A stretch of 64,000 nucleotides of DNA. It comes from Paracoccaceae bacterium (lineage in GTDB: Bacteria; Pseudomonadota; Alphaproteobacteria; Rhodobacterales; Rhodobacteraceae). The stretch is taken from NCBI GenBank assembly GCA_022843025.1, contig JALHOL010000003.1:124001-188000 (forward strand), in the 5' to 3' direction. Both the position numbers and the translations under genes were made by a program. Positions within the stretch are counted from its first letter, which is position 1, and every line of letters begins with the position of its first letter. The notes beneath the pieces were generated by a model. The model was not told the origin of the DNA. It ran no database searches and worked only from the letters and a program-made list of their open reading frames with translations. Shown piece by piece: positions 1 through 64,000 of the stretch.

Positions 1-1168
1 CCGCGCTCATCCGCAGCACGCCCTTTTCCAGATCGACGCCCATCGCCGTCAGCGGGCGCACGGCATAGAAATCGCCCGCCCAGCAGGCGATCCCGCGCTT
101 GCCCAGCTCTTCGGACAGCGGTTCTGCCGCGCGGCCCAGATCGACGGCGACAGTGGGCGCACGCCGCGCTGCATCGCGCGGGCCGATCAGCCGCAGGTCG
201 TTGCGCGCGGCCAGATACTCCAGAAGCGGCGCGATCACGGCCACTTCCTGCGCCCGCATCAGATCATGCACACCCCGGTTGCGTGCCGCCGCATCGCCGG
301 TGACGCCATGATGCGCGGCCAGCGCATCGACGAAATCCGCCATCCCGGCGCAAGCCGCAATCTGCGCATGGTCCGGCCCGGCCGGTGTGAACCGTTTGTA
401 AAGCGTGTCATTGTTGAAGAAATGCGCCTGCCCCGGCAGTTCGAACCCAAAGGCCTCGCGGATCACCATGATCCCCTGATGCGGGCCATAGGTCTTGTAG
501 GCAGAGAACAGATAGACATCGCAGCCCAGCGCCGGAATGTCGGGAAAGCCGTGCGGGGCATAGCTGACACCGTCCACCACAGTGCGGGCCCCTGCCGCGC
601 GGGCCAGGTCGCAGATGGCGGCTACATCGTTGATCTCGGCCACCACGTTGGAGCAATGCGGAAAGCAGACCAGCCGCACCTTGCCATCCGCCAGCAGCGG
701 CGTCAGCCCTGCCATGGACAGCGATCCCGTGGCCGGGTCGACGCGCCATTCGCGAACCTCGATCCCTTCATCCGCCAGACGCCGCCAGACGCCGGAATTG
801 GCCTCGTGGTCCTGATCCGTGACGATGATCGCCAGACCCTTGCCCGACAGCCATTTCCGCACTGCCTGCGCCAGAACATAGGTGTTGGCGCTGGTGGACG
901 GGCCAAAAGACACCTCTTCCCGCGCCACGCCCATCATGGCGGCAAGGCGCGTGCGCGCCTCGTCCATCTCATCCCCGCCCGCCTGCGCGCCGGGATAGGG
1001 GGCATAGGGCTGTACCTTGCGGTCGGTATAGAAGCGATGCAACCGGTCCACCACCTGACGGCAGGGATAGCTGCCGCCCGCATTTTCAAAGAAGGCATGG
1101 GTCGACAGCACCGGCGAGGCAAAGGCCGGGAATTGCGAACGGACGAAATCAAGGTCTAGCGCGGTCAT
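1..1168 (-). CDS. Class V aminotransferase (cysteine desulfurase-like), 3' end off the window
   Basis: Translating the minus strand from ATG at 1168 (MTALDLDFVRSQFPAF...) gives an uninterrupted frame of 389 codons that runs off the left edge. It is a fold-type I PLP enzyme of the class V aminotransferase/cysteine desulfurase superfamily. A pocket Asp sits in VVDGVSYAPHG (about residue 199) and the Schiff-base Lys is K225 in FSAYKTYGPHQ. The segment FGPSTSANTYVLAQ near residue 90 is the phosphate-cup region. No active-site Cys loop typical of SufS/IscS is recognised in what is visible, so sulfur transfer is not implied. Members of this subgroup are usually annotated only as aminotransferases and the substrate cannot be read from sequence. 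The gene is probably monocistronic at its 5' end. Only the last few residues appear to be missing. Confidence 0.85.
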   Translation of the reverse strand, partial: MTALDLDFVRSQFPAFASPVLSTHAFFENAGGSYPCRQVVDRLHRFYTDRKVQPYAPYPGAQAGGDEMDEARTRLAAMMGVAREEVSFGPSTSANTYVLAQAVRKWLSGKGLAIIVTDQDHEANSGVWRRLADEGIEVREWRVDPATGSLSMAGLTPLLADGKVRLVCFPHCSNVVAEINDVAAICDLARAAGARTVVDGVSYAPHGFPDIPALGCDVYLFSAYKTYGPHQGIMVIREAFGFELPGQAHFFNNDTLYKRFTPAGPDHAQIAACAGMADFVDALAAHHGVTGDAAARNRGVHDLMRAQEVAVIAPLLEYLAARNDLRLIGPRDAARRAPTVAVDLGRAAEPLSEELGKRGIACWAGDFYAVRPLTAMGVDLEKGVLRMSA

Positions 1169-1369
1169 GGCTCTGGGGTCTTTCTCAACAGCGTTTCCGG
1201 TCGGACCCGGCCAGCCCCGCACGGGCGGGGCTTGTCCCGATCCGTGGCAGGTCTTCCAGCCGGACCGACGGGATTGCTCCCCCGCCGGCAGAGGTGCAGC
1301 GCGGACGCTGCCCCTCAATGCCTTTGTTAGCGGCAGGTTTCGCCGCCGTCAAACCACCTGACCCGCGCT

Positions 1370-2359
1370 TCAGCGGCGCACATCCACCACCACCCGCCCT
1401 TGCACGCCCCCGGCCAGAATGGCCCGGCCAAGGTCTGGCAGATCGGCGAGCGCGCAGTCCTGCACCATCGCCTCTAGCCGATCCATCGGCAGTTCCGCCG
1501 CAAGACGTTCCCAGGCCATCAGACGCTTGATGAAAGGCACGGTCACGGAATGGATGCCCAACAGGTTGACCCCCCGCAAGATAAAGGGGGTGATCTTCAG
1601 CGGCACCTCTGCCCCACCTGCCAGACCCACGGCCGCCACGGAACTGTTGGCCTGCATCTGCCCCAATACCCGCGCCAGCATCGAGCCGCCGACATTGTCG
1701 ATGCAGCCGGCCCAGGTCTCGGATTCCAGCGGCTTGGCCACCACATCGGCAAGGTCCGCACGTGGCACGATCCGGCTTGCGCCCAATAGGCGCAGATAGT
1801 CGCCTGTCTCGGGCCGGCCGGTGACAGCTGCCACCCGGTAGCCCCGCGCTGCCAGCAGCGCCATGGCCACCGATCCCACACCCCCGGCCGCGCCCGTGAC
1901 CAGCACCTCGCCCTGATCCGGGTCCAGCCCATGCGCCTCAAGCGCGATCAGGGCGAGCATGGCGGTAAAGCCTGCGGTGCCCACGGCCATGGCCTGCCGT
2001 GTGGTCATCCCCTTGGGCAGCGGCACCAGCCAATCCCCCTTGACCCGCGCCTTTTCCGCATAGCCGCCCCACCAGCTTTCGCCGACGCGCCAGCCTGTCA
2101 GAATGACAGCGTCACCGGGGCGATAGCGCGAATCCCCGGACGCCTCGACCACACCGGCGAAGTCGATCCCCGGCACATGCGGCCAGGCGCGCACCATGCC
2201 GCCCCCGGACCCCATGCAGAGCGCATCCTTGTAATTCAGCGTGGAATATTCGACGGCCACCGTCACATTCCCGTCGGGAAGACGCGCCTCATCCAGCATC
2301 TGCACGCCTGCGCGCGTTGCACCCGCGGCATCCTTTTCCACCACCAAAGCCCTGAACAT
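1370..2359 (-). CDS. acuI: AcuI/YhdH-family NADPH-dependent acrylyl-CoA reductase (MDR oxidoreductase)
   Basis: A zinc-independent medium-chain dehydrogenase/reductase of 329 aa. An N-terminal GroES-like half carries STLNYKDALC and VPGIDFAGVV, typical of the YhdH/AcuI branch. The Rossmann half has the nucleotide motif TGAAGGVGSVA near residue 150. Characterised members reduce acryloyl-CoA to propionyl-CoA with NADPH, acting in 3-hydroxypropionate and DMSP catabolism or as detoxification. An in-frame ATG lies 30 bp upstream, but the start MFRALVVEKD at 2359 is preferred because GGGAGGGG precedes it and it matches family N-termini. In Rhodobacter sphaeroides acuI lies with acuR and a DMSP lyase gene; neither is visible here, so the gene stands alone. 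A 43-nt hairpin lies just upstream. Substrate assignment is by family, and other quinone-oxidoreductase-like substrates remain possible. Confidence 0.87.
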   Translation of the reverse strand: MFRALVVEKDAAGATRAGVQMLDEARLPDGNVTVAVEYSTLNYKDALCMGSGGGMVRAWPHVPGIDFAGVVEASGDSRYRPGDAVILTGWRVGESWWGGYAEKARVKGDWLVPLPKGMTTRQAMAVGTAGFTAMLALIALEAHGLDPDQGEVLVTGAAGGVGSVAMALLAARGYRVAAVTGRPETGDYLRLLGASRIVPRADLADVVAKPLESETWAGCIDNVGGSMLARVLGQMQANSSVAAVGLAGGAEVPLKITPFILRGVNLLGIHSVTVPFIKRLMAWERLAAELPMDRLEAMVQDCALADLPDLGRAILAGGVQGRVVVDVRR

Positions 2360-2398
2360 CGCCCCTCCCTTTCCATTCTGCATCTTCAATCTGACCCA

Positions 2399-2441
2399 TT
2401 TCCGGGGAAGATGCCCAGTTTACGGGCATTCTTGCCGGAAA
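2399..2441. promoter_or_regulatory. 43-nt near-perfect inverted repeat upstream of acuI
   Basis: TTTCCGG (2399-2405) pairs with CCGGAAA (2435-2441). AAGATGCCC (2408-2416) pairs with GGGCATTCTT (2424-2433) with one bulge, leaving the loop AGTTTAC. The repeat sits 40 bp upstream of the acuI start and about 155 bp before the divergent binding-protein gene. It could be an operator for a TetR-type regulator such as AcuR, or a 5' UTR hairpin. The repeat is seen directly; any function is inference. Confidence 0.45.
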
Positions 2442-2595
2442 AAACAGCATGGGCCCGCTGCGCCCCTTGTCGTTGGGGTAAACAATTCCAATGTCGCATG
2501 GGGGCTTGAGACCGGGCCATGCCTGAAATAGCGTTAACTGATCTTTTTGGTCGAAGAGGGAAAAGCGGCCAAGGATCCAGCAGTGAGGAAAATAA

Positions 2596-3648
2596 ATGAA
2601 GCATACAAGAATTCTGCTTGCGACTGTCGCGACCATCACCGCGCTGTCGACCGCAGCCCGCGCCGCCGATCCCGAAATGACAGTCTTCGACTGGGCCGGA
2701 TGGGAGATCGAAGGTGTCCTGACCGACTATGTCGCCAAGCATGGCGCGAATCCGACCTATTCCTTCTTTGCCGATGATGACGAGGCCTTTCAGAAGGTCT
2801 CCTCCGGCTTCAAATCCGATGTGACCCATCCTTGCGTGGCCAGCCTGCCGCGCTATCGCAGCGCCGATCTGATCGAGCCGTGGGATACGTCGAAGATCCC
2901 CGAATTTGCCAACATCAACCCGGCCCTGCTGAATTCCACCTATGTGAAGGATGACGGCGGCATCTGGTTCATCCCGACGGATTACGCCTATACCGCCGTG
3001 GCCTACAACACGACAGAGGTTCCGGCCGAGGATGTGGCCTCGCTTCAGGTCTTTGCCGACCCGAAATATGCCAACCGCATCTCGCTGCCCGACAATTCGG
3101 ACGATATCTGGGCGCTGGCCTTCCTGGCGACCGGCGTAACGAGCTGGGACAATGTGACCGATGAACAATTCCAGGCCGCCGCCGACTGGCTGCGCACGGT
3201 GCATCCCAATGTCCGCGCTTATTGGGCCGATCCGGCAGAACTGTCGCAGCTGATGGCGACGGGTGAGGTTCTGGTGTCCTGGTCGTGGAATGACGGCGTG
3301 GCGCTGTTGCAGGCCGAAGAGTTCCCCATCGGCTTCAACCGCTCTCCGGCGGAAGGGGCATCGACCTGGTATTGCGGCTATGTGAACATGAAGGATGCGC
3401 CGGGTTCGGAAGACAAGGCCTATGACTTCATCAACTCGCTGCTGGCCCATGGCTCGGCCAAGACGCTGCTGGATGAACTGGGCTATGCCCATTCCAACAA
3501 CGCCGCAATGGCGGAAATCCCGGCAGAAGAGCTGAAGGCCGCCTTCGTCGACCCGGTCACGACCACGCTGCTGGCCCAGACGCCGGTATCGCCCGAGTTC
3601 CGCGAAAAGATGATCCAGGAATTCGAGAACATCAAAGCGGGCTTCTGA
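2596..3648 (+). CDS. Extracellular solute-binding protein, PotD/PotF (spermidine/putrescine) type
   Basis: A 350-aa periplasmic binding protein with a Sec signal peptide (hydrophobic stretch after MKHTR, likely cleavage after TAARA near residue 24). The mature part starts PEMTVFDWAGWEIEGVLTDY, the usual opening of cluster D polyamine-binding proteins. Further family-like segments include IWFIPTDYAYTAVAYNT and WSWNDGVALLQ. It should bind a small cation such as a polyamine and deliver it to an ABC importer. No permease or ATPase gene lies beside it: upstream is divergent acuI and downstream is a terminator and then the tmRNA gene. It is therefore an orphan binding protein that must use a transporter encoded elsewhere. 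The RBS is GTGAGGA before ATG. Ligand is uncertain. Confidence 0.85.
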   Translation: MKHTRILLATVATITALSTAARAADPEMTVFDWAGWEIEGVLTDYVAKHGANPTYSFFADDDEAFQKVSSGFKSDVTHPCVASLPRYRSADLIEPWDTSKIPEFANINPALLNSTYVKDDGGIWFIPTDYAYTAVAYNTTEVPAEDVASLQVFADPKYANRISLPDNSDDIWALAFLATGVTSWDNVTDEQFQAAADWLRTVHPNVRAYWADPAELSQLMATGEVLVSWSWNDGVALLQAEEFPIGFNRSPAEGASTWYCGYVNMKDAPGSEDKAYDFINSLLAHGSAKTLLDELGYAHSNNAAMAEIPAEELKAAFVDPVTTTLLAQTPVSPEFREKMIQEFENIKAGF

Positions 3649-3672
3649 TCGTTCAGACCAGCTTGCAAGCGG

Positions 3673-3698
3673 CGCCCGGGGGCAACCCCGGGCGTTTT
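3673..3698 (+). terminator. Rho-independent terminator after the binding-protein gene
   Basis: A perfect 9-bp stem, CGCCCGGGG / CCCCGGGCG, closed by a GNRA-type tetraloop GCAA and followed directly by TTTT. It starts 25 bp after the stop codon at 3648 and separates that gene from ssrA. A short palindrome GCTTGCAAGC precedes it. Confidence 0.85.
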
Positions 3699-3749
3699 GC
3701 ATTTCCGGCGGAATGACTTGCGGCCCGCGGTGACCGCCCCTATATCTGA

Positions 3750-4076
3750 TGGTGTTCGGGGCAACCCGGACTATGGCGATAAACGCACCTGTAATAGACG
3801 GCTCGGACCCGGGGGCGGTACCCGGCGGCTCCACCAATCCACCCGATCATTGCGGGGGTTCGGGGCCGAAATAGGATCGACGAACGTTCAAAGAGGCCAG
3901 CTTTTGCTCGGTGAGGTACCACCGTTATCGGTCCAAGATCACAGTTGCCAATGACAACCGTGCTCCGGTGGCGCTGGCCGCGTAAGCGGCTCGCAATACC
4001 AAATCTAAGTCCCTGCGCTTAGCCGCGTAGGGCGGGGTTCGCAGGTACCTGGCAACAGAAACCTGCACCTTTCCCC
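3750..4076 (+). ncRNA. ssrA: Circularly permuted two-piece tmRNA (acceptor piece, then coding piece)
   Basis: The tRNA-like 3' part lies upstream: T-stem CCGGG/CCCGG (3809-3813/3821-3825), acceptor strand CGGCTCC (3826-3832), then A plus encoded CCA (3834-3836). After an intervening segment of about 25 nt the 5' part begins with GGGGCCG (3862-3868), which pairs with CGGCTCC. It is followed by AAATAGGATCGACG, resembling the 5' domain of standard tmRNA. The resume codon GCC at 3947 opens the tag ANDNRAPVALAA, stop TAA at 3983-3985. The remaining sequence to about 4076 should form pseudoknots. This gene order (3' half before 5' half) is the permuted arrangement known from alphaproteobacteria, giving two RNAs after processing. 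The RNA rescues stalled ribosomes and tags the nascent chain for proteolysis. Outer ends are approximate. The 7-nt T-loop reads GGCGGTA, not the usual TTCRANY. Confidence 0.93.
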
Positions 4077-4087
4077 AACGGTTGCAG

Positions 4088-4190
4088 GAAGATTTTCCAC
4101 GGAAAATCTTCAGAAGACGAAAATCTTTCAGGAAAGATTTTCCGGCTGCGCCCGCGCAGCCTGACCGAGAATTTTCAGGAAAATTCTCGG
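4088..4190. repeat. Four tandem perfect hairpins between ssrA and the FAD dehydrogenase gene
   Basis: Four consecutive inverted repeats fill this intergenic stretch. The first is 4088-4111, an 11-bp stem GAAGATTTTCC/GGAAAATCTTC. The second is 4119-4142, an 11-bp stem GAAAATCTTTC/GAAAGATTTTC with AG between. The third is 4144-4161, a 7-bp stem GGCTGCG/CGCAGCC. The fourth is 4165-4190, a 12-bp stem CCGAGAATTTTC/GAAAATTCTCGG, again with AG between. They lie between the end of the plus-strand tmRNA gene and the end of a minus-strand gene, so a bidirectional terminator role is likely. Their number and their A/T-rich cores inside G+C-rich DNA are unusual. Confidence 0.75.
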
Positions 4191-4193
4191 GCC

Positions 4194-5609
4194 TCAGCCT
4201 TGCCGCAGGACAGCGCCGGGGTTGAGGATGCCCAGCGGATCGAGCGCGGTCTTGATCGCGCGCATCGCCGCCAGCTTGCCCGGATCGCCATAGCGCTCCA
4301 AGTCCCCCACTTTCAGCCGCCCGATCCCGTGCTCTGCACTGACCGATCCGCCCATTTCATGCACGAGATCATGAACACAGGTCTTGATCGCATCGCGCTG
4401 ATGCGCGTGGTCCTGTCGGCTGCGGCCCGGCATCGGAAAGACGTTGTAATGCAGATTGCCGTCGCCCAGATGCCCAAAGCTGTTGATGCGCCAATCGCCC
4501 AACCGCGCCAGCGCCGCATCGGCCCGCACAAGAAAATCCGGCACCGCCGCCAGCGGCAGCGAGATGTCATGCGATGAGATCGCGCCGATCTTGCGGTTCG
4601 CGGCGGGAATGGATTCGCGAATACGCCAGAGACCGCTGCGCTGCGCCTCGGACGCGGCGATCACGCCGTCCAGCACCAGACCGGCTTCATCCGCCTCGGC
4701 ATAAAGTCCGGCCATCACCGCCTCGGCCTCAAAGGCTGAAGGCAGGCCAAGTTCCAGCAGCACCGACCATGCGGGGGCCGTGGGAAAGGGGCAGGCCACT
4801 TCGGGCATCGTTTCTGCAAGGAAGGCGAAACCCATGCGGCTGATCAGTTCAAAGGCCGATATCATGCCCGGCATCCGGTTCTGGCACAGCGTCAGCAACC
4901 GCAGCGCCGCCGCCGGGTCGGGCACGACAAGCAGTGCCGTCACCTCGGCCGCCGGGCGTGGCACCATCCGCAGGGCCGCCGCCGTGATGATGCCCAGCGT
5001 GCCTTCAGCCCCGATCAGCAGATGGCGCAGGTCATAGCCGGTATTGTCCTTGCGCAGCCGTTTCAGCCCGCCCAGCAGCGACCCATCGGCCATCACTGCC
5101 TCGATCCCAAGGCAGAGGTCGCGCGCATTTCCGTAGCGCAGTACGCCGATGCCACCCGCATTGGTGGCCAGAACCCCACCGATCCGGGCGGTGCCTTCGC
5201 TGGCGAGCGACAGCGGGAATTGCCGCCCCGCCTCTGCCGCCGCTTCCTGCACGGCGGCCAGCGTCAGGCCCGCCTCGGCCACCAGCACGTTTTCCTCGGG
5301 CCAGATACCCCGGATATTGGACATGCGTTCCAACGACAGGATCACCGGCGCGGGGCCATCGGGCATGACCTGCCCGCCCACCAACCCGGTGCCACCACCC
5401 CAGGGCAGAATGCCCACCCGCGCCTCGGCGCAGGCGCGCACCGCGACCTGCACCTCGGCAGTGGATCGGGGCAGGACCAGCACGCCGCCCTGCCCTGCCC
5501 ATTGGCCGCGCGGCTCTTCCAGATACCGCGCCTCGGGCGCGCGCACCGCGCCATCGGGCAGCAGGGCGGCAAGCTGTGAGGCAAAGGCGGCATCGGCAGG
5601 GTTCAGCAT
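4194..5609 (-). CDS. FAD-binding oxidoreductase of the GlcD / D-2-hydroxyacid dehydrogenase family
   Basis: A 471-aa flavoprotein of the VAO/PCMH fold. The N-terminal FAD domain carries the pyrophosphate loop ILPWGGGTGLVGG (about residues 68-80) and LASEGTARIGGVLATNAGG (about 135-155). The C-terminal FAD-oxidase domain ends with FGHLGDGNLHYNVFP and VSAEHGIGRLK, whose His and Glu bind the catalytic metal in D-lactate/D-2-hydroxyglutarate dehydrogenases. It should oxidise a D-2-hydroxy acid to the 2-keto acid and pass electrons to a quinone, flavoprotein or cytochrome. No GlcE/GlcF partners are adjacent, which favours a stand-alone D-lactate or D-2-hydroxyglutarate dehydrogenase over glycolate oxidase. 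The exact substrate cannot be fixed from sequence. The gene is convergent with ssrA. Confidence 0.88.
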   Translation of the reverse strand: MLNPADAAFASQLAALLPDGAVRAPEARYLEEPRGQWAGQGGVLVLPRSTAEVQVAVRACAEARVGILPWGGGTGLVGGQVMPDGPAPVILSLERMSNIRGIWPEENVLVAEAGLTLAAVQEAAAEAGRQFPLSLASEGTARIGGVLATNAGGIGVLRYGNARDLCLGIEAVMADGSLLGGLKRLRKDNTGYDLRHLLIGAEGTLGIITAAALRMVPRPAAEVTALLVVPDPAAALRLLTLCQNRMPGMISAFELISRMGFAFLAETMPEVACPFPTAPAWSVLLELGLPSAFEAEAVMAGLYAEADEAGLVLDGVIAASEAQRSGLWRIRESIPAANRKIGAISSHDISLPLAAVPDFLVRADAALARLGDWRINSFGHLGDGNLHYNVFPMPGRSRQDHAHQRDAIKTCVHDLVHEMGGSVSAEHGIGRLKVGDLERYGDPGKLAAMRAIKTALDPLGILNPGAVLRQG

Positions 5610-5666
5610 GGGCGGGGCTCCTTCCGCCCCTTCCTATCCCCCGGCCGCCTGACGGGAAAGGGGGCG

Positions 5667-6497
5667 TCACGGAAGATAGGCCGGCTCCAGCACCATGATC
5701 GTGGGCCGACCGGGCAGGTCCTGCAAGGACAGATCCAGTTCCGGCCCGCCGGTTTCGACCACGTCGAACTGACCTTCCATCTCGTCGAGGAAGGTCACCA
5801 GCGACGCGCCGGAAAACCAGTGCATCGGGATCACGACCGATGCCCGCAGGCGCCCCACCACCTCGGCCATGGCCTCGGTGCTCATGGTATAGCCGCCATC
5901 CACCGGCACCATGACCACATCCAGCCTCCCGATCGAGGCGTATTGTGCATCATCGGGGATCTGATGCAGGTGCCCAAGGTGGCCGATGCACAGACCGCCC
6001 GCCTCGAACACGAAGATCGAATTGCCATCCGCCCGCGCACCTTCGCCAAAGGGGCCGCGCGTATCGGTTGTCACATTGCGCACCAGCATCGACCCAAGGT
6101 CCAGTTCGTGAAAGGCGGGTTGCCCCTCTTCGGGCCAGCCGTTCAGCACATGGGGAATGCGCGGATCGGGGTTGCTGGTCCAATGGGTGGAATGGGCATT
6201 GTTCATGGTCACCACATCGGGCACCACATCCGGGTTGCCGATATACCCGGTGTAATCCGTCACGGCGAGGGTGCCATCTTCGGTCTCGATCGCGAAACTG
6301 GCATGGTCCAGATAGTGGATGCGCACATGGCCCGCCTCCAGTGCCGACCCGATCGACGCGCGCCAGACACGTTCCACGGGGGCCTGTGCAAGGGCAAAAC
6401 AATTCGAAGGTATCCGTTCCTGTGCCGCCGCAGGGCGTGCCTGCGCCCCGATCACCAGCGCCGCACAGAGCATCATCCCGCGCCCAATCCGCACCAT
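5667..6497 (-). CDS. Exported metallo-beta-lactamase-fold (UlaG-like) protein with a degenerate metal motif
   Basis: A 276-aa protein with a Sec signal peptide (MVRIGRGMMLCAALVIGAQA, cleavage near ARPAAA), so it is predicted to be periplasmic. The rest matches the UlaG-like MBL fold: VRIHYLDHASFAIETEDG, LAVTDYTGYIG and CIGHLGHLHQIPDD. The central HxHxDH motif is replaced: the equivalent segment is NAHSTH (about residues 100-105), so the first His is Asn and the Asp is Thr. Metal binding may be altered. The function is unknown; hydrolysis should not be assumed. ATG at 6497 is chosen over GTG at 6530 because AAGGA lies just before it and the signal peptide then begins normally. Confidence 0.72.
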   Translation of the reverse strand: MVRIGRGMMLCAALVIGAQARPAAAQERIPSNCFALAQAPVERVWRASIGSALEAGHVRIHYLDHASFAIETEDGTLAVTDYTGYIGNPDVVPDVVTMNNAHSTHWTSNPDPRIPHVLNGWPEEGQPAFHELDLGSMLVRNVTTDTRGPFGEGARADGNSIFVFEAGGLCIGHLGHLHQIPDDAQYASIGRLDVVMVPVDGGYTMSTEAMAEVVGRLRASVVIPMHWFSGASLVTFLDEMEGQFDVVETGGPELDLSLQDLPGRPTIMVLEPAYLP

Positions 6498-6607
6498 CGC
6501 GCCATCCTTCGCTGCCTGCCGTGAGGACACCAGCCTGCCATGAAGGCCGGCCTTCGGCGCATCACGCTTTCGTCAGGCGCCTTGGTTTTCCACAGGAAAG
6601 CGCGCGG

Positions 6608-7195
6608 TCAGCCCACGCCGGTTCGGCCCCGCCGATCCAGCCGCAGCGCGGCGTAAAGGACATGGTTCCGCCAACGCCCCGAAATTTGCAGATAGCTTTG
6701 CGCCACGCCTTCGTATTTGAAGCCGCATTTTTCCAACACCCCGCGTGAGGCGATGTTTTCCGGCAGACAGGCCGCTTCGATCCGGCTGAGGTCGAGTGCG
6801 GAATAGGCGTGATGCACGACCGACTGAATCGCCTCGCGCATGTAACCCCGGCGGCTGAACCTTTCACCGATCCAATAGCCCAGCGTCCCTGATTGCGACG
6901 GTCCACGGCGGATATTGTCCAGCGTGATCGCCCCCAGCAGCGCCTGATCTTCCCGCCGGATCAGCAGCAGGGGCAGCGCGGTTCCCTGCGCCTCGGCCCG
7001 GGCGGCCCAGTAGACGCGGTTGGTGAACGCCTTGCGCGTCAGGTGATCCCCGGCCCAGACCGGTTCCCAAGGCGTCAGGAACGCGGCGCTTTCGTCGCGC
7101 AGGGCGGCCCATTGCGTCCAGTCGCCATGGGTGGGCAGGCGCAGCGTCATCCGCTCCGTCTCGATCTTGACCTTGCGGCGGAAGGGCAGCATCAC
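6608..7195 (-). CDS. GNAT N-acetyltransferase, RimJ/RimL type
   Basis: A 195-aa protein with the Gcn5-related acetyltransferase fold of the RimJ/RimL group. It opens with IETERMTLRLPTHGDW, has the acetyl-CoA-binding stretch near TLGYWIGERFSRRGYMREAI (about residues 105-125) and ends with ENIASRGVLEKCGFKYEG, the usual motif B. Members acetylate N-terminal Ala of ribosomal proteins or other small acceptors; the substrate here is not predictable. Translation is coupled to the upstream M16 peptidase gene, because the GTG/ATG start codons at 7195/7192 overlap that gene's TGA. It is the last gene of the long minus-strand unit that starts at ctaC. Confidence 0.85.
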   Translation of the reverse strand: MMLPFRRKVKIETERMTLRLPTHGDWTQWAALRDESAAFLTPWEPVWAGDHLTRKAFTNRVYWAARAEAQGTALPLLLIRREDQALLGAITLDNIRRGPSQSGTLGYWIGERFSRRGYMREAIQSVVHHAYSALDLSRIEAACLPENIASRGVLEKCGFKYEGVAQSYLQISGRWRNHVLYAALRLDRRGRTGVG

Positions 7196-8451
7196 GCCGC
7201 CAGCCTTGCCCGGATCGCCTCCAGATCCGGTGCATCCGTCACGGGGCCATAAAGAGCGAGCGCCGATTTCGCCCCGACCAGCCCCGCGCCATAGGCCCGC
7301 ACATCGGCGGTAGAGACGGCGTCGATCTTTTCCACCGTTTCGGCCACGCTGGGCACCCGGCCCCAGATCGCCAGAAGGCGCGCGTTGCGTTCGGCGCGGC
7401 TGGAGGGGCTTTCCAGACCCATCAACAGCCCCGCCTTCAACTGCGCGCGGGCGCGGTTGACCTCGGCTTCGGTCATATCATCGGCGGCGCGTTTCAACTC
7501 ATCCAGCGTCAGCCCGACCAGATCGCCGATCTCTTCTTCCGACGTGCCAGCGTATACCGTGATCTGCCCGGTATCTTCATAGGCGCCGGACTGGGCAAAG
7601 ATGGAATAGCACAGCCCCCGCTCTTCGCGGATCTTCTGGAACAGGCGGCTGGACATGCCGCCGCCCATCGCGGTGGCATAGACTTGCGCGGCATAGACAT
7701 CGGGCGCGCGGTAGCCCGGCCCCTCGAACGCCAGCGCGAAATGGACCTGTTCCAGATCTTTGACCTCGCGCCGTTCACCGCCGCCAAAGCGGGCGGGTTG
7801 CAGGCGGGAATTGCCAACGGGTTTCAGATGCCCGAACAAAGCTTCGGCCTGCGCCACGATGGCGTCATGGTCCACGCCCCCGGCAGCGGCGAGGATCATC
7901 TGATCGGGGCCGTAATGTTCGGCCACAAAGCTGCGCAGATCATCGCGGCTGAAGGAAGATACCCGCTCGGTCGGCCCCAGGATCGTCCGACCAAAGGGCT
8001 GATCGGGGTAGGACACTTCCTGCAACCAGTCGAAGATGATGTCGTCGGGCGTGTCCAACGCCTGCCCGATTTCCTGCAGGATTACGTGGCGCTCCGTCTC
8101 GATATCATCGGGGTTGAACACGGGGTTCAGCACGATATCGGCAATCACATCCAAAGCCAGCGCCACATCGGGCGACAGGACGCGCGCGTAATAGGCTGTC
8201 ATCTCGCGGCTGGTATAGGCGTTGATATAGCCGCCCACATCCTCGATCTCTTCGGCGATGCGCAGCGACGAGCGGCGCTCCGTGCCCTTGAAGGCCATAT
8301 GCTCAAGGAAATGCGCGATCCCGTTCTGTTCGGCCCGCTCATGCCGCCCGCCTGCCGTAACCCAGACCCCGGCCGAGGCCGACAGCAGGCCCGGCATCGC
8401 CTCGGTCACGATGCGAAAGCCGTTCGAAAGCGTGGTGATCTTAAGGCTCAA
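7192..8451 (-). CDS. M16 family zinc metallopeptidase (mitochondrial processing peptidase-like)
   Basis: The inverted zinc motif HFLEH (H47, E50, H51) lies in QNGIAHFLEHMAFKGT, with a downstream Glu around residues 120-130 expected as third ligand. The fold matches the beta subunit of mitochondrial processing peptidase and YmxG/PqqL-type bacterial enzymes, about 420 aa with two homologous halves. There is no signal peptide, so it is probably cytoplasmic. The start is taken as TTG at 8451 (LSLKITTLSNGF): its TTGA overlaps the thrC stop, and AAAGGA stands 8 nt upstream inside thrC. The longer open frame to 8688 only shadows thrC. Translational coupling to thrC is expected. This gene commonly follows thrC in Rhodobacteraceae; its substrates are unknown. 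Confidence 0.9.
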   Translation of the reverse strand: MSLKITTLSNGFRIVTEAMPGLLSASAGVWVTAGGRHERAEQNGIAHFLEHMAFKGTERRSSLRIAEEIEDVGGYINAYTSREMTAYYARVLSPDVALALDVIADIVLNPVFNPDDIETERHVILQEIGQALDTPDDIIFDWLQEVSYPDQPFGRTILGPTERVSSFSRDDLRSFVAEHYGPDQMILAAAGGVDHDAIVAQAEALFGHLKPVGNSRLQPARFGGGERREVKDLEQVHFALAFEGPGYRAPDVYAAQVYATAMGGGMSSRLFQKIREERGLCYSIFAQSGAYEDTGQITVYAGTSEEEIGDLVGLTLDELKRAADDMTEAEVNRARAQLKAGLLMGLESPSSRAERNARLLAIWGRVPSVAETVEKIDAVSTADVRAYGAGLVGAKSALALYGPVTDAPDLEAIRARLAA

Positions 8452-9833
8452 CGGCCGGTCCTTTCGCGAATGATGGCCTGCAATGCGGCCAGATCGTTGG
8501 CAACCCGCGTCAGACGTTCGGGCCGGTCGTACAGATCGCCCATCCGGGCGGGCAGCGCGGGCCGCACGCCCATCGCGCCTTCGACGGCATCGGGGAACTT
8601 CGCCGGATGCGCGGTGGCCAGCGTGATCATCGGCACATCGCCCAGATGTTCCTCGGCCACCTTCACGCCCACGGCGGAATGGGGGCACAGCACCTCGCCC
8701 GTCCGGGCATAGGCGGCGCGGATGGTGGCGACCGTCTCCTCCTCGGAGCAGCGACCCGAGGCGAAGGTTCCGCGCAGCATTTCCAGCGCGCCTTGGCTGA
8801 TGGCAAAGCCACCGGCCTTCAACTCGGCCATAAGCTGCGCCACTGCCCCGCCATCACGGCCATAAGCATCAAACAGCGCGCGCTCAAAGTTGGAAGACAC
8901 CTGAATATCCATCGACGGGCTGATCGACGGGCGCACGCCATCGGTGACATAGGACCCCGACCGTATGGCGCGATCCAGAATGTCGTTCTGGTTGGTGGCA
9001 ATCACCAGCTTGTCGATCGGCAGCCCCATGCTGCGCGCGATGTATCCGGCGAAGATATCGCCGAAATTCCCCGTCGGCACGGTAAAGGACACCGCCCGAT
9101 GCGGCGCACCCAAGGAGACCGCGGAGGAGAAGTAATAGACCACCTGCGCCAGAACCCGCGCCCAGTTGATGCTGTTTACCCCCGCCAGCCGCACGCCATC
9201 GCGGAAGGCGAAATCGTTGAACATGTCCTTCACGCGGGCCTGACAATCATCGAAATCGCCATCCATCGCCAACGCGTGGACGTTCGCCTCAGCAGGCGTG
9301 GTCATCTGCCGGCGCTGCACTTCGGACACGCGGCCATGCGGATACAGGATAAAGAGGTCTACATTCGCCAGCCCCCGGAACGCCTCCATCGCCGCCGATC
9401 CGGTATCGCCGCTGGTGGCGCCGACAATCGTGATCCGCTCGCCCGATTTCGCCAGCGCCGCCTGCATCATCTGCCCGATGAGCTGCATTGCGAAATCCTT
9501 GAAGGCCAGCGTCGGCCCGTGGAACAGCTCCAGCAGGAAATGGTTCGGCCCCAATTGCACCAGCGGCGCGCGGGCATCATGGCCGAAACCTGCATAGGCC
9601 TTGGCGATCAGACCGCGAAACTCGGCCTCGGAAAACAGACCGCCCAGATAGGGCCACATCACGCGAAAGGCGACTTCTTCATAGGGCTGGCCAGCCAGCG
9701 CCGCGATATCGGCCTTTGCCATCACCGGCACCGCTTCGGGGACGTAAAGCCCACCGTCGCGGGCAAGGCCCGTCATCATCGCTTCGCCGAAAGTCAGAAC
9801 CGGTGCCGCCCCGCGGGTCGAGATGTAATTCAT
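8448..9833 (-). CDS. thrC: Threonine synthase
   Basis: A 461-aa PLP enzyme converting O-phospho-L-homoserine to L-threonine. The N-terminus MNYISTRGAAPVLTFGEAM and TGLARDGGLYVPE is diagnostic for the long ThrC class. The Schiff-base lysine lies in HGPTLAFKDFAMQL (K112). GATSGDTGSAAMEAF is the phosphate-binding loop. The start at 9833 is preferred to the ATG two codons upstream because GAAGG then sits 7 nt away. The gene lies 10 bp after surf1 and overlaps the M16 peptidase start, so it appears to be transcribed with the cytochrome oxidase assembly genes. Confidence 0.95.
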   Translation of the reverse strand: MNYISTRGAAPVLTFGEAMMTGLARDGGLYVPEAVPVMAKADIAALAGQPYEEVAFRVMWPYLGGLFSEAEFRGLIAKAYAGFGHDARAPLVQLGPNHFLLELFHGPTLAFKDFAMQLIGQMMQAALAKSGERITIVGATSGDTGSAAMEAFRGLANVDLFILYPHGRVSEVQRRQMTTPAEANVHALAMDGDFDDCQARVKDMFNDFAFRDGVRLAGVNSINWARVLAQVVYYFSSAVSLGAPHRAVSFTVPTGNFGDIFAGYIARSMGLPIDKLVIATNQNDILDRAIRSGSYVTDGVRPSISPSMDIQVSSNFERALFDAYGRDGGAVAQLMAELKAGGFAISQGALEMLRGTFASGRCSEEETVATIRAAYARTGEVLCPHSAVGVKVAEEHLGDVPMITLATAHPAKFPDAVEGAMGVRPALPARMGDLYDRPERLTRVANDLAALQAIIRERTGR

Positions 9834-9843
9834 CGTCATGCCT

Positions 9844-10515
9844 TCAAACCGTCCGCTGCCTGATACGCCACAGAAGATACGCTGTCATCCCCAGCCAGAC
9901 TGCCGCCAGCGAAAACCACGTGATGGCGTAATTCATGTGGTCATTGGGAATATCCGACGTGTCTACCGGCATCGGCTCAATCGCGCCACCGGTCGGCTTG
10001 CGCGCGACAATAAATGTCGGCTCCGTTTTCAATGCCGCCGCCAAAGCCCCCACATCCCGCGCGAACCACAGCCCGGTCGTTGCATCCGGCGGCGGGGTAA
10101 AGCCGTCCGTCTCATCCGGCCAATGCAGATTGCCCTCAATCACCGCGGGCCCCGACTCGCGCGGATTGGCGCGGTCATCGTCGCGCAGGAACCCGCGATC
10201 CACCAGCACGCGCCGACCATGCAGCGTCTCGAACACCTCAATCACTCGCACCCCAGCACCAATCTGCTTGCGGCTGACCAGCACATCCGCATGTTCCCCG
10301 GTAAAGCGTCCCTCTGCCGTCACCGGCATATAGCGATCCGCCTCCCGGTCGGGGTTTGCAGGCAAGGGCACCGCAGCATCCGAGATGCGCGCGGAAATAT
10401 CGGCAAGCACAGCCTCTTTCCACGCCAGCCGCTGCATCTGCCAAATACCCAGCGAAATCAGGATTGCCCCACCCAAAAGGCCAATGGCCAAGGGAAAGAT
10501 CATGCGGCGCAACAT
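9844..10515 (-). CDS. SURF1 family cytochrome c oxidase assembly protein
   Basis: A 223-aa inner-membrane protein with the SURF1 layout: one N-terminal transmembrane helix (IFPLAIGLLGGAILISLGIW), a periplasmic domain, and one C-terminal helix (ITWFSLAAVWLGMTAYLLW). The conserved signature GIWQMQRLAWKE follows the first helix, and DHMNYAITWF precedes the second. In Paracoccus, Surf1 proteins bind heme a and insert it into oxidase subunit I. It lies downstream of ctaE, as in many Rhodobacterales oxidase clusters. The intergenic stretch before it holds two hairpins that may set its expression apart from the oxidase subunits. Confidence 0.93.
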   Translation of the reverse strand: MLRRMIFPLAIGLLGGAILISLGIWQMQRLAWKEAVLADISARISDAAVPLPANPDREADRYMPVTAEGRFTGEHADVLVSRKQIGAGVRVIEVFETLHGRRVLVDRGFLRDDDRANPRESGPAVIEGNLHWPDETDGFTPPPDATTGLWFARDVGALAAALKTEPTFIVARKPTGGAIEPMPVDTSDIPNDHMNYAITWFSLAAVWLGMTAYLLWRIRQRTV

Positions 10516-10538
10516 GGCAAAAGCCTCCGGTCAAAAGG

Positions 10539-10604
10539 AAAGGCGCGCACCCGACCGGGTCCGCGCCTTTCGGCAAAGGGGTGGGGGGCGGGGCGCCGCC
10601 CCCC
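10539..10604 (-). terminator. Two hairpins between ctaE and surf1, terminator-like
   Basis: AAAGGCGCG (10539-10547) pairs with CGCGCCTTT (10562-10570) around an inner ACCC/GGGT stem. GGGGGGCG (10583-10590) pairs with CGCCCCCC (10597-10604). They follow ctaE on the minus strand. The T-tract is weak, so partial termination or mRNA 3'-end protection is as likely as full termination. Confidence 0.55.
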
Positions 10605-10626
10605 TCGCCACGATCACCGCAAGGGT

Positions 10627-11427
10627 TCAGCGACCCCAGACATAGATCGAGGCAAACAGGAACAGCCAGACCACATCGACAAAGTGCCAGTACCAAGCGG
10701 CCGCCTCAAAGCCGATATGCTTTTCGGGGGTGAAATGGCCCTTGATGGCGCGGATCAGGCAGACGGTCAGAAAGATCGTCCCGATCACCACATGGAACCC
10801 GTGGAACCCGGTCGCCATGAAGAAGTTGGCACCATAGATGTTGCCTGCAAAGCCAAAGGCGGCGTGGCTGTATTCATAGGCCTGAAAGCCGGTGAAGACG
10901 ATGCCAAGAACAATCGCCAGCGCGAGGCCGTTGATCAGATCCTTGCGGTTGTTCTCATGCACCAGCGCATGATGCGCCCAAGTGGCGGCAGCACCCGAAC
11001 ACAGCAGGATCAGCGTGTTGATCAGCGGCAGATGCCACGGATCGAACGTCTCGATCCCCGCCGGGGGCCAGACGCCATCCACCGCGGGGCTCAGCGGCCC
11101 CATCGGGTACAGCGCGTGCTTGAAGAACGACCAGAACCACGCTGCGAAGAACATCACTTCCGACATGATGAACATGATGAAGCCATAGCGCAGACCAATC
11201 CGCACCACCGGGGTGTGATCGCCAACCTGGCTTTCCTTCACCACATCGGCCCACCAGCCGAACATGACGTAAAGCACGCCGACAAAGCCGATCAGCCCCA
11301 GCCAAGGCCCGCTGCCATGCATCCAGAGCACCGCACCAAACAGCATAACAAAGGCCGACACTGCCGAAAGGAACGGCCAGATCGACGGCGGCAGAATGTG
11401 GTAATCGTGGTTCTTGGCATGTGCCAT
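10627..11427 (-). CDS. ctaE: Cytochrome c oxidase subunit III
   Basis: A 266-aa integral membrane protein with seven hydrophobic segments, the standard aa3-type subunit III. It opens [19 protein letters not shown] and contains [20 protein letters not shown] and the C-terminal [18 protein letters not shown], all strongly conserved in this subunit. It stabilises subunit I and takes part in proton uptake of the terminal oxidase in the inner membrane. It follows ctaG by 22 bp. Subunit I (ctaD) is not in the window, which is normal for Rhodobacteraceae, where ctaD is unlinked. Confidence 0.97.
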
Positions 11428-11449
11428 TCCGGGTCCCTCGCGTTTCTTG

Positions 11450-12019
11450 TTAGTTTACCGCCTCACCCGTGGCTGCATCAAGTGCAGCCTGTTCTTCGGG
11501 CAGAGCGGTTTGATAGAATGTGTAGGACAGCGTGATCTCTTTCACGAACTGGCCTTCGGCGTCTTTCACGATCTCCGGATCGACGAAAAAGCTGACGGGC
11601 ATCTGCACCCGTTCGCCGGGTTGCAGGACCTGTTCGGTAAAGCAGAAGCAGGCGATCTTGTTGAAATAACCGCCTGCGGCTTCGGGCGCTACGTTAAAGC
11701 TGGCCGTCCCAGCCACCACCCGATCCGTCGGGTTGTAAGCTTCATAGAAGGCAAGGGCATTCTCGCCGATGCGCACGGTCATCTCGCGCTGCACCGGGCG
11801 GAAGGTCCATGGCATGCCCCGCTCCAGCGAGGCATCGAATTTCACGACGACCGTCTGATCCAGAATCGTATCCGGCGCCGCTTCCGCGACCCCCGTGGTG
11901 CCGCCAAAGCCAGTGACCCGGCAGAACCAATCATAGAAAGGCACCGCAGCAAAGGACATCGACGCCATCAGCGCCACCACGCCCACCAGATAGGCTGCCG
12001 TCTTGTTCTGCCCTGTCAT
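11450..12019 (-). CDS. ctaG: Cytochrome c oxidase assembly protein CtaG (Cox11 family)
   Basis: A 189-aa copper chaperone with one N-terminal membrane anchor ([20 protein letters not shown]) and a periplasmic immunoglobulin-like domain. The copper-binding motif is CFCF in [15 protein letters not shown], followed by the conserved [11 protein letters not shown]. Cox11 proteins deliver copper to the CuB site of subunit I. Its start overlaps the preceding small gene (ATGA), so translation is coupled. Motif and context make the call firm. Confidence 0.96.
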
Positions 12020-12207
12020 TGCCCCTCCTCTTCGGTTGCCAATTCCGGGCGCACCGAATTGTCAAACCCCTGCATCGGATCGCCGCGCGTGACCTTCACC
12101 ACGGTCAGCGCAAAGACCAGCACGATGAACAGGCCCAGCGTCACCGCCACACCCACATTCCGGCCCAGCCGCCGCTTGTGAATTTCATGCTCCGGACGAA
12201 AGGCCAT
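12016..12207 (-). CDS. Small single-pass membrane protein of the cytochrome oxidase cluster
   Basis: A 63-aa protein: a basic N-terminus (MAFRPEHEIHKRRLGRNVG), one transmembrane helix (VAVTLGLFIVLVFALTVVKV), and a short periplasmic tail ending [10 protein letters not shown]. Small open frames of this design sit between ctaB and ctaG in Paracoccus and Rhodobacter oxidase clusters. No biochemical role can be read from the sequence; assembly or stabilisation of the oxidase is inference from context. ATG at 12207 overlaps the ctaB stop (TGATG) and the gene's own stop overlaps the ctaG start, so it is translated as part of a coupled chain. A GTG two codons upstream is an alternative start. Confidence 0.8.
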   Translation of the reverse strand: MAFRPEHEIHKRRLGRNVGVAVTLGLFIVLVFALTVVKVTRGDPMQGFDNSVRPELATEEEGQ

Positions 12208-13139
12208 CACCACCCCCCCAGTCCATAGGGCTTCAACGCCGCCTCGGCCAGAAACGCCCCGAACAGCAGGAACAGGTAATACAGCGAAAACCGGAACACC
12301 GATTTCTCGGTGGCATAGCTGTCTGCCTCTGCCGCCGCTTCATCGCGCCGCCAGATGCGCCATGCCCCGATCAGGAACCACACGTTCAGCAGCACTGCCG
12401 CCGTCAGATAGACCGGGCCGCCGATGCTGGTAAAGGCCGCGCCGATGGCGACGGGGGCCAGCAGGATGGTATAGATCAGGATATGGTTGCGGGTTGACCT
12501 GCGCCCATGCGTCACCGTCAACATCGGCACGCCGGCGTTGGAATAGTCATCCTTCATGAACAGCGCCAACGCCCAGAAATGGGGCGGCGTCCACATGAAG
12601 ATCAGTGCGAACATCAGCAGGCTTTCGATAGAAACCGTTCCCGTCGCGCAGGCCCAGCCGATCATGGGCGGAAAGGCCCCAGCCGCGCCGCCAATGACGA
12701 TGTTCTGCGGCGTGGACCGCTTCAGCCACATCGAATAGACGACCGCATAGAAAAAGATCGTAAATGCCAGCAGCGCCGCCGCCAGCCAGTTCGCCGCCAG
12801 CCCCAGCATCACCACCGACAGGCCCGAAAGCGCCAGCCCAACCGCCAAGGCCTCGCCCGCCTCGACCTTGCCAGCAGGCACGGGGCGGCTTTTGGTGCGG
12901 CGCATCACAGCGTCGATATCGGCATCCCACCACATGTTCAGCGCGCCCGAGGCCCCTGCCCCAAGCGCAATGAACAGGATCGACGCAAAGGCAATCACCG
13001 GATGCACGCCAACCGGGGCCACCAGCAGCCCGACCAGCGCCGTGAACACCACCAGCGACATCACGCGCGGTTTCAGCAACTGCACATAGTCGCCAAAACC
13101 TGCCTCGCCGGGCGCTTCAAAGGCGCGGGTATCGCTCAT
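12207..13139 (-). CDS. ctaB: Protoheme IX farnesyltransferase (heme O synthase)
   Basis: A 310-aa polytopic membrane prenyltransferase of the UbiA superfamily. The first allylic-diphosphate/Mg motif is NMWWDADIDAVMRRTKSRP (NxxxDxxxD) and the second is DDYSNAGVPML, both characteristic of CtaB/CyoE. It adds a farnesyl group to heme B to make heme O, the precursor of heme A for the aa3 oxidase. It lies 71 bp after ctaC and overlaps the small membrane-protein gene. Confidence 0.97.
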   Translation of the reverse strand: MSDTRAFEAPGEAGFGDYVQLLKPRVMSLVVFTALVGLLVAPVGVHPVIAFASILFIALGAGASGALNMWWDADIDAVMRRTKSRPVPAGKVEAGEALAVGLALSGLSVVMLGLAANWLAAALLAFTIFFYAVVYSMWLKRSTPQNIVIGGAAGAFPPMIGWACATGTVSIESLLMFALIFMWTPPHFWALALFMKDDYSNAGVPMLTVTHGRRSTRNHILIYTILLAPVAIGAAFTSIGGPVYLTAAVLLNVWFLIGAWRIWRRDEAAAEADSYATEKSVFRFSLYYLFLLFGAFLAEAALKPYGLGGW

Positions 13140-13210
13140 CTGTCTGTCTTCCTATCGGTGGGTGAAATGCCCCGGCGCACCGGGGCAACCCCTGCCTGTC
13201 ACGGCTTGTG

Positions 13211-14101
13211 TCAGTTCGAGGCGACGTCGACCGACGTTGCCAGATCGGCATCCGACAGCATCACGTCGCCTGCCTCGGCCTTGGCAACCCAAGCGGCATA
13301 GGCCTCTTCCGACACGACCTTCACGGTGATGGGCATGTAGGCATGGTCCTTGCCACACAGTTCAGAGCACTGACCGAAGTAGATGCCTTCCCGCTCTGCC
13401 GCGAACCACAGCTGTGCCAAACGGCCCGGCACGGCATCCTGCATCACGCCAAAGGCCGGGATCTTCCACGAATGGATCACGTCGGCAGCCGTCACGTTCA
13501 TCACAACCGTCTTGCCCACGGGCACCACCACAGCCGTGTCGGTGGCCAGCAGGTACTGGTTGTCTTCATAGCCGAATTCGGCCAGCTGCTCGCGTTGCAG
13601 CATGAAGCTGTCAAAGGCGATCGGCGCGGCTTCCGGGTCTTCGGTCACGCCGTTGTCGGTGTATTCATAGGACCAGTACCACTGCGCGCCCGTCACCTTG
13701 ATCGTGACATCCGCCACCGGAATTTCCTGCTGCTTGAACAGCACCGGCAGCGAGAAGGCCCCGATGAACACCAGGATCAGGATCGGCACAACCGTCCATG
13801 CCACTTCCAGCGGGCTGTTATGCGTAAAGGTTGCCGGCGTCTTGTTGCGCTTTTCGCTGTAGCGGAACATGACCCAAAGCAGCAGCGCCGTTACGAAGAT
13901 GGTGATCACCGTGATGATGATCAGGATCATGTGATCCAGCCCCTGCAAATCGCGCGCAAGCTCTGTGGCCGGCGGCTGAAAGCCCATCTTCTCCGGCAAG
14001 GGCTGACCCACGACCTCAAGCCCCTGCGCAAAGGCCGTGCCAGACAGAAGCAAGCCGGTGCCAGCAGCAGCCACAGCTTTCATAGTGGTCAAAAGACGCA
14101 T
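13211..14101 (-). CDS. ctaC: Cytochrome c oxidase subunit II
   Basis: A 296-aa precursor with a signal peptide (MRLLTTMKAVAAAGTGLLLS...GTAFA), two transmembrane helices (about residues 57-80 and 100-122) and a periplasmic cupredoxin domain. The CuA ligands are all visible: H210 in DVIHSWKIP, C245, E247 and C249 in GQCSELCGKDH, H253 and M256. The aromatic entry patch GAQWYWSYEY is intact. It accepts electrons from cytochrome c. It is the first gene of the minus-strand oxidase operon and diverges from tldD. An open frame extends upstream to 14440, but the signal peptide sets the start at 14101. Confidence 0.96.
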   Translation of the reverse strand: MRLLTTMKAVAAAGTGLLLSGTAFAQGLEVVGQPLPEKMGFQPPATELARDLQGLDHMILIIITVITIFVTALLLWVMFRYSEKRNKTPATFTHNSPLEVAWTVVPILILVFIGAFSLPVLFKQQEIPVADVTIKVTGAQWYWSYEYTDNGVTEDPEAAPIAFDSFMLQREQLAEFGYEDNQYLLATDTAVVVPVGKTVVMNVTAADVIHSWKIPAFGVMQDAVPGRLAQLWFAAEREGIYFGQCSELCGKDHAYMPITVKVVSEEAYAAWVAKAEAGDVMLSDADLATSVDVASN

Positions 14102-14285
14102 GTTCTTATCCCGTTCGCGTGCGCGGCCTTGGGCCGCTGCCGTTTTCCCCGCACGTTGCCCGCAACAGACAGCCGCGCAGAATCCCGTTGTTTCCTGTTC
14201 GCTTGAAACCATATTAAGGCCTCTACAGCAAGCCAAAGCGTTGCGGCAAAAGCGCGCCGCTTGACCCAGATCAAGGACAGCCCCC

Positions 14286-15707
14286 ATGACCGATGCCCCT
14301 TTCCGCCCCTTCGAGACGGCACTGGATGAAGGGGCAGCCCTGGCGATCCTGCGCGACGCCACGGCCGGGGCCGATGACGGCGAGCTTTTCCTTGAACGCA
14401 AACGCTCCGAGGCGATCGTGCTGGACGATGGCCGCATCAAGACGGCCGCCTATGACGCCTCCGAAGGGTTCGGCCTGCGCGCCGTGCGGGGCGAGGTTGC
14501 GGGCTATGCCCATTCAACCGAAATCTCTGAAAAAGCCCTGCGCCGCGCGTCCGAAACCGCACGCATTGCCGTGGGCGATGGGGGCGGCACGCTGGCCGCA
14601 TCGCCCAAAGGCACCAATACCCGCCTTTATGGCGATGCTGACCCGATGCTGGACGCCACTTTCGCGGGCAAACTGGACCTGCTGAAGGAGATTGACGCCT
14701 ATGCCCGCGCGCTTGACCCCCGCGTGGTGCAGGTGTCGGCAACGCTTGCTGCGGGCCTGCAAGAGGTGGAAATCCTGCGCCCCGAAGGCCTGCGCCTTGC
14801 TGACATCCGCCCGATGGCGCGGCTGAACGTATCGGTAATCGTTGAACAGAATGGCCGCCGCGAACAGGGCGGCACGGGCGGCGGTGGCCGCTTCGGCCTG
14901 GCCCGTCTGATGGAGCGCAGCCACTGGCAACCCATGGTGGCCGAGGCGCTGCGGATTGCTCTGGTCAACCTTGACGCTGTCCCTGCGCCTGCGGGGATGA
15001 TGGATGTGGTCCTTGGTCCCGGCTGGCCCGGCATCCTGCTGCATGAGGCGATCGGTCACGGGCTGGAGGGCGACTTCAACCGCAAACAGACCTCGGCCTT
15101 TGCGGGCCTGATGGGCAGCCGCATCGCCGCAGCGGGGGTGACAGTGTTGGATGATGGCACCATTCCCGACCGGCGCGGGTCAATCAGCGTCGATGACGAA
15201 GGCACGCCTTCGGGCAAGAATGTGCTGATCGAGGATGGCATCCTTGTGGGCTACATGCAGGATCGCCAGAACGCCCGCCTGATGGGCGTGGCCCCCACCG
15301 GCAACGGGCGGCGCGAAAGCTTCGCCCATATTCCGATGCCGCGCATGACGAATACCTACATGCTGGCCGGCCCGGATGATCCCGCCGCGATCCTCGCTGA
15401 TCTGAAGGATGGCATCTATGCCGTGGGCTTCGGCGGCGGTCAGGTCGATATCACCAATGGCAAGTTCGTGTTTTCCTGCACCGAGGCCTACCGCGTGCAG
15501 AACGGCAAGATCGGCGCCCCGGTCAAGGGTGCCACACTGATCGGCGACGGGGCCACCGCCCTGCGACAGATCCGCGCCATCGGCAATGATCTGGCGCTGG
15601 ATCCCGGCATCGGCAATTGCGGCAAGGCGGGGCAATGGGTGCCGGTGGGCGTTGGGCAGCCTACCTTGCTGATCGGGGGCCTCACCGTCGGCGGCAGCGC
15701 GGCCTGA
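14286..15707 (+). CDS. tldD: Metalloprotease TldD
   Basis: A 473-aa member of the TldD/PmbA family. The zinc motif HExxxH is HEAIGHGLEGD (H253, E254, H258), which marks the TldD subunit; the PmbA/TldE partner lacks it. Conserved C-terminal segments VGFGGGQVDITNGKFVFSCTEAY and IGNCGKAGQWVPVGVGQPTL are present. With TldE it forms a heterodimeric protease that trims unfolded peptides and matures ribosomally made peptides such as microcin B17. No TldE gene or peptide cluster is adjacent. The divergent arrangement with ctaC recurs in this family of bacteria. Confidence 0.95.
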   Translation: MTDAPFRPFETALDEGAALAILRDATAGADDGELFLERKRSEAIVLDDGRIKTAAYDASEGFGLRAVRGEVAGYAHSTEISEKALRRASETARIAVGDGGGTLAASPKGTNTRLYGDADPMLDATFAGKLDLLKEIDAYARALDPRVVQVSATLAAGLQEVEILRPEGLRLADIRPMARLNVSVIVEQNGRREQGGTGGGGRFGLARLMERSHWQPMVAEALRIALVNLDAVPAPAGMMDVVLGPGWPGILLHEAIGHGLEGDFNRKQTSAFAGLMGSRIAAAGVTVLDDGTIPDRRGSISVDDEGTPSGKNVLIEDGILVGYMQDRQNARLMGVAPTGNGRRESFAHIPMPRMTNTYMLAGPDDPAAILADLKDGIYAVGFGGGQVDITNGKFVFSCTEAYRVQNGKIGAPVKGATLIGDGATALRQIRAIGNDLALDPGIGNCGKAGQWVPVGVGQPTLLIGGLTVGGSAA

Positions 15708-15720
15708 GATGTTGGTACGG

Positions 15721-15902
15721 GGGGCTGTCTGCCCCCCACGGCGCGTGCCGCGCCTCCCCCCGAGGATATTTGACCAGACGAGAGGCAGCAGGATCAACAG
15801 GTTTGGGCATTCAAACTGGCGATAATCCACCTGCCCTATCTTCTCTGCGAAAGTATCCTCGGGGGTGAATGGGCCGCAGGCCCAGAGGGGGCAGACAGCC
15901 CC
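15721..15902. repeat. Large imperfect inverted repeat between convergent tldD and tex
   Basis: The left arm (15721-15771) begins GGGGCTGTCTGCCCCC and ends CCCCCGAGGATATTT. The right arm (15850-15902) is its reverse complement with a different middle: AAAGTATCCTCGGGGG ... GGGGGCAGACAGCCCC. Each arm itself holds a small variable palindrome (GGCGCGTGCCGCGCC on the left, GGGCCGCAGGCCC on the right). Related G/C-run plus GAGGATATTT elements are familiar intergenic repeats in Rhodobacteraceae. Placement between two convergent stop codons suggests a bidirectional terminator. Confidence 0.75.
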
Positions 15903-15935
15903 TTTTTCTTTTCACCGCAAAGGCCCGGCGCGCTT

Positions 15936-18278
15936 TCAGCGCCCGAACTTCCCCTTCAGCGCATCGGCAAAAGCATTGCCTCCCGTCGCCTCTTTCGGAC
16001 CGGCCGATGAGGGCACGGGTTTGCCGCCACCGCTCCGCATCTGGGGCTTGGGGTTTGCAGCGCCCCGCTCTGCCGCACGCTCGCGCGCCTCGCCGGAATC
16101 CGCTTTCATGGTCAGCGCAATCCGTTTGCGCGCCGCGTCCACCTCGACCACGCGCACCTTCACCACATCGCCGGCCTTCACCACCTCATGCGGGTCTTTG
16201 ACGAAACGGTCGGCCAGCTGGCTTACATGAACCAGTCCGTCCTGATGCACTCCGATATCGACAAAGGCGCCAAAGGCCGCGACGTTGGTGACCGTCCCTT
16301 CCAGCAGCATCCCCGGCTTCAGATCGCGGATTTCATTCACGCCATCGGCAAAGGTGGCCGTCCGGAACGATGGCCGGGGATCGCGGCCCGGCTTTTCCAG
16401 TTCCGCGAAAATATCCTTCACCGTTGGCAGGCCGAACCTTTCATCCACGAATTGCCGCGGATCGACGGATTTCAGAGCCGCCGCATCGCCCATCAGCGTA
16501 CGAATGTCGCGCCCGCAGGCCGCGACGATCCGGCGTGCCACGTCATAAGCCTCGGGGTGGACCGAGGATGCGTCCAGCGGTTCCGCCCCGCCCGCGATCC
16601 GCAGGAACCCGGCTGCCTGTTCAAAGGCCTTGGGTCCAAGCCGCGCGACTTTCAACAGATCACGCCGGGTCTTGAACGGGCCGTTCTGGTCACGATGCGC
16701 GACAATGGCATCGGCAAGCGACGCCCCCACCCCCGACACCCGCGCGAGCAAGGGTGCCGATGCGGTGTTCAGATCCACGCCCACCGCGTTCACCGCATCC
16801 TCGACAACCGCCTCCAGCGACCGGCCCAGACGGTGCTGGTCAACGTCATGCTGATACTGGCCCACGCCGATGCTCTTTGGTTCGATCTTGACAAGTTCTG
16901 CCAGCGGATCCTGCAATCTGCGGGCAATAGAGACTGCTCCCCTGATCGAAACGTCCAAATCCGGGAATTCCTTCGCGGCGAGTTCCGATGCCGAATAGAC
17001 CGACGCCCCCGCCTCGCTGACGATCACCTTCACCGGTTTTTCCGCCCCCGGCAGCACGGCCAGCAGGTCAGCCACCAGCTTTTCCGTCTCGCGGCTGGCG
17101 GTGCCGTTGCCGATGGCGATCAGCTTAACTCCATGCTTGCCGATCAGCTGCGCCAGCGCCACCTGCGCCCCGCGCAGGTCGTTCTTGGGCTGGAAGGGAT
17201 AGACAGTATCCGTTGCCAGCACCTTGCCTGTGGCATCCACCACCGCGACCTTCACCCCGGTCCGGATGCCGGGGTCCAGCCCCATCGTGGCCTTGCCGCC
17301 CGCAGGGGCCGCCAGCAGAAGGTCCTTCAGGTTGCGCGCAAAGACGCGGATCGCCTCTTCCTCGGCCCGTTCCCGCATCTCGCCCATCAGATCGAGCGTC
17401 AGAGAGGTGCGGATCTTCACCCGCCAGGCCCAGGCCGCCGCTTCGCGCAGCCAGGCGTCCCCCGGCCCGCGACCCAGATTCTGGCCCTGCGTGGCCAGAA
17501 CCGCCGCACAGGCACGCTCCGCCGGGCTGTCGCCCTTGGGGGCGTCGGCATCGATCTCCAGATCCAGCGTCAGAAACCCCTCATTCCGCCCGCGCAGCAT
17601 CGCCAGCACGCGGTGCGAGGGCGCACCCGCCCAGCCTTCGGAATGCGCGAAATAGTCGGAAAACTTGGCCCCTTCGGCCTCTTTCCCATCCACCACCTTC
17701 GCCACCAGCTTGGCCACCTGTTTCATATGCCCGCGCAGCCGCCCCAGCAGATCGGCATTTTCGGCCAGCCCTTCGGCCAGAATGTCGCGCGCGCCTTCCA
17801 GCACGGCCTTCACATCGGGCACCGCCTCGGTGATGAACGCCTCGGCCAGCCGGGCCGGATCGGCCATCCGGTCGGCCAGAATCGCCTCGAACAGCGGGCC
17901 CAGCCCGTTTTCCCGCGCGATCATTGCCCGCGTGCGCCGCTTGGGCTTGTAGGGCAGATAGATGTCTTCCAGTTCCGCCTTGGTCGTGGCCTTCACGATC
18001 GCGCCTTGCAGGGCGCCGGTCATCTTGCCCTGCTCGGTGATCGACGACAGGATCGCCGCCCGCCGCGCCTCCATCTCGCGCAGATAGGCAAGACGTTCGG
18101 CAAGCGTCCGCAACTGCGTGTCGTCCAGCCCGCCCGTCACCTCTTTGCGGTATCGCGCAACGAAGGGCACAGTCGCGCCTTCATCCAGCAATCCGACAGC
18201 CGCCGCCACTTGGGCGGGCTGCGCGCCAATCTCGGTTGCGATGGTCTGGGCGATGCGGCGCGTGGTATCGGGGGTCAT
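15936..18278 (-). CDS. tex: Tex family S1 RNA-binding transcription accessory protein
   Basis: A 780-aa protein with the Tex architecture. An N-terminal helical region opens [20 protein letters not shown]. The YqgF/RuvC-like domain is around [20 protein letters not shown] and [14 protein letters not shown]. Next come helix-hairpin-helix repeats ([18 protein letters not shown]-type segment) and a C-terminal S1 domain ([20 protein letters not shown] ... [17 protein letters not shown]). Tex proteins bind nucleic acid and influence transcription and stress tolerance. The start at 18278 is set by AGAAGGAATTCC before ATG; the longer open frame to 18593 runs into the divergent promoter region. Confidence 0.94.
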
Positions 18279-18443
18279 GGAATTCCTTCTCGGAGAGGGT
18301 CGAGTCGCGGGCGGCGACCATAGCCGCGCCCTGCCCCGCATCCAAGCCCGCCCGCACCCGCCCGACACCGCAAGGGGACACAGGTTCGGCACAGGTACGC
18401 AACCCCCCTGCACAAAGCCCGCCACACCGCCTAGATTGGCGCA

Positions 18444-19181
18444 ATGACAGATGTCCCCCCCAATTCCGGCCAGCCCGCCCTGCGCGTGGCGTCGTGGAAC
18501 ATCCACAAGGGTATCGGCACCGACCGGCGGCGCGATCTGATGCGCACCACCGCCGTGATCGCCGAAATCGCCCCCGATCTGATGACCTTGCAAGAGGCCG
18601 ATCTGCGCTTCGGCACCCGCGCGGGGCTGCTAGACCTTGACCACCTGCATTCCGAAACCGGCCTCAGGCCGCTTCCCATCGGGCTGGGCGGGCCATCGCA
18701 TGGCTGGCATGGCAACGTGATCCTCTTTCGCGATGCAGAGGTTATCGACCATCACCGTCTGTCCCTGCCGGGGCTGGAACCGCGCGGGGCGCTGGTCACT
18801 GATCTTGACCTCGGTCATGGCCGATTGCGCGTGGTGGCCGCCCATCTGGCCCTTTTGCGCCAGTTTCGCAGGGCGCAGGCGCGCGCGATCCTCGATCTAT
18901 TGAACCAGCTGCCGCCCCTTCCCACCCTGCTCATGGGTGATCTGAACGAATGGAAGACCGGGCCGCGCACGCCCCTCGCCGATCTGGCCCGTCACTTTGT
19001 CCTGACCGATCCAGTGCCCAGCTTTCCCACGCGCAGGCCCTTCCTTCCGCTAGACAGGATGATGACCACCGCCGAGGGGCGGCTTTCCGACATCGCCGCG
19101 CATGATACGCCCCTCGCCCGCCGCGCCTCTGACCACCTGCCGCTGACGGCCCGCCTGCATCTGCCGGGGCTTTGGGCATGA
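18444..19181 (+). CDS. Endonuclease/exonuclease/phosphatase family protein
   Basis: A 245-aa protein with the DNase I-like fold. The signatures are [14 protein letters not shown] (Asn in SWNIHKG), [12 protein letters not shown] (catalytic Glu in LQEAD), [10 protein letters not shown] (GDLN) and [10 protein letters not shown] (SDHLP), all catalytic or metal-binding in the superfamily. No signal peptide is evident. It could act on phospholipids, nucleic acids or phosphoesters. Its stop overlaps the start of the following phospholipase D gene (ATGA), which suggests joint work on lipid head groups or DNA, as EEP-PLD pairs recur in proteobacteria. The substrate is not resolved. Confidence 0.86.
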
Positions 19182-20740
19182 TCCCCGGCCTGATCCTGTG
19201 GATCGGCGTTGCGGTGGCGCTTTTTCTTGGGGCTTCGGCGCTTGCCATGCGGTCCTACAACCGCTTTGCCGCCCGCGCCCGGGGCAGCCGCAGCACCCAT
19301 CTTCCGGTTGAGGGCCCGCAAACCCCGCTGGACCGCTTGCTTCAGCCCCAGATCGAGGCCCATCCCGGCCGCAACGGACTGGCCAATCTGCTGGGGCCAA
19401 AAGATGCTTTTGCCGCGCGCAGCCTTTCGGCCAGCCATGCCGGGCGCAGCCTTGATCTGATCTACTATATCTGGCGGGCCGATACCTCTGGCCGGCTGCT
19501 GATGGCCGATCTTCTGGCCGCCGCCGACCGGGGGGTGCGCGTGCGCCTTCTGCTGGATGATGTGAACGTGCAGGGGTTCGATCTGGCCTTTCTTGGTCTG
19601 ACCCAGCACCCGAATATCGAGGTGCGGCTGTTCAACCCGACGCGCAATCGCGGCCATTGGCTGCGCCGCTCTGGTGAGTTCCTCCTTGGCCTGTCCCGCT
19701 TCAACCGCCGCATGCATGGCAAGATCTGGATTGCGGATGGTCGGCTGGCCATTCTGGGCGGGCGCAATGTGGGCGACCTTTACTTTGGCGCATCCGACAA
19801 AAGCGGGCGGCTGGCCCATGATGCCGACATCATCCTTGCAGGCCCCCTCGTGGCCGAGGCCGCCGCCCTGTTCGACCGGTTCTGGAACCTTGGTCTTTCG
19901 CTGCCTCTGGTCACGCTCTGGCCAAACCTGCGCTTGAACCCGGCGCGGTTTCGCCGCCGCCTGGCGCAGCGCACTACGGCACCGTTTTCCCAGCAATATC
20001 GCGATCAGGCCATCGCCGGGCGCAGCGCCGACGATCTGCTCTGCGCTCCCTTGCGCTGGATCGAGGAGGTCAGCCTGCTTGCCGATCCGCCAGAAAAGGC
20101 GATGGGGCAGCGGGCCGAACCCTGGTTGGCCGACCGGATCGGCGACCTGCTGCAAAGCGCCGAGTCAGAAATCCGGCTGACCACACCCTATTTCGTGCCG
20201 GGATCGCGCGGCCTGTCGGCAATCACCGGGCTGGCCGAACGTGGGGTGGCGGTCAAGGTGCTCACCAATTCGCTGTCGACAACCGATGTGGCCGGGGTTC
20301 ACGCGGCCTATGCCCATTACCGCCATCCGCTTCTGGCCTCTGGCGCGGCACTTTGGGAATTCGCGCCGATCCGAACCCGCCGCCGCGGACTGCCCGCGGG
20401 GATCAGGGGCAGCCGGGACAGGCTGCATGCCAAGATCTTCCTGATTGACGGCACCTGCGCGCTGGTCGGTTCGCACAATTTCGACATGCGCTCTGCGCAT
20501 CTCAACACCGAATTTGGCCTGCTGTTCCGCGATCCGATGCTGGGCGGCGAACTTGCGGCGCTGTTTGACCGGCAAACCGCACCGGACTCGGCCTTTGCTG
20601 TCACACTTGAGAATGGCGCGCTGCATTGGAACATCGTCGAGGATGGACGCAAGGGCAAGGAACGCAATGAACCCGAAGCGTCCGTCCTGCGTCGCCTTGC
20701 CGCCTGGGCGATGGCCTTTCTGCCGCATGACTGGCTGTAA
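19178..20740 (+). CDS. Phospholipase D family protein, cardiolipin synthase-like
   Basis: A 520-aa protein with an N-terminal transmembrane segment (LILWIGVAVALFLGASALAM) and two HKD motifs: HGKIWIADGRLAILGG (about residue 184) and HAKIFLIDGTCALVGSHN (about 417). Both fit HxK(x)4D and together form one PLD active site. Such membrane-anchored two-HKD proteins are cardiolipin synthases or transphosphatidylases in the inner membrane. The ATG at 19178 overlaps the TGA of the upstream gene. It ends 9 bp before the convergent glycerate kinase gene. The precise lipid reaction is inferred from family. Confidence 0.87.
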   Translation: MIPGLILWIGVAVALFLGASALAMRSYNRFAARARGSRSTHLPVEGPQTPLDRLLQPQIEAHPGRNGLANLLGPKDAFAARSLSASHAGRSLDLIYYIWRADTSGRLLMADLLAAADRGVRVRLLLDDVNVQGFDLAFLGLTQHPNIEVRLFNPTRNRGHWLRRSGEFLLGLSRFNRRMHGKIWIADGRLAILGGRNVGDLYFGASDKSGRLAHDADIILAGPLVAEAAALFDRFWNLGLSLPLVTLWPNLRLNPARFRRRLAQRTTAPFSQQYRDQAIAGRSADDLLCAPLRWIEEVSLLADPPEKAMGQRAEPWLADRIGDLLQSAESEIRLTTPYFVPGSRGLSAITGLAERGVAVKVLTNSLSTTDVAGVHAAYAHYRHPLLASGAALWEFAPIRTRRRGLPAGIRGSRDRLHAKIFLIDGTCALVGSHNFDMRSAHLNTEFGLLFRDPMLGGELAALFDRQTAPDSAFAVTLENGALHWNIVEDGRKGKERNEPEASVLRRLAAWAMAFLPHDWL

Positions 20741-20749
20741 GGCGCTGCG

Positions 20750-22018
20750 TCAACCGGGCGGCAGAATCAGCACGGCCCTGAAATCGTTCACATTGGTCAG
20801 CGTTGGCCCGGTGATCACCTGATCGCCCAGCGCGGCGAAAAAGCTGTGCGCGTCATTGGCCGCCAGCGCGCGCCCTGCATCCACCCCGGCCCGCGCCGCC
20901 CGCGCCAGCGTATCGGGTGCCACCCGCGCGCCAGCCACCTCTGCCGCGCCATCCACACCGTCGGTATCGCAGGCAATCGCATGCACCTGGGGATGCCCGC
21001 GCAGCGCCAGCGCAAGGGCGAGGCAGAATTCCGCATTCGGCCCACCGATGCCATCGCCCCGCCGCGTCACTGTCAGTTCCCCGCCCGACAGCAGCAGTAC
21101 GGGCCGATTCCCGGCGCGCAGCCCTTCCGCCGCCTCTACCGCCAGCCTCGCATGGGCGATGGCCGCCTCCCGCGCTTCACCCTCCAAGGCATCGCCCAGC
21201 AGCCGGACCTCTACGCCCTTTGCCATCTGGGCTGCCGCCGTCAGCGACTGGATCGGCGCGGCATAAATCACATTCTCCACCCGCCCCAGCCGCGCATCGC
21301 CGGGCGGCACCACGCCCGAAGGCCCGTTCAGCGCCGCCGTCACACTGTTCGGCACGTCCACCTTCCACCGCTCCAGCACCGCTCGCGCCTCGGCCACGGT
21401 CGAGGCATCGCCGACGGTCGGGCCTGATCCGATGAAAGCCGGATCATCGCCCGGCACATCCGATATCATCAGCGTCAGCATCCGCGCGGGCCAGGCTGCC
21501 GCCGCCAGCTGCCCGCCCTTCACCCGGCTCAGATGCTTGCGGACCGTGTTCATCCGGTCAATCGGCGCACCAGAGGCCAGCAGCGCGGCATTCACCGCCT
21601 GTTTCTCCGCCAGCGTCACTCCGGCAACAGGTGCCACCAGCAAAGCCGAAGCCCCGCCCGAAATCAGCGCCAGCACGAAATCCCCCTCGCCCAGCCCCGC
21701 CACCAAATCCAGCATCCGCGCGGTGGCCGCCGCCCCGGCTGCGTCCGGCACCGGATGCGCGGCCTCCACGATCTCGATCCCCCGGCAGGGGCGGCCATAG
21801 CCATAGCGCGTGATCACCAACCCCTCGCAGGGGCCCCAGGCGGCCTCCACCGCTTCGGCCATGCGGGCGCTGGCCTTGCCTGCGCCAATAACAACCACCC
21901 GCCCCGCAGGTTTGGGTGGCAGGAACTGCGCCAACGACCGCATCGGATCGGCCACTTCGACCGCCCGGTCGAAAAGGGCCCGCAGGAACGCCGCCGGTCC
22001 GATTTCAGAAAGATTCAT
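20750..22018 (-). CDS. Glycerate 2-kinase (MOFRL/DUF4147 family, TtuD/GckA type)
   Basis: A 422-aa protein with an N-terminal DUF4147 domain (VVVIGAGKASARMAEAVE; ALISGGASALLVAPV; DRMNTVRKHLSRVKGGQLA) and a C-terminal MOFRL domain (VLLLSGGELTVT, GIGGPNAEFCLALAL, ACDTDGVDG, NDAHSFFAALGDQVITGPTLTNVND). Older annotations call it hydroxypyruvate reductase; characterised members phosphorylate D-glycerate to 2-phosphoglycerate. It follows pxpC by 33 bp and may be in the same operon, although no metabolic link to 5-oxoproline is established. Confidence 0.9.
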   Translation of the reverse strand: MNLSEIGPAAFLRALFDRAVEVADPMRSLAQFLPPKPAGRVVVIGAGKASARMAEAVEAAWGPCEGLVITRYGYGRPCRGIEIVEAAHPVPDAAGAAATARMLDLVAGLGEGDFVLALISGGASALLVAPVAGVTLAEKQAVNAALLASGAPIDRMNTVRKHLSRVKGGQLAAAAWPARMLTLMISDVPGDDPAFIGSGPTVGDASTVAEARAVLERWKVDVPNSVTAALNGPSGVVPPGDARLGRVENVIYAAPIQSLTAAAQMAKGVEVRLLGDALEGEAREAAIAHARLAVEAAEGLRAGNRPVLLLSGGELTVTRRGDGIGGPNAEFCLALALALRGHPQVHAIACDTDGVDGAAEVAGARVAPDTLARAARAGVDAGRALAANDAHSFFAALGDQVITGPTLTNVNDFRAVLILPPG

Positions 22019-22051
22019 CCGCCCCTCCTGCGCTGCGCAGATCGCGCAGCC

Positions 22052-22984
22052 TCATGTCCGTTCCAGCAACCGCCGCAGGGCCGCCGCCCGCAATCGCACC
22101 ATCGCCACCGCCTGTTCCGGGGTTACTGATCGAAAGCGCACCTCTGCATGTGGCCGCAATTGCGCGAAAGCGTCCAGTTCGGAACCGACCAGCGTGGCGA
22201 TCTTCGGATAGCCCCCGGTCGTCTGATGATCTGCCATCAGCACAGCCGCCACCCCATCCCCCGCCACTTGCACCGATCCGCGCAACACGGGTTCGGACGG
22301 GATGCCCAGCGCATCTTCGGGTGCCAGCGATGGCCCGCGCAGGCGCACCCCCATCCGATCATAGGCATCGGTCAGATGAAAGCGTGCTCCCAGCAGCATC
22401 TCGATCCGTTCCGGCGCAAAGAACCGCTCTTGCGGCCCGATCACCAGCGGCACCGCATCCCCGCGCGGCCGCGCCCAGACCGGGCAGGCCATCGGCCGCG
22501 CCGCAACCGTTCGCGCCTGTTCAACCACCAGCCGCCGGCCTGCCACAACGGCACCACCGCCCAACCCGGACAGCGCATGTGTGGCCACACTGCCCAGCCA
22601 CGGTTCTGCCACCAACACCCCGGCAAAGGCGATCGTGCACCACGCCCCCCAAGGCCCGCGCCGGATCGCCAGCCGGTCGCCTTCGCGCAAGCTTACCACC
22701 GACCACGACCCCGTCCGCGCCGCCCCGGCCTCCACCACAAAGCCGCCACCCGCCACCGCGACCGACAACGCCCCCGCCTCGACCTCCAGCACCAGCCCGC
22801 CCAGCGACATTTCGACCGCCGCCGCGCCCGGCGCATTGCCCAGCGCGTGATTGGCCAGCGCCAGCGCCGCCCGGTCCATCGCGCCAGAGGCCGGCACGCC
22901 AAAGCGCATCAGCCCGACCCGCCCGCCATCCTGGACCGAACAATGCGGCCCGGCCGCGATCACCCGCAGCACCGCCCGCGCCAT
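22052..22984 (-). CDS. pxpC: 5-oxoprolinase subunit C
   Basis: A 310-aa member of the biotin-dependent carboxyltransferase/KipA (allophanate hydrolase subunit 2) family. It opens MARAVLRVIAAGPHCSVQDGGRVG and has GVPASGAMDRAALALANHALGN and the C-terminal DHQTTGGYPKIATLV, all typical. With PxpA and PxpB it hydrolyses 5-oxo-L-proline to glutamate using ATP. Its ATG overlaps the pxpB stop (TGATG), indicating translational coupling. Confidence 0.95.
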   Translation of the reverse strand: MARAVLRVIAAGPHCSVQDGGRVGLMRFGVPASGAMDRAALALANHALGNAPGAAAVEMSLGGLVLEVEAGALSVAVAGGGFVVEAGAARTGSWSVVSLREGDRLAIRRGPWGAWCTIAFAGVLVAEPWLGSVATHALSGLGGGAVVAGRRLVVEQARTVAARPMACPVWARPRGDAVPLVIGPQERFFAPERIEMLLGARFHLTDAYDRMGVRLRGPSLAPEDALGIPSEPVLRGSVQVAGDGVAAVLMADHQTTGGYPKIATLVGSELDAFAQLRPHAEVRFRSVTPEQAVAMVRLRAAALRRLLERT

Positions 22985-23664
22985 CAGCCGCGCTCCGCTG
23001 CGGCGAAATCGTCCAGCCCCACGCGCCGGAACCGCACCCTGTCACCCACATCGAACAGAAAAGGCCGCGCCGCATCCCCCGTCAGAATCCGCGTAAGCGA
23101 CCGCCCGATCACCCACCATCCTGTCGGCATGGTCAGTGTCGTCACCAGACATTGCCCCCCCGCAATAATGACGCTGCCCGCCGCGACGCCCCGCACGGGG
23201 GCCGCCTTGCGCGGCAGGTGAATCGCCTCTGGCACGCCGGTCAGATAGGCATAGCCGGGGGCAAAGCCGTACATGAACACCCGGTAGTCGCCTGCCAGAT
23301 GCGCCGCGATCACCGCTTCTGCGCTTAGCCCCGTCGCACTTGCCACAGCAGCCAGATCGCGCCCGAACTCCCCATCATAGCAGACCAGAACCTCGTGCCC
23401 TGCCCCGTCCACCCTGTCTGGCCGGGCAAGGGAAAGCCGCGCCTCCACCCCAGCCGCGACAGCCGCGTGATCGGTCATCAGCGGGTCAAAGACCACCAGC
23501 AGGTTCACCATGGCAGGCACCACCTCTACCTGCCCCCCCACCGGATCTTCGCGCAACACCCGGTCCAGCGCCAACACCGCATCATGCACGCCGTCTGTCA
23601 CAGCTGCGCCGAAATCCACCAGCACGGCACGGTCGGCCACCGGGGTCAGGCGCGGATAGTCCAT
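22984..23664 (-). CDS. pxpB: 5-oxoprolinase subunit B
   Basis: A 226-aa member of the KipI/allophanate hydrolase subunit 1 family. It begins MDYPRLTPVADRAVLVDFG, and the signature VFMYGFAPGYAYLTGVPEAI lies in the C-terminal half. It forms a complex with PxpC within the ATP-dependent 5-oxoprolinase. The start at 23664 is one base after the pxpA stop (TGAGATG); the longer open frame to 23934 shadows pxpA. The conserved start motif and spacing support this choice. Confidence 0.94.
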   Translation of the reverse strand: MDYPRLTPVADRAVLVDFGAAVTDGVHDAVLALDRVLREDPVGGQVEVVPAMVNLLVVFDPLMTDHAAVAAGVEARLSLARPDRVDGAGHEVLVCYDGEFGRDLAAVASATGLSAEAVIAAHLAGDYRVFMYGFAPGYAYLTGVPEAIHLPRKAAPVRGVAAGSVIIAGGQCLVTTLTMPTGWWVIGRSLTRILTGDAARPFLFDVGDRVRFRRVGLDDFAAAERG

Positions 23665-23665
23665 C

Positions 23666-24433
23666 TCAGACCCCGGCAAAGGGGCGGATGGCAAGCCCTG
23701 CCGCCTCAAGGCTTGCGCGCAGGCCGCGCGCCAGTGCCACCGCACCGGGCGTGTCGCCATGCACACAGACCGACCGCGCCGCCAAGGCGACCTCACCCCC
23801 GCCCAGCACCGGCATCCGGCCCGTCTCGGCAAATCGCAGCAGCCGCTCTGCCACCATCGCAGGATCGTGCAATACCGCGCCCGCCTGCCCGCGCGGCACC
23901 AGCCGCCCGTCGGCGCGATAGGCGCGGTCGGCAAAGACCTCGGACACCACCTCGAGCCCGGCCTTGCGCCCCTCTATCTCCAACTCCGTTCCGGAAATTG
24001 CCAGCAGCGCAAGTTTACCCGGCAGCGCACGCACCGCCCCGGCAATGGCCGCCGCCACTTCGGCCCGGTCGGCGGCCAAATTGGCCAGCGCCCCATGCGC
24101 CTTGACGTATCGCACCGGCACCCCGGCCAGCGCGGCCACGCCCTGCAAGGCACCCACCTGCGCGGCCACCATGCGCGCAATCTCATTCGGCGTCATCGGG
24201 ATCACCCGCCGTCCGAAACCCTCGCGGTCGGCATAGCCGGGATGGGCACCCACGACGACGCCGCGCTCTGCCGCCAACCGAAGGCTAGCAAACATCACCT
24301 CGGGGTCGCCCGCATGGCCGCCGCAGGCCAGATTGGCGCTGCTGACAATGTCCAGCATCGCCGCGTCATCGCCCATGGCCCAAGGCCCAAACCCCTCGCC
24401 CAGATCGGCATTCAGGTCGATCTCGTGCAGCAA
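23666..24433 (-). CDS. pxpA: 5-oxoprolinase subunit A (LamB/YcsF family)
   Basis: All family motifs are present: EIDLNADLGEGFG, SANLACGGHAGDP, GAHPGYADREGFGRR, VKAHGALANLAADR and VCVHGDTPGAVALAR. It is the third component of the prokaryotic 5-oxoprolinase that opens 5-oxoproline, a spontaneous glutamine/glutamate damage product. The start is taken as TTG at 24433 (LLHEIDLNADLGE), giving 255 aa, close to the family length, with a G-rich run GGGGGGAT upstream. The open frame continues to a GTG at 24529, so a longer N-terminus cannot be excluded. It is the first gene of the pxpABC operon. Confidence 0.92.
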   Translation of the reverse strand: MLHEIDLNADLGEGFGPWAMGDDAAMLDIVSSANLACGGHAGDPEVMFASLRLAAERGVVVGAHPGYADREGFGRRVIPMTPNEIARMVAAQVGALQGVAALAGVPVRYVKAHGALANLAADRAEVAAAIAGAVRALPGKLALLAISGTELEIEGRKAGLEVVSEVFADRAYRADGRLVPRGQAGAVLHDPAMVAERLLRFAETGRMPVLGGGEVALAARSVCVHGDTPGAVALARGLRASLEAAGLAIRPFAGV

Positions 24434-24537
24434 TGGCCCATCCCCCCGATTCGCCCCGCCCGTCCCGTGATCCTGCCCGTCCACCGCCCCGGGGAAAACC
24501 CGAAAAGCCAGCGCGCCCACCGACCACACTTTTCCTC

Positions 24538-24566
24538 TTGCACAAGGGTTTGCCCTTCGTTAGACC
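24538..24566 (+). promoter_or_regulatory. Sigma-70-type promoter for tRNA-Glu
   Basis: TTGCAC (24538-24543) is followed after 17 bp by TAGACC (24561-24566). Initiation would fall near 24573, about a dozen bases before the mature tRNA. Spacing is canonical but the -10 match is weak. Confidence 0.5.
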
Positions 24567-24584
24567 GCCCCCACCAAACGCCGT

Positions 24585-24659
24585 GGCCCGTTCGTCTATC
24601 GGTTAGGACACCAGGTTTTCAACCTGGGAAGAGGGGTTCGACTCCCCTACGGGCTGCCA
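24585..24659 (+). tRNA. tRNA-Glu (anticodon TTC)
   Basis: A 75-nt cloverleaf with encoded CCA. The acceptor stem GGCCCGT pairs with ACGGGCT (G-U at position 1). The anticodon stem is CCAGG/CCTGG with loop TTTTCAA, giving anticodon TTC. The T-arm is GAGGGGTTCGACTCCCCT. The match to bacterial tRNA-Glu is complete. Confidence 0.98.
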
Positions 24660-24808
24660 CGTTCTCCCCTCCCGAAATTGCTGTTCGCATGTAAACGCCG
24701 CGCTTAGGCGCGCGCTTGCCCGGCAAGGCCCCCTTTGCGCCAAGAAGTCTTGCGTCATGCTGCGGCTTGCCTATCCTGCGCCGAACCAGTCCTTTTTCAC
24801 GGTGCTCT

Positions 24809-25624
24809 ATGACACGCCCGCGCAAGCCCCTTTTCGCCCGCTCGCTTTTCCTTTCCCTTTTCACCCTTCTGCCCGGCCTTGCGCTGGCGGCCCCCTGTTC
24901 CGATACCGGGGGCCAATATGAAGAATGGAAACCCCTGATGGCCGCCGAGGCCGAGGCGGCAGGCGTTGGCCGCCGGGGGATCGAGGCGCTGATGGCGACC
25001 AGCTACTCCAAGGCCACCATCGGGGCAGACCGCAACCAGAAAAGCTTCAAATACAGCCTCGACAAGTTTCTTGAGGTTCGCGGTGCCAATGCCATCATAT
25101 CGCAAGGCCGCAAGCGCAAGGCGCAGAACCCCGATTTCTATGCCGCACTTGAAGGGCAATACGGGGTGCCTGCGGGCGTTCTGATCGCCATTCACGGGAT
25201 GGAAACGGGGTTCGGCAATTTCATGGGCGATACCAATGTCGTTTCGGCCATCGCCACGCTGGCCTATGACTGCCGCCGCTCGGATTTCTTCACCCCCCAT
25301 CTGATCGGGGCGCTGAAGCTGATCGATGCAGGCGCCATCAGCCCGCAAACGCAGGGCGCGAAACATGGGGAATTGGGCCATACCCAGTTCCTGCCCGGCA
25401 ATGCGCTGACCTATGGCGTCGATGGCAATGGCGACGGTCGTGTCGATCTGACGGATCTCGTCGATGCCATGGCCTCGACCGCCAATTTCCTGCGCCAAAA
25501 GGGCTGGCGTCCCGGCGCGGGCTATCAACCGGGCGAGCCGAACTTCGCGGTGATCGAGGCGTGGAACGCCGCCACCGTCTATCAGCAGGCCATCGCCCTG
25601 ATGGGTGCGCAAATCGACAGTTGA
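24809..25624 (+). CDS. Lytic murein transglycosylase, MltB/GH103 type
   Basis: A 271-aa exported protein with a signal peptide (MTRPRKPLFARSLFLSLFTL...LALA). The GH103 core includes LIAIHGMETGFGNFMGDTNV, with the catalytic Glu in HGMETGFG, then SAIATLAYDCRRSDFF and GHTQFLPGNALTYGVDGNGDG. It cleaves the glycan strands of peptidoglycan and forms 1,6-anhydro ends. Cys near the N-terminus of the mature part (APCSDTGGQ) is not in a lipobox, so it is probably soluble in the periplasm. The start at 24809 is chosen by the signal peptide; the open frame begins at 24716. It follows tRNA-Glu in the same direction. Confidence 0.9.
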   Translation: MTRPRKPLFARSLFLSLFTLLPGLALAAPCSDTGGQYEEWKPLMAAEAEAAGVGRRGIEALMATSYSKATIGADRNQKSFKYSLDKFLEVRGANAIISQGRKRKAQNPDFYAALEGQYGVPAGVLIAIHGMETGFGNFMGDTNVVSAIATLAYDCRRSDFFTPHLIGALKLIDAGAISPQTQGAKHGELGHTQFLPGNALTYGVDGNGDGRVDLTDLVDAMASTANFLRQKGWRPGAGYQPGEPNFAVIEAWNAATVYQQAIALMGAQIDS

Positions 25625-25636
25625 ACTTGCGGGTGG

Positions 25637-25654
25637 CGGGGGCAGCAGCCCCCG
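25637..25654. terminator. Hairpin between convergent transglycosylase and ABC ATPase genes
   Basis: CGGGGGC (25637-25643) and GCCCCCG (25648-25654) form a 7-bp stem with loop AGCA. It lies in the 46-bp gap between two convergent genes and could stop transcription from both sides. There is no T-tract, so confidence is moderate. Confidence 0.5.
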
Positions 25655-25670
25655 TCCTGCGACGGCAGGA

Positions 25671-27473
25671 TCAGACCGCCACCATATGCCCGCCCCCGAC
25701 ATCGATCAGCCGCTGGCGATCCGGCCCCTTGCCGATGGCGTGAACCGGGCTTGGCACTTCCCCCACCAAACGCGCCGAAGCGGCGCGGCGATGCGCCGGG
25801 TCAGGCACCGGCACCGCCTCGATCAGGCGCTGGGTATAGGCGTGGCGCGGGTCGCCAAACACCTGCGCCCGCGTCCCCATCTCGACGATCTGACCCAGAT
25901 ACATCACCGCCACCCGATCCGAGATCGTGTCCACCACCGCCATGTCATGGCTGATGAACAAAAAGGCGACGCCCATTTCTTCCTGCAATTCACGCAAAAG
26001 GGCCAACACCCGCGCCTGCACGCTGACATCCAGCGCCGACACACTTTCATCCGCGATAATCAGATCAGGCTTCAGAGCCAGCGCGCGGGCGATGCAGATG
26101 CGCTGCCGCTGGCCGCCAGAAAATTCATGCGGGTATCTGTCGATCTGGTCTGCCGACAATCCCACCCGCCGGATCAGATCGGCCGCCCGCTCGCGCCGGT
26201 CCGCCGCCGTGCCGATGCCGTGGATCAGCAGCGGCTCGGCAATCAGGTCGCCCACCCGCATCCGCGGGTCCAGCGCGGCCATCGGGTCCTGAAACACCAT
26301 CTGCACCCGCCGCCGCAGCGCCTTTGGCGCATCCCGCCCCTGCCCGGACAGGATATGATCCCCGATGCGTATCTGTCCCTGATGCGGCACAAGGCCGACC
26401 ATTGCCTTCGCAATCGTGGATTTGCCGCAGCCGGATTCGCCCACCAGCGAAAAAGTCTCGCCGCGCCGGATGTCAAAGCTGACCTGTTCCACCGCGTGAA
26501 CATTCAGCGTCGTCCGCCCCAAGAGCCCGCCCTTGATCGGAAAGCGCACGACCACATCCGTCAGGCTTGCCACCGCATCGGGGCTGCCCGGTGTCGGACT
26601 GTCGGTCCGGCTGCCCATGCGCGGCACGGCGGCCAGCAGGTCGCGGGTATAGGTCTGGGCCGGGGCGTGAAACAGGGTGGCGACCGGTGCCTCCTCGACC
26701 ATGCGGCCTGATTTCATCACGATGACGCGGTCGGCCATCTCGGCCACCACCCCCATGTCATGCGTGATCAGGATGATCGCCGTGCCCAGATCGCGCTGCA
26801 AATCGCGCAGCAGATCCAGCACCTCGCGCTGCACGGTCACATCCAGCGCCGTTGTCGGCTCATCAGCGATCAGCACCTCGGGCCGCAAGGCCAGCGCCAT
26901 GGCGATCATCACCCGCTGCCGCATCCCGCCCGAAAGCTCATGCGGGAACTGATCCATCCGCCGTTCCGGCTGTGACAGCCGTACCGATGTCAACGCCGCC
27001 AGCGCGCGCCGCCGCGCCTCGGCCCGGCTGACATCCTCATGCGCGCGCACCGCCTCGGCCAGCTGGGTTCCGATGGTCAGCACCGGGTTCAGGCTTGTCA
27101 TCGGTTCCTGAAAGATCATCGCAATCCGATCGCCCCGCACCGCGCGCATCTGCGCTTCGGACGCGGCGGTCAGGTCGGTCGTGCCAAGGCGGATGCTGCC
27201 AGCGGTGACGCGCACCGCGGGCGGCGGCAACAGGCCCATGATGGCCAGCGAGGTGATGGATTTGCCCGACCCGCTTTCCCCGGCAATCGCCAGCGTCTCA
27301 CCGCGGTTCAGGGTGAAGGACAGGTCTTCGACCAGCGGCTTCAACCCTGCCTCGGTGCGCACCGAAACAGTCAGCCCCTCGACCGACAGCACGGGTCCAT
27401 CGGCCGGGGCCATGACTGGGGCCATGACCGGGGCCGCTGCGGCCCCGGTCGTTTGTGCATCGACAACCGTCAT
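25671..27473 (-). CDS. Fused dipeptide/nickel-type ABC transporter ATP-binding protein (DppD-DppF)
   Basis: A 600-aa protein with two complete ATPase domains. The first has Walker A GESGSGKS and signature ELSGGMRQR; the second has GESGCGKS and FSGGQRQR, each followed by Walker B (LIADEPTTALD, IIADESVSALD) and an OppD/F-type tail. It powers import through the DppB-DppC permeases encoded upstream. It is the last gene of the amiC-amiR-dppCBA-fmdA-dppDF operon and overlaps fmdA by 4 bp. Fusing the two ATPases is common in alphaproteobacterial peptide importers. The repetitive N-terminus (APVMAPVMAP) is outside the domain. Confidence 0.93.
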   Translation of the reverse strand: MTVVDAQTTGAAAAPVMAPVMAPADGPVLSVEGLTVSVRTEAGLKPLVEDLSFTLNRGETLAIAGESGSGKSITSLAIMGLLPPPAVRVTAGSIRLGTTDLTAASEAQMRAVRGDRIAMIFQEPMTSLNPVLTIGTQLAEAVRAHEDVSRAEARRRALAALTSVRLSQPERRMDQFPHELSGGMRQRVMIAMALALRPEVLIADEPTTALDVTVQREVLDLLRDLQRDLGTAIILITHDMGVVAEMADRVIVMKSGRMVEEAPVATLFHAPAQTYTRDLLAAVPRMGSRTDSPTPGSPDAVASLTDVVVRFPIKGGLLGRTTLNVHAVEQVSFDIRRGETFSLVGESGCGKSTIAKAMVGLVPHQGQIRIGDHILSGQGRDAPKALRRRVQMVFQDPMAALDPRMRVGDLIAEPLLIHGIGTAADRRERAADLIRRVGLSADQIDRYPHEFSGGQRQRICIARALALKPDLIIADESVSALDVSVQARVLALLRELQEEMGVAFLFISHDMAVVDTISDRVAVMYLGQIVEMGTRAQVFGDPRHAYTQRLIEAVPVPDPAHRRAASARLVGEVPSPVHAIGKGPDRQRLIDVGGGHMVAV

Positions 27474-28429
27474 TCAAACACGCAGCGCGGGAAGTAGAAG
27501 CTTACCACCCAGTTCGGCATGTCGACGATTTCGGAGATCCGCAGATCACCGCAGGTGGACACCAGCATATAGGCATCCACCGCCGCCATGCCGCGCGTGG
27601 CGCAGAGCAGGTCGATCATGTTGGCCACCGCATCACGGCTGGCGGTCATCAGGTCGGGCCCGATCCCTGTGGTCACCTCGTATCCTTTGGCATCCAGATG
27701 CCGCGTCACCGGCCCCGGTGTGGTGAACCGCGGCGTCTTCAGGTTCGCCCCCTTCACCAGATCGAGCGTCAGGACAACATCCATGGGCGATTCAATGGCC
27801 GTGCCGCAGACCTCGCCATCACCTTGCGCGGCATGGGTGTCGCCCACGCTGAACAGGGCACCCGCCACTTCGACCGGCAGGTACAGCACCGTGCCAGCGT
27901 TCAGATCGCGGATATCAAGGTTGCCACCCACCCGGCGCGGCGGCACCACCGAATGCAGACCCGGTTCCGCCAAGGCATTGCCGATGGTCCCGGCAAAGGG
28001 CTTCAGCGGCACGCGCCCCTGATCCGACCACAGCGCAGGCGCCATGCTGATGGGGTCGTACTTCCACACCTTCAGCGCGGGTTCGGTGAACTGGTCGGCC
28101 AACAACCCAAAGCCCGGAATATTCGCCGTCCAGCCGAACCCTGCCCCATCAAAGGCGCGCGGGGCAAAGCTGTCGATCGTCACCTTGACCGCGTCGCCGG
28201 GTTCCGCCCCTTCGATATAGATCGGCCCAGACACCGGGTTGATCTTGCCGAAATCAAGGCTGACCACATCCGCCACGGTCGACGACGGGCCAAGCTGGCC
28301 CGCCGAGGAATCGTTGCAATGAAACAGGATCGTCGATCCCGGTTCAGCGCGCAGCGCTGGCGGCAGGGTGTTATCCCAGCCGAAATGATGCTGCGCGCCG
28401 TGGATCGTATAGTTGCAGTCCTTGCACAT
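27470..28429 (-). CDS. fmdA: Acetamidase/formamidase family protein
   Basis: A 319-aa FmdA/AmdA-type amidohydrolase, unrelated to the nitrilase amidases. Typical segments are HHFGWDNTLPPALRAEPG, NPVSGPIYIEGAEPGDAVKV, PPRRVGGNLDIRDLNAGTVL, LFSVGDTHAAQGDGEVCGTA and TRHLDAKGYEVTTGIGPDL. The metal-binding His/Asp residues of the family lie in GDTHAAQGDGE. It hydrolyses short-chain amides such as formamide or acetamide to the acid and ammonia. It is embedded between the binding-protein gene and the ATPase gene of an ABC importer under AmiC/AmiR-type regulators, so the imported compound is probably an amide that this enzyme cleaves in the cytoplasm. Confidence 0.92.
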   Translation of the reverse strand: MCKDCNYTIHGAQHHFGWDNTLPPALRAEPGSTILFHCNDSSAGQLGPSSTVADVVSLDFGKINPVSGPIYIEGAEPGDAVKVTIDSFAPRAFDGAGFGWTANIPGFGLLADQFTEPALKVWKYDPISMAPALWSDQGRVPLKPFAGTIGNALAEPGLHSVVPPRRVGGNLDIRDLNAGTVLYLPVEVAGALFSVGDTHAAQGDGEVCGTAIESPMDVVLTLDLVKGANLKTPRFTTPGPVTRHLDAKGYEVTTGIGPDLMTASRDAVANMIDLLCATRGMAAVDAYMLVSTCGDLRISEIVDMPNWVVSFYFPRCVFE

Positions 28430-28430
28430 T

Positions 28431-30041
28431 TTACTTCACGAAAACATAGTCATAGTTGACCGGGATCGACACCGGATCGACGTAGAGAGCATCCTCGCCC
28501 CCCATGCGTTCCGATTTCATCGTATAGCGCTCCTCGTTGAACACCGGCACCCAAGGGGCCTGTTCCATCACGCCCATGTAAACGTCAGACCACATCTTCA
28601 GCCGGTCCTCGGCCTTGGCCGGATCAGACATGCTGTCGGCCTGCACCGCCATCGCATCCAGCGCCTCATCGCAGAACTTCGACCAGTTCCAGCCGCCTTC
28701 GCCTGCACCCGCACAGCCCAGGATCGGGCCGTAGAAGTTCGACGGATCGGGGAAGTCCGCAATCCAGGCCATGCCGCCGGACCAGATCATCGGCGCGGTG
28801 CCCGCACCGCCTGCCTCGATCACATTGGCCTGCGCCAGCGACTGGATATTGGCGGTGATCCCGATGGCCGCCAGATCCTGCTGGATCGCCTGCGCGATCC
28901 GCGGGTTCGGGTCGGTGTTCATCACGTAAAGATCGGTCTCGAACCCATCGGCAAACCCGGCCCCGGCCAACAGCGCCTTGGCCCCCTCGACGTCATAGGG
29001 ATAGCCCGCATATCCTCCGGTATAACCCGGCATCGACGGCGGTAGCGGCTGGGTGGCAGGCGCGGCGCGGCCGTTGATGATCTGCGTCACGCGGTCCTTG
29101 TTGATCGCCATGTTCACGGCCTTGCGCACATCGACATTGTCGAAGGGCGGGGTCGTGACGTTCAGCGTGATATAGCCGGTGTGCAACTGCCCACCCTGCA
29201 CCACGCGCGCGGCCTGTCCCGGATCGCCCATCACTTCCACGAACTTCGCAGGCGGGATGCCATCGCCGGGAACGTCCACCTCGCCATTCTGCAACCGCAG
29301 CAGGGCGACCACGGGCTCCTGACCCACCTCGAACACCACGCCGTCCAGATAGGGCACGCCCTCGCGCCAGTAATCGGCGTTCTTTTCGAACACCAGCCGC
29401 TGGCCCAGCGTCCATTCCGCCAGCTTGAAGGCCCCGGTCCCAACCGGCAGCTTGCCAAAATCGCCCGCCGCCGCATCGACCGCCTCTTTCGGCACGACAG
29501 ACGCAAAGTTCAGCGCCATGACATGCAGGAAGGTCGCATCCGGCCGCGACAGGGAAATCTTCACCGTCAACGGATCAACAACCTCTACCCCCGACAGGCC
29601 ACCCGCACCGGCCGCCTCGAACCCGGTGATCGAGCCGAAGAAGCCCGCCCCCGGCGATTGGGTTTCGGGATTGGTCACACGGTCGAGCGAGTATTTCACA
29701 TCCTCGGCCGTCATCTCGCGCCCGTTGTGGAACTTCACCCCGGCGCGCAGCTTGAAGGTATAGGTCAGCCCGTCCTCGGAAATCTCATAGCTTTCCGCCA
29801 AACCGGGGCGCAGCGTGGTGGTGCCTGGGACATAGTCCATCAGCCCGTCGAACAGCGACTTGATCATCGACCAGTTCTGCCAGTCATAGCCGATGGCCGG
29901 GTCAAGCGTGGCCACGTCATCCTTGTAGGTCACTGTGATGGTCCCGCCCGCCTTGGCGTTCGGGTCGGGCGTGTAGTCCTGTGCAACGGCGGGCAGCGCC
30001 AGCGTCAGGACAAGCGCGGTGGAAGTCAGCCATCTGTTCAT
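28431..30041 (-). CDS. ABC transporter substrate-binding protein, DppA/SBP family 5
   Basis: A 536-aa periplasmic protein with a signal peptide (MNRWLTSTALVLTLALPAVA). The family 5 pattern follows: GGTITVTYKDDVATLDPAIG, DGLTYTFKLRAGVKFHNGREM, DVKYSLDRV, VGTGAFKLAEW and FDNVDVRKAVNMAINKDRV. Such proteins bind peptides, nickel complexes, opines or other small ligands. The amide regulators and formamidase in the operon suggest that the ligand carries an amide. The start at 30041 has a strong AGGAGAGAAGAA upstream; an in-frame ATG 12 codons earlier lacks this and would spoil the signal peptide. Confidence 0.93.
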   Translation of the reverse strand: MNRWLTSTALVLTLALPAVAQDYTPDPNAKAGGTITVTYKDDVATLDPAIGYDWQNWSMIKSLFDGLMDYVPGTTTLRPGLAESYEISEDGLTYTFKLRAGVKFHNGREMTAEDVKYSLDRVTNPETQSPGAGFFGSITGFEAAGAGGLSGVEVVDPLTVKISLSRPDATFLHVMALNFASVVPKEAVDAAAGDFGKLPVGTGAFKLAEWTLGQRLVFEKNADYWREGVPYLDGVVFEVGQEPVVALLRLQNGEVDVPGDGIPPAKFVEVMGDPGQAARVVQGGQLHTGYITLNVTTPPFDNVDVRKAVNMAINKDRVTQIINGRAAPATQPLPPSMPGYTGGYAGYPYDVEGAKALLAGAGFADGFETDLYVMNTDPNPRIAQAIQQDLAAIGITANIQSLAQANVIEAGGAGTAPMIWSGGMAWIADFPDPSNFYGPILGCAGAGEGGWNWSKFCDEALDAMAVQADSMSDPAKAEDRLKMWSDVYMGVMEQAPWVPVFNEERYTMKSERMGGEDALYVDPVSIPVNYDYVFVK

Positions 30042-30076
30042 TTCTTCTCTCCTGTTGGGTTTTGATTTGTGCCGCA

Positions 30077-30994
30077 TCAGCGCAACCGGATGCGGGGGTC
30101 GACAAGCGGGGTAACAAGATCGGCCAGCAGGTTGCCGATCACGATCGCAAAGGCAGAAACAAGGGTGACACCCATGATGATCGGGATGTCGACGCGCTGG
30201 ATCGCCTGCCAGGCCAACTGCCCGATCCCGGGCCAGCCAAAGACGGATTCCACCACGACGATCCCGCCCATGAAGATGCCGATATCAATGCCGATCATGG
30301 CGATGACAGGCAGGATCGCATTGGGCAGTGCATGGCGCAGCACGACGCGCGCGCGGCTCAGCCCTTTGGCGCGCGCCGTGCGGATGTAATCGGCGCGCAG
30401 CACCTCGATCATGCTGGATCGCATCATCCGCGAATACCAGCCGGAGCCGAGGATGCCCAAGGTTATGGCAGGCAACACCAGATGCGCCGCCGTCCCGTAG
30501 CCCCCGATGGGGAACCAACCCAGCTTGACAGCAAAGACATACAACAGCAGCAGGCTGACCACGAATTGCGGGGCCGATACGGTGACAAAGGATGTCATCA
30601 TCAAAAGCTGATCGCCAAGCCGCCCCCGCATCAGGGCGGCGGCAATGCCCATGGACAGCCCCAGCACCAGTTCGGCGAATATCCCCGCCGCCATCAGTTG
30701 CAGGGTGGCGGGCAGGCGCGACAGGATCAGTTCCGTCACCTGCGTCTTCTGCAGATAGCTGCGCCCCAGATCGCCCTGCACCAACCCGCCCAGATAGCGG
30801 CCATATTGCACAAGGAACGGCTGATCCAATCCCAGCTGCTGGCGGATATTCTCCACCGTTTCCGCCGTTGCGGCCCGCCCGGCGATCTGGCGTACCGGAT
30901 CGGCGGGCAGCACGAACAGCAGCAGAAAGGTGATGAAGCTCACCCCCAGCAGGATCAGCGCCGATTGGATCAGCCGGTTCAGGACATAGACCAT
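30077..30994 (-). CDS. ABC transporter permease, DppB type
   Basis: A 305-aa inner-membrane permease. It starts MVYVLNRLIQSALILLGVSF and has six predicted membrane segments, the DppB signature LPADPVRQIAGRAATAE after the first helix, and the EAA loop around IEVLRADYIRTARAKGLSRARV. It forms the channel with DppC. It directly abuts dppC (shared base at 30994), so translation is coupled. Confidence 0.94.
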   Translation of the reverse strand: MVYVLNRLIQSALILLGVSFITFLLLFVLPADPVRQIAGRAATAETVENIRQQLGLDQPFLVQYGRYLGGLVQGDLGRSYLQKTQVTELILSRLPATLQLMAAGIFAELVLGLSMGIAAALMRGRLGDQLLMMTSFVTVSAPQFVVSLLLLYVFAVKLGWFPIGGYGTAAHLVLPAITLGILGSGWYSRMMRSSMIEVLRADYIRTARAKGLSRARVVLRHALPNAILPVIAMIGIDIGIFMGGIVVVESVFGWPGIGQLAWQAIQRVDIPIIMGVTLVSAFAIVIGNLLADLVTPLVDPRIRLR

Positions 30995-31878
30995 CAGTCC
31001 CGCCCCCGCTGTGTCGGGTCCAGCACATCGCGCAACGCATCGCCCACAAGGTTGAAGGCCAAGGCCAGCAGGATGATCGCCGCACCGGGGATGAACACCA
31101 GCCAGGGCGCAGCCTGAAAATAGGTCTGGTTTTCAAAGATGATGTTGCCCCAGCTTGGGGTGGGTGGCTGCACCCCAACTCCAAGAAAGGACAGCGTCGC
31201 CTCCAGCAGCACGGTGGTTGAAATCCCCAACGTGCCCCAGACGATGATGGTGGGCACCAGATGCGGCAGGATGTGGTGAAACAGGATGCGCCCCGTCCCC
31301 GCGCCCAGCGTCCGCTCGGCGGCGATGAAATCGCGCTCGGCCAGCGAGGTGGTCTCGGTATAGATCACCCGCGCCGTCTGCACCCAGTTCACCAGCGCAA
31401 TCACCAGCGCCACGATCCACAGCGACGGCCGAAAGATCGCGGCCAGACAGATCGCCAGCAGCAGCGCCGGAAAGGCCATCATCAGATCGGTGAACCGCAT
31501 AAGCGCGGCCCCGATCCAGCCCCGGAAGAAGCCCGCCGTAATTCCCACCAGCGTACCGATGAACAGGGCTAGCCCGTTCGCCACCACCCCGATGATCAGC
31601 GACGTCTGCGCTCCGTACAGCATACGACTGAACAGATCGCGCCCCAGCAGATCTGTCCCCATCAGGAACCGCCCATCAGGCGGAAGCGGCGCGCCTTCCA
31701 GCGTCAGCCCGTCAAACATCTGCTCTTCCGGCGCAAAGGGCGCAATCAACGGGGCTAGCAGGGCCGATCCGACCACCAGCACGATCAGCGCAAAGCCGAA
31801 CAACGCCAATTTGCGCTCCAGCAAGCGGCGCAGGGTGCTTTTGGGGCGGACGGCGCCGCCGACCACCGCATCAGACAT
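30994..31878 (-). CDS. ABC transporter permease, DppC type
   Basis: A 294-aa permease with the OppC N-terminal region (KLALFGFALIVLVVGSALLAPLIAPF), the GTDLLGRDLFSRMLYG motif and the EAA loop around LAERDFIAAERTLGAGTGRI. It pairs with DppB. The start at 31878 (MSDAVVGG) overlaps the end of the ANTAR gene by 8 bp (ATGTCTGA). This ties expression of the importer directly to its predicted antiterminator. Confidence 0.94.
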   Translation of the reverse strand: MSDAVVGGAVRPKSTLRRLLERKLALFGFALIVLVVGSALLAPLIAPFAPEEQMFDGLTLEGAPLPPDGRFLMGTDLLGRDLFSRMLYGAQTSLIIGVVANGLALFIGTLVGITAGFFRGWIGAALMRFTDLMMAFPALLLAICLAAIFRPSLWIVALVIALVNWVQTARVIYTETTSLAERDFIAAERTLGAGTGRILFHHILPHLVPTIIVWGTLGISTTVLLEATLSFLGVGVQPPTPSWGNIIFENQTYFQAAPWLVFIPGAAIILLALAFNLVGDALRDVLDPTQRGRD

Positions 31879-32479
31879 CCTGCACCCCCGCACCGTCAGA
31901 GGCAGACCCATCCCGGCTGGCCACGATCCGTGTGGCCGCATCCTCGAAACTGATGCGCCAGGCCATCGCCATCTGGCGCAGTTGCGCATAGGCCTGTTCT
32001 TCCGTCTTGCCCCGCGCCGCCAGCAGCGTCACCGCGCGCACCACCGTCTGTCGCCCGTCCAGCCGCCGCTTCAGTTCGGCAATCTCTGCCGACAGCGCCT
32101 TTTGCGCGTCAAACGCATCCCGCGCGATCAACAGCGCCGAATAGGCCCCGTTATCCCCCACAGGTTTCAGCAATTGCGCATGCGACCCCGCCCGCAGCGA
32201 CCATTCTATCCGTCCCGGCGCCTCTGACCCGATCAGCGCGATCATCGGCATGGGGGATTGGCCCGCAGGCCAGGGAAACATGCCGTCATGCCCCATATCG
32301 GCATCGAAAAAGACGTAATCCGCGCCGATGGCATCCGCCGCAAGTTCCGGCCAGGATTGCGTCACGTCCAGCCCGATCGCTGTCAACTGCCGCACCAGCG
32401 CCTGAACCGTGGGATGTGGGCGATGCAGGATACAAGCCTGCGCGCCACCCAGATTGGGAATGCGAATCGACCGCCTCAT
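31871..32479 (-). CDS. amiR: AmiR-like ANTAR-domain antitermination regulator
   Basis: A 202-aa protein with an N-terminal pseudo-receiver domain (ACILHRPHPTVQALVRQL ... YVFFDADMGHDG), then a coiled coil (AQKALSAEIAELKRRLDG) and a C-terminal ANTAR three-helix domain (RAVTLLAARGKTEEQAYAQL ... EDAATRIV). This is the layout of AmiR of Pseudomonas aeruginosa, which binds leader RNA and prevents termination when released from AmiC. No phospho-acceptor phosphorylation is needed in AmiR. It overlaps both amiC (4 bp) and dppC (8 bp), fitting regulation by stoichiometric complex formation with AmiC. Confidence 0.9.
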   Translation of the reverse strand: MRRSIRIPNLGGAQACILHRPHPTVQALVRQLTAIGLDVTQSWPELAADAIGADYVFFDADMGHDGMFPWPAGQSPMPMIALIGSEAPGRIEWSLRAGSHAQLLKPVGDNGAYSALLIARDAFDAQKALSAEIAELKRRLDGRQTVVRAVTLLAARGKTEEQAYAQLRQMAMAWRISFEDAATRIVASRDGSASDGAGVQDV

Positions 32480-33564
32480 GACACGACCCTCAGCTTCGGC
32501 GCGACGGTCACATGGGCCGACCGCGTCAGATAGGGATCCCCCGCCACCGCCTCGCGCCGATGCACCAGACGGAACGCCCCGCCCTCGACCCGCGCGATGA
32601 TCGCAGGCAGCGTGGTATGGTGGGTCTCAGGATCAATGATCCCACCCCCCGCCTCGGCCAGCAATTGCGACAGGCTCAACGCCTCGGCCCCCGGACGATG
32701 GGCCAGAAGTCGCGCCAGTTCGCGCACCGCAACATAGGCCGCCGCCTCATGCGACGATCCGAACCGCCCCTTCCCCGGCCAGCCATCGATCCCCCGGAAA
32801 TACGGCCCCGCCGCAACCAACCCCTCGGCCGCCGGTCCGATGGCGGGCAATTCGCATTCCGTCATATTGCAAGACAGGACCGGGCACCGCTCGGGCCGGA
32901 AATGATCATCCTGCTGGCCCAGCGTCCGGAACGCGGCCAGAAACTCATAAGATGATGGCCCGATCAGGGAATTCAGCACGAAATCCGGACGCGCGAAGCG
33001 GATCTCCTCAATCATCCGGCCCACATCGCGCGATCCGATGGGCAGATACCGCTCTCCCGCGATCACGCCCCCCGCCAGCACGATCCGCTCGCGCGCAAGG
33101 CGGTTCATTTCCCAACCCCAGATATAGTTCGACCCCGTCAGATAGGCCTTGCCACCATGGGCGGGCATCACCCAATCCAAAAGTGGAAGCAGATGCTGGT
33201 TCGGGCAGGCATGGGTATAGACGACATGATCCGATGCCTCGAACCCTTCATAAGGCACCGCATACCACAACGTGCCGCCATGGCGTTCCAGCGTCGGGAT
33301 CACTTCCTTCCGGCTCCAGGACGTTACACAGCCGATGACATGCCGCGCTGCGGTCTCGTTCAGGATTTCTTCGCAGAGCGGGCCATAAAGATCGACATTC
33401 CCCTCGGGATCGCGCTCGACCGGCACGAAGGACAGGTCAAGCTCCGGATCGGCGTTCAACTCGGCAATCGCCGCCAACGCCCCGGACCGGCACGCCTCCG
33501 AGATCAGGGAGTAACTCCCCGACCGCGAATACAGAAGCCCGATTTCGATCCGCCGCTTCGTCAC
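32476..33564 (-). CDS. amiC: AmiC-like cytoplasmic amide-binding sensor
   Basis: A 362-aa periplasmic-binding-protein-fold regulator without a signal peptide. It begins MTKRRIEIGLLYSRSGSYSL, is about the length of P. aeruginosa AmiC, and has GCVTSWSRKEVIPTLERHGG, LWYAVPYEGFEASDHVVYTH and GSNYIWGWEMNR, typical of the AmiC/UrtA group. AmiC holds AmiR inactive until an amide ligand binds. The absence of a signal peptide, the 4-bp overlap with an ANTAR gene and the downstream formamidase argue for a regulator rather than a urea-type transport protein. The start is GTG at 33564. It is the first gene of the operon. Confidence 0.9.
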   Translation of the reverse strand: MTKRRIEIGLLYSRSGSYSLISEACRSGALAAIAELNADPELDLSFVPVERDPEGNVDLYGPLCEEILNETAARHVIGCVTSWSRKEVIPTLERHGGTLWYAVPYEGFEASDHVVYTHACPNQHLLPLLDWVMPAHGGKAYLTGSNYIWGWEMNRLARERIVLAGGVIAGERYLPIGSRDVGRMIEEIRFARPDFVLNSLIGPSSYEFLAAFRTLGQQDDHFRPERCPVLSCNMTECELPAIGPAAEGLVAAGPYFRGIDGWPGKGRFGSSHEAAAYVAVRELARLLAHRPGAEALSLSQLLAEAGGGIIDPETHHTTLPAIIARVEGGAFRLVHRREAVAGDPYLTRSAHVTVAPKLRVVS

Positions 33565-33582
33565 GTTTCAGCCCCCAAAACG

Positions 33583-33629
33583 CAAATGCCCGACGCAGCA
33601 GCCAAATGCTGCTGTCGGGGCACAAATGC
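33583..33629 (-). promoter_or_regulatory. amiC leader: three GCATTTG repeats at 20-nt period and a strong hairpin
   Basis: On the minus (coding) strand GCATTTG occurs at 33629-33623, 33609-33603 and 33589-33583, each exactly 20 nt apart. The middle copy is at the tip of a hairpin (33589-33619) with CCCGAC-AGCAGC pairing to GCTGCT-GCGTCGGG (2-nt bulge), loop ATTTG. The first copy lies in GGC-ATTTGT-GCC. The segment ends about 20 nt before the amiC start and is followed by a short TTTT. It is a candidate antitermination target for the AmiR-like protein. The repeats are seen; the role is inferred. Confidence 0.55.
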
Positions 33630-33847
33630 CGATTTTTGATGTTCGAGTAGATATTCAGATTAATGCAGCGGACCGGCACTGCAACCTTCTTCTTTGTCAG
33701 ACAGGCCCGGAAAGTGAAGAACGCACAAAATTCGGGCAATGCCATCCGGGCCGCGCAGCCCACCCACGCCGAAGTTCAGGCTGGAATCGGCACGCAGGCC
33801 GTGACATTTGCCAGATGATCCGCAGACCGCCAGCAAAGGGTGCGCAC

Positions 33848-35083
33848 ATGACGCAAGGACGGCTTAACCCGCCGACACTGCCCGCAACCGCGTTGCCCGA
33901 AACGCTCGCCCTCGATGCGGGGCTAATGGTTGATCCGGTCACCGGGGCAATCCAGCCCAATATCACGATGTCGGTGAACAATCTGGTGGTCCCCGGCGAA
34001 GGGGCTTTCTCTGCCGCCGGTCTGACCGATATCACGCAGGAACCCTTTACCTATGCGCGCTGGCTGAACCCCACGGTGCGCGCGTTAGAAACGCGCATGG
34101 CCGCGCTGGAAGGGGCCGAGGATGCGCTGGCCTTTGCCACCGGGGTTGCCGCCATCGCAGGCACCTTCCTGACGCTTCTGAAACAGGGCGACCATCTGAT
34201 CATCAGCGACGTAACCTATGCCGGGGCTGCCGAACTTGCCCGCGCCATCCTGCCCGATTTCGGGATCGAGGTGACGCCCGTCAACCTCTCCCTTCCCGGC
34301 GCGCTTCAGGCGGCACTTCGGCCCAACACCCGGCTGGTCCATTGCGAAAGCCCCTGCAACCCGATCCTGCGGCTGACCGATCTGGAACAGGTGGCCCAGA
34401 TCGCCCATGCCCATGGCGCGCTGGTATCAGTTGACAGCACCCTTGCCACACCCGTCGCCACCCAACCGATCAAGCTCGGCGTTGATCTTGTCATCCATTC
34501 CCTGACCAAATTCATCAATGGCCACGGCGATGCGCTGGGGGGCATCGTTGCAGGCCGCAAAGATCTGATCGCCCGGATGCGCGGACGGGCGGGCGTCTAT
34601 CTGGGCGCGGCCATGCCCGCGATGAATGCCTGGCTGATCCTGCGGGGGATCGACACGCTGTTCCCCCGGATGCGGCAAATTGCGGACACGGCGCAAAAGG
34701 TTGCCACGTTTCTGGAAACCCATCCACAGGTCACCCGCACCATCTATCCCGGCCTTGCCTCGCACCCCCAGCGCGCCCTTGCCGCAAAGCAGATGGCGCT
34801 GCCCGGCGGGATGATCTTCTTCCAGACCGCCGATCCCGCCGCTATGGCGCGCCAGATCGCGGCACGGCTTCAGGTGATGCATTACGCCTTTTCCCTCGGC
34901 CATCAGCGCAGCATCATCGTGATGCTGGACACGGCCGACATGATGCAGGGCAGCTATGCCCTGTCTCCCGACCAACTGGATGATTATCGCACCTATGCGG
35001 GCGATGGTGGCTTTCGGCTTTCCATCGGGCTAGAGGCCGCCGATGACCTGATCCGCGATCTGGATCAGGCCCTTGCAGGGTAA
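33848..35083 (+). CDS. Cys/Met metabolism PLP-dependent enzyme (cystathionine gamma-synthase/methionine gamma-lyase family)
   Basis: A 411-aa fold-type I PLP enzyme. Family marks are FTYARWLNPTVRALETRMAALEGAE, LAFATGVAAIAGTFLTLLKQGDHLI, VHCESPCNPILRLTDLE, GALVSVDSTLATPVATQP and the Schiff-base lysine in VIHSLTKFINGHGDALGG. The N-terminus differs from typical MetB or MegL (no YxR tyrosine motif clearly placed), so synthase, beta-lyase and gamma-lyase roles stay open. ATG at 33848 follows AAAGGG; the open frame begins further upstream at 33626. It diverges from amiC across a 283-bp shared region, but no functional link to amide metabolism can be shown. Confidence 0.88.
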   Translation: MTQGRLNPPTLPATALPETLALDAGLMVDPVTGAIQPNITMSVNNLVVPGEGAFSAAGLTDITQEPFTYARWLNPTVRALETRMAALEGAEDALAFATGVAAIAGTFLTLLKQGDHLIISDVTYAGAAELARAILPDFGIEVTPVNLSLPGALQAALRPNTRLVHCESPCNPILRLTDLEQVAQIAHAHGALVSVDSTLATPVATQPIKLGVDLVIHSLTKFINGHGDALGGIVAGRKDLIARMRGRAGVYLGAAMPAMNAWLILRGIDTLFPRMRQIADTAQKVATFLETHPQVTRTIYPGLASHPQRALAAKQMALPGGMIFFQTADPAAMARQIAARLQVMHYAFSLGHQRSIIVMLDTADMMQGSYALSPDQLDDYRTYAGDGGFRLSIGLEAADDLIRDLDQALAG

Positions 35084-35138
35084 AGGCTCGCGCCCCGGAA
35101 ACAAGGCACGCCATGAAGGCCGCGAGGAAAAGGAAGGA

Positions 35139-35215
35139 TGGTACCGACGCCCCGGCTCGAACGGGGGACCCCCAGATCCACAATCTGGTGCTCTAACCAA
35201 CTGAGCTACGTCGGC
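35139..35215 (-). tRNA. tRNA-His (anticodon GTG), without encoded G-1
   Basis: A 77-nt cloverleaf with encoded CCA. The acceptor strand GCCGACG pairs with CGTCGGT. The anticodon loop TTGTGGA gives GTG. The T-arm is CCCCGTTCGAGCCGGGG. The base before position 1 is C, and the discriminator is A73, so neither half of the usual G-1:C73 identity pair is present. This is the state reported for a clade of alphaproteobacteria. Confidence 0.97.
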
Positions 35216-35226
35216 GCTCTCGTGGG

Positions 35227-35255
35227 CGTTTATCCCCCCGGTTCCGGGATTGCAA
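35227..35255 (-). promoter_or_regulatory. Sigma-70-type promoter for tRNA-His
   Basis: Reading the minus strand, TTGCAA (35255-35250) is followed after 17 bp by TAAACG (35232-35227). Initiation would be near 35220, a few bases before the mature tRNA 5' end at 35215. The -35 and the spacing are good; the -10 is approximate. Confidence 0.5.
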
Positions 35256-35365
35256 GAGGGTCATTCCCCCTGCCGCCCTGCCCCACCGCAGCACCGCTTG
35301 CCTCGCCCTGCATCCCGCGATAGGCCGGATACAGGCAAGACCACAGCTGCAAAAGGGGGCCTCCC

Positions 35366-35587
35366 ATGGGCATCGACAAGCAAAGCGACATCGCCGCCAA
35401 TATCCAGATCGGTCCCACCGATATGGGCATGGTCCGCATCTATATCGAAGCCGAAGGCGGCATCGAACTGCCGCTGGATTTCGATCCCGAAGAAGCCGAG
35501 GAAATCGCCGAAGAACTGCGCGCCGCAGCCGAGGCTGCCCGCGCCATCGGCTCTGGTCCCGTGAAGGGCAAGCCCGGCCGCCGCTAG
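35366..35587 (+). CDS. DUF6324 family small protein
   Basis: A 73-aa acidic protein, MGIDKQSDIAANIQIGPTDM at the start, with a likely beta-rich first half (MVRIYIEAEGGIELPLD) and a charged helix (EEAEEIAEELRAAAEAARA). It resembles the conserved Rhodobacteraceae family DUF6324, which has no known function. GGGGGC precedes the ATG. It ends 4 bp before the convergent mmcB stop codon. The short protein's codon use matches neighbouring genes, supporting that it is real. Confidence 0.8.
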   Translation: MGIDKQSDIAANIQIGPTDMGMVRIYIEAEGGIELPLDFDPEEAEEIAEELRAAAEAARAIGSGPVKGKPGRR

Positions 35588-35591
35588 GTCG

Positions 35592-36050
35592 CTACCACAC
35601 CACGCCCGCGCCCGGATCGCGCAGCGATTGCAGGCGCAGCGCAGCATGGCGCGCGAATTTCTGCATCATCACCTTGCGCCGCGCCGGGGCCATCGGCGCC
35701 TCTGGCCCCACTCGCAAAATCTCGGCGTCATAGGGATCGGCCAGGATCAGCCCCGTGCCTTCGGGCAGTAACTCCACCGGGAAATCCGCATCCACCGCCC
35801 AGAAGAACCGGTCACACCATTCCAAATAGCCTTGCCATTTTCGGTCGGCGCGGTAATCCGCCCGGCCCGATTTGCATTCCACCACCCAGATTTCGCCCTT
35901 CGGCCCCACCGCCATCACATCCACGCGCAGCCCCGGCGCGGGCACCAATTCCTCAACCGTCACGAAATCCATCGCCAGCAGACCCCGACACACCCCACGC
36001 TGAAGGCGCTGTCCGGGCAAAAGGGCAAGGGGTTCGCGGTCCATCTCCAT
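35592..36050 (-). CDS. mmcB: MmcB family DNA repair protein
   Basis: About 152 aa (164 from the upstream ATG at 36086). The sequence PGQRLQRGVCRGLLAMDFVTV and LRVDVMAVGPKGEIWVVECKSGRADYRADRKWQGY-type core show a PD-(D/E)xK nuclease fold, with Asp in RVDVM and ExK as ECK. The Caulobacter homologue MmcB contributes to mitomycin C resistance and mutagenesis together with ImuABC. Start choice is uncertain among 36086, 36050 and 36044, since none has a clear Shine-Dalgarno site. Confidence 0.85.
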   Translation of the reverse strand: MEMDREPLALLPGQRLQRGVCRGLLAMDFVTVEELVPAPGLRVDVMAVGPKGEIWVVECKSGRADYRADRKWQGYLEWCDRFFWAVDADFPVELLPEGTGLILADPYDAEILRVGPEAPMAPARRKVMMQKFARHAALRLQSLRDPGAGVVW

Positions 36051-36175
36051 GCCACAAAACATGAACCAATCATGAACATCTTGCAAGCCACCCCGCCAAC
36101 CCTTCCATCACCGCCTTATCCACAATCTGAACTCGGCCCTTGCCCCGCTGCCCCGTCGCGCCTAAGTCTGAAGAC

Positions 36176-36334
36176 GGCGGGTGCTGCTCTTCGCGTGTGA
36201 GGCTCTTTTCCAGTGGCCGATAAGCAAACGAATGGGGGCTGGCTCTGACAGGATCCTGGTCCTGCTACCTGGCTCCCACCTGAGACCTCTGGCTCTCGGG
36301 AAACCATGCCATCCACGGCTGCTGCGGGCCCGCC
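36176..36334 (+). ncRNA. ssrS: Candidate 6S RNA
   Basis: About 160 nt fold into a long rod of co-linear stems. The closing stem is GGCGGG (36176) / CCCGCC (36329). Further helices are GTG/CAC, GGC/GCC, TTTTCC (36206) / GGGAAA (36298), GGCC/GGCT and an apical arm GGGGGCTGG (36234) / CCTGGCTCCC (36268) capped by CAGGA/TCCTG. The 5' half shares TTCGC and GGCCGATAAG with E. coli 6S RNA (TTCGC ... GAGCCGATA) at similar spacing. Length and shape fit 6S RNA, which binds sigma-70 RNA polymerase. No long conserved reading frame covers the region. Ends are approximate. Confidence 0.68.
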
Positions 36335-36360
36335 ACTTATTCCCGGCACAGATGAAAGAA

Positions 36361-36382
36361 GGGGCGCGATTGCTCGCGCCCC
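36361..36382 (-). terminator. Rho-independent terminator of the DUF481 gene
   Basis: GGGGCGCG (36361-36368) and CGCGCCCC (36375-36382) form an 8-bp stem with loop ATTGCT. On the minus strand a T-rich stretch (TTCTTTC) follows. It starts 27 bp after the DUF481 stop codon. Confidence 0.8.
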
Positions 36383-36408
36383 CAAGGTTCGACACAGTAG
36401 AGACGGCG

Positions 36409-37251
36409 TCAGAAGCCGAAGACCAGCGACACGCCCAGCTTGTTGTCGCTGCGGATCGCGCGGTTGTCGTTGTATTCGGTCAGATAGCTGACACGGGTCG
36501 ACACGGCATCCGTCACGCGGAAGTTTACGCCCAGATCATTGTTCACCCGCAGCGCCGAATCCGACGAAAGGATATCGGTGTCATTGGTCATGAACATGCT
36601 GTCGTTGATCTTTGCGTAAAAACGCGACGCGGCCAGATAGCCGGTTTCCGTTTCCGAATTGCGCAGGCCATCCTCCAGATAGCTCACCCCGATACCGGCC
36701 TGCACGCGCCAGGTCATGTCAGGCGAGTTGATCACCCGGTAACCCGGACCAAATCCCAGAAACCCGTCGCGCCGCACATCGCCCGCCGTGCTGGCCAGCC
36801 CGTCCGCTTCCAACCGCGCCAGAACAAAGCCATAGAAGTTCTGGTCGAAATAATAGTTGGCATCATAGACCGCGAGGATGTCTTCCTTGGTCTTGCCCAC
36901 GTCATCCTCGGCGAAATCCAGCGCCGCGCCCAGGGTTTGCACGAAATTGCCCTGCGCATAGGACAGGCGCACGCCACCCGAAAACTCCTGGCTTTCGTTA
37001 TTGCCGGTCTTGCCCGAATAGCCGATCGACGCGCTGCCGGTCAGGCCCTGCCGGGTTTCCGGAGAACCGAACCGGGCCGCATCCTCGGCGCGTTCCATAT
37101 CCTCGTCGACGATCTCATTGATGTCGTCGATCCGGTCATTCACATCGCGCACCCCGGTGATCGTGGTCTGCGCCACCGCAGGCATTGCCAACACCATCGC
37201 CAGAATCGAGGCACCCGCCGCTTTGGTCGCCGTTTTGGTCATGGTCGTCAT
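36409..37251 (-). CDS. DUF481 outer-membrane protein
   Basis: A 280-aa exported protein with signal peptide MTTMTKTATKAAGASILAMV...MPAVA. The mature part starts with a short helical segment (VNDRIDDINEIVDEDMERAE) and continues as alternating beta strands, ending in LGVSLVFGF with a terminal Phe, a classic outer-membrane insertion signal. DUF481 (YdiY) proteins are predicted small beta-barrels of unknown function. The start at 37251 is chosen because AAAGGATATGAG precedes it; in-frame ATGs at 37266 and 37302 lack this. It is preceded by an AT-rich region with an inverted repeat, and followed by a terminator, so it is a single-gene unit. Confidence 0.85.
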   Translation of the reverse strand: MTTMTKTATKAAGASILAMVLAMPAVAQTTITGVRDVNDRIDDINEIVDEDMERAEDAARFGSPETRQGLTGSASIGYSGKTGNNESQEFSGGVRLSYAQGNFVQTLGAALDFAEDDVGKTKEDILAVYDANYYFDQNFYGFVLARLEADGLASTAGDVRRDGFLGFGPGYRVINSPDMTWRVQAGIGVSYLEDGLRNSETETGYLAASRFYAKINDSMFMTNDTDILSSDSALRVNNDLGVNFRVTDAVSTRVSYLTEYNDNRAIRSDNKLGVSLVFGF

Positions 37252-37344
37252 CTCATATCCTTTCATGCAAGGCAGCCCGATCAGGGCCGCTGAACTTGTC
37301 ACGACGGCTGAGATAACCGTTTGTTTTTATTTGAAAATCTTAAA

Positions 37345-37371
37345 AATACTCAAGTCTGACCCAAGTATTTC
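37345..37371 (-). promoter_or_regulatory. AT-rich inverted and direct repeat upstream of the DUF481 gene
   Basis: AAATACT (37345-37351) and AGTATTT (37365-37371) form an inverted repeat 94 bp upstream of the start. On the minus strand the interval reads ACTTGGGTCAGACTTGAGT, a direct repeat of ACTTGNGT. TTGAGT with an AT-rich -10-like stretch 17 bp on may be the promoter. A regulator-binding role is possible; no regulator is identified. Confidence 0.35.
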
Positions 37372-37463
37372 TCATGTCCCTCAACCCTTGAAATCCCGCA
37401 GAACCGATCCCACTCCCGGCCCGCGCAGATATTTCACAATGGTTTCAGCCGCTTGTCCGGGTG

Positions 37464-38345
37464 TCAGACATCGCCCAGCAGATCGGCCACCTCGGCCTGA
37501 ACCTGCGAAATCGCCGCACCCAGCGCCGTTCGGGCCACCTCACGCAGCTGTGACTCCACATCATTCCGCCAGACGGCCCAGATTTCCTGCGCAAAACTCG
37601 GCGCATCCTCCACCGGGAACAGCTGCCCCGCATCCACATAGCTCCGGACCGACCGCGCCGGGACATAGGCCGCCAGTGGCCGCGTCGCGATATAGCGCAG
37701 AATCAGCGTCCCCAGCGCCATTTGAACATCCGGAATGGGCAGTTCCGGCAGGGCCGCCTCGTGAAAGCGCAGGAAGTCCTGCCCCCAATCCACCAGAACA
37801 TAGCGCCCCCGTACATCGGCAAGTTGGGCATCCTCCCAGGGCGAGACGAGGATCAACTCATCCTCCATCAGCATCTCGCAATCCAGCCCAGACCTTACCG
37901 CCGGGCTGTAGGTCAGCGCCGCCTGCAACGTCCCCTCGGCCAGACGGCGCATCAACGCCTCGGGTCCGTCCACCTCGCTGCGGATGGCGATGCGCGGCTC
38001 ATGCGCAGCCAGCCCGTCCACCCAGCGAAACCCCAGCCGCGACCACAGCGACACCTCCGCCCCGATGGTCAGGCTATGTGCCGGCCCTTCGGCCCCGCCC
38101 ACCTGCATACGCGCCTGATCCCAACTGCGCAGGATCGCCGCCGCATGACGCCGAAACTCGCGCCCCGCCGTGGTGGGTGTCACCCCGGTCTTGCCACGGT
38201 TGAACAGCGGGCGGCCCAACTGCCCCTCCAGCCGGTTGATCCGCAACGACACCGCCGATTGCGTCACCCGCAGACGATCCGCGGCCGCCGCAAAAGACCC
38301 GGTATCGATCACATCCAGAAATGTCCGCAAAAGCTGCATATCCAT
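37464..38345 (-). CDS. LysR-type transcriptional regulator
   Basis: A 293-aa protein with an N-terminal winged helix (MDMQLLRTFLDVIDTGSFAA, AADRLRVTQSAVSLRINRLE, GQLGRPLFNRGKTGVTPTTA) and a C-terminal periplasmic-binding-like effector domain. It should bind DNA as a tetramer and respond to a small effector. The gene is monocistronic; neighbouring genes do not indicate a target. The start at 38345 fits the standard LysR N-terminus; the open frame extends 18 codons further upstream. Confidence 0.93.
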   Translation of the reverse strand: MDMQLLRTFLDVIDTGSFAAAADRLRVTQSAVSLRINRLEGQLGRPLFNRGKTGVTPTTAGREFRRHAAAILRSWDQARMQVGGAEGPAHSLTIGAEVSLWSRLGFRWVDGLAAHEPRIAIRSEVDGPEALMRRLAEGTLQAALTYSPAVRSGLDCEMLMEDELILVSPWEDAQLADVRGRYVLVDWGQDFLRFHEAALPELPIPDVQMALGTLILRYIATRPLAAYVPARSVRSYVDAGQLFPVEDAPSFAQEIWAVWRNDVESQLREVARTALGAAISQVQAEVADLLGDV

Positions 38346-38407
38346 GCGAAAAAACCTTACATAAACGGCCACACAAAAAGATGCGGCACAGTCAGACACA
38401 TCAAATC

Positions 38408-38436
38408 AAAAGGCCTCCTCCCACCGGGAAAAGGCC
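38408..38436 (-). terminator. Rho-independent terminator downstream of the small membrane-protein gene
   Basis: On the minus strand GGCCT (38436-38432) pairs with AGGCC (38416-38412) around an inner TCCC/GGGA stem, followed by TTTTGATTT. It lies 50 bp after the stop at 38486 and before the LysR start region. Confidence 0.72.
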
Positions 38437-38485
38437 CATCATTTCATTCCATAAGGAAAGCCTCAGCCGGACAGCCCCCGTCGCC

Positions 38486-38803
38486 TCAGCGCTGGCCGCG
38501 CTTCAGATGCTGCGAGCGTTGCTCCACCCGCACCGGGATCGGCACCAGATGCTGGCGCAGCCCGCCGCGCGGCGTGTGGTCATCTTCGGCCATGCGCATC
38601 ACGGCGATGGCGAATTGCACCCCGCCAAAGAACACGCCGTTGAACATCACCAGCATCGCTGCCGCCAGATATCCCGAAGACGACCCGAAGATCAGCCCGC
38701 GCAACCCCGCCACATCCATCCAGATCAGGCCGCCAAGAAACACGACCGACAGGCCAAAGCCGATGGCAACACTCTGGATGTATAGACGGATGAGTTTGGG
38801 CAT
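38486..38803 (-). CDS. Conserved small membrane protein of unknown function
   Basis: A 105-aa protein starting MPKLIRLYIQSVAIGFGLSV. It has two predicted membrane helices (IQSVAIGFGLSVVFLGGLIW and YLAAAMLVMFNGVFFGGVQF), a short loop between them, and a basic cytoplasmic tail (PIPVRVEQRSQHLKRGQR). A good ribosome-binding site (AGAGGAG) precedes ATG at 38803. It follows nusB in the same direction. No family function is recognised. The upstream frame to 38890 lacks a start context. Confidence 0.7.
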   Translation of the reverse strand: MPKLIRLYIQSVAIGFGLSVVFLGGLIWMDVAGLRGLIFGSSSGYLAAAMLVMFNGVFFGGVQFAIAVMRMAEDDHTPRGGLRQHLVPIPVRVEQRSQHLKRGQR

Positions 38804-38918
38804 CGGGCGCTCCTCTAAGCATGGGATAAGCCTAGCCCCTCGCCGCGCCACTTCCAGCCCCAAATTGCCGCAACCCCGGCAATGGCGCAAAATGCGCGCC
38901 TTTCCGCCCGAAAAAGCG

Positions 38919-39380
38919 TCAGAAGGCCGCAGGCTTTTCCTCGCGCGCCATATGGTCCAGCACGGCGTTCACGAATTTCGATTCCTTCCCCTCGGGGAAA
39001 AAGGCCTTCGCCACATCGACATATTCGTTGATCACCACCTTGGGCGGCGTCTCCATCGACACCAATTCCGCCCCAGCCGCGCGGAACAGCGCGCGGATTA
39101 CCGGATCGATGCGGTCTATGGGCCATTTCGCCACCAGCGCGCGGTCCGTCATCTGGTCAATCTTGGCCTGCCAGTTCACCGCACCATCCACGACCTTGCG
39201 GAAATGCGCCGGGTCGCCCTCGGCCATCTCTACATCATCGAAGACCTCGCCAAAGCGATGCGACTCGAACTCGCGCACGATCTTTTCCACGGTCTGTCCC
39301 GATGATTCCATCTGGAATAGCGCCTGCACGGCAAACAGCCGTGACGCCGATTTCATCTGCTTCTTGTCAGGCGCGGTCAT
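38919..39380 (-). CDS. nusB: Transcription antitermination factor NusB
   Basis: A 153-aa all-helical protein: SASRLFAVQALFQMESSGQT at the N-terminus, DRALVAKWPIDRIDPVIRAL in the centre and PPKVVINEYVDVAKAFFPEG near the C-terminus, all standard NusB signatures. It binds boxA RNA with NusE (S10) during rRNA antitermination. The start at 39380 overlaps the ribH stop codon (ATGA), the usual ribH-nusB coupling. Confidence 0.96.
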   Translation of the reverse strand: MTAPDKKQMKSASRLFAVQALFQMESSGQTVEKIVREFESHRFGEVFDDVEMAEGDPAHFRKVVDGAVNWQAKIDQMTDRALVAKWPIDRIDPVIRALFRAAGAELVSMETPPKVVINEYVDVAKAFFPEGKESKFVNAVLDHMAREEKPAAF

Positions 39381-39877
39381 GCCCGGAATCCGATCCCCTT
39401 GGTCTGGCCGGCCCAATTGCGCGAAAGCGCGATCAGATGCAAGGCCGCCGCTGCCGCGCCGCCACCTTTGTTTTGCCCCGCCGGATCGGCCCGCACTTCG
39501 GCCTGCGCCCGATTTTCCACTGTCAGGATACCGTTGCCAATCGCCGCACCCTGCAACCCCAGCAGGCTGATCGCGCGGCTGGAATCGTTGCAGACCGTGT
39601 CGTAATGTGTCGTCTCGCCCCGGATCACACAACCCAGCGCGACATAGCCATCATATTTCGCCAGCCGCTCTGCCATCGCAATCGCCGTGGGCACCTCCAG
39701 CGCGCCGGGCACTTCGACCAGTTCCACCTCGGCCCCGCAGGCCGCCGCCGTCGCCCGCGCGCCCGCCACCAGATTGTCCGCGATGTCCTTGTAATAGGGC
39801 GCCACCACGATCAGCAACCTGACCGGCTTGTCAAAACTGGGCAGTGCCAGCGTGTAATGCGTCTCGGATCCAGCCAT
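39377..39877 (-). CDS. ribH: 6,7-dimethyl-8-ribityllumazine synthase
   Basis: A 166-aa lumazine synthase. Signatures include VEVPGALEVPTAIAMAERLA, YDGYVALGCVIRGETTHYD and GILTVENRAQAEVRADPAGQ, with the catalytic His in GETTHYD. It condenses the pyrimidinedione with dihydroxybutanone phosphate in the penultimate step of riboflavin synthesis. It is 3 bp after ribBA and overlaps nusB. Confidence 0.97.
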   Translation of the reverse strand: MAGSETHYTLALPSFDKPVRLLIVVAPYYKDIADNLVAGARATAAACGAEVELVEVPGALEVPTAIAMAERLAKYDGYVALGCVIRGETTHYDTVCNDSSRAISLLGLQGAAIGNGILTVENRAQAEVRADPAGQNKGGGAAAAALHLIALSRNWAGQTKGIGFRA

Positions 39878-39880
39878 GGA

Positions 39881-40978
39881 TCATACCTCCCGCAAGGGTT
39901 GCGTCCCGGCGATGGACAGGCCATAGGCCTCAAGCCCAACCACCCTCGGCGCGGCCGAATTTGTGACCAGCACGATCTGCGACAGGCCCAGCGCCGACAG
40001 AATCTGCGCCCCCAGCCCGTATTGGCGCAGCGTCTGCGGCGAATGCTCGCCCCCTTCGACCATCTTCATCGCCGTGTCGCGCAGCAGGACCACCACACCG
40101 CGCCCTTCGGCCGCGATCAGGCGCATCGCGGCGGGCAGATCGCCCGCGCCACCCACGCCCAGCACATCCTCCAGCGGGTTAAGCGAATGCACCCGCACCA
40201 GCACCGGCGCATCGCCGGTCAGGTCGCCCTTGGTCAGCACCACATGCTCGGCGCCCTGCGTTTCATCGGCAAAGATGCGCATCAGCCAGTCGCCGCCATG
40301 CACCGATTGCACGGCCTTGACGGCCTTTTCATTCACCAGATTGTCATGCCGCCGCCGATAGGCGATCAAATCGCTGATCGTTCCGATCTTCAGCCCGTGC
40401 TTCTGCGCGAAAGACACCAGATCGGGCAGCCGCGCCATGGTCCCATCGTCATTCATGATCTCACATATCACGCCCGACGGGTTCAATCCGGCCAGACGGC
40501 TCACATCCACCGCCGCCTCTGTATGGCCCGCGCGCACCAGCACGCCGCCATCCCGTGCCCGCAACGGGAACACATGCCCCGGCGTGGCAATATCCGCCGC
40601 GCCCTTGGTCGGGTCGATGGCGACCGACACCGTCCGCGCCCGATCCGCCGCCGAAATGCCCGTGGTCACGCCTTCGCGCGCCTCGATCGACAGGGTAAAG
40701 GCCGTCTCATGCCGGCTGGAATTCTTGGGGCTCATCAGCGGCAGCCCCAGCGCCTCGATCCGCGCTGCCGGCAGGGCCAGACAGATCAGCCCGCGCCCAT
40801 GGGTGGCCATGAAATTCACCGCCGATGGCGTGCACATCTGCGCCGGGATCACCAGATCCCCTTCATTCTCGCGGTCCTCATGGTCCACCAGAATGAACAT
40901 GCGCCCGTTGCGGGCATCCTCGATGATCTCCTCGGTCGAAGATATGGCATCCGAATAGTCGGTCTTGGTCTCGCTCAT
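39881..40978 (-). CDS. ribBA: 3,4-dihydroxy-2-butanone 4-phosphate synthase with a degenerate GTP cyclohydrolase II domain
   Basis: A 365-aa protein. The N-terminal RibB domain is complete: FILVDHEDRENEGDLVIPAQ, SRHETAFTLSIEAREGVTTG, LVRAGHTEAAVDVSRLAGL and CEIMNDDGTMARLPDL. The C-terminal half has the RibA fold, but where the zinc-binding SECxTGDxxGSxRCDCG should be it reads RVHSLNPLEDVLGVGGAGDL, with all three cysteines missing. GTP cyclohydrolase II activity is therefore unlikely, and a separate RibA must exist elsewhere. The start at 40978 (MSETKTDYSD) is preferred to the ATG ten codons upstream. Confidence 0.94.
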   Translation of the reverse strand: MSETKTDYSDAISSTEEIIEDARNGRMFILVDHEDRENEGDLVIPAQMCTPSAVNFMATHGRGLICLALPAARIEALGLPLMSPKNSSRHETAFTLSIEAREGVTTGISAADRARTVSVAIDPTKGAADIATPGHVFPLRARDGGVLVRAGHTEAAVDVSRLAGLNPSGVICEIMNDDGTMARLPDLVSFAQKHGLKIGTISDLIAYRRRHDNLVNEKAVKAVQSVHGGDWLMRIFADETQGAEHVVLTKGDLTGDAPVLVRVHSLNPLEDVLGVGGAGDLPAAMRLIAAEGRGVVVLLRDTAMKMVEGGEHSPQTLRQYGLGAQILSALGLSQIVLVTNSAAPRVVGLEAYGLSIAGTQPLREV

Positions 40979-41088
40979 GCGCGTTACGCCCTTGCAGCTT
41001 TGCGCCATGTCCTAGCGCGCGCCGCATCCAAAGGCCAGAGCAGAGCCGTCGCACAGCGACTGTGCAGCCCGCGCAGGCCCTGCGCCTG

Positions 41089-41646
41089 TCACGCGCCGAA
41101 AAACCGATCCGCCGTCAGATATCCGGCAAGCCGCCCCGCCGCGCACCAGTCCCGCTCCAGCGCCATATCACCGACCAGGATCACGCGGTCCCCCGGCACC
41201 GATCCCAGCGCCGCACGGATCGCCGCACCCTGCTCGCGCCACGGCCCCATCAGCGCAGGCGCAGGATGCGCCGCGTCGATCAACCCGCCCGCCGCCGCCA
41301 TCACCGCGCCCGAAGTCAGCGGCCGCACGGCCAAGGCAAGCCGCCCGCAATCGCGCAACACCGCCAGCCGGTCCGCTTGCGCTTGCGGCAGAACCGGTTG
41401 CGGCGGCAACAGGCGCAACGCGTTGGACGAAAACAGGAATGCCACCACATCATGCCCTGTGGCGGCGCGGACAGATGCATAGGTCCGGTAATCAAGGCCC
41501 AACTCTGCCGCCCGCTTCACCCGCAGACGCACCACCTCAAGCGGCAGGGTCGGCAAAAGCCGCGCCCGCGCCGCCGTCCAGCAATGCTTGCGCCAGCCAA
41601 AGCCCGACTCCAGCGTCGGGCCGCCGTTATGGCCAATCCCCGTCAT
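41089..41646 (-). CDS. Conserved hypothetical protein in the riboflavin operon
   Basis: A 185-aa protein beginning MTGIGHNGGPTLESGFGWRK; the IGHNGGP N-terminal motif recurs in many unrelated alphaproteobacterial proteins. The middle is helical and Ala/Leu-rich (RLRVKRAAELGLDYRTYASV, LFSSNALRLLPP), and a late segment AALGSVPGDRVILVGDMALE is beta-like. The ATG overlaps the ribE stop (ATGA). Its place between ribE and ribBA suggests co-expression with riboflavin synthesis, but no catalytic motif is recognised. Confidence 0.75.
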   Translation of the reverse strand: MTGIGHNGGPTLESGFGWRKHCWTAARARLLPTLPLEVVRLRVKRAAELGLDYRTYASVRAATGHDVVAFLFSSNALRLLPPQPVLPQAQADRLAVLRDCGRLALAVRPLTSGAVMAAAGGLIDAAHPAPALMGPWREQGAAIRAALGSVPGDRVILVGDMALERDWCAAGRLAGYLTADRFFGA

Positions 41647-42242
41647 TGCCCCCATTCCCGCAGCCGCGCGACATAACGCGCCATCGTGTCAACCTCCAGG
41701 TTCACCCGGTCCCCCACCGCCACCGTGCCCCAAGTTGTGGCCTTTTGTGTGTGCGGGATGAAGTTGATCCCGAACTCCACCCCCTCGACCTCATTCACCG
41801 TCAGCGAGGTGCCGTTCAGCGCCACCGATCCCTTCGGCGCGATGAACCCGGCCAGCGCATGGGGCGCGCGCATCGTCACCCGTTTGGAATCGCCATCGGG
41901 CGTTACGCGCACCACTTCGGCAATCCCGTCGATATGGCCTGAAACGATATGCCCGCCCAGTTCATCCCCCACCTTCAACGCGCGCTCCAGATTGATCCGC
42001 TTGCCGGGTGCCCAAGTGTCCAGATTGGTTTTCGACAGCGACTCTGCGCTGATTTCCACATCGAACCAACCGCGCGGCGCACGTCCCAGCGCGATCACCG
42101 TCAGGCAGACCCCGTCACAGGCGATAGAGGCCCCGATGTCGATCCCGCCCACATCATACCCCGTCCCGATCCGCGCGCGCAGGTCGCCCCGCCGTTCCGT
42201 CTCCAGCACCTCGCCGATATCGGTGACAATCCCGGTGAACAT
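41643..42242 (-). CDS. ribE: Riboflavin synthase alpha subunit
   Basis: A 199-aa protein of two lumazine-binding repeats. It starts MFTGIVTDIGEVLETERRGD, followed by SIACDGVCLTVI and LGGHIVSGHIDGIAEV in repeat 1 and SVALNGTSLTVNEVEG and FGINFIPHTQKATTWG in repeat 2. It dismutates two lumazines to riboflavin. Start at 42242 with AAAGGAG upstream; the open frame to 42302 is not needed. It heads the minus-strand ribE-orf-ribBA-ribH-nusB set and diverges from kpsS. No FMN riboswitch was recognised upstream. Confidence 0.96.
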   Translation of the reverse strand: MFTGIVTDIGEVLETERRGDLRARIGTGYDVGGIDIGASIACDGVCLTVIALGRAPRGWFDVEISAESLSKTNLDTWAPGKRINLERALKVGDELGGHIVSGHIDGIAEVVRVTPDGDSKRVTMRAPHALAGFIAPKGSVALNGTSLTVNEVEGVEFGINFIPHTQKATTWGTVAVGDRVNLEVDTMARYVARLREWGQ

Positions 42243-42393
42243 GGCACCACTCTCCTTTTGATCTCTGACCCAAGACCTAGCCCCGCCTGCCGCCCTCGGC
42301 AATCCGTCCCGCGCTGCCCTAATTTTGCCAACAGCCCGGGCCAGACTGGCAGATGTAATGATTTCCGCCTATCTTGGTCAAAGGAGCAGTCCG

Positions 42394-43716
42394 GTGGCGC
42401 AGGGGGGCCGTCCAGTGGGGCGCAAGATGCGAGTATCCGGCGACAGCCGCAGTTTCCTATTCCTCCAAGGGCCGCATGGCCCTTTCTTCCACCGTCTGGG
42501 CGCGATGCTGCGCGCCGCGGGCGCACAGGTGCACCGCGTGGGCTTCAACCGCGGGGATCAGGCCTTTTGGCCCGACCGCGCGACCTTCATCCCCTTTCAC
42601 GGCACGCCCGAAGACTGGCCCGCCGCGCTTGATGCGCTGCTGGACCGGCACGGCATCACCGATGTTGTCCTCTACGGCGACACCCGGCCGATCCACGCCG
42701 CAGCGGTCAGCGCGGCCCGCGCTCGCGGCCTGACGCTGCATGTATTCGAGGAAGGCTATCTTCGCCCCTACTGGGTTACCTATGAACGCGGCGGATCGAA
42801 CGGCCATTCCCGGCTGATGCGGCTGTCGGTCGATGACATGCGCGCGGCATTGGCGCGCAGCACATCCGATCAGCCCGACGCCCCCACCTCATGGGGCGAC
42901 ATGCGCCAGCACATCTTCTGGGGCGCGTTCTATCACTGGTTCGTCTTCGCAGGCAGTGGCAGCTATCCCAAATTCCGCCCGCACCGCGCCCTGACCGTGT
43001 GGCAAGAGGCAAAGCTGCACCTGCGCCGCCTGATCGCCCAGCCCATCCACCGCTGGGAACGCATCTTCAAGACCGCCGCCATCCGCCAAAGCGGCCACCC
43101 CTTCCACCTCGTCCTGCTGCAGCTGGAACATGACGCCAGTTTCCGCACCCATTCGCCCTTCCGCTCCATGACCGAATTTCTGGCCGTGGTGATGGAAGGC
43201 TTTGCCGCCGGTGCGCCACCGCACCACCATCTGGTGTTCAAGGCGCACCCGCTCGAAGATGGCCGCGTTCCCCTGCCTGCCGAAATCCGCCGTCTGGCTG
43301 CCCTGCATGGCGTGTCGGATCGGGTGCATTTCATCCCCGGCGGCAAGTTGGGCCCATTGCTGAACCTTGCCCGTTCGGCGGTGACCGTGAATTCCACCGC
43401 AGGCCAGCAGGTGCTGTGGCGCGGCCTTCCGCTGCGCACCTTCGGCGAGGCGGTCTATGCCAAGCCTGAATTTGTCTCTTCTCAACCCTTGCCGGAATTC
43501 TTTGCCCAACCCACGCGCCCCGATCTGCGCGCCTATCGCGATTTCAGGCGCTATCTTCTGGAAACTTCACAGGTTCCCGGCGGTTTCTACTCGGCCCGCG
43601 GGCGGCGCGAATTGCTGCGCCATGTCACCGACATGATGTTGTCTGGCGACGATCCTTATGATGCCCTGCGGCTTGGAAGCGCGGCGCATCGGCAACAGTT
43701 GCACCCTGCGGCGTGA
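42394..43716 (+). CDS. kpsS: Capsular polysaccharide export protein KpsS-like
   Basis: A 440-aa protein of the capsule synthesis family (PF05159). It has SFLFLQGPHGPFFHRLGAML at the start, then VVLYGDTRPIHAAAVSAARA, LHVFEEGYLRPYWVTYERGG and RSAVTVNSTAGQQVLWRGLP. KpsS acts with KpsC as a CMP-Kdo transferase that builds the poly-Kdo linker between lipid and capsule chain in the cytoplasm. The start is placed at GTG 42394 because AAAGGAG lies 8 nt before it; the open frame begins at 42325. It leads a plus-strand set with the export lipoprotein and KpsC. Confidence 0.88.
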   Translation: MAQGGRPVGRKMRVSGDSRSFLFLQGPHGPFFHRLGAMLRAAGAQVHRVGFNRGDQAFWPDRATFIPFHGTPEDWPAALDALLDRHGITDVVLYGDTRPIHAAAVSAARARGLTLHVFEEGYLRPYWVTYERGGSNGHSRLMRLSVDDMRAALARSTSDQPDAPTSWGDMRQHIFWGAFYHWFVFAGSGSYPKFRPHRALTVWQEAKLHLRRLIAQPIHRWERIFKTAAIRQSGHPFHLVLLQLEHDASFRTHSPFRSMTEFLAVVMEGFAAGAPPHHHLVFKAHPLEDGRVPLPAEIRRLAALHGVSDRVHFIPGGKLGPLLNLARSAVTVNSTAGQQVLWRGLPLRTFGEAVYAKPEFVSSQPLPEFFAQPTRPDLRAYRDFRRYLLETSQVPGGFYSARGRRELLRHVTDMMLSGDDPYDALRLGSAAHRQQLHPAA

Positions 43717-43806
43717 TCCGGAAACAGAGTGTTTGTCAAAATCGCACATCGTCCTGTACAGTTACTGACAAAACTTGAGGCAAACTCCACTTAAGGAGCC
43801 CGAGCA

Positions 43807-44943
43807 GTGAAAATGTCGGTATCTAAAGGGGCCAGGGCCACGGCCCTTGTCGTTCTCGTTGGCGTCGTTGCCGCTTGCGGTCTGCCACGCACTGGCCCGA
43901 ACAAGAAAGAAATCTTCGCAGGCTCCGTCTTGCGCCAAGGCGATGCCTTTGTCGTGTCGGTCAACAGCCGCGTGACCAAAGCCACTGCCGTGACCCCATC
44001 GCTGGGCTTTTCAGGCAGCTTCCTGTCTGCCGGTCCGGTCGGGTCTGACGTGATTTCAGCCGGTGACCGTCTAACGATCACCGTCTATGAAAACGTCAAG
44101 GATGACCCGCTGTTGGGCAATTCCGGGCAGCGCCTGTCGCAGCTGGCCGAATTGCAGGTCGATGGCGAAGGCTTCATCTTCATCCCCTATGCCGGTCGTG
44201 TGCGTGCGGCCGGGGCTTCGCCCGAAGATCTGCGCGTCGAGATTGCCAAGAAACTCGATCCCCAGACGCCGGACCCGCAGGTCATCGTGCAGCGCGTGGC
44301 CGGGGATGGATCGACTGTCACCATTTCCGGTTCGGCGGGGGCGCAGGGCGTTTATCCGATCGAACGGCCCACGCGGACCCTGTCCGCGATGGTGGCCCGC
44401 GCCGGGGGCGTGACCATCGATCCGGAAACCGCCATCGTGCGCGTTACCCGCAATGGCCATACGGGCAAGGTCTGGCTGCTGGATCTGTATGAAAACCCGC
44501 AACTTGACATCGCCCTGCGCGCAGGCGACCAGATCGTGATCGAAGAAGACACCCGCGCCTTCGTCGCCATGGGGGCCACCGGGGCGCAGAACCGCGTGCC
44601 GTTTGAAAGCCAGAACCTTTCCGCGATCGAGGCGCTGGCCATCGTCGGTGGCCTGAACACCAGCCTCGCCGATCCGACCGGCGTCTTCGTGTTCCGCAAC
44701 GAACCGGCCGAAATCGCAAATACCGTTCTGGGCCGCAACGATCTGATCGGGGCGCAGCGCATGATCTATGTACTGGATCTGACCCAGCCCACCGGCATGT
44801 TCGAAGCGCGCGATTTCCTGATCCGCGATGGCGACACAGTTTATGTGACCGAAGCGCCCTATGTGCAGTGGCAAAAGACCATCGGCGCGATCACCGGCAC
44901 GGCATCGGCGGCCAACTCGATTGCCGGCGCCAGCGGCAACTGA
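43807..44943 (+). CDS. Polysaccharide export lipoprotein (Wza/KpsD-like)
   Basis: A 378-aa lipoprotein with a lipobox at VVAACG (signal peptide ending at residue 23, Cys24). Next come an N-terminal polysaccharide export domain (SDVISAGDRLTITVYENVKD ... LQVDGEGFIFIPYAGRVRAA) and SLBB domains (VTISGSAGAQGVYPIERPTR and FVAMGATGAQNRVPF). Such proteins form the outer-membrane or periplasmic channel for capsule. The GTG start at 43807 has AAGGAG 8 nt upstream. It stands between kpsS and kpsC, so it probably exports the capsule those enzymes prime. Confidence 0.88.
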   Translation: MKMSVSKGARATALVVLVGVVAACGLPRTGPNKKEIFAGSVLRQGDAFVVSVNSRVTKATAVTPSLGFSGSFLSAGPVGSDVISAGDRLTITVYENVKDDPLLGNSGQRLSQLAELQVDGEGFIFIPYAGRVRAAGASPEDLRVEIAKKLDPQTPDPQVIVQRVAGDGSTVTISGSAGAQGVYPIERPTRTLSAMVARAGGVTIDPETAIVRVTRNGHTGKVWLLDLYENPQLDIALRAGDQIVIEEDTRAFVAMGATGAQNRVPFESQNLSAIEALAIVGGLNTSLADPTGVFVFRNEPAEIANTVLGRNDLIGAQRMIYVLDLTQPTGMFEARDFLIRDGDTVYVTEAPYVQWQKTIGAITGTASAANSIAGASGN

Positions 44944-44949
44944 TCTGTA

Positions 44950-47019
44950 ATGGCCGATCCGGCCAACGACCGCGAACACACCGCCGGGGCCATCCCCCGG
45001 CGGCTTCGCTTTCTGAACGGCGGTTTCTTCAACCCCGCTCTGCGCCGCATCCTTGCCGCCGCCGGGCATGACCTGATCCCCGGCCTGCCCCGCCCAAGCG
45101 AAGGTGTGGTGGTCTGGGGCCGTTCGCCGACGGCAAGCCGGGGCGAGGCGGCAGCCGCCCGCCGCAACGCCCCCCTGATCCGGGTCGAGGATGCCTTTCT
45201 CCGCTCGCTCCGCCCCGGCCGCCAGGGCGATGCCCCGCTTGGCCTGCTGATCGATCCGGTCGGGCTGCATTTCGATGCCAGCGCCCCGTCGATGATCGAA
45301 CAGATCCTCGCCCGCGATCCATTGGACGATTCGAACCTGCTGGCCCGCGCGCGTGACGGAATCGCGCGGCTGATGGCGTCGGACTTGTCGAAATACAACA
45401 TCCACGATCCTGCCTTGCCGCCACCTCCCCCCGGCTATGTGCTGCTGATCGACCAGACCCGGAATGATGCCTCGATCCGCTTTTCGGGTGCCTCGGCGGC
45501 GACCTTCCAGACCATGCTTGCCACCGCGATGGAAGACCACCCCGGTGCACGCATCCTGATCAAGACGCATCCCGAAACCCAGCTTGGCCTGCGCCCGGGC
45601 CATTTCGACCCCGCCGCCCTGCCCGCCACTGTGGCCTTGGTCACCGAAGCCGTCTCGCCCTGGAAACTGCTCGAAGGGGCCATCGCCGTTTACACCATCT
45701 CGTCGCAGATGGGGTTCGAGGCGATCCTTGCCGGGCATCGCCCGCGCGTCTTTGGCCAGCCCTTTTATGCCGGCTGGGGGATGACGCAGGATGAAGAGCC
45801 CATCCCTCGCCGCCGCCGCACCCTCACCCGCGCGCAGTTGTTTGCGGGTGCCATGATCATTGCACCCATCTGGTACGATCCCTGCCGCAATCGCCTATGC
45901 AGCTTTGAAGAGGCCGTCGATCAGCTGGAGGCCGACACCCTTTGCTGGCGCGCGGATCGAACGGGCCATGTCGCGCTTGGCATGCGCCTGTGGAAGCGCC
46001 GCCATTTGCAACAGACCTTTGGCCGCCACCGCCCGCTGGTCTTTGCCAAGACCCCCGCCCGCGCCGCCGCCCTTGCACAAGAAACCGGGCGCCACGTGAT
46101 CGTCTGGGCGGGCAAGGCCCCCGATCCCGCCCCTGCCGACCTGCCGCTGATCCGCGTCGAGGATGGCTTTCTGCGCTCGCGCGGGCTGGGGGCCGATCTG
46201 GTGCCGCCGTTGTCGCTGGTGACCGATGATCTGGGCATCTACTATGATCCGACGCAGGAAAGCCGCCTTGAACGCCTGATCCTTGCGCCCCCGCCACCCG
46301 GCGGCATCGCCCGTGCCGAACGCCTGATCGCGCGCATCACGGCGCTGGGTCTGTCGAAATACAACCTTTCCGCAGCAGCCCTGCCCGATCTTCCCCCCGG
46401 TCACCGCATCCTTGTTCCGGGGCAGGTCGAAGATGACGCCTCCATCCGCCTTGGCGCGGGCGACATCCGAACCAACCGCGCATTGCTAGAGGCAGTCCGC
46501 GCCGCGAACCCGCAGGCAGTGGTCCTGTACAAACCCCACCCCGACGTCGAGGCAGGCCTTCGCCCCGGCGCGATCCCGGCGGATGATCTGGCCCAGCTAG
46601 CAGATGCCGTTCTGCACCGCGCCGATCCTTTGGCCCTGATCGCCGCCTGTGATGAAGTCTGGACGATCACCTCCACCCTCGGGTTCGAGGCACTTTTGCG
46701 CCGCACCCCCGTCACCACGCTGGGCGCGCCCTTCTATGCGGGCTGGGGCCTGACGCGCGATCTTGGCCCTGTGCCCAACCGCCGCCTGCGCCGTCCGGAT
46801 GGCAGCCTGCAACCCCGCCCGACGCTGGCCGCTTTGGCCCATGCTGCGCTCATCGCCTATCCGCGCTACGTCGACCCCGTCACCCGCCGCCCCTGCCCGC
46901 CCGAAGTGGCGGTGGACCGCTTGGCACAGGGCAGCGCCCCAGCACCCGGCCCGGTCAACCGCGGCCTGGCCAAACTTCAGGGCCTGTTCGCGGGCCATGC
47001 CCATCTCTGGCGACGCTGA
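44950..47019 (+). CDS. kpsC: Capsular polysaccharide synthesis protein KpsC, tandem domains
   Basis: A 689-aa protein containing two homologous halves. Each has the opening pattern WGRSPTAS.../WAGKAPDPA..., LIRVEDAFLRS / LIRVEDGFLRS, LSKYN (twice), a GxxxxLIxDQTRNDASI / VPGQVEDDASIR strand, KTHPE / YKPHPDVE and FGQPFYAGWGMT / LGAPFYAGWGLT. KpsC is a dual beta-Kdo transferase (beta-2,4 and beta-2,7) building the conserved poly-Kdo linker of ABC-exported capsules. Both halves look intact. It follows the export lipoprotein by 6 bp. The ABC transporter (KpsMT/KpsE) is not in the window. Confidence 0.93.
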   Translation: MADPANDREHTAGAIPRRLRFLNGGFFNPALRRILAAAGHDLIPGLPRPSEGVVVWGRSPTASRGEAAAARRNAPLIRVEDAFLRSLRPGRQGDAPLGLLIDPVGLHFDASAPSMIEQILARDPLDDSNLLARARDGIARLMASDLSKYNIHDPALPPPPPGYVLLIDQTRNDASIRFSGASAATFQTMLATAMEDHPGARILIKTHPETQLGLRPGHFDPAALPATVALVTEAVSPWKLLEGAIAVYTISSQMGFEAILAGHRPRVFGQPFYAGWGMTQDEEPIPRRRRTLTRAQLFAGAMIIAPIWYDPCRNRLCSFEEAVDQLEADTLCWRADRTGHVALGMRLWKRRHLQQTFGRHRPLVFAKTPARAAALAQETGRHVIVWAGKAPDPAPADLPLIRVEDGFLRSRGLGADLVPPLSLVTDDLGIYYDPTQESRLERLILAPPPPGGIARAERLIARITALGLSKYNLSAAALPDLPPGHRILVPGQVEDDASIRLGAGDIRTNRALLEAVRAANPQAVVLYKPHPDVEAGLRPGAIPADDLAQLADAVLHRADPLALIAACDEVWTITSTLGFEALLRRTPVTTLGAPFYAGWGLTRDLGPVPNRRLRRPDGSLQPRPTLAALAHAALIAYPRYVDPVTRRPCPPEVAVDRLAQGSAPAPGPVNRGLAKLQGLFAGHAHLWRR

Positions 47020-47021
47020 GG

Positions 47022-47519
47022 TCAATAGATATAGCGGATCTGTTCCATCCAGAACCGTTCCGTCCGCTTCAACCCCTGCGTGATCTGGTCCAGTGCGACC
47101 GCATCCAGCGTGCCGCGCCGGTGCATCACCCCGGCATGGCGGGCGAACAGTTCGGCGATTGTCGCGCGCAGCTTGCGCCCCTTCTCCGTCAGCTTCACCC
47201 GGACGGACCGGCGATCCACATCCGACCGCTGATGATGCATATAGCCCGCATCAACCAGCTTCTTCAGATTATAGCTGACATTCGATCCCTGATAGTAGCC
47301 GCGGCTTTTCAACTCACCGGCACTCACCTCATTCTCGCCGATGTTGAACAACAGCAAACCCTGCACCGGGTTGACCTCGACAACGCCCAGCCGCTCGAAC
47401 TCATCCTTGATCACGTCCAACAGCAGCCGGTGCAACCGCTCCACCAGACCCAATACCTCAAGATACCCCGCGTGAAAGGCCCGGTCAGACCCATCAAGCA
47501 CCGCTTCCTGAACCGTCAT
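47022..47519 (-). CDS. MarR family winged-helix transcriptional regulator
   Basis: A 165-aa protein with a central winged helix (VNPVQGLLLFNIGENEVSAG ELKSRGYY, QGSNVSYNLKKLVDAGYMHH QRSDVDRRSVRVKLTEKGRK). Typical MarR residues are present: DRRSV in the wing and LTxKGR after it. It likely binds DNA as a dimer. The gene abuts kpsC tail to tail (2 bp) and its target is unknown. The family resembles LdtR-type regulators of alphaproteobacteria, though that link is tentative. Confidence 0.88.
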   Translation of the reverse strand: MTVQEAVLDGSDRAFHAGYLEVLGLVERLHRLLLDVIKDEFERLGVVEVNPVQGLLLFNIGENEVSAGELKSRGYYQGSNVSYNLKKLVDAGYMHHQRSDVDRRSVRVKLTEKGRKLRATIAELFARHAGVMHRRGTLDAVALDQITQGLKRTERFWMEQIRYIY

Positions 47520-47600
47520 TGCAACCCTCCGTCCAATCCTGACGAAGGGGAGATTCGGCGAAAATTCCCAATATCCGGTAAAAGCAGATCCGCAGCAGGA

Positions 47601-47876
47601 TCAGGTCTTCGGTGCCAGCCTTGCCCGCGCGAAATCGGCAATTTCTGCCAGCAGCGGCGCAATCTCGGCGGGTGCCTGCCCCTGCCCCAGAATCCACGCC
47701 ATCAGATCCTGGTCATTCTCTTCAAGCAGGCGGTCATAGACCGCCAACCGCCCGGCATCGAGCGTTGCCAGATGCGCATCCGCCCATGGCCCCAGCACAA
47801 GGTCCATCTCCTTGGTGCCGCGCCGCCAACTGCGCATCGCCATGCGTTTCAACCGCGCCTCTGCCGTCTCGCCCAT
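47601..47876 (-). CDS. sdhE: FAD assembly factor SdhE (succinate dehydrogenase assembly factor 2)
   Basis: A 91-aa protein of the DUF339/SdhE family. The signature RGxxE is seen in SWRRGTKEMDLVLGPWA, followed by YDRLLEENDQDLMAWILGQG. SdhE promotes covalent attachment of FAD to SdhA. The start at 47876 (MGETAEARLKRMAM) matches family N-termini; the open frame extends further upstream into the divergent aspB region but has no support there. Confidence 0.92.
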   Translation of the reverse strand: MGETAEARLKRMAMRSWRRGTKEMDLVLGPWADAHLATLDAGRLAVYDRLLEENDQDLMAWILGQGQAPAEIAPLLAEIADFARARLAPKT

Positions 47877-47982
47877 TCCGCCGCTCCTGCCAAACCCGTC
47901 GCGCCCTGCCTGCATGGCTTCGCCCATCGGGCGGGCAAAGACAAGCGCAGCCCTGCCGCGGCCGGATGCCGCGCGCCGATAG

Positions 47983-49257
<1,275 letters not shown>

Positions 49258-49268
49258 GGGGCATTTGA

Positions 49269-49685
49269 ATGGCGGGCGATCTGCCGGACTACTACTTCCG
49301 CATTCGCGAAAACGGCGCTGTCCTGTTCAAGGTGGATACCGAGAACCGGCAGCGCCGCATCGAACTGGATGAGATCGCCACCATCAACCTCAAGAACGGC
49401 AACATCAAACCCCATGGCGATCATGTCCTGACGCCCGAGGAAACCACCCTGATCCGCGACTGGATGGATCGCCGCACCGCCCAGCTTGCGCGCCGCGACA
49501 TCGACGATATCCACCGCGCTGTCGATCACCTGAACCTCACCGCCCAATGGGTGCAGTCCCGCGCCTCGGATGCGGAACTGGACGAGGTGACCGATGCCCT
49601 GTTGCTGGCCATGCACGACCTGCGCTCGGTGCTGATCAAGCGCAAGGCCGACCGCCTGCTCAAAGCCACCAAAGCCGCCGAATAA
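49269..49685 (+). CDS. Conserved hypothetical protein
   Basis: A 138-aa soluble protein, MAGDLPDYYFRIRENGAVLF at the start. The first half seems beta-rich (VLFKVDTENRQRRIELDEIA, TINLKNGNIKPHGDHVLTPE) and the second half helical (RDWMDRRTAQLARRDIDDIH, DEVTDALLLAMHDLRSVLIK). No known catalytic motif is evident. It follows aspB by 11 bp, so it is probably co-transcribed. The composition and the near-overlap with its convergent neighbour support a real gene of unknown role. Confidence 0.75.
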   Translation: MAGDLPDYYFRIRENGAVLFKVDTENRQRRIELDEIATINLKNGNIKPHGDHVLTPEETTLIRDWMDRRTAQLARRDIDDIHRAVDHLNLTAQWVQSRASDAELDEVTDALLLAMHDLRSVLIKRKADRLLKATKAAE

Positions 49686-49692
49686 GCCGCGT

Positions 49693-51069
49693 TCAGGCAG
49701 CGGCAGACGCCGCGAAAGCCATCCGCCGGAACCGCGCCCAGAACCGCAGCATCAGCGCGGCGGCCGCCACCGTCAGGCCCACCACCAGCCCCAGCCACAA
49801 CCCCACCGCCCCCATCCCCAGCGGGAAGGCCAGCACATAGCTGACCGGGATCCCGATCAGCCAATAGCTGATCGCAGCCAGCACCATCGGCACCTTGGTA
49901 TCCTGCACCCCGCGCAGCAGGCCCAGCGCAATCACCTGCATCGCATCGGCCAACTGGAACAGCGCCGCCAGCGCCAGCAACACCGTGCCAAAGGCCACGA
50001 TCTGCGCGCTTTCCGGCTTTGCCATGTCCAGAAACAGCGCGATGATGGGCTCTGGCACTGTCAGGAACACCGCCACCATCGCCACGCCGAACACGGCTGA
50101 CAGCGCAATCCCCACCAGCGCCCCGTCGCGCATCCCAACCCGGTCGCCCGTGCCATCGGCATGGGCCGTGCGGATCGTGACCGCGTTCGACAGGCCCAGA
50201 TGCACCATGAAGGCCAGCGCCGCCACTTCCATCGCGATCCCATGCGCCGCCAGTTCCACCGTGCCGATCCAGCCCATCATCAAGGCGCTTGCCTGAAACA
50301 GCCCGCTTTCCGCCAGTCCGGTGATCCCGATGGGCCAGCCCAGCCGGAACACCCGCCCCATCGCCACCCAATCCGCCCGCCAGAACCGTTGCCACAGCCG
50401 GAACCGCCGCAATTCCGGCAACCATCCGGCATAGATCCCCAAAGCCAAAACACTCGCCACTTGCACCAGCAGTGTGGCAAGCGCCGCACCCACCACGCCC
50501 AGTTCCGGTGCGCCCCAGTTTCCGAAAATGAACACCCAGTTTATCAGTACATTCAGCCCGACAGCGCCCAGCGTGACCCAAAGCACCACCTGCGTCCGCC
50601 CCAGCGCCGCCAGATAGCTTTTCAGCGCCATCACCATCAGCGCGGGGATCATCCCCAACCCCGCCACGCGCAGATAATCCTGCCCCAACACCGCCACCTC
50701 GGGTTGCTGGCCCAGCGCCAGCAGGATCGACCCCGACCACCAGAACAGCGGATAACACCCAGCCCCGAACAGGATCGACAGCCACAACCCCATCCGCGTG
50801 TCGCGGCGCACCTGCGTCTCATCCCCCTCGGCCACAGCGGCGGCCACCATCGGCATGACCGCCTGCGCGAACCCGGACCCCAGGATGAAGATGACGAAAA
50901 AGCTCGACGCGCCCAGAACCGTGGCCGCGAGTTCGGTAACCCCGTACCAGCCCATCATCACGGTATCGGCCACATGCAGCGCCATCTGCGCCAGATGGCT
51001 GCCAATAAGCGGCAGGCCCAGCGCCAGCGTCGCCCGCGCGTGTCCGGTATGGGTCATGGGTTGTGTCAT
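49693..51069 (-). CDS. MATE family efflux transporter
   Basis: A 458-aa polytopic protein with about twelve hydrophobic segments in two homologous halves. Typical motifs: LGLPLIGSHLAQMALHVADT in helix 1, GWYGVTELAATVLGASSFFV, and RLGWPIGITGLAESGLFQAS and GTVELAAHGIAMEVAALAFM in the second half. NorM-type MATE proteins export drugs or cations with Na+ or H+ antiport. It ends 7 bp from the convergent hypothetical gene. The upstream region contains the paired double-hairpin element. Confidence 0.92.
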   Translation of the reverse strand: MTQPMTHTGHARATLALGLPLIGSHLAQMALHVADTVMMGWYGVTELAATVLGASSFFVIFILGSGFAQAVMPMVAAAVAEGDETQVRRDTRMGLWLSILFGAGCYPLFWWSGSILLALGQQPEVAVLGQDYLRVAGLGMIPALMVMALKSYLAALGRTQVVLWVTLGAVGLNVLINWVFIFGNWGAPELGVVGAALATLLVQVASVLALGIYAGWLPELRRFRLWQRFWRADWVAMGRVFRLGWPIGITGLAESGLFQASALMMGWIGTVELAAHGIAMEVAALAFMVHLGLSNAVTIRTAHADGTGDRVGMRDGALVGIALSAVFGVAMVAVFLTVPEPIIALFLDMAKPESAQIVAFGTVLLALAALFQLADAMQVIALGLLRGVQDTKVPMVLAAISYWLIGIPVSYVLAFPLGMGAVGLWLGLVVGLTVAAAALMLRFWARFRRMAFAASAAA

Positions 51070-51149
51070 GTCCCCCGCTTACCCCCACCGGGTGACACGG
51101 ACAAGACACCACCCTCGCCGCAACGCAGCGCAATCTGCGGCAGGGCCAG

Positions 51150-51300
51150 CGTTTTCTGACGCAGAAAACGCGCCGGAAAATGACGCATTTTCCGCCACCG
51201 CCATGGCTGGTGGTGTGCTGTGCGACAAAGGCAACTCCACCCAGCACATGCCGCCCGTTTTCTGTGTCAGAAAACGCCGCGGAAAATGCGTCATTTTCCG
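51150..51300. repeat. Two copies of a conserved double-hairpin element
   Basis: Copy 1: CGTTTTCTG-ACG-CAGAAAACG (51150-51170), 3-nt spacer, CGGAAAATG-ACG-CATTTTCCG (51174-51194). Copy 2: CGTTTTCTG-TGT-CAGAAAACG (51256-51276), 3-nt spacer, CGGAAAATG-CGT-CATTTTCCG (51280-51300). All four stems are perfect 9-bp, identical between copies, while the 3-nt loops differ. The copies are 106 bp apart in the gap between the MATE start and the NicO stop. The conserved stems with free loops suggest a structural or protein-binding element. Confidence 0.85.
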
Positions 51301-51308
51301 CCCCGCCG

Positions 51309-52250
51309 TCAGACCAGGGCCGCCAACATCCCCAAGGCCAACGCCGCGATCACCGCGCCCGCCGCCAACTCCAACACCGGCATCATGCGCCAGATGCGTG
51401 CCTCACCCAGCCCCGCCAGCGCGCCTTCGCGCGACCAGACGGCCAGCACCGCCACGCCGATGGTCACCACCGCCACGCCCAGCCCCATCGCAAAGGCCCC
51501 GGCCACGCCCGCCGCCCCGATGCCAAGCTGGAACGTCAGGATCAGCAAGAACAGCGCCCCCGAACAGGGCCGCACCGCCACGCTGGCAATCAGCGCCGCC
51601 GTGTCGCGCCACCCGGTCAGCTGTGCGACCTCCTCTACCGTGGGGCCATGGGCATGGCCACAGCCGCACTCCGACCCGTGATCATGCTGATGGTGGTCGT
51701 GGTGATGATCATGGTCATGCCCAAGCCCGCCGTCCTGAGCCACTTGCTCCGATCGCAGCCCATGCAAAACCCCACGCGCGCCACGCCAGACCAGCCACAA
51801 CCCGATGGCCGCAATCGCCGCCCAACTGGCCATGGCCAGCGCCCCTTCGGCCATGCCCACCATCCGCTCGCGCGTCCAGCCCAAGGCCAACACACCCGCA
51901 TAAACCAGCGCCACCGCCACCCCTGCCTGCGCCAGAGAGGACGCCAACGCCACCCCCGCCAGCGGCAGCAGCCGCACCCGCCGCGCCACGCCATAACCGC
52001 CGATCAGAAACTTGCCATGCCCCGGCCCGGCCGCATGGGCCAGACCGTACAAGAAACAGACCGACAGCAACCCCGCCCAGGCCGCAGGCTCGCCCGCCTT
52101 CACCGCCCGCACCGCCCCCGCCAGCGGTGCCTGCAAGGCCCGCTGCACCTCTGCCGCCCACCGGCCCAGCATCTCCAGCCCGCCCAGCGCCCAGACCAGC
52201 GCCAGCGCCGCCGCCACGCCAAGCCCCGCCAGCATCACGGCGCGCCGCAT
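51309..52250 (-). CDS. NicO/RcnA-family nickel/cobalt transporter with a His-rich loop
   Basis: A 313-aa membrane protein with about six helices. Family motifs are GLAHAAGPGHGKFLIGGYG (HxxxPGHGK-type) near the N-terminus and SVAVRPCSGALFLLILTFQL in the second half. Between them is a metal-binding loop rich in His, Asp and Cys (HDHDHHHDHHQHDHG followed by CGCGHAHG). It overlaps the DUF1007 gene by 16 bp. DUF1007-NicO pairs are widely predicted to handle Ni2+, Co2+ or Zn2+; direction of transport is not certain. Confidence 0.88.
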   Translation of the reverse strand: MRRAVMLAGLGVAAALALVWALGGLEMLGRWAAEVQRALQAPLAGAVRAVKAGEPAAWAGLLSVCFLYGLAHAAGPGHGKFLIGGYGVARRVRLLPLAGVALASSLAQAGVAVALVYAGVLALGWTRERMVGMAEGALAMASWAAIAAIGLWLVWRGARGVLHGLRSEQVAQDGGLGHDHDHHHDHHQHDHGSECGCGHAHGPTVEEVAQLTGWRDTAALIASVAVRPCSGALFLLILTFQLGIGAAGVAGAFAMGLGVAVVTIGVAVLAVWSREGALAGLGEARIWRMMPVLELAAGAVIAALALGMLAALV

Positions 52251-52864
52251 GTCACCCGCACCTCTTGCGCAAACAACTCACCCACTTCGGGAAAGCCCAT
52301 TTCCACATCCACATCTGCCGGGATCTCGGCAAGGATGGCCTGCATCTCCCGCTCTGCCTCAGACAGTTCGGGCGCGATCACCTCGGTCTCGCAGCCCTCT
52401 GCCGTGATCTCGCGGATCGTGTATTCGGTGTAATAGGTGGGGTCATAGTTCTTCACCACCAAAAGCCCCGCCACAGGCTCGGCCAGATCGCGGATATGCG
52501 AGGATATGATCTGCCCCCCCTCATAGCGCGCCACCCCATCGCGCGGCGCTGACAGGCCCAAGGCCCGCTCGCCAGCAAAGGCATAGGTGTCACCCGGAAA
52601 TCCCGGCTCCCATGCCATGTCGAACCCCTGCAAAGCCGCCGTCTCGGCCTCGGTCAGCACGCCATCGGCATCCGGGTCCAGCCCGCGTTCGGTGATCAGC
52701 ACCAGCGAAAAGAACGGGTCATACGTCCAGGTCACCCGCAAGGCTGCGGCCCGCCCGGCCTCATCGCGGATCACCTCCAACGCGGTCTCCATGAAGACAT
52801 GCGGATGCGCGCCCGCAGGCCCGCCCAGCCCCATCAGGGCCACAACCGCCACCGCCCACCGCAT
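52235..52864 (-). CDS. DUF1007 family periplasmic protein, partner of NicO
   Basis: A 209-aa exported protein with signal peptide MRWAVAVVALMGLGGPAGA. The mature part begins HPHVFMETALEVI; this HPHxF start is diagnostic of DUF1007 (COG3683). Other marks: LRVTWTYDPFFSLVLITERG, DPDADGVLTEAE (EF-hand-like) and a mixed acidic C-terminus. It probably acts as the periplasmic metal-handling partner of the overlapping NicO transporter. The start at 52864 has GGAGGGG upstream. Confidence 0.88.
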   Translation of the reverse strand: MRWAVAVVALMGLGGPAGAHPHVFMETALEVIRDEAGRAAALRVTWTYDPFFSLVLITERGLDPDADGVLTEAETAALQGFDMAWEPGFPGDTYAFAGERALGLSAPRDGVARYEGGQIISSHIRDLAEPVAGLLVVKNYDPTYYTEYTIREITAEGCETEVIAPELSEAEREMQAILAEIPADVDVEMGFPEVGELFAQEVRVTCGAP

Positions 52865-52929
52865 CCGCCCCTCCAGCCAGCACACCTGCCGCCAGAGTTA
52901 GGCCCCATCCCCCGCGCCTGCAACCACCC

Positions 52930-53889
52930 TCAGCGGCGGATTGCCGGGTGGGTCGCCGCATCCAGGATATGCCCCGCCCCGTGGATCACCTGACTGGCCT
53001 GCCCCACGATCAGCGGATCGGGCACACCGATCACCTCCCAATCCTTTTCGGGGTAATCCACCGTCGACAGGAAATGCCGCAGACAGTTCAGCCGCGCGCG
53101 CTTCTTGTCATCCGATTTCACGATCACCCAAGGCGCGTCGGCGGTGTCAGTGTAGAAGAACATCGCCTCCTTCGCCTCGGTGTAATCCTCCCACTTATCA
53201 AGGCTCGCCTTGTCGATGGGCGACAGTTTCCAGCGTTTCAGCGGGTCCGTCTCACGCTCCACAAAGCGCCGCCGCTGTTCCTCGCGGCTGACTGAGAACC
53301 AGTATTTCCGCAGCCGCACGCCCGACCGGACCAACATCCGCTCCAACTCCGGCACCTGCCGCATGAATTCCAGATATTCCGAAGGGGAACAGAACCCCAT
53401 CACCCGCTCCACCCCCGCGCGGTTGTACCAACTGCGGTCATAAAGAACCATTTCACCCGCCGTCGGCAGATGCGCGATATAGCGTTGAAAGAACCACTCG
53501 CCCTTTTCTTTTTCCGTGGGCTTGGTCAGCGCCACCACACGCGCATAGCGGGGGTTGAGATGTTCCATGAACCGCTTGATCGTTCCGCCCTTGCCTGCCG
53601 CATCGCGCCCCTCGAACAGAATGACGAATTTCTCCCCCGTCTCCTGCGCCCAGATTTGCAGCTTCAGGAGTTCGGCCTGCAACCGCGCCTTTTCCTCCTC
53701 ATAGGTACGCCGCCCAAGGGCGCGGCCATACGGATAGACGCCACCCTCAAAGGCCGCGCGGATCGTATCCGCATCCACCTTGGGGTATTGCCTCGGGCCC
53801 TGCGGACGATCATCCGCCTCTGCCACGAACGCCGCCGCCGCCGTTACCGGTTGCGCGGTGCCGGTTCCTGTCTTGCCGTCGCCGTCCAT
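52930..53889 (-). CDS. ppk2: Polyphosphate kinase 2
   Basis: A 319-aa PPK2 family enzyme. The Walker A loop is FEGRDAAGKGGTIKRFMEHL, Walker B/lid region EMVLYDRSWYNRAGVERVMG, followed by RKYWFSVSREEQRRRFVERE and VKSDDKKRARLNCLRHFLS. It transfers phosphate between polyphosphate and nucleoside diphosphates (typically making GTP or ATP, class I). The start at 53889 has GGAGGTG upstream; the longer frame to 54048 is not supported. It diverges from the GST gene. Confidence 0.95.
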   Translation of the reverse strand: MDGDGKTGTGTAQPVTAAAAFVAEADDRPQGPRQYPKVDADTIRAAFEGGVYPYGRALGRRTYEEEKARLQAELLKLQIWAQETGEKFVILFEGRDAAGKGGTIKRFMEHLNPRYARVVALTKPTEKEKGEWFFQRYIAHLPTAGEMVLYDRSWYNRAGVERVMGFCSPSEYLEFMRQVPELERMLVRSGVRLRKYWFSVSREEQRRRFVERETDPLKRWKLSPIDKASLDKWEDYTEAKEAMFFYTDTADAPWVIVKSDDKKRARLNCLRHFLSTVDYPEKDWEVIGVPDPLIVGQASQVIHGAGHILDAATHPAIRR

Positions 53890-54040
53890 CGCACACCTCC
53901 GGTTCAGGATCATCTGCCCACCATGCCACAGAAACCACGACAGTGCCTTGATCCCTGTCAAAAACGGCCCTGAATGCCCCTTTTTTATCCGCAAAGCCCG
54001 GCATAGGCTCAGTGAAAGACTGGCTCTCAGAGGTTTTCCG

Positions 54041-54685
54041 ATGATCACGCTGCACGGCGTCTACCGCTCCCGCGCCACCCGCCCGCTCTGGCTTTTGCTG
54101 GAAACTGGCACCCCTTTCACCCATGTTCCGGTGATTCAGGCCTATCGCCTGCCCGATCCCCATGCGCCAGACGCGCCACTGAACACCGCCTCGCCTGATT
54201 TTCTGTCCATCAACCCGCAGGGTCAGATTCCGGCCATGCAGGACGGCGATCTGATCCTGACTGAAAGCCTGGCCATCGCGCTGTACCTCGCCCGCCGCTA
54301 TGGCGGGGCGCTTGGCCCGCAAGACGATGCCGAAGGCGCTCTGATGGACCAATGGGCGCTGTTTGCCGCGACCGCCGTGGAAACACCGGCACTGGAAATC
54401 CTGCAAGCCCCGGTCGGCGAGATGGGCGAAGCGATCCTGAAGGTTGCCGCGGAAAAACTGCGCCGCCCGCTGGCACGGCTGAACACGCATCTGCACGGGC
54501 GCGACTGGCTGGTGGGCAACCGCTTTACCGTGGCCGATATCAACACCGCCGAATGCTTGCGCTATGCCCAAGGCCATGCCGCGCTGATCGCCGAATTCCC
54601 CGAAGTGCAACGCTGGCTGGAGTCTGCACAATCCCGCCCGGCCTTCCAACAGCTTTGGGCCGCGCGCATGGCCGAACCGGCCTGA
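54041..54685 (+). CDS. Glutathione S-transferase family protein
   Basis: A 214-aa protein with a thioredoxin-like N-terminal domain (MITLHGVYRSRATRPLWLLL, SINPQGQIPAMQDGDLILTE SLAIALYLAR) containing the cis-Pro in GQIPAM and the GSH-binding ESLAI. The C-terminal helical domain holds GRDWLVGNRFTVADINTAEC (N-capping box and Asp). The role could be detoxification or thiol redox; the substrate is unknown. It is a single gene followed by a strong hairpin. Confidence 0.9.
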   Translation: MITLHGVYRSRATRPLWLLLETGTPFTHVPVIQAYRLPDPHAPDAPLNTASPDFLSINPQGQIPAMQDGDLILTESLAIALYLARRYGGALGPQDDAEGALMDQWALFAATAVETPALEILQAPVGEMGEAILKVAAEKLRRPLARLNTHLHGRDWLVGNRFTVADINTAECLRYAQGHAALIAEFPEVQRWLESAQSRPAFQQLWAARMAEPA

Positions 54686-54706
54686 ACCGCTGCTCTGGCA
54701 AGGCGA

Positions 54707-54761
54707 GGGGGGCGCATGGCGCCCCCCAAGACCCCCGCAGCGCCCCATTTTTCAAGGGCGC
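54707..54761. terminator. Two hairpins after the GST gene
   Basis: GGGGGGCGC (54707-54715) pairs with GCGCCCCCC (54719-54727), loop ATG. GCGCCC (54740-54745) pairs with GGGCGC (54756-54761) around CATTTTTCAA. The block is followed by GGGTATTTTTGCCAAGGTGA, similar to the end of common Rhodobacteraceae intergenic repeats. It sits between convergent genes and probably terminates both. Confidence 0.65.
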
Positions 54762-54860
54762 GCCAAGTGGGCCGCGACGCATGGGTATTTTTGCCAAGGT
54801 GAATGGGCAGGCAGCATTATCCCTTTACCGCCCCCCCATTAGCAAAAACGATGGCCCCGG

Positions 54861-55742
54861 TCAGACGTATTTCCGCCAGTCATGCTGTTCTTTGAACCCC
54901 AGCACGTCGCGGATCTTGCGGTTCGACAGCAGCCCCTCATGCGGCCCCACCTCACGCGACAGCGGCACATTCGGAAAGAACCGCGCCAGAAGTTCCGCAT
55001 TGGGTTGCGGCACCGCATTGCTGTCATTGGCCGCGTTGAACACTTGCCAACCCAGCCCATCCTTGTGAAGCGCAAGGTCGACAATCTGCCCCAGATCGCG
55101 CGCATCGATATAGCTGAAGGTGATCCGACGCCGCAGCCCCGGATCGTCCTTCAACGGCGGGAAGAGCGTCGCATACTCCTGTGGCTCGATCACATTGCCG
55201 ATCCGCAGGGCATAGATATCGAACCCCGACCGGCGCTGAAAGCTGCGCGCCGTGACCTCGTTCACCTTCTTGGACATGCCATAGCTGTCCATCGGGTCAA
55301 TGTCGTAATCCTCATCCAGCGGCAGCACCTTGGGATCGACCACGCCTTCGCTGAAACAGACGCCATAGGTCGTCTCGCTTGAGGCGATGATGATCTTCTT
55401 GATTCCCAGCTTCACCGCCGCCTCGATCACGTTATAGGTGCCAAGGGTATTCACCCGGTATGTTTCCGTATCCGGTGTCATCATCAGCCGCGGGATCGCC
55501 GCGAAATGGACGACCGCATCGAAGGGCTTCGCTGCGCCCTGATCCAGTTCGTCATAGCCGGCATGGCCCGACATGACCGAAAACATCTGCCCCGCATCGG
55601 TGATATCGGCGATGAAATCATGCACGCCAGGGTGGCCCAGCGGCACCCGGTCCACGTTCACCACGCGATGCCCCTTGTCGGCCAGATAGGCCACCACATG
55701 CTTGCCCGCCTTGCCCGACCCGCCCGTAAACAGAACCCGCAT
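54861..55742 (-). CDS. NAD-dependent epimerase/dehydratase family protein
   Basis: A 293-aa extended short-chain dehydrogenase. It starts MRVLFTGGSGKAGKHVVAYL with the NAD-binding GGxGxxG. FDAVVHFAAIPRL, SSETTYGVCF and the catalytic SYGMSKKVNE (YxxxK) are in place. Likely acts on a nucleotide sugar or a sugar acid (uronate dehydrogenase-like enzymes have this layout). The start at 55742 rather than 55748 keeps the GGGGG sequence at a normal distance. Its promoter region is shared with the divergent phd-doc pair. Confidence 0.87.
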   Translation of the reverse strand: MRVLFTGGSGKAGKHVVAYLADKGHRVVNVDRVPLGHPGVHDFIADITDAGQMFSVMSGHAGYDELDQGAAKPFDAVVHFAAIPRLMMTPDTETYRVNTLGTYNVIEAAVKLGIKKIIIASSETTYGVCFSEGVVDPKVLPLDEDYDIDPMDSYGMSKKVNEVTARSFQRRSGFDIYALRIGNVIEPQEYATLFPPLKDDPGLRRRITFSYIDARDLGQIVDLALHKDGLGWQVFNAANDSNAVPQPNAELLARFFPNVPLSREVGPHEGLLSNRKIRDVLGFKEQHDWRKYV

Positions 55743-55755
55743 CCTCATCCCCCGT

Positions 55756-55787
55756 TTGAAATTTGCCTATTACAGTGTATATTACAC
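55756..55787 (+). promoter_or_regulatory. phd-doc promoter with an overlapping palindromic operator
   Basis: TTGAAA (55756-55761), a 16-bp spacer and TATATT (55778-55783) form a good sigma-70-type promoter. The palindrome GTGTA-TAT-TACAC (55775-55787) lies over the -10 element, where binding by the Phd antitoxin would block initiation. Phd-type autoregulation through palindromic sites is well known; this particular site is inferred from sequence. Confidence 0.6.
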
Positions 55788-55812
55788 CGCACATTCTTCA
55801 AGGGAGCCGCCC

Positions 55813-56061
55813 ATGACCCGCCTCGCCACCCCCAACATCTGCACCATGACCGAGTTGCGCGAACCGCAAAAGGTGTTCGATCGCGCCAATGGCCAACCCG
55901 TGGCCATCCTGAAAAACTCTGCCCTTGTCGGCTACCTCGTGCCGGTCGAGGCGGTTGAGAAAACCGAGCACCGCGTGGCAACCCTTGAAGAGGTGATGGA
56001 AGTTCTTGAACGCTCGCGCGACCGCGTGCAACCCGTTCTCGATTACCTGCGTGACAAATGA
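55813..56061 (+). CDS. phd: Antitoxin, Phd/YefM type
   Basis: An 82-aa protein. The N-terminal domain (CTMTELREPQKVFDRANGQPV AILKNSALVGYLVPVE) has the Phd/YefM DNA-binding pattern, and the C-terminal helix (TLEEVMEVLERSRDRVQPVL) would neutralise the toxin. It precedes and overlaps doc by 4 bp (ATGA), the usual antitoxin-first order. AAGGGAG precedes ATG at 55813. It should repress its own promoter with Doc as corepressor. Confidence 0.88.
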   Translation: MTRLATPNICTMTELREPQKVFDRANGQPVAILKNSALVGYLVPVEAVEKTEHRVATLEEVMEVLERSRDRVQPVLDYLRDK

Positions 56062-56441
56062 CCTTCATCCTCCTGAGTGCCGAGTTGGTCGAGCGTATCC
56101 ACGACCATGTCCTGAACCCCGGCGAATTGCCCGGGCGCGCCCGTGACAAATCCCTCGAAGGGGCGCTTGCCCGTGTCGACAACCGCCTGACCTATGGCAT
56201 GATCGCGGATGCCTTCGATCTGGCCGCCGCCTATGCCATCGCCATTGCCCAAGGCCATTGCTTCAACGATGCCAACAAGCGCACTGCGTTTCGTTCGATG
56301 CATGCCGTGCTCGCCTTGCACGGCCTGCACATCCAGCTTGATACCGAAGACATCGGCCAAACCATCATCCGCGCCGCCCAGCGCCTGATGGATGAAGGCG
56401 AACTCGCAGAATGGCTGCGCCAGCGCGCCCTCCCGCGCTGA
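56058..56441 (+). CDS. doc: Doc family death-on-curing toxin (Fic fold)
   Basis: A 127-aa Fic-fold toxin. The Doc motif is HCFNDANKRTA (H67, F69, D71, N73, K74, R75), the same pattern as phage P1 Doc (HxFxDANKR). P1 Doc phosphorylates EF-Tu and stops translation. All motif residues are kept, so the toxin looks active. It overlaps phd by 4 bp and ends 80 bp before parE. Confidence 0.93.
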   Translation: MTFILLSAELVERIHDHVLNPGELPGRARDKSLEGALARVDNRLTYGMIADAFDLAAAYAIAIAQGHCFNDANKRTAFRSMHAVLALHGLHIQLDTEDIGQTIIRAAQRLMDEGELAEWLRQRALPR

Positions 56442-56521
56442 CCACCCCACATCTTGCGCCCATCCCCCCCGGGATGCTCTAATCCCGCCCCACAGCCGCA
56501 TAACCAAGAATCGAGCAAACC

Positions 56522-58477
56522 ATGGCCAATGACCTCCTCTCCTCCGGGGACCAGTCCTACAACGCCTCCTCCATCGAGGTGCTCGAAGGGTTGGAACCCG
56601 TCCGCAAACGCCCCGGCATGTATATCGGCGGCACGGATGAACGCGCGCTGCACCACCTTGTCGCCGAAATCCTCGACAACTCCATGGACGAGGCCGTGGC
56701 CGGTCACGCGACCCGGATCGAGGTAGAGCTTCACGCCGATTACGCCGTCACCATCCGTGACAACGGGCGCGGCATCCCGATCGACCCACACCCAAAATTC
56801 CCCGGCAAATCCGCGCTGGAGGTGATCCTCTGCACCCTGCATGCCGGCGGCAAGTTCGGCGGCGACGCCTATGCCACCTCGGGCGGTCTGCATGGCGTGG
56901 GGGCATCCGTCGTCAACGCCCTGTCCGATCACATGCGGGTGGAGGTCGCGCGCAACCGCGAGCTTTTCGTTCAGGAATTCTCGCGCGGCATCCCGCAAGG
57001 CCCGGTCACCAAGATCGGCCCCGCCCCCAACCGGCGCGGCACATCCGTCACCTTCCATGCCGACCATGAAATCTTCGGCTCCCAGACCTTCAAACCCGCG
57101 CGCCTTCTGAAGATGGTCCGCTCCAAGGCCTATCTTTTCTCGGGCGTCGAAATCCGGTGGAAATCGGCCATCAACGACGGCGAAACCCCGTTAGAGGCGG
57201 TGTTCCACTTCCCCGGCGGCCTTGCCGATTACCTGTCCGACCAACTCACCAAAACCTCCACCTATGCCGACCGCCCCTTCGCCGGAAAGGTCAGCTTTAC
57301 CGAGAAATACAACGTCCCCGGCTCTGTCGAATGGGCCATCAACTGGACCCCCGCCCGCGACGGCTTCATCCAATCCTATTGCAACACCGTCCCCACCCCC
57401 GAAGGCGGCACGCATGAGGGCGGGTTCTGGGCCGCCATCCTCAAGGGCATCCGCGCCTATGGCGAGCTGGTAAAGAACCGCAAGGCGGAACTGATCACCC
57501 GCGATGACCTGCTCACCGGGGGCTGCGCGCTGGTCTCCTGCTTCATCCGCGAACCGCAATTCGTGGGCCAGACCAAGGACCGTCTCGCCACGGAAGAGGC
57601 CGCCAAATGGGTCGAAGGCGCGGTCCGCGACCATTTCGACAACTGGCTTGCGAATGACACCAAATCCGCTGGGGCCATCCTCGATTTCCTCGTCCTGCGC
57701 GCCGAAGAACGCCTTCGCCGCCGCATGGAAAAGGAAACCGCCCGCAAGACGGCGACCAAGAAACTACGCCTGCCCGGCAAACTCACCGATTGCACCTCGA
57801 AAACCCGCGAAGGGACCGAGCTTTTCATCGTCGAAGGCGACTCCGCCGGTGGCTCCGCCAAAGGCGCGCGGTCCCGCGAAACGCAGGCCCTGCTGCCGCT
57901 CAAGGGCAAGATCCTCAACGTCCTCGGCGCGGCCTCCGCCAAACTGCACGACAACTCTGAGATCCGCGACATCTGCGAAGCGCTCGGCGTGCAGATGGGC
58001 ACCAAGTTCAAGGTCGACGATCTGCGCTATGAAAAGATCATCATCATGACCGACGCCGATGTCGACGGCGCGCATATCGCCTCGCTCCTGATGACCTTCT
58101 TCTTCACCCAGATGCGCCCCCTGATCGACAAAGGCCACCTCTACCTCGCCTGCCCCCCCCTCTACCGTCTGACGCAAGGGGCAAAGCGCCTCTATGTGGC
58201 CTCCGATGCCGAGAAAGAGGAATGGCTCGCCAAAGGCCTTGGCGGCAAAGGCAAAATCGACGTGCAGCGGTTCAAGGGCCTGGGCGAGATGGACGCCAAA
58301 GACCTGAAAGACACCACGATGGACCCCGCCAGCCGCAAACTGATCCGCGTGAGCATAGACGAGGACGAACCCGGCATGACCGGTGATCTGGTGGAACGCC
58401 TGATGGGCAAGAAGCCGGAACTGCGCTTCCAGTATATTCAGGAGAACGCGCGGTTTGTGGAAGAGTTGGATGTGTGA
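56522..58477 (+). CDS. parE: DNA topoisomerase IV subunit B
   Basis: A 651-aa GHKL ATPase/TOPRIM protein. EVLEGLEPVRKRPGMYIGGT, LDNSMDEAVAGHA, RDNGRGIPIDPHPKFPGKSA and GGKFGGDAYATSGGLHGVGA are the ATPase signatures, and FIVEGDSAGGSAKGARSRET and DADVDGAHI are the TOPRIM Mg sites. Length (about 650) and the missing GyrB insert favour ParE over GyrB. With ParC it decatenates daughter chromosomes. A housekeeping gene that sits between two toxin-antitoxin pairs. Confidence 0.96.
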   Translation: MANDLLSSGDQSYNASSIEVLEGLEPVRKRPGMYIGGTDERALHHLVAEILDNSMDEAVAGHATRIEVELHADYAVTIRDNGRGIPIDPHPKFPGKSALEVILCTLHAGGKFGGDAYATSGGLHGVGASVVNALSDHMRVEVARNRELFVQEFSRGIPQGPVTKIGPAPNRRGTSVTFHADHEIFGSQTFKPARLLKMVRSKAYLFSGVEIRWKSAINDGETPLEAVFHFPGGLADYLSDQLTKTSTYADRPFAGKVSFTEKYNVPGSVEWAINWTPARDGFIQSYCNTVPTPEGGTHEGGFWAAILKGIRAYGELVKNRKAELITRDDLLTGGCALVSCFIREPQFVGQTKDRLATEEAAKWVEGAVRDHFDNWLANDTKSAGAILDFLVLRAEERLRRRMEKETARKTATKKLRLPGKLTDCTSKTREGTELFIVEGDSAGGSAKGARSRETQALLPLKGKILNVLGAASAKLHDNSEIRDICEALGVQMGTKFKVDDLRYEKIIIMTDADVDGAHIASLLMTFFFTQMRPLIDKGHLYLACPPLYRLTQGAKRLYVASDAEKEEWLAKGLGGKGKIDVQRFKGLGEMDAKDLKDTTMDPASRKLIRVSIDEDEPGMTGDLVERLMGKKPELRFQYIQENARFVEELDV

Positions 58478-58489
58478 GGGGGTAAACGA

Positions 58490-59440
58490 GTGGCGTTTAG
58501 TTTGATAAAATTTGTGCCTGAGTTCCTTGAGGCAAGACTTGGGGAAAAATTCACTGCACGCGAAATAGCATTATGGATTACGGAAATGTATCCAGATGAG
58601 TGTGCTGAAAAGATGAAACGCAGCCGAGCCGTTGCAGTACCAATTGACACGCCAGAAGCGCTTCTACAGCAAATTGTAGCAGAAATCGGTTCACAGCGAG
58701 AGGCACTATCAAAAAGGAACATCAAATCTACCGAGGGCAGGCCAAGAAAGTTCTACTTCTCCAGCCTCACGGATGAAGCCGAAGTGGTCGCTTCTGAGAG
58801 TGGCGGCGGTGACGCTGCTTCGTTGCTCCCGCAAAAAGAATACCTAAGCGAGCAAGATCTTTACCCCCTTCTTGGACAGTATCTTCGAGAGGAGTTTGGA
58901 ATACAAAGTATGCGGATCGATGAAAGAAGGGCAAGAAACACTCGCGGTCGCGGTGGGAATATGTGGCTTTTTCCTGACGTTGTAGCAATTGAAGACCTTG
59001 GGGCGCGCTGGCATCGAGAAGTTAAGGACTGCATCAGAGAAAGTGCACAGCGACGCGCAAAACTATGGTCTTTCGAAGTGAAACTTCTAATTAACGCCGC
59101 AAATGTTCGCGAAACCTACTTTCAAGCTGTCAGCAATTCTACCTGGGCAAACGTTGGCTATCTTGTTGCAAAGGACATCTCCGGAAACGCTACGATGAAG
59201 GAATTGCGCGTACTTTCAGGTTTACACGGCATTGGCGTGATTAAAATAGACCCAAAAAACATAGTTGAAAGCGAAATACTTATTCCAAGCGTCGAGCGAC
59301 CAGACGTCGACTGGGAAACAGCTAACCGTATTGCCGAAGAAAACGAAGATTTCGTCAATTACGTAAAACTTGTGAGACAGTTCTACCAAACTGGGGAACT
59401 TCGTGCGCGAGACTGGGATTACGGCTGGGACAAGAAATAG
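58490..59440 (+). CDS. HrgA/COG2958-like protein with a predicted PD-(D/E)xK nuclease domain
   Basis: A 316-aa protein. The N-terminal ~90 residues (LIKFVPEFLEARLGEKFTAR EIALWITEMYPDECAEKMKRS) look like a winged helix. The C-terminal part has a nuclease-like pattern: FPDVVAIED (D163), SFEVKLLI (E196, K198) and TYFQAVSN (Q212), which fits the D-(E)xK-Q layout of Mrr-type restriction nucleases. The family is related to HrgA of Helicobacter pylori, found at a restriction locus. Base composition is clearly more AT-rich than its neighbours and codons such as AAA, TTA and ATA are common, so it was probably acquired recently. It starts 12 bp after parE with GTG. Function not proven. Confidence 0.72.
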   Translation: MAFSLIKFVPEFLEARLGEKFTAREIALWITEMYPDECAEKMKRSRAVAVPIDTPEALLQQIVAEIGSQREALSKRNIKSTEGRPRKFYFSSLTDEAEVVASESGGGDAASLLPQKEYLSEQDLYPLLGQYLREEFGIQSMRIDERRARNTRGRGGNMWLFPDVVAIEDLGARWHREVKDCIRESAQRRAKLWSFEVKLLINAANVRETYFQAVSNSTWANVGYLVAKDISGNATMKELRVLSGLHGIGVIKIDPKNIVESEILIPSVERPDVDWETANRIAEENEDFVNYVKLVRQFYQTGELRARDWDYGWDKK

Positions 59441-59519
59441 CAGGTGTTGGATCCGCAATTCCGCCACATAACTCTGCCCGTCGGCGGTGCGCTATAAGTG
59501 CGCACAGATCCCTCAACCC

Positions 59520-59534
59520 TTAACCCCACCTTAA
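59520..59534. promoter_or_regulatory. CtrA-type box TTAA-N7-TTAA upstream of brnT
   Basis: TTAA-CCCCACC-TTAA (59520-59534) matches the full CtrA half-site arrangement TTAA-N7-TTAA, and CCTTAACCC occurs twice 11 bp apart (59518 and 59529). It lies 52 bp before brnT. CtrA is a conserved response regulator in Rhodobacterales. A single match is weak statistical evidence. Confidence 0.4.
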
Positions 59535-59574
59535 CCCTCCTCCCCCAGACTCCCCCTTGTCCGGCAACTTAATG

Positions 59575-59582
59575 TATGCATA
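59575..59582 (+). promoter_or_regulatory. Palindrome TATGCATA immediately upstream of brnT
   Basis: The 8-bp palindrome TATGCATA ends 3 bp before the brnT ATG. BrnTA complexes repress their own promoter in Brucella, so this may be the operator. No Shine-Dalgarno site lies between it and the start, which suggests a leaderless or very short-leader mRNA. Confidence 0.35.
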
Positions 59583-59585
59583 TAA

Positions 59586-59855
59586 ATGTGGGACTGGGAC
59601 GAGGCCAAACGCCAGCACAACCTGCGCAAGCATGGCATAGACTTCGCCGCGCTGGACGGTTTCGACTGGTCCACCGCAACCCATGAGGCAGACACAAGAA
59701 CCGATTACGGAGAGGCGCGCATCGTCACCACGGGATATATCGGCGACAGGCTCCACATCCTTGCCTGGACACCCCGCCACAGCCGCATCATCAGCTTGAG
59801 GAAGGCAAATGACCGCGAACAGAAAGCATGGCGCACCCTCCGCGCCCCTCACTGA
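59586..59855 (+). CDS. brnT: BrnT family ribonuclease toxin
   Basis: An 89-aa DUF497/BrnT protein. It opens MWDWDEAKRQHNLRKHGIDF, the diagnostic BrnT start, and has TDYGEARIVTTGYIGDRLHI and the C-terminal HSRIISLRKANDREQKAW with conserved Arg and Lys. BrnT is a RelE-like ribonuclease that blocks translation and is neutralised by BrnA. It precedes brnA with a 47-bp overlap, toxin first, as in Brucella. No clear ribosome-binding site lies upstream. Confidence 0.9.
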   Translation: MWDWDEAKRQHNLRKHGIDFAALDGFDWSTATHEADTRTDYGEARIVTTGYIGDRLHILAWTPRHSRIISLRKANDREQKAWRTLRAPH

Positions 59856-60108
59856 CACACAAGGCGAAGTGCGCGAACTGACCGCTGACGATTTCGCGCG
59901 TCAGCGCCCGACCGCCGACTTCCCCGAACTCGTCGAAATCCTCCAAGCCCACGGCAAACTCGGTCGCCCCCCTCTGCCCGCCTCGGAACGCAAGCAACGC
60001 GTCACCCTGCACCTTGATCCCGATGTCCTGACGGCTCTCAAGGCCGATGGCCGCGGCTGGCAGACCCGCGCGATTGCGGCCCTGCGCCGGGCCCTGAATC
60101 TTCCCTGA
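59809..60108 (+). CDS. brnA: BrnA family antitoxin
   Basis: A 99-aa protein. The C-terminal half (LGRPPLPASERKQRVTLHLD PDVLTALKADGRGWQTRAIA) has the ribbon-helix-helix pattern of BrnA (RVTLHLD strand followed by two helices). The N-terminal part is charged and likely wraps BrnT. GAGGAAGG before ATG at 59809 gives it a good ribosome-binding site, better than that of brnT, which helps keep antitoxin in excess. Confidence 0.88.
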   Translation: MTANRKHGAPSAPLTDTQGEVRELTADDFARQRPTADFPELVEILQAHGKLGRPPLPASERKQRVTLHLDPDVLTALKADGRGWQTRAIAALRRALNLP

Positions 60109-60156
60109 CCGAAATGTGATCCCCACCCCCGCCGCATCCGCCCTATCCTCCCTCGC

Positions 60157-60858
60157 ATGCGGCATTGGCTCCTCCCCCTCGCCTTCCTCGCCACCCCCCT
60201 CCACGCGCAGGAGGTGGACCTTGAGCTTGTCCTCCTCGCCGATGCCTCCGGCTCCATCGATCAGGCCGAGATCGAGTTTCAGCGGCAGGGATATGCGCAG
60301 GCGATCACCCACCCCGATGTGCTCTATGCCATCTCCTCCACCCTCACCGGATCCATCGCCGTAACCTATGTGGAATGGGCGGCCAATCAGGCCGTGGTGG
60401 TGGATTGGACGATCATCGCCACGCCCGAAGATGCCGAGGCCTTCGCCGCCAACCTGCTGACGCCGCCCCGCCTCGCCTCGGGCCGCAACGCCATTGGCGC
60501 GGCGCTGCTGGAAGGCAAACGCCTGATCGACGAAAACCAGATCACCGGCCTGCGCCGCGTGATCGATTTCTCGGGTGACAGCGCGAACAACTGGTCCGGC
60601 CCCAGCATTGCGGATGCGCGGGCCGAGGTGCTGGCCGCCGACGTCACCATCAACGCCCTGCCCATCCTGCGCCCCGACAGCCCCCAGCGCGCGGGCGGCA
60701 ATCTGGAAGAAATCTACGCCACCCAGATCATCGGCGGGCCCGGCGCCTTTCTCGTGACCGCCGACACAGGCGACAGCTTCACCGCCGCCGTGCGCCGCAA
60801 ACTGATCCTGGAAATCGCGGGCAGCCAGCCCGAGGTGATCCCCACCTCGGCCCCCTAG
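60157..60858 (+). CDS. DUF1194 family exported von Willebrand A-like protein
   Basis: A 233-aa protein with signal peptide MRHWLLPLAFLATPLHAQ. The mature protein starts VDLELVLLADASGSIDQAEI; DASGS is the MIDAS metal motif of vWA domains. VIDFSGDSANNWSGPSIADA holds later MIDAS-like residues. DUF1194 is a family of periplasmic vWA-like proteins in Rhodobacteraceae and Rhizobiales with no proven role. It may mediate metal-dependent protein contacts. Confidence 0.85.
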   Translation: MRHWLLPLAFLATPLHAQEVDLELVLLADASGSIDQAEIEFQRQGYAQAITHPDVLYAISSTLTGSIAVTYVEWAANQAVVVDWTIIATPEDAEAFAANLLTPPRLASGRNAIGAALLEGKRLIDENQITGLRRVIDFSGDSANNWSGPSIADARAEVLAADVTINALPILRPDSPQRAGGNLEEIYATQIIGGPGAFLVTADTGDSFTAAVRRKLILEIAGSQPEVIPTSAP

Positions 60859-60948
60859 GACGCGGGGGCCCCCCGTTACCAACACCCGACCGCACAGCCC
60901 GCTGCGTGCATACGCCCGTCTGCACCGCCATCTGCACCGCCTGCTGCA

Positions 60949-61368
60949 CTACTTTTGCAGCGTCTTCAGATGCTCGGCCAGTTCCACCAACCGGATCGGC
61001 GTGGGCGAGGCAATGCCGTCGCCGCCATCATATGGCACCAACGCCCCATCCAGCAGCGCGCTGAATTGCGGCATCACCCGCCCGCCATCCCGGCCCCCGG
61101 TATAGCCCCAAATCTGCGCCATCACCCGCGTCGTGGGGAACGTGCCTTCATTGCGCGCGGTCAGCCCCGTCAGGTCGGCAGGCCGCTTGGCCAGCCCCGC
61201 CGCCATCTCGCCATCGCCCTTGCCGCTTGGCCCATGGCAGGCCGCGCAGAAGGCCGCATAGTCGCCCGCCCCGGTGGTCTGCTCAGGCGCATCCGCCCCC
61301 GGCAGGACACAGGCCGCCAATCCGAAAACCGCAATCATGCCAATGGGATATAGGAATACGCGCTGCAT
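60949..61368 (-). CDS. Lipoprotein c-type cytochrome
   Basis: A 139-aa class I cytochrome c. The signal peptide ends in a lipobox (VFGLAAC, Cys20), so the mature protein is lipid-anchored. Heme binding is CAACH in FCAACHGPSGKGDGEM, and the distal Met is probably M99 in GRVMPQFS. It can pass electrons in the periplasm or at the membrane. Partner unknown; neighbours are DUF1194 and lolD, which do not suggest a pathway. Confidence 0.88.
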   Translation of the reverse strand: MQRVFLYPIGMIAVFGLAACVLPGADAPEQTTGAGDYAAFCAACHGPSGKGDGEMAAGLAKRPADLTGLTARNEGTFPTTRVMAQIWGYTGGRDGGRVMPQFSALLDGALVPYDGGDGIASPTPIRLVELAEHLKTLQK

Positions 61369-61437
61369 CTCGGCCTCCGTTCATACTGGTTACCCAGTCA
61401 AACACGAAGTAGGGCACACATCAACGCCCGCCGTGAG

Positions 61438-62133
61438 TCAGGCCACCGGATCGGCCTGCACGACCCGCCCCTGATCCAGCCGCACCACCCGGTCCATCCG
61501 CGCGGCAAGTTCCATGTTATGCGTGGCGATCAGCGCCGAAAGCCCCGTTTCCCGCACCAGTTCCATCAGCGCGCCGAAGACCTGATCCGATGTTGCGGGA
61601 TCCAGATTGCCCGTCGGCTCATCCGCCAGCAGCAGTTTCGGCCCGTTCGCCAAAGCCCGGCAGAACGCCACCCGCTGTTGTTCCCCACCCGAAAGCTGCG
61701 CCGGCCGATGCCCCGCCCGCGCCCCCACCCCGACACGGGCCAGCAATCCCTGCGCCCGCACCTCGGCGTCGCGCCGCGAAACGCCATTGGCCAGTTGCGG
61801 CAAGACGATGTTTTCCAAAGCAGAAAACTCCGGCAGCAGGTGGTGGAACTGATAGATGAACCCCACATCCGCCCGCCGCGCATCGGTGCGGGCCCGGTCG
61901 GACAGCCCGGTCATATCCCGCCCGGCATGGCGCACCTGCCCGCGATCCGCCGTATCCAGCAGCCCCGCGATATGCAGAAGGGTCGATTTCCCCGCCCCGC
62001 TGGGCGCGACCAAAGCCACCACCTCGCCCCGCGCCACCTCCAGCGTCGCGCCGCGCAGCACGATCACCTCGGACGGCTTGCCGCGGTTATAGCCTTTTTC
62101 GATCCCCTCCAGAACCAGCGCCGGATCACTCAT
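61438..62133 (-). CDS. lolD: Lipoprotein-releasing ABC transporter ATP-binding protein
   Basis: A 231-aa ATPase of the MacB/LolD type. Walker A is [20 protein letters not shown], the signature is [17 protein letters not shown], and Walker B is [20 protein letters not shown]. It energises extraction of outer-membrane lipoproteins from the inner membrane by LolC/E. It overlaps the permease gene by 8 bp. Confidence 0.95.
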
Positions 62134-63409
62134 ACCGCAGGGCCTCCACCGGGTTCATCCGCGCCGCGCGCCGCGCCGGAAAGATCGTGACGACAAAGGA
62201 CAAAAACAGCGACAACCCCACCGCCGACAGCACGTCATTGACCTGCAATTTCGCGGGCAAAGCATAGATCCCCCGGATCGACGGATCCCAGACCCCGCCC
62301 CCCGCCATGTAGTTCACAAAAGAAAAGATCGGGTCGATATAAAGCGCGAACAGACAGCCCAGCAGCACGCCCAGCGCCGTACCGACCAATCCGGTTGACG
62401 CCCCGCAGATGAAGAACACCCGCAGCACCGCCCCTTCCGTCAGCCCCATGGTGCGCAGGATGCCGATATCGCGGCCTTTGTTCTTTACCAGCATGATCAG
62501 GCCGGAAATGATGTTCATCGACGCGATCAACACCAGAATGGACAGGATGACGAACATGATGTTGTCCTCTACGTCCAGCGCGCGCAGAAATGCCCCCGAA
62601 CTGTCGCGCCATGTCCAGAGCATCCCCTCCGCCCCGGCAGCGGCCAGCAGCGCGGGTGCAAGGTCATCCACCTTTTCCGGTTCGGTCACCATGACCTCGA
62701 TCTCGTCGGCCGTGCCTTCCTTGTTGAAATAGGACTGCGCCTCGTCGAACGGCATGTAGATCCGTGTGCGATCAATGTCATAGCGCCCAGCGGTAAAGAT
62801 ATAGACCACCTCATAGGCATTCACCCGCGGGCTGGTGCCAAAGGCCGTCTTCACCCCTGATGGCGCGATCACGCGCACCCGGTCGCCCAACCCGACGCCA
62901 AGCTCGCGCGCGATGCCGGACCCGATGGCGATGCCCTCGGCAAAGCGGCCAACGTCGCCCTCGGCATTGGCGCCGACGCCCACGCGCGGAATTGCCTCAA
63001 GGTCGGCGGGGCGAATGCCATAGACTTCGGCCCCGGTCGATCCCTCGCCCGCCGTGACCATGACCTGACCCTTGATCAGCGGCGCAGTCCGCGTCACCCC
63101 CGGCACCTCAGCCAGCCGTCCGGCCAACGCGTCATACTCGGCAAAGCCGCGCTGCAATGCCCCCGTCTCGCTGACACGCCCCGCGGAGTAGACGGTGACA
63201 TGGGCATTGGCCCCCAGGATCGTGTCCACGAATTCGGCCCGGAACCCCGCCCGCACCGACAACGTGGCGATCAGCGCAAACACCGCCAGTGTGATCCCCA
63301 CAAGGCTGATCCAGGTCATCACCGACACGCCACCTTCGGCCCGCTTGGCACGCAAATAGCGCCAGGCGATCATCCATTCAAAGCCTGCAAAAGGGGGGGT
63401 ACTCGCCAT
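62126..63409 (-). CDS. lolC: Lipoprotein-releasing ABC transporter permease (LolC/LolE)
   Basis: A 427-aa protein with four membrane helices: one at the N-terminus ([20 protein letters not shown]) and three after residue 270 ([60 protein letters not shown]). A large periplasmic domain lies between. [20 protein letters not shown] and the terminal [13 protein letters not shown] are diagnostic. Only one permease gene is present, so the transporter is probably a homodimer (LolF-like). Confidence 0.94.
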
Positions 63410-63531
63410 GATCTGCCCGTGTTTTCGCCGTTCCCGGCCGTGGCGCGGACAGTGTCGGCAAGACCGGGCAAGGTCAAGCCGCGCGCCATCACAGCGCCGT
63501 CAAAGCGGGGGTAGGCGCAGAAAACAGGGCG

Positions 63532-64000
63532 TCAGCTGGCCACGGCAACCGCCACGGCGGCGAAATGCAACGCCGCTGCAATGGCCACACACAGATGCCA
63601 GATCGCGTTGTGAAACCGCAGCGCGTGCCAGCGATAAAAGGCCACGCCCGCCACATAGGTCACGCCCCCCAGCACCAGCAGCACCAGCGATGGCCCCGGC
63701 AGCGCCTCACGCGCGGGGCCGATGGCGGCAAGCCCCACCATGCCCAGTGCGATATAGGCCAGCACCGCCAGCCCATCCAACCGCCCCGGCAGCGCGATCT
63801 TGACCACCGCGCCAAGAATGGCCCCGGTCCAGACGATCCCGGCAAGGATGGCGGCAAAGACGACATTGTCGAAATGCACCACAATCGCGGTGTAAGTCCC
63901 CGCAATCATCACATAAATCGCCGAATGATCGAACCGCCGCAGCACCCATTTCAGCGGCGATGGCGGCACCATGTTATAGGCCAGCGAAAAGCCGAACATC
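63532..64000 (-). CDS. Hemolysin III (PAQR) family membrane protein, 5' end off the window
   Basis: The visible 156 codons run off the right edge and contain about five membrane helices. Family motifs are RRFDHSAIYVMIAGTYTAIV (HxxIxxxxAGTYT) and FHNAIWHLCVAIAAALHFAA (HxxxH near the C-terminus), typical of YqfA/HlyIII proteins in the PAQR superfamily. The metal-binding His residues are present. The role in bacteria is not established. The frame remains open at the edge, so the start lies beyond the window. Confidence 0.9.
   Translation of the reverse strand, partial: MFGFSLAYNMVPPSPLKWVLRRFDHSAIYVMIAGTYTAIVVHFDNVVFAAILAGIVWTGAILGAVVKIALPGRLDGLAVLAYIALGMVGLAAIGPAREALPGPSLVLLVLGGVTYVAGVAFYRWHALRFHNAIWHLCVAIAAALHFAAVAVAVAS

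Follow-up and report, generated by a model that had tools for sequence, protein, structure and literature searches.

A predicted self-regulated operon for the import and breakdown of amides, probably L-amino acid amides, with a candidate antitermination leader in a Paracoccaceae bacterium

What does an operon import and degrade, and how is it controlled, when it joins an AmiC-type sensor and an AmiR-type antiterminator to a peptide-type ABC importer and an amidase? Such a locus lies in a 64,000-nucleotide stretch of a Paracoccaceae bacterium genome (GCA_022843025.1, contig JALHOL010000003.1, positions 124,001 to 188,000; hereafter the window, to which all coordinates refer). We put a probability of roughly three in four on its being a catabolic operon that regulates itself by antitermination in its own leader and handles imported amides, of which L-amino acid amides are the likeliest.

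Gene order and its conservation

As originally predicted, amiC-amiR-dppC-dppB-dppA-fmdA-dppDF are arranged in tandem on the minus strand from 33564 to 25671, with the claimed overlaps of 4 bp (amiC/amiR), 8 bp (amiR/dppC), and 4 bp (fmdA/dppDF) and a further one of 1 bp between dppC and dppB:

32476..33564, minus strand: amiC, GTG start, 362 aa; predicted amide sensor and negative regulator
31871..32479, minus strand: amiR, 202 aa; RNA-binding antiterminator with AmiR_N and ANTAR (PF21332 and PF03861 above cut-off)
30994..31878, minus strand: dppC-type permease; BPD_transp_1 and OppC_N
30077..30994, minus strand: dppB-type permease; BPD_transp_1 and BPD_transp_1_N
28431..30077, minus strand: dppA-type (SBP_bac_5, family 5) periplasmic binding protein, longest open reading frame; PF00496, E 2e-100
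27470..28429, minus strand: FmdA_AmdA-family amidase, 319 aa; PF03069, E 2.7e-58; PDB 5ubu, E 4.3e-40
25671..27473, minus strand: dppDF, two ATPase domains in a single chain; ABC_tran and oligo_HPY, two stretches each

The longest dppC reading frame reaches 31989, and the ATG at 31878 was taken as its start; for the binding protein, aligned relatives point to Met13 (about 30041) instead of the longest-frame start at 30077. By domain search the Dpp/Opp importer set is complete (family-5 binding protein, two permeases, and ATPases), and the layout supports the proposal that sensor, antiterminator, importer, and amidase form a single, tightly packed unit. A divergently transcribed PLP enzyme gene (about 33848-35083, plus strand) was not counted in the system; tblastn at 1e-40 returned 0 matches to it in 117 related loci, the window not being among them.

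Loci for comparison were fetched via an FmdA alignment and are the best 80 of at least 490 confirmed FmdA matches, so they are skewed to close relatives. All seven genes are present together at 61 of the 80, far above chance expectation, and the possibility raised beforehand that the importer always stands apart from amiCR and fmdA did not materialize. Among loci with enough flanking sequence the seven-gene order is kept in 58 of 67. Of the 19 loci outside the 61, nine deviate despite having room, and six are merely cut by a contig end. Three more (L082, L098, and L126) deviate from the seven-gene set within the visible sequence, L144 has no AmiR match within the 740 bases preceding dppC, and part of the set is missing where visible at a minimum of 12 of the 80 loci. 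The idea that this combination is unusual did not hold up, given those 61 loci and two replicons with the same order: the Klebsiella plasmid pKPN_CZ, in its annotation, and the Sinorhizobium meliloti megaplasmid pSymB, where six genes are annotated and AmiR was located by tblastn. A Klebsiella operon is also in print (PMC13209695, in its available part). A search of 72,556 plasmid records found relatives of this FmdA on 944, among them 746 from Klebsiella; which nutrient the operon handles is thus relevant to its presence on such plasmids.

Ligand, amidase, and sensor

The binding protein is identical at 397 of 513 residues (77.4%) to PDB 8upi, the title of which reads "bound to aminoserine". 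We take 8upi to be MeAmi_SBP, the binding protein of an amino-acid-amide importer of Mesorhizobium, and its "aminoserine" to be L-serinamide; a conserved operon type that combines an importer with FmdA and binds L-amino acid amides was reportedly described in Biochemistry in 2024. AlphaFold modeled the binding protein poorly (pLDDT 56.4), and structural matches of the model served only to read the 8upi title; the ligand argument rests on sequence. Asp441 is kept in 13 of 13 and 18 of 18 aligned rows, all of which lack the four-residue stretch where E. coli DppA has its carboxylate Arg. L075 and L105 were left out of the binding-protein alignment, and L104 and L129 were shortened at the start. 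In E. coli DppA, D436 binds the dipeptide amine and R383 the carboxylate (accessible text of PMC12136057); of this pair, only the Asp is found here. A retained Asp with a missing Arg is the pattern expected for L-amino acid amides, which on these sequence grounds are most likely the imported ligand. The earlier suggestion of a ligand larger than formamide is accordingly favored, by the 77% identity to 8upi, the lost Arg, and the kept Asp. The SBP_bac_5 and DppB/DppC/DppDF types of the components, and the dipeptide-binding proteins among the PDB relatives, would also suit an importer of di- or oligopeptides that end in an amide, or a mixed importer, with FmdA working on a product; we consider this improbable, since no row has a counterpart of the DppA carboxylate Arg and no solved relative besides 8upi comes close (239 bits or less versus 907).

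The amidase belongs to PF03069 (FmdA_AmdA; 198.1 bits versus a gathering score of 27) and not to the nitrilase-type AmiE. The functional name formamidase used in the original prediction was dropped in favor of the family label because the protein scores 126.1 bits against a cut-off of 500 for the NCBIfam equivalog NF045496. The same genome encodes a second FmdA_AmdA protein, in a cluster that reads like a branched-chain-type importer. Klebsiella sp. KOS9, which has a single acetamidase gene, shows acetamidase activity in lysates (PMC13209695, as far as its text was available), so simple amides may be substrates; from the gene list, we take the KOS9 acetamidase operon to be of the present kind.

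AmiR contains both AmiR_N and ANTAR domains and matches PDB 1qo0_D (AmiR) at E 9.6e-11. AmiC has the AmiC-type sensor fold, to which 1pea and 1qnl (acetamide and butyramide complexes) are as close as anything; among PDB entries, its sequence matches the urea-binding protein 8tg1 best, so the fold alone cannot separate an amide sensor from a urea binder. All 77 AmiC rows adjoining both AmiR and this importer (a count that was not de-duplicated, some genomes being entered twice) carry SN[YH]xWGWE, where P. aeruginosa AmiC reads SDYIYPRE; the WGWE signature also occurs in AmiCs next to another Dpp-type importer (L045, L092, and L095).

These proteins bear on whether the operon instead serves short aliphatic amides (acetamide, formamide, and propionamide), as in Pseudomonas and Methylophilus, with the Dpp-type importer merely carrying them. 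FmdA_AmdA membership, the likeness of the AmiC fold to 1pea and 1qnl, and the KOS9 lysate activity, with operon kinship drawn from the gene list in the available part of PMC13209695, are all consistent with such a role. We nevertheless find it unlikely, because the binding protein so closely resembles one bound to "aminoserine", the formamidase equivalog score is not reached, the AmiC signature is unlike the YPRE type, and the second FmdA_AmdA gene lies in a branched-chain-type cluster, the more usual place for small amides.

The leader upstream of amiC

Between the divergent gene and amiC lie the following elements:

33619..33630, minus strand: P2 hairpin GGC-AUUUGU-GCC, the proposed AmiR (ANTAR) target
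33588..33621, minus strand: terminator hairpin, its foot GCC common with P2; dG -21.8 kcal/mol
33577..33587, minus strand: U-rich terminator tail, sequence ATTTGCGTTTT, with an interrupted T run
33656..33684, minus strand: tentative promoter (TTGCAG, 17 nt, AATCTG), assigned by eye, with the TTGAC box of relatives as the model

We compared 64 leaders: that of the window and those of 63 of the 80 loci, chosen for an AmiC with 45% identity or more and for 320 nt or more of upstream sequence. GGC-N6-GCC precedes amiC in all 64 (8.1 expected from dinucleotide shuffles) and GGCANNNRNGCC in 63 (0.71 expected from shuffles); four leaders (L072, L084, L093, and L119) have two GGC-N6-GCC sites each. 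In these the site closest to amiC was taken; it has A1 in all four, and the preference for A1 built into the selection altered no choice. The 3' arm of P2 doubles as the terminator foot, an arrangement that fits AmiR turning on its own operon by antitermination. Automated folding found the terminator in 61 of the 64 leaders (median dG -27.3 kcal/mol), and in the three that it missed (L109, L131, and L141) the hairpin is nonetheless visible by eye. Pairing in the foot helix reaches 96.4%, and 20 of its cells are two-sided; 0 of 500 shuffles were as high for both, whereas the number of foot pairs with two-sided changes was not unusual (3 versus 2.1; 134 of 500 shuffles). P2 itself never varies across the leaders, so covariation, of which its stem has none, is uninformative for it. 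The S. meliloti leader has GGC-ATCTGG-GCC followed by a terminator.

In 54 of the 64 leaders, TTGAC precedes the hairpin by 43-61 nt (4.5 expected from base shuffles); the window is among the 10 leaders without it and has TTGCAG instead, as do L068 and L072. A consensus promoter scan and a strict terminator scan of the window leader called neither element, the T tail of the terminator being interrupted, and no Rfam family matched the leader at E 1. Our leader RNA model was weak: of 5745 first-look candidates it scored 150, and it ranked the window site second in its own genome, at only E 0.06. In that genome, model matches on C1 and C2 were put down to chance, lying inside long open frames, as was an extra pattern match on C4, inside a long open frame that by eye resembles undecaprenyl-diphosphatase; the open-frame criterion is a weak one because the site in the operon likewise coincides with open frames, on the opposite strand. 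A leader of this kind is not described in the available portions of PMC3369931, PMC8934654, PMC13209695, and PMC12136057, subscription papers having been mostly outside the search.

The published ANTAR target consists of two hexaloops with A1 and G4 (PMC3369931, available in part). This canonical dual hexaloop was sought in the 64 leaders of this clade and not found. An upstream hairpin occurs in 31, two of them with six-base loops; the counterpart of the second hexaloop is present, set into the foot of the terminator. The P2 loop has A1 in 63 of 64 leaders (L098 has the sole G1), G4 in none, and a purine at position 5 in all (G in 53, A in 11). Outside the 64, L048, L050, and L054, which are Dpp-type operons of more distant relatives, have the loops AATGGT (with G4), AATCGG, and AACAGC, and the broken L060 has no GGC-hexaloop-GCC site. 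LIV-type amiCR operons L047, L049, L051, and L053 have the GGC-stem loops AATGGT, ACCGGC, AACACC (no purine at 5), and AACAGG, each with an upstream A1/G4 first loop; L052 has no hexaloop with a GGC stem, and its upstream loop, AAGAGC, is not A1/G4. A missing G4 and a purine at position 5 are therefore not rules that hold for every AmiR lineage. Tentatively, and at somewhat less than even odds, we suggest that the AmiR of amino-acid-amide operons reads another loop code, namely a single hexaloop with A1, a purine at 5, no G4, and no sequence-specific first hairpin, which would be natural single-hexaloop antitermination conserved across Rhodobacterales and Hyphomicrobiales.

The absence of G4, of a first hexaloop, and of P2 stem covariation might also be expected of an ordinary attenuator, or of an unrelated terminator in the space that separates amiC from the divergent gene, with AmiR acting elsewhere; folded alone, moreover, the window P2 forms four base pairs closing a UUUG loop and is no stabler than shuffles (64 of 200 as stable). 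We give this account little chance because the upstream GGC of P2 is invariant in 64 of 64 leaders though outside the terminator, the other own-genome matches all lie inside open frames, and among the five LIV-type amiCR leaders four have GGC-hexaloop-GCC and four an upstream A1/G4 hexaloop.

Proposed mechanism and comparison with known systems

The gene content with its conserved order, the hairpin and terminator with their common arm, and the identity and residue pattern of the binding protein are observed. For the favored operon for amino acid amides, we infer AmiR binding to P2, the AmiC ligand, the FmdA substrate, and the direction of control as follows. Without ligand, AmiC would hold AmiR, and transcription begun ahead of amiC would halt at the leader terminator, so that little AmiC or AmiR is made. 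An amide in the cytoplasm would cause AmiC to free AmiR, which would bind the P2 hexaloop; because P2 would then occupy the GCC needed for the terminator foot, the terminator could not form and the whole operon would be transcribed. The Dpp-type importer would take up amino acid amides by way of the alpha-amine and not a carboxylate, and FmdA would cleave them to amino acid and ammonia. As the leader precedes amiC, sensor and antiterminator would govern their own synthesis.

New here is the conserved GGC-N6-GCC leader hairpin that shares the terminator foot and gives antitermination a concrete candidate site; one RNA switch with an exactly predicted site would link the detection of amino acid amides to their uptake and cleavage. 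If true, the loop code would offer a broader rule for finding ANTAR targets, with A1/G4 kept in the available account of PMC3369931, and would back the claim of one hexaloop as the minimal site (PMC8934654, in its accessible part).

The Pseudomonas ami layout includes the nitrilase-type amidase AmiE and AmiS. The window shares with the P. aeruginosa operon its AmiC and AmiR homologues and a leader terminator overlapped at its foot by a hexaloop hairpin (PMC3369931, part available), but has an FmdA-type amidase, a Dpp-type importer, and a leader before amiC itself. ANTAR dual-hexaloop targets (eut, nas, and amiE; PMC3369931 and PMC8934654, both available in part) are likewise similar in A1 and in a hexaloop hairpin overlapping the terminator foot, whereas the 64 leaders have a purine at 5, no G4, and no canonical first hexaloop. 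The Klebsiella plasmid pKOS9-W1 carries an operon of amiC, amiR, an acetamidase gene, and four ABC genes, for which acetamide was proposed and, in the available text, no leader described (PMC13209695); it is likened to the window by gene list alone. On pKPN_CZ, FmdA is 67% and the binding protein 65% identical to those of the window in the same seven-gene order, but AmiC is only 36% identical and the leader stem differs. The LIV-type operons of the same family (L047, L049, and L051-L053), their importer assigned from weak ATPase and binding-protein matches, share AmiC and AmiR, and four of the five have FmdA; they differ in an FmdA only 33-34% identical, an AmiC with WAWE, and the A1/G4 first hexaloop. 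MeAmi_SBP (8upi), 77% identical to the binding protein of the window, belongs to an importer that is reportedly FmdA-associated, as in the window.

Gene order among relatives and on plasmids

The seven-gene operon amiC-amiR-dppC-dppB-dppA-fmdA-dppDF (minus strand, 33564 to 25671) of the original prediction was confirmed, and the same set was found in identical order in 61 of 80 loci, these being the best 80 of at least 490 confirmed matches to an FmdA alignment built from operons of this kind. When the flanks sufficed (6000 bases or more upstream of fmdA and 2000 or more downstream), the full order was present in 58 of 67 loci. The nine that depart despite room comprise L092 and L095, in which amiC-amiR-fmdA is followed by a different Dpp-type importer (likewise in the separately fetched L045); L083 and L121, in which importer and amidase are present and amiCR is absent; and L097, L130, L132, L136, and L146, which have FmdA without the dppA-type binding protein and permeases of this importer. 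A contig end cuts ten loci; the visible part departs as well in L082, L098, and L126, and in L144, another of these, no AmiR match was found across the 740 bases before dppC.

In the five loci lacking this importer, FmdA is 79-86% identical to that of this clade and stands in other contexts, some of them adjoining what look like LIV-type importers; the amidase therefore seems to move between importer types. FmdA was found at E 1e-60 or better in 27 of 196 genomes of the same taxonomic order, the window's own included. A relative (E 1e-30) is carried on 944 of 72,556 plasmid records, 746 of them from Klebsiella; 613 of the 944 were typed as conjugative. The annotated gene order of the Klebsiella plasmid pKPN_CZ is identical to that of the window (67% identity for FmdA, 65% for the binding protein), and this order recurs on S. 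meliloti pSymB, where six genes are annotated and the seventh, AmiR, was located by tblastn. Judged by these occurrences, the module is no local fusion but an established set of genes that also moves on plasmids. On pKPN_CZ, fecIRA and dgcN/dgcA genes adjoin the FmdA relative.

Other features of the window are as follows.

3714-4069, plus strand: alphaproteobacterial tmRNA of the permuted, two-piece form, as is usual in the group
20750-23934, minus strand: PxpB/PxpC-type carboxyltransferase-domain genes (CT_C_D, CT_A_B) and a DUF4147/MOFRL protein, downstream of the operon
24585-24659 and 35139-35215: tRNA-Glu and tRNA-His genes, flanking the operon stretch
33848-35083, plus strand: divergent Cys/Met-metabolism PLP enzyme (methionine gamma-lyase type)

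The open reading frame of the PLP enzyme as listed starts at 33626 and overlaps the operon leader; its true start is probably near 33848. We take the DUF4147/MOFRL protein to be glycerate-kinase-like.

Ligand and amidase

The dppA-type binding protein is identical at 397 of 513 aligned residues (77.4%) to PDB 8upi, entitled 'Structure of a periplasmic peptide binding protein from Mesorhizobium sp. AP09 bound to aminoserine'. The 8upi protein is reportedly an L-amino-acid-amide binder from FmdA-associated importer operons, as is said to have appeared in Biochemistry in 2024. A separate sequence check agrees with such a ligand: Asp441, which aligns with the dipeptide-amine Asp of E. coli DppA (D436), is kept in 13/13 and 18/18 aligned rows, and the carboxylate Arg (R383; the roles of both residues are from PMC12136057) falls within a four-residue stretch missing from both the window protein and 8upi. 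Recognition of the amine with no site for a carboxylate is what would be expected for an amino acid amide. All 77 AmiC rows adjoining AmiR and this importer (not de-duplicated) contain SN[YH]xWGWE, where P. aeruginosa AmiC has SDYIYPRE. This motif also occurs in AmiC beside another Dpp-type importer (L045, L092, L095), and AmiC of LIV-type operons has WAWE or YPRE-like forms.

The predicted function, an amide-inducible operon uniting import, cleavage, and control, with a ligand perhaps larger than formamide, was largely right; the label 'formamidase' was too specific. According to PMC13209695, the only acetamidase gene of Klebsiella sp. KOS9 lies in an operon with amiC, amiR, and four ABC genes, and acetamidase activity is seen in lysates of the strain. 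Since we take this operon, from its gene list, to be of the pKPN_CZ kind, FmdA may also accept acetamide.

Residues 1-19 of FmdA hold a conserved MCxxC...IH...HH.GWD motif, a possible metal site, with Cys2, Cys5, His10, His14, and His15 invariant in 16/16 alignment rows. Elsewhere in the same genome (C5:333000-352500), another FmdA_AmdA protein, with an ORF of 319 aa, lies within 8902-15360, minus strand, of the fetched locus; by eye, its surroundings look like an importer cluster of the branched-chain type that includes a UrtA-like binding protein, and no AmiR match was reported there.

A conserved hairpin and terminator before amiC

P2, the GGC-N6-GCC hairpin proposed as the AmiR (ANTAR) target, was found within the last 150 nt before amiC in all 64 leaders (63 loci and the window), against 8.1 in dinucleotide shuffles; requiring A1 and a purine at loop position 5 leaves 63 (0.71 expected). 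Position 4 is C in 49, T in 8, A in 7, and G in none; position 5 is G in 53 and A in 11. The 3' GCC of P2 doubles as a terminator foot; automated folding recovers the terminator hairpin in 61 of 64 leaders (median -27.3 kcal/mol). In the alignment of leaders, 96.4% of cells in the six foot pairs hold a standard pair (slid controls, at most 61.2%), and 20 cells are two-sided, a total reached by 0 of 500 shuffles; the number of foot pairs with two-sided changes, three, is not unusual, being reached by 134 of 500 shuffles. All these shuffles leave relatedness in place. P2 is invariant, so covariation speaks neither for nor against it; its 5' GGC, outside the terminator, is nonetheless kept in 64/64.

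In 54 of 64 leaders, P2 is preceded at 43-61 nt by a TTGAC box (4.5 expected from base shuffles), a spacing that would place P2 close to the transcript start; the window has TTGCAG in its place. The strict scan of the window did not call the terminator, whose tail is interrupted; folded in isolation, P2 forms a four-base loop and is no more stable than shuffles. Taken whole, the 67-base window leader surpasses 199 of 200 shuffles in folding stability. The case for a switch thus rests on conservation rather than on the window copy alone. The operon may be the sole AmiR-site target in its genome, since the other pattern and RNA-model matches, from a search of limited sensitivity, all lie inside open frames.

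Comparison with known ANTAR targets

Published ANTAR targets, as described in PMC3369931, comprise two hexaloops with A1 and G4, the second overlapping the terminator; the 64 leaders share the terminator overlap and, in 63, A1, but lack G4. Next to P2, 31 of the 64 leaders can form a first hairpin, where base shuffles predict 7.6; in 24 of these 31 the loop is five or three bases long. A crystal structure study (PMC8934654) argues that a single hexaloop is the minimal site. The S. meliloti pSymB leader has the loop ATCTGG, the same pattern as the 64. At the terminator foot of the Klebsiella leader, the hairpin AGGU-AAUGAA-GCCU can be read by eye if a G-U closing pair, disallowed by our script, is accepted; its loop combines G4 with a purine at 5. 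G4 is also present in L048, a more distant Dpp-type operon. Among LIV-type amiCR operons, a GGC-stem hexaloop occurs in 4/5 (without a purine at 5 in L051) and an A1/G4 first loop in 4/5. Given this variation outside the clade, AmiR lineages seem not to share one loop code. The gene combination is already known; what appears to be new, as far as the literature searched shows, is a conserved leader, putatively self-regulatory, whose loop code is unusual.
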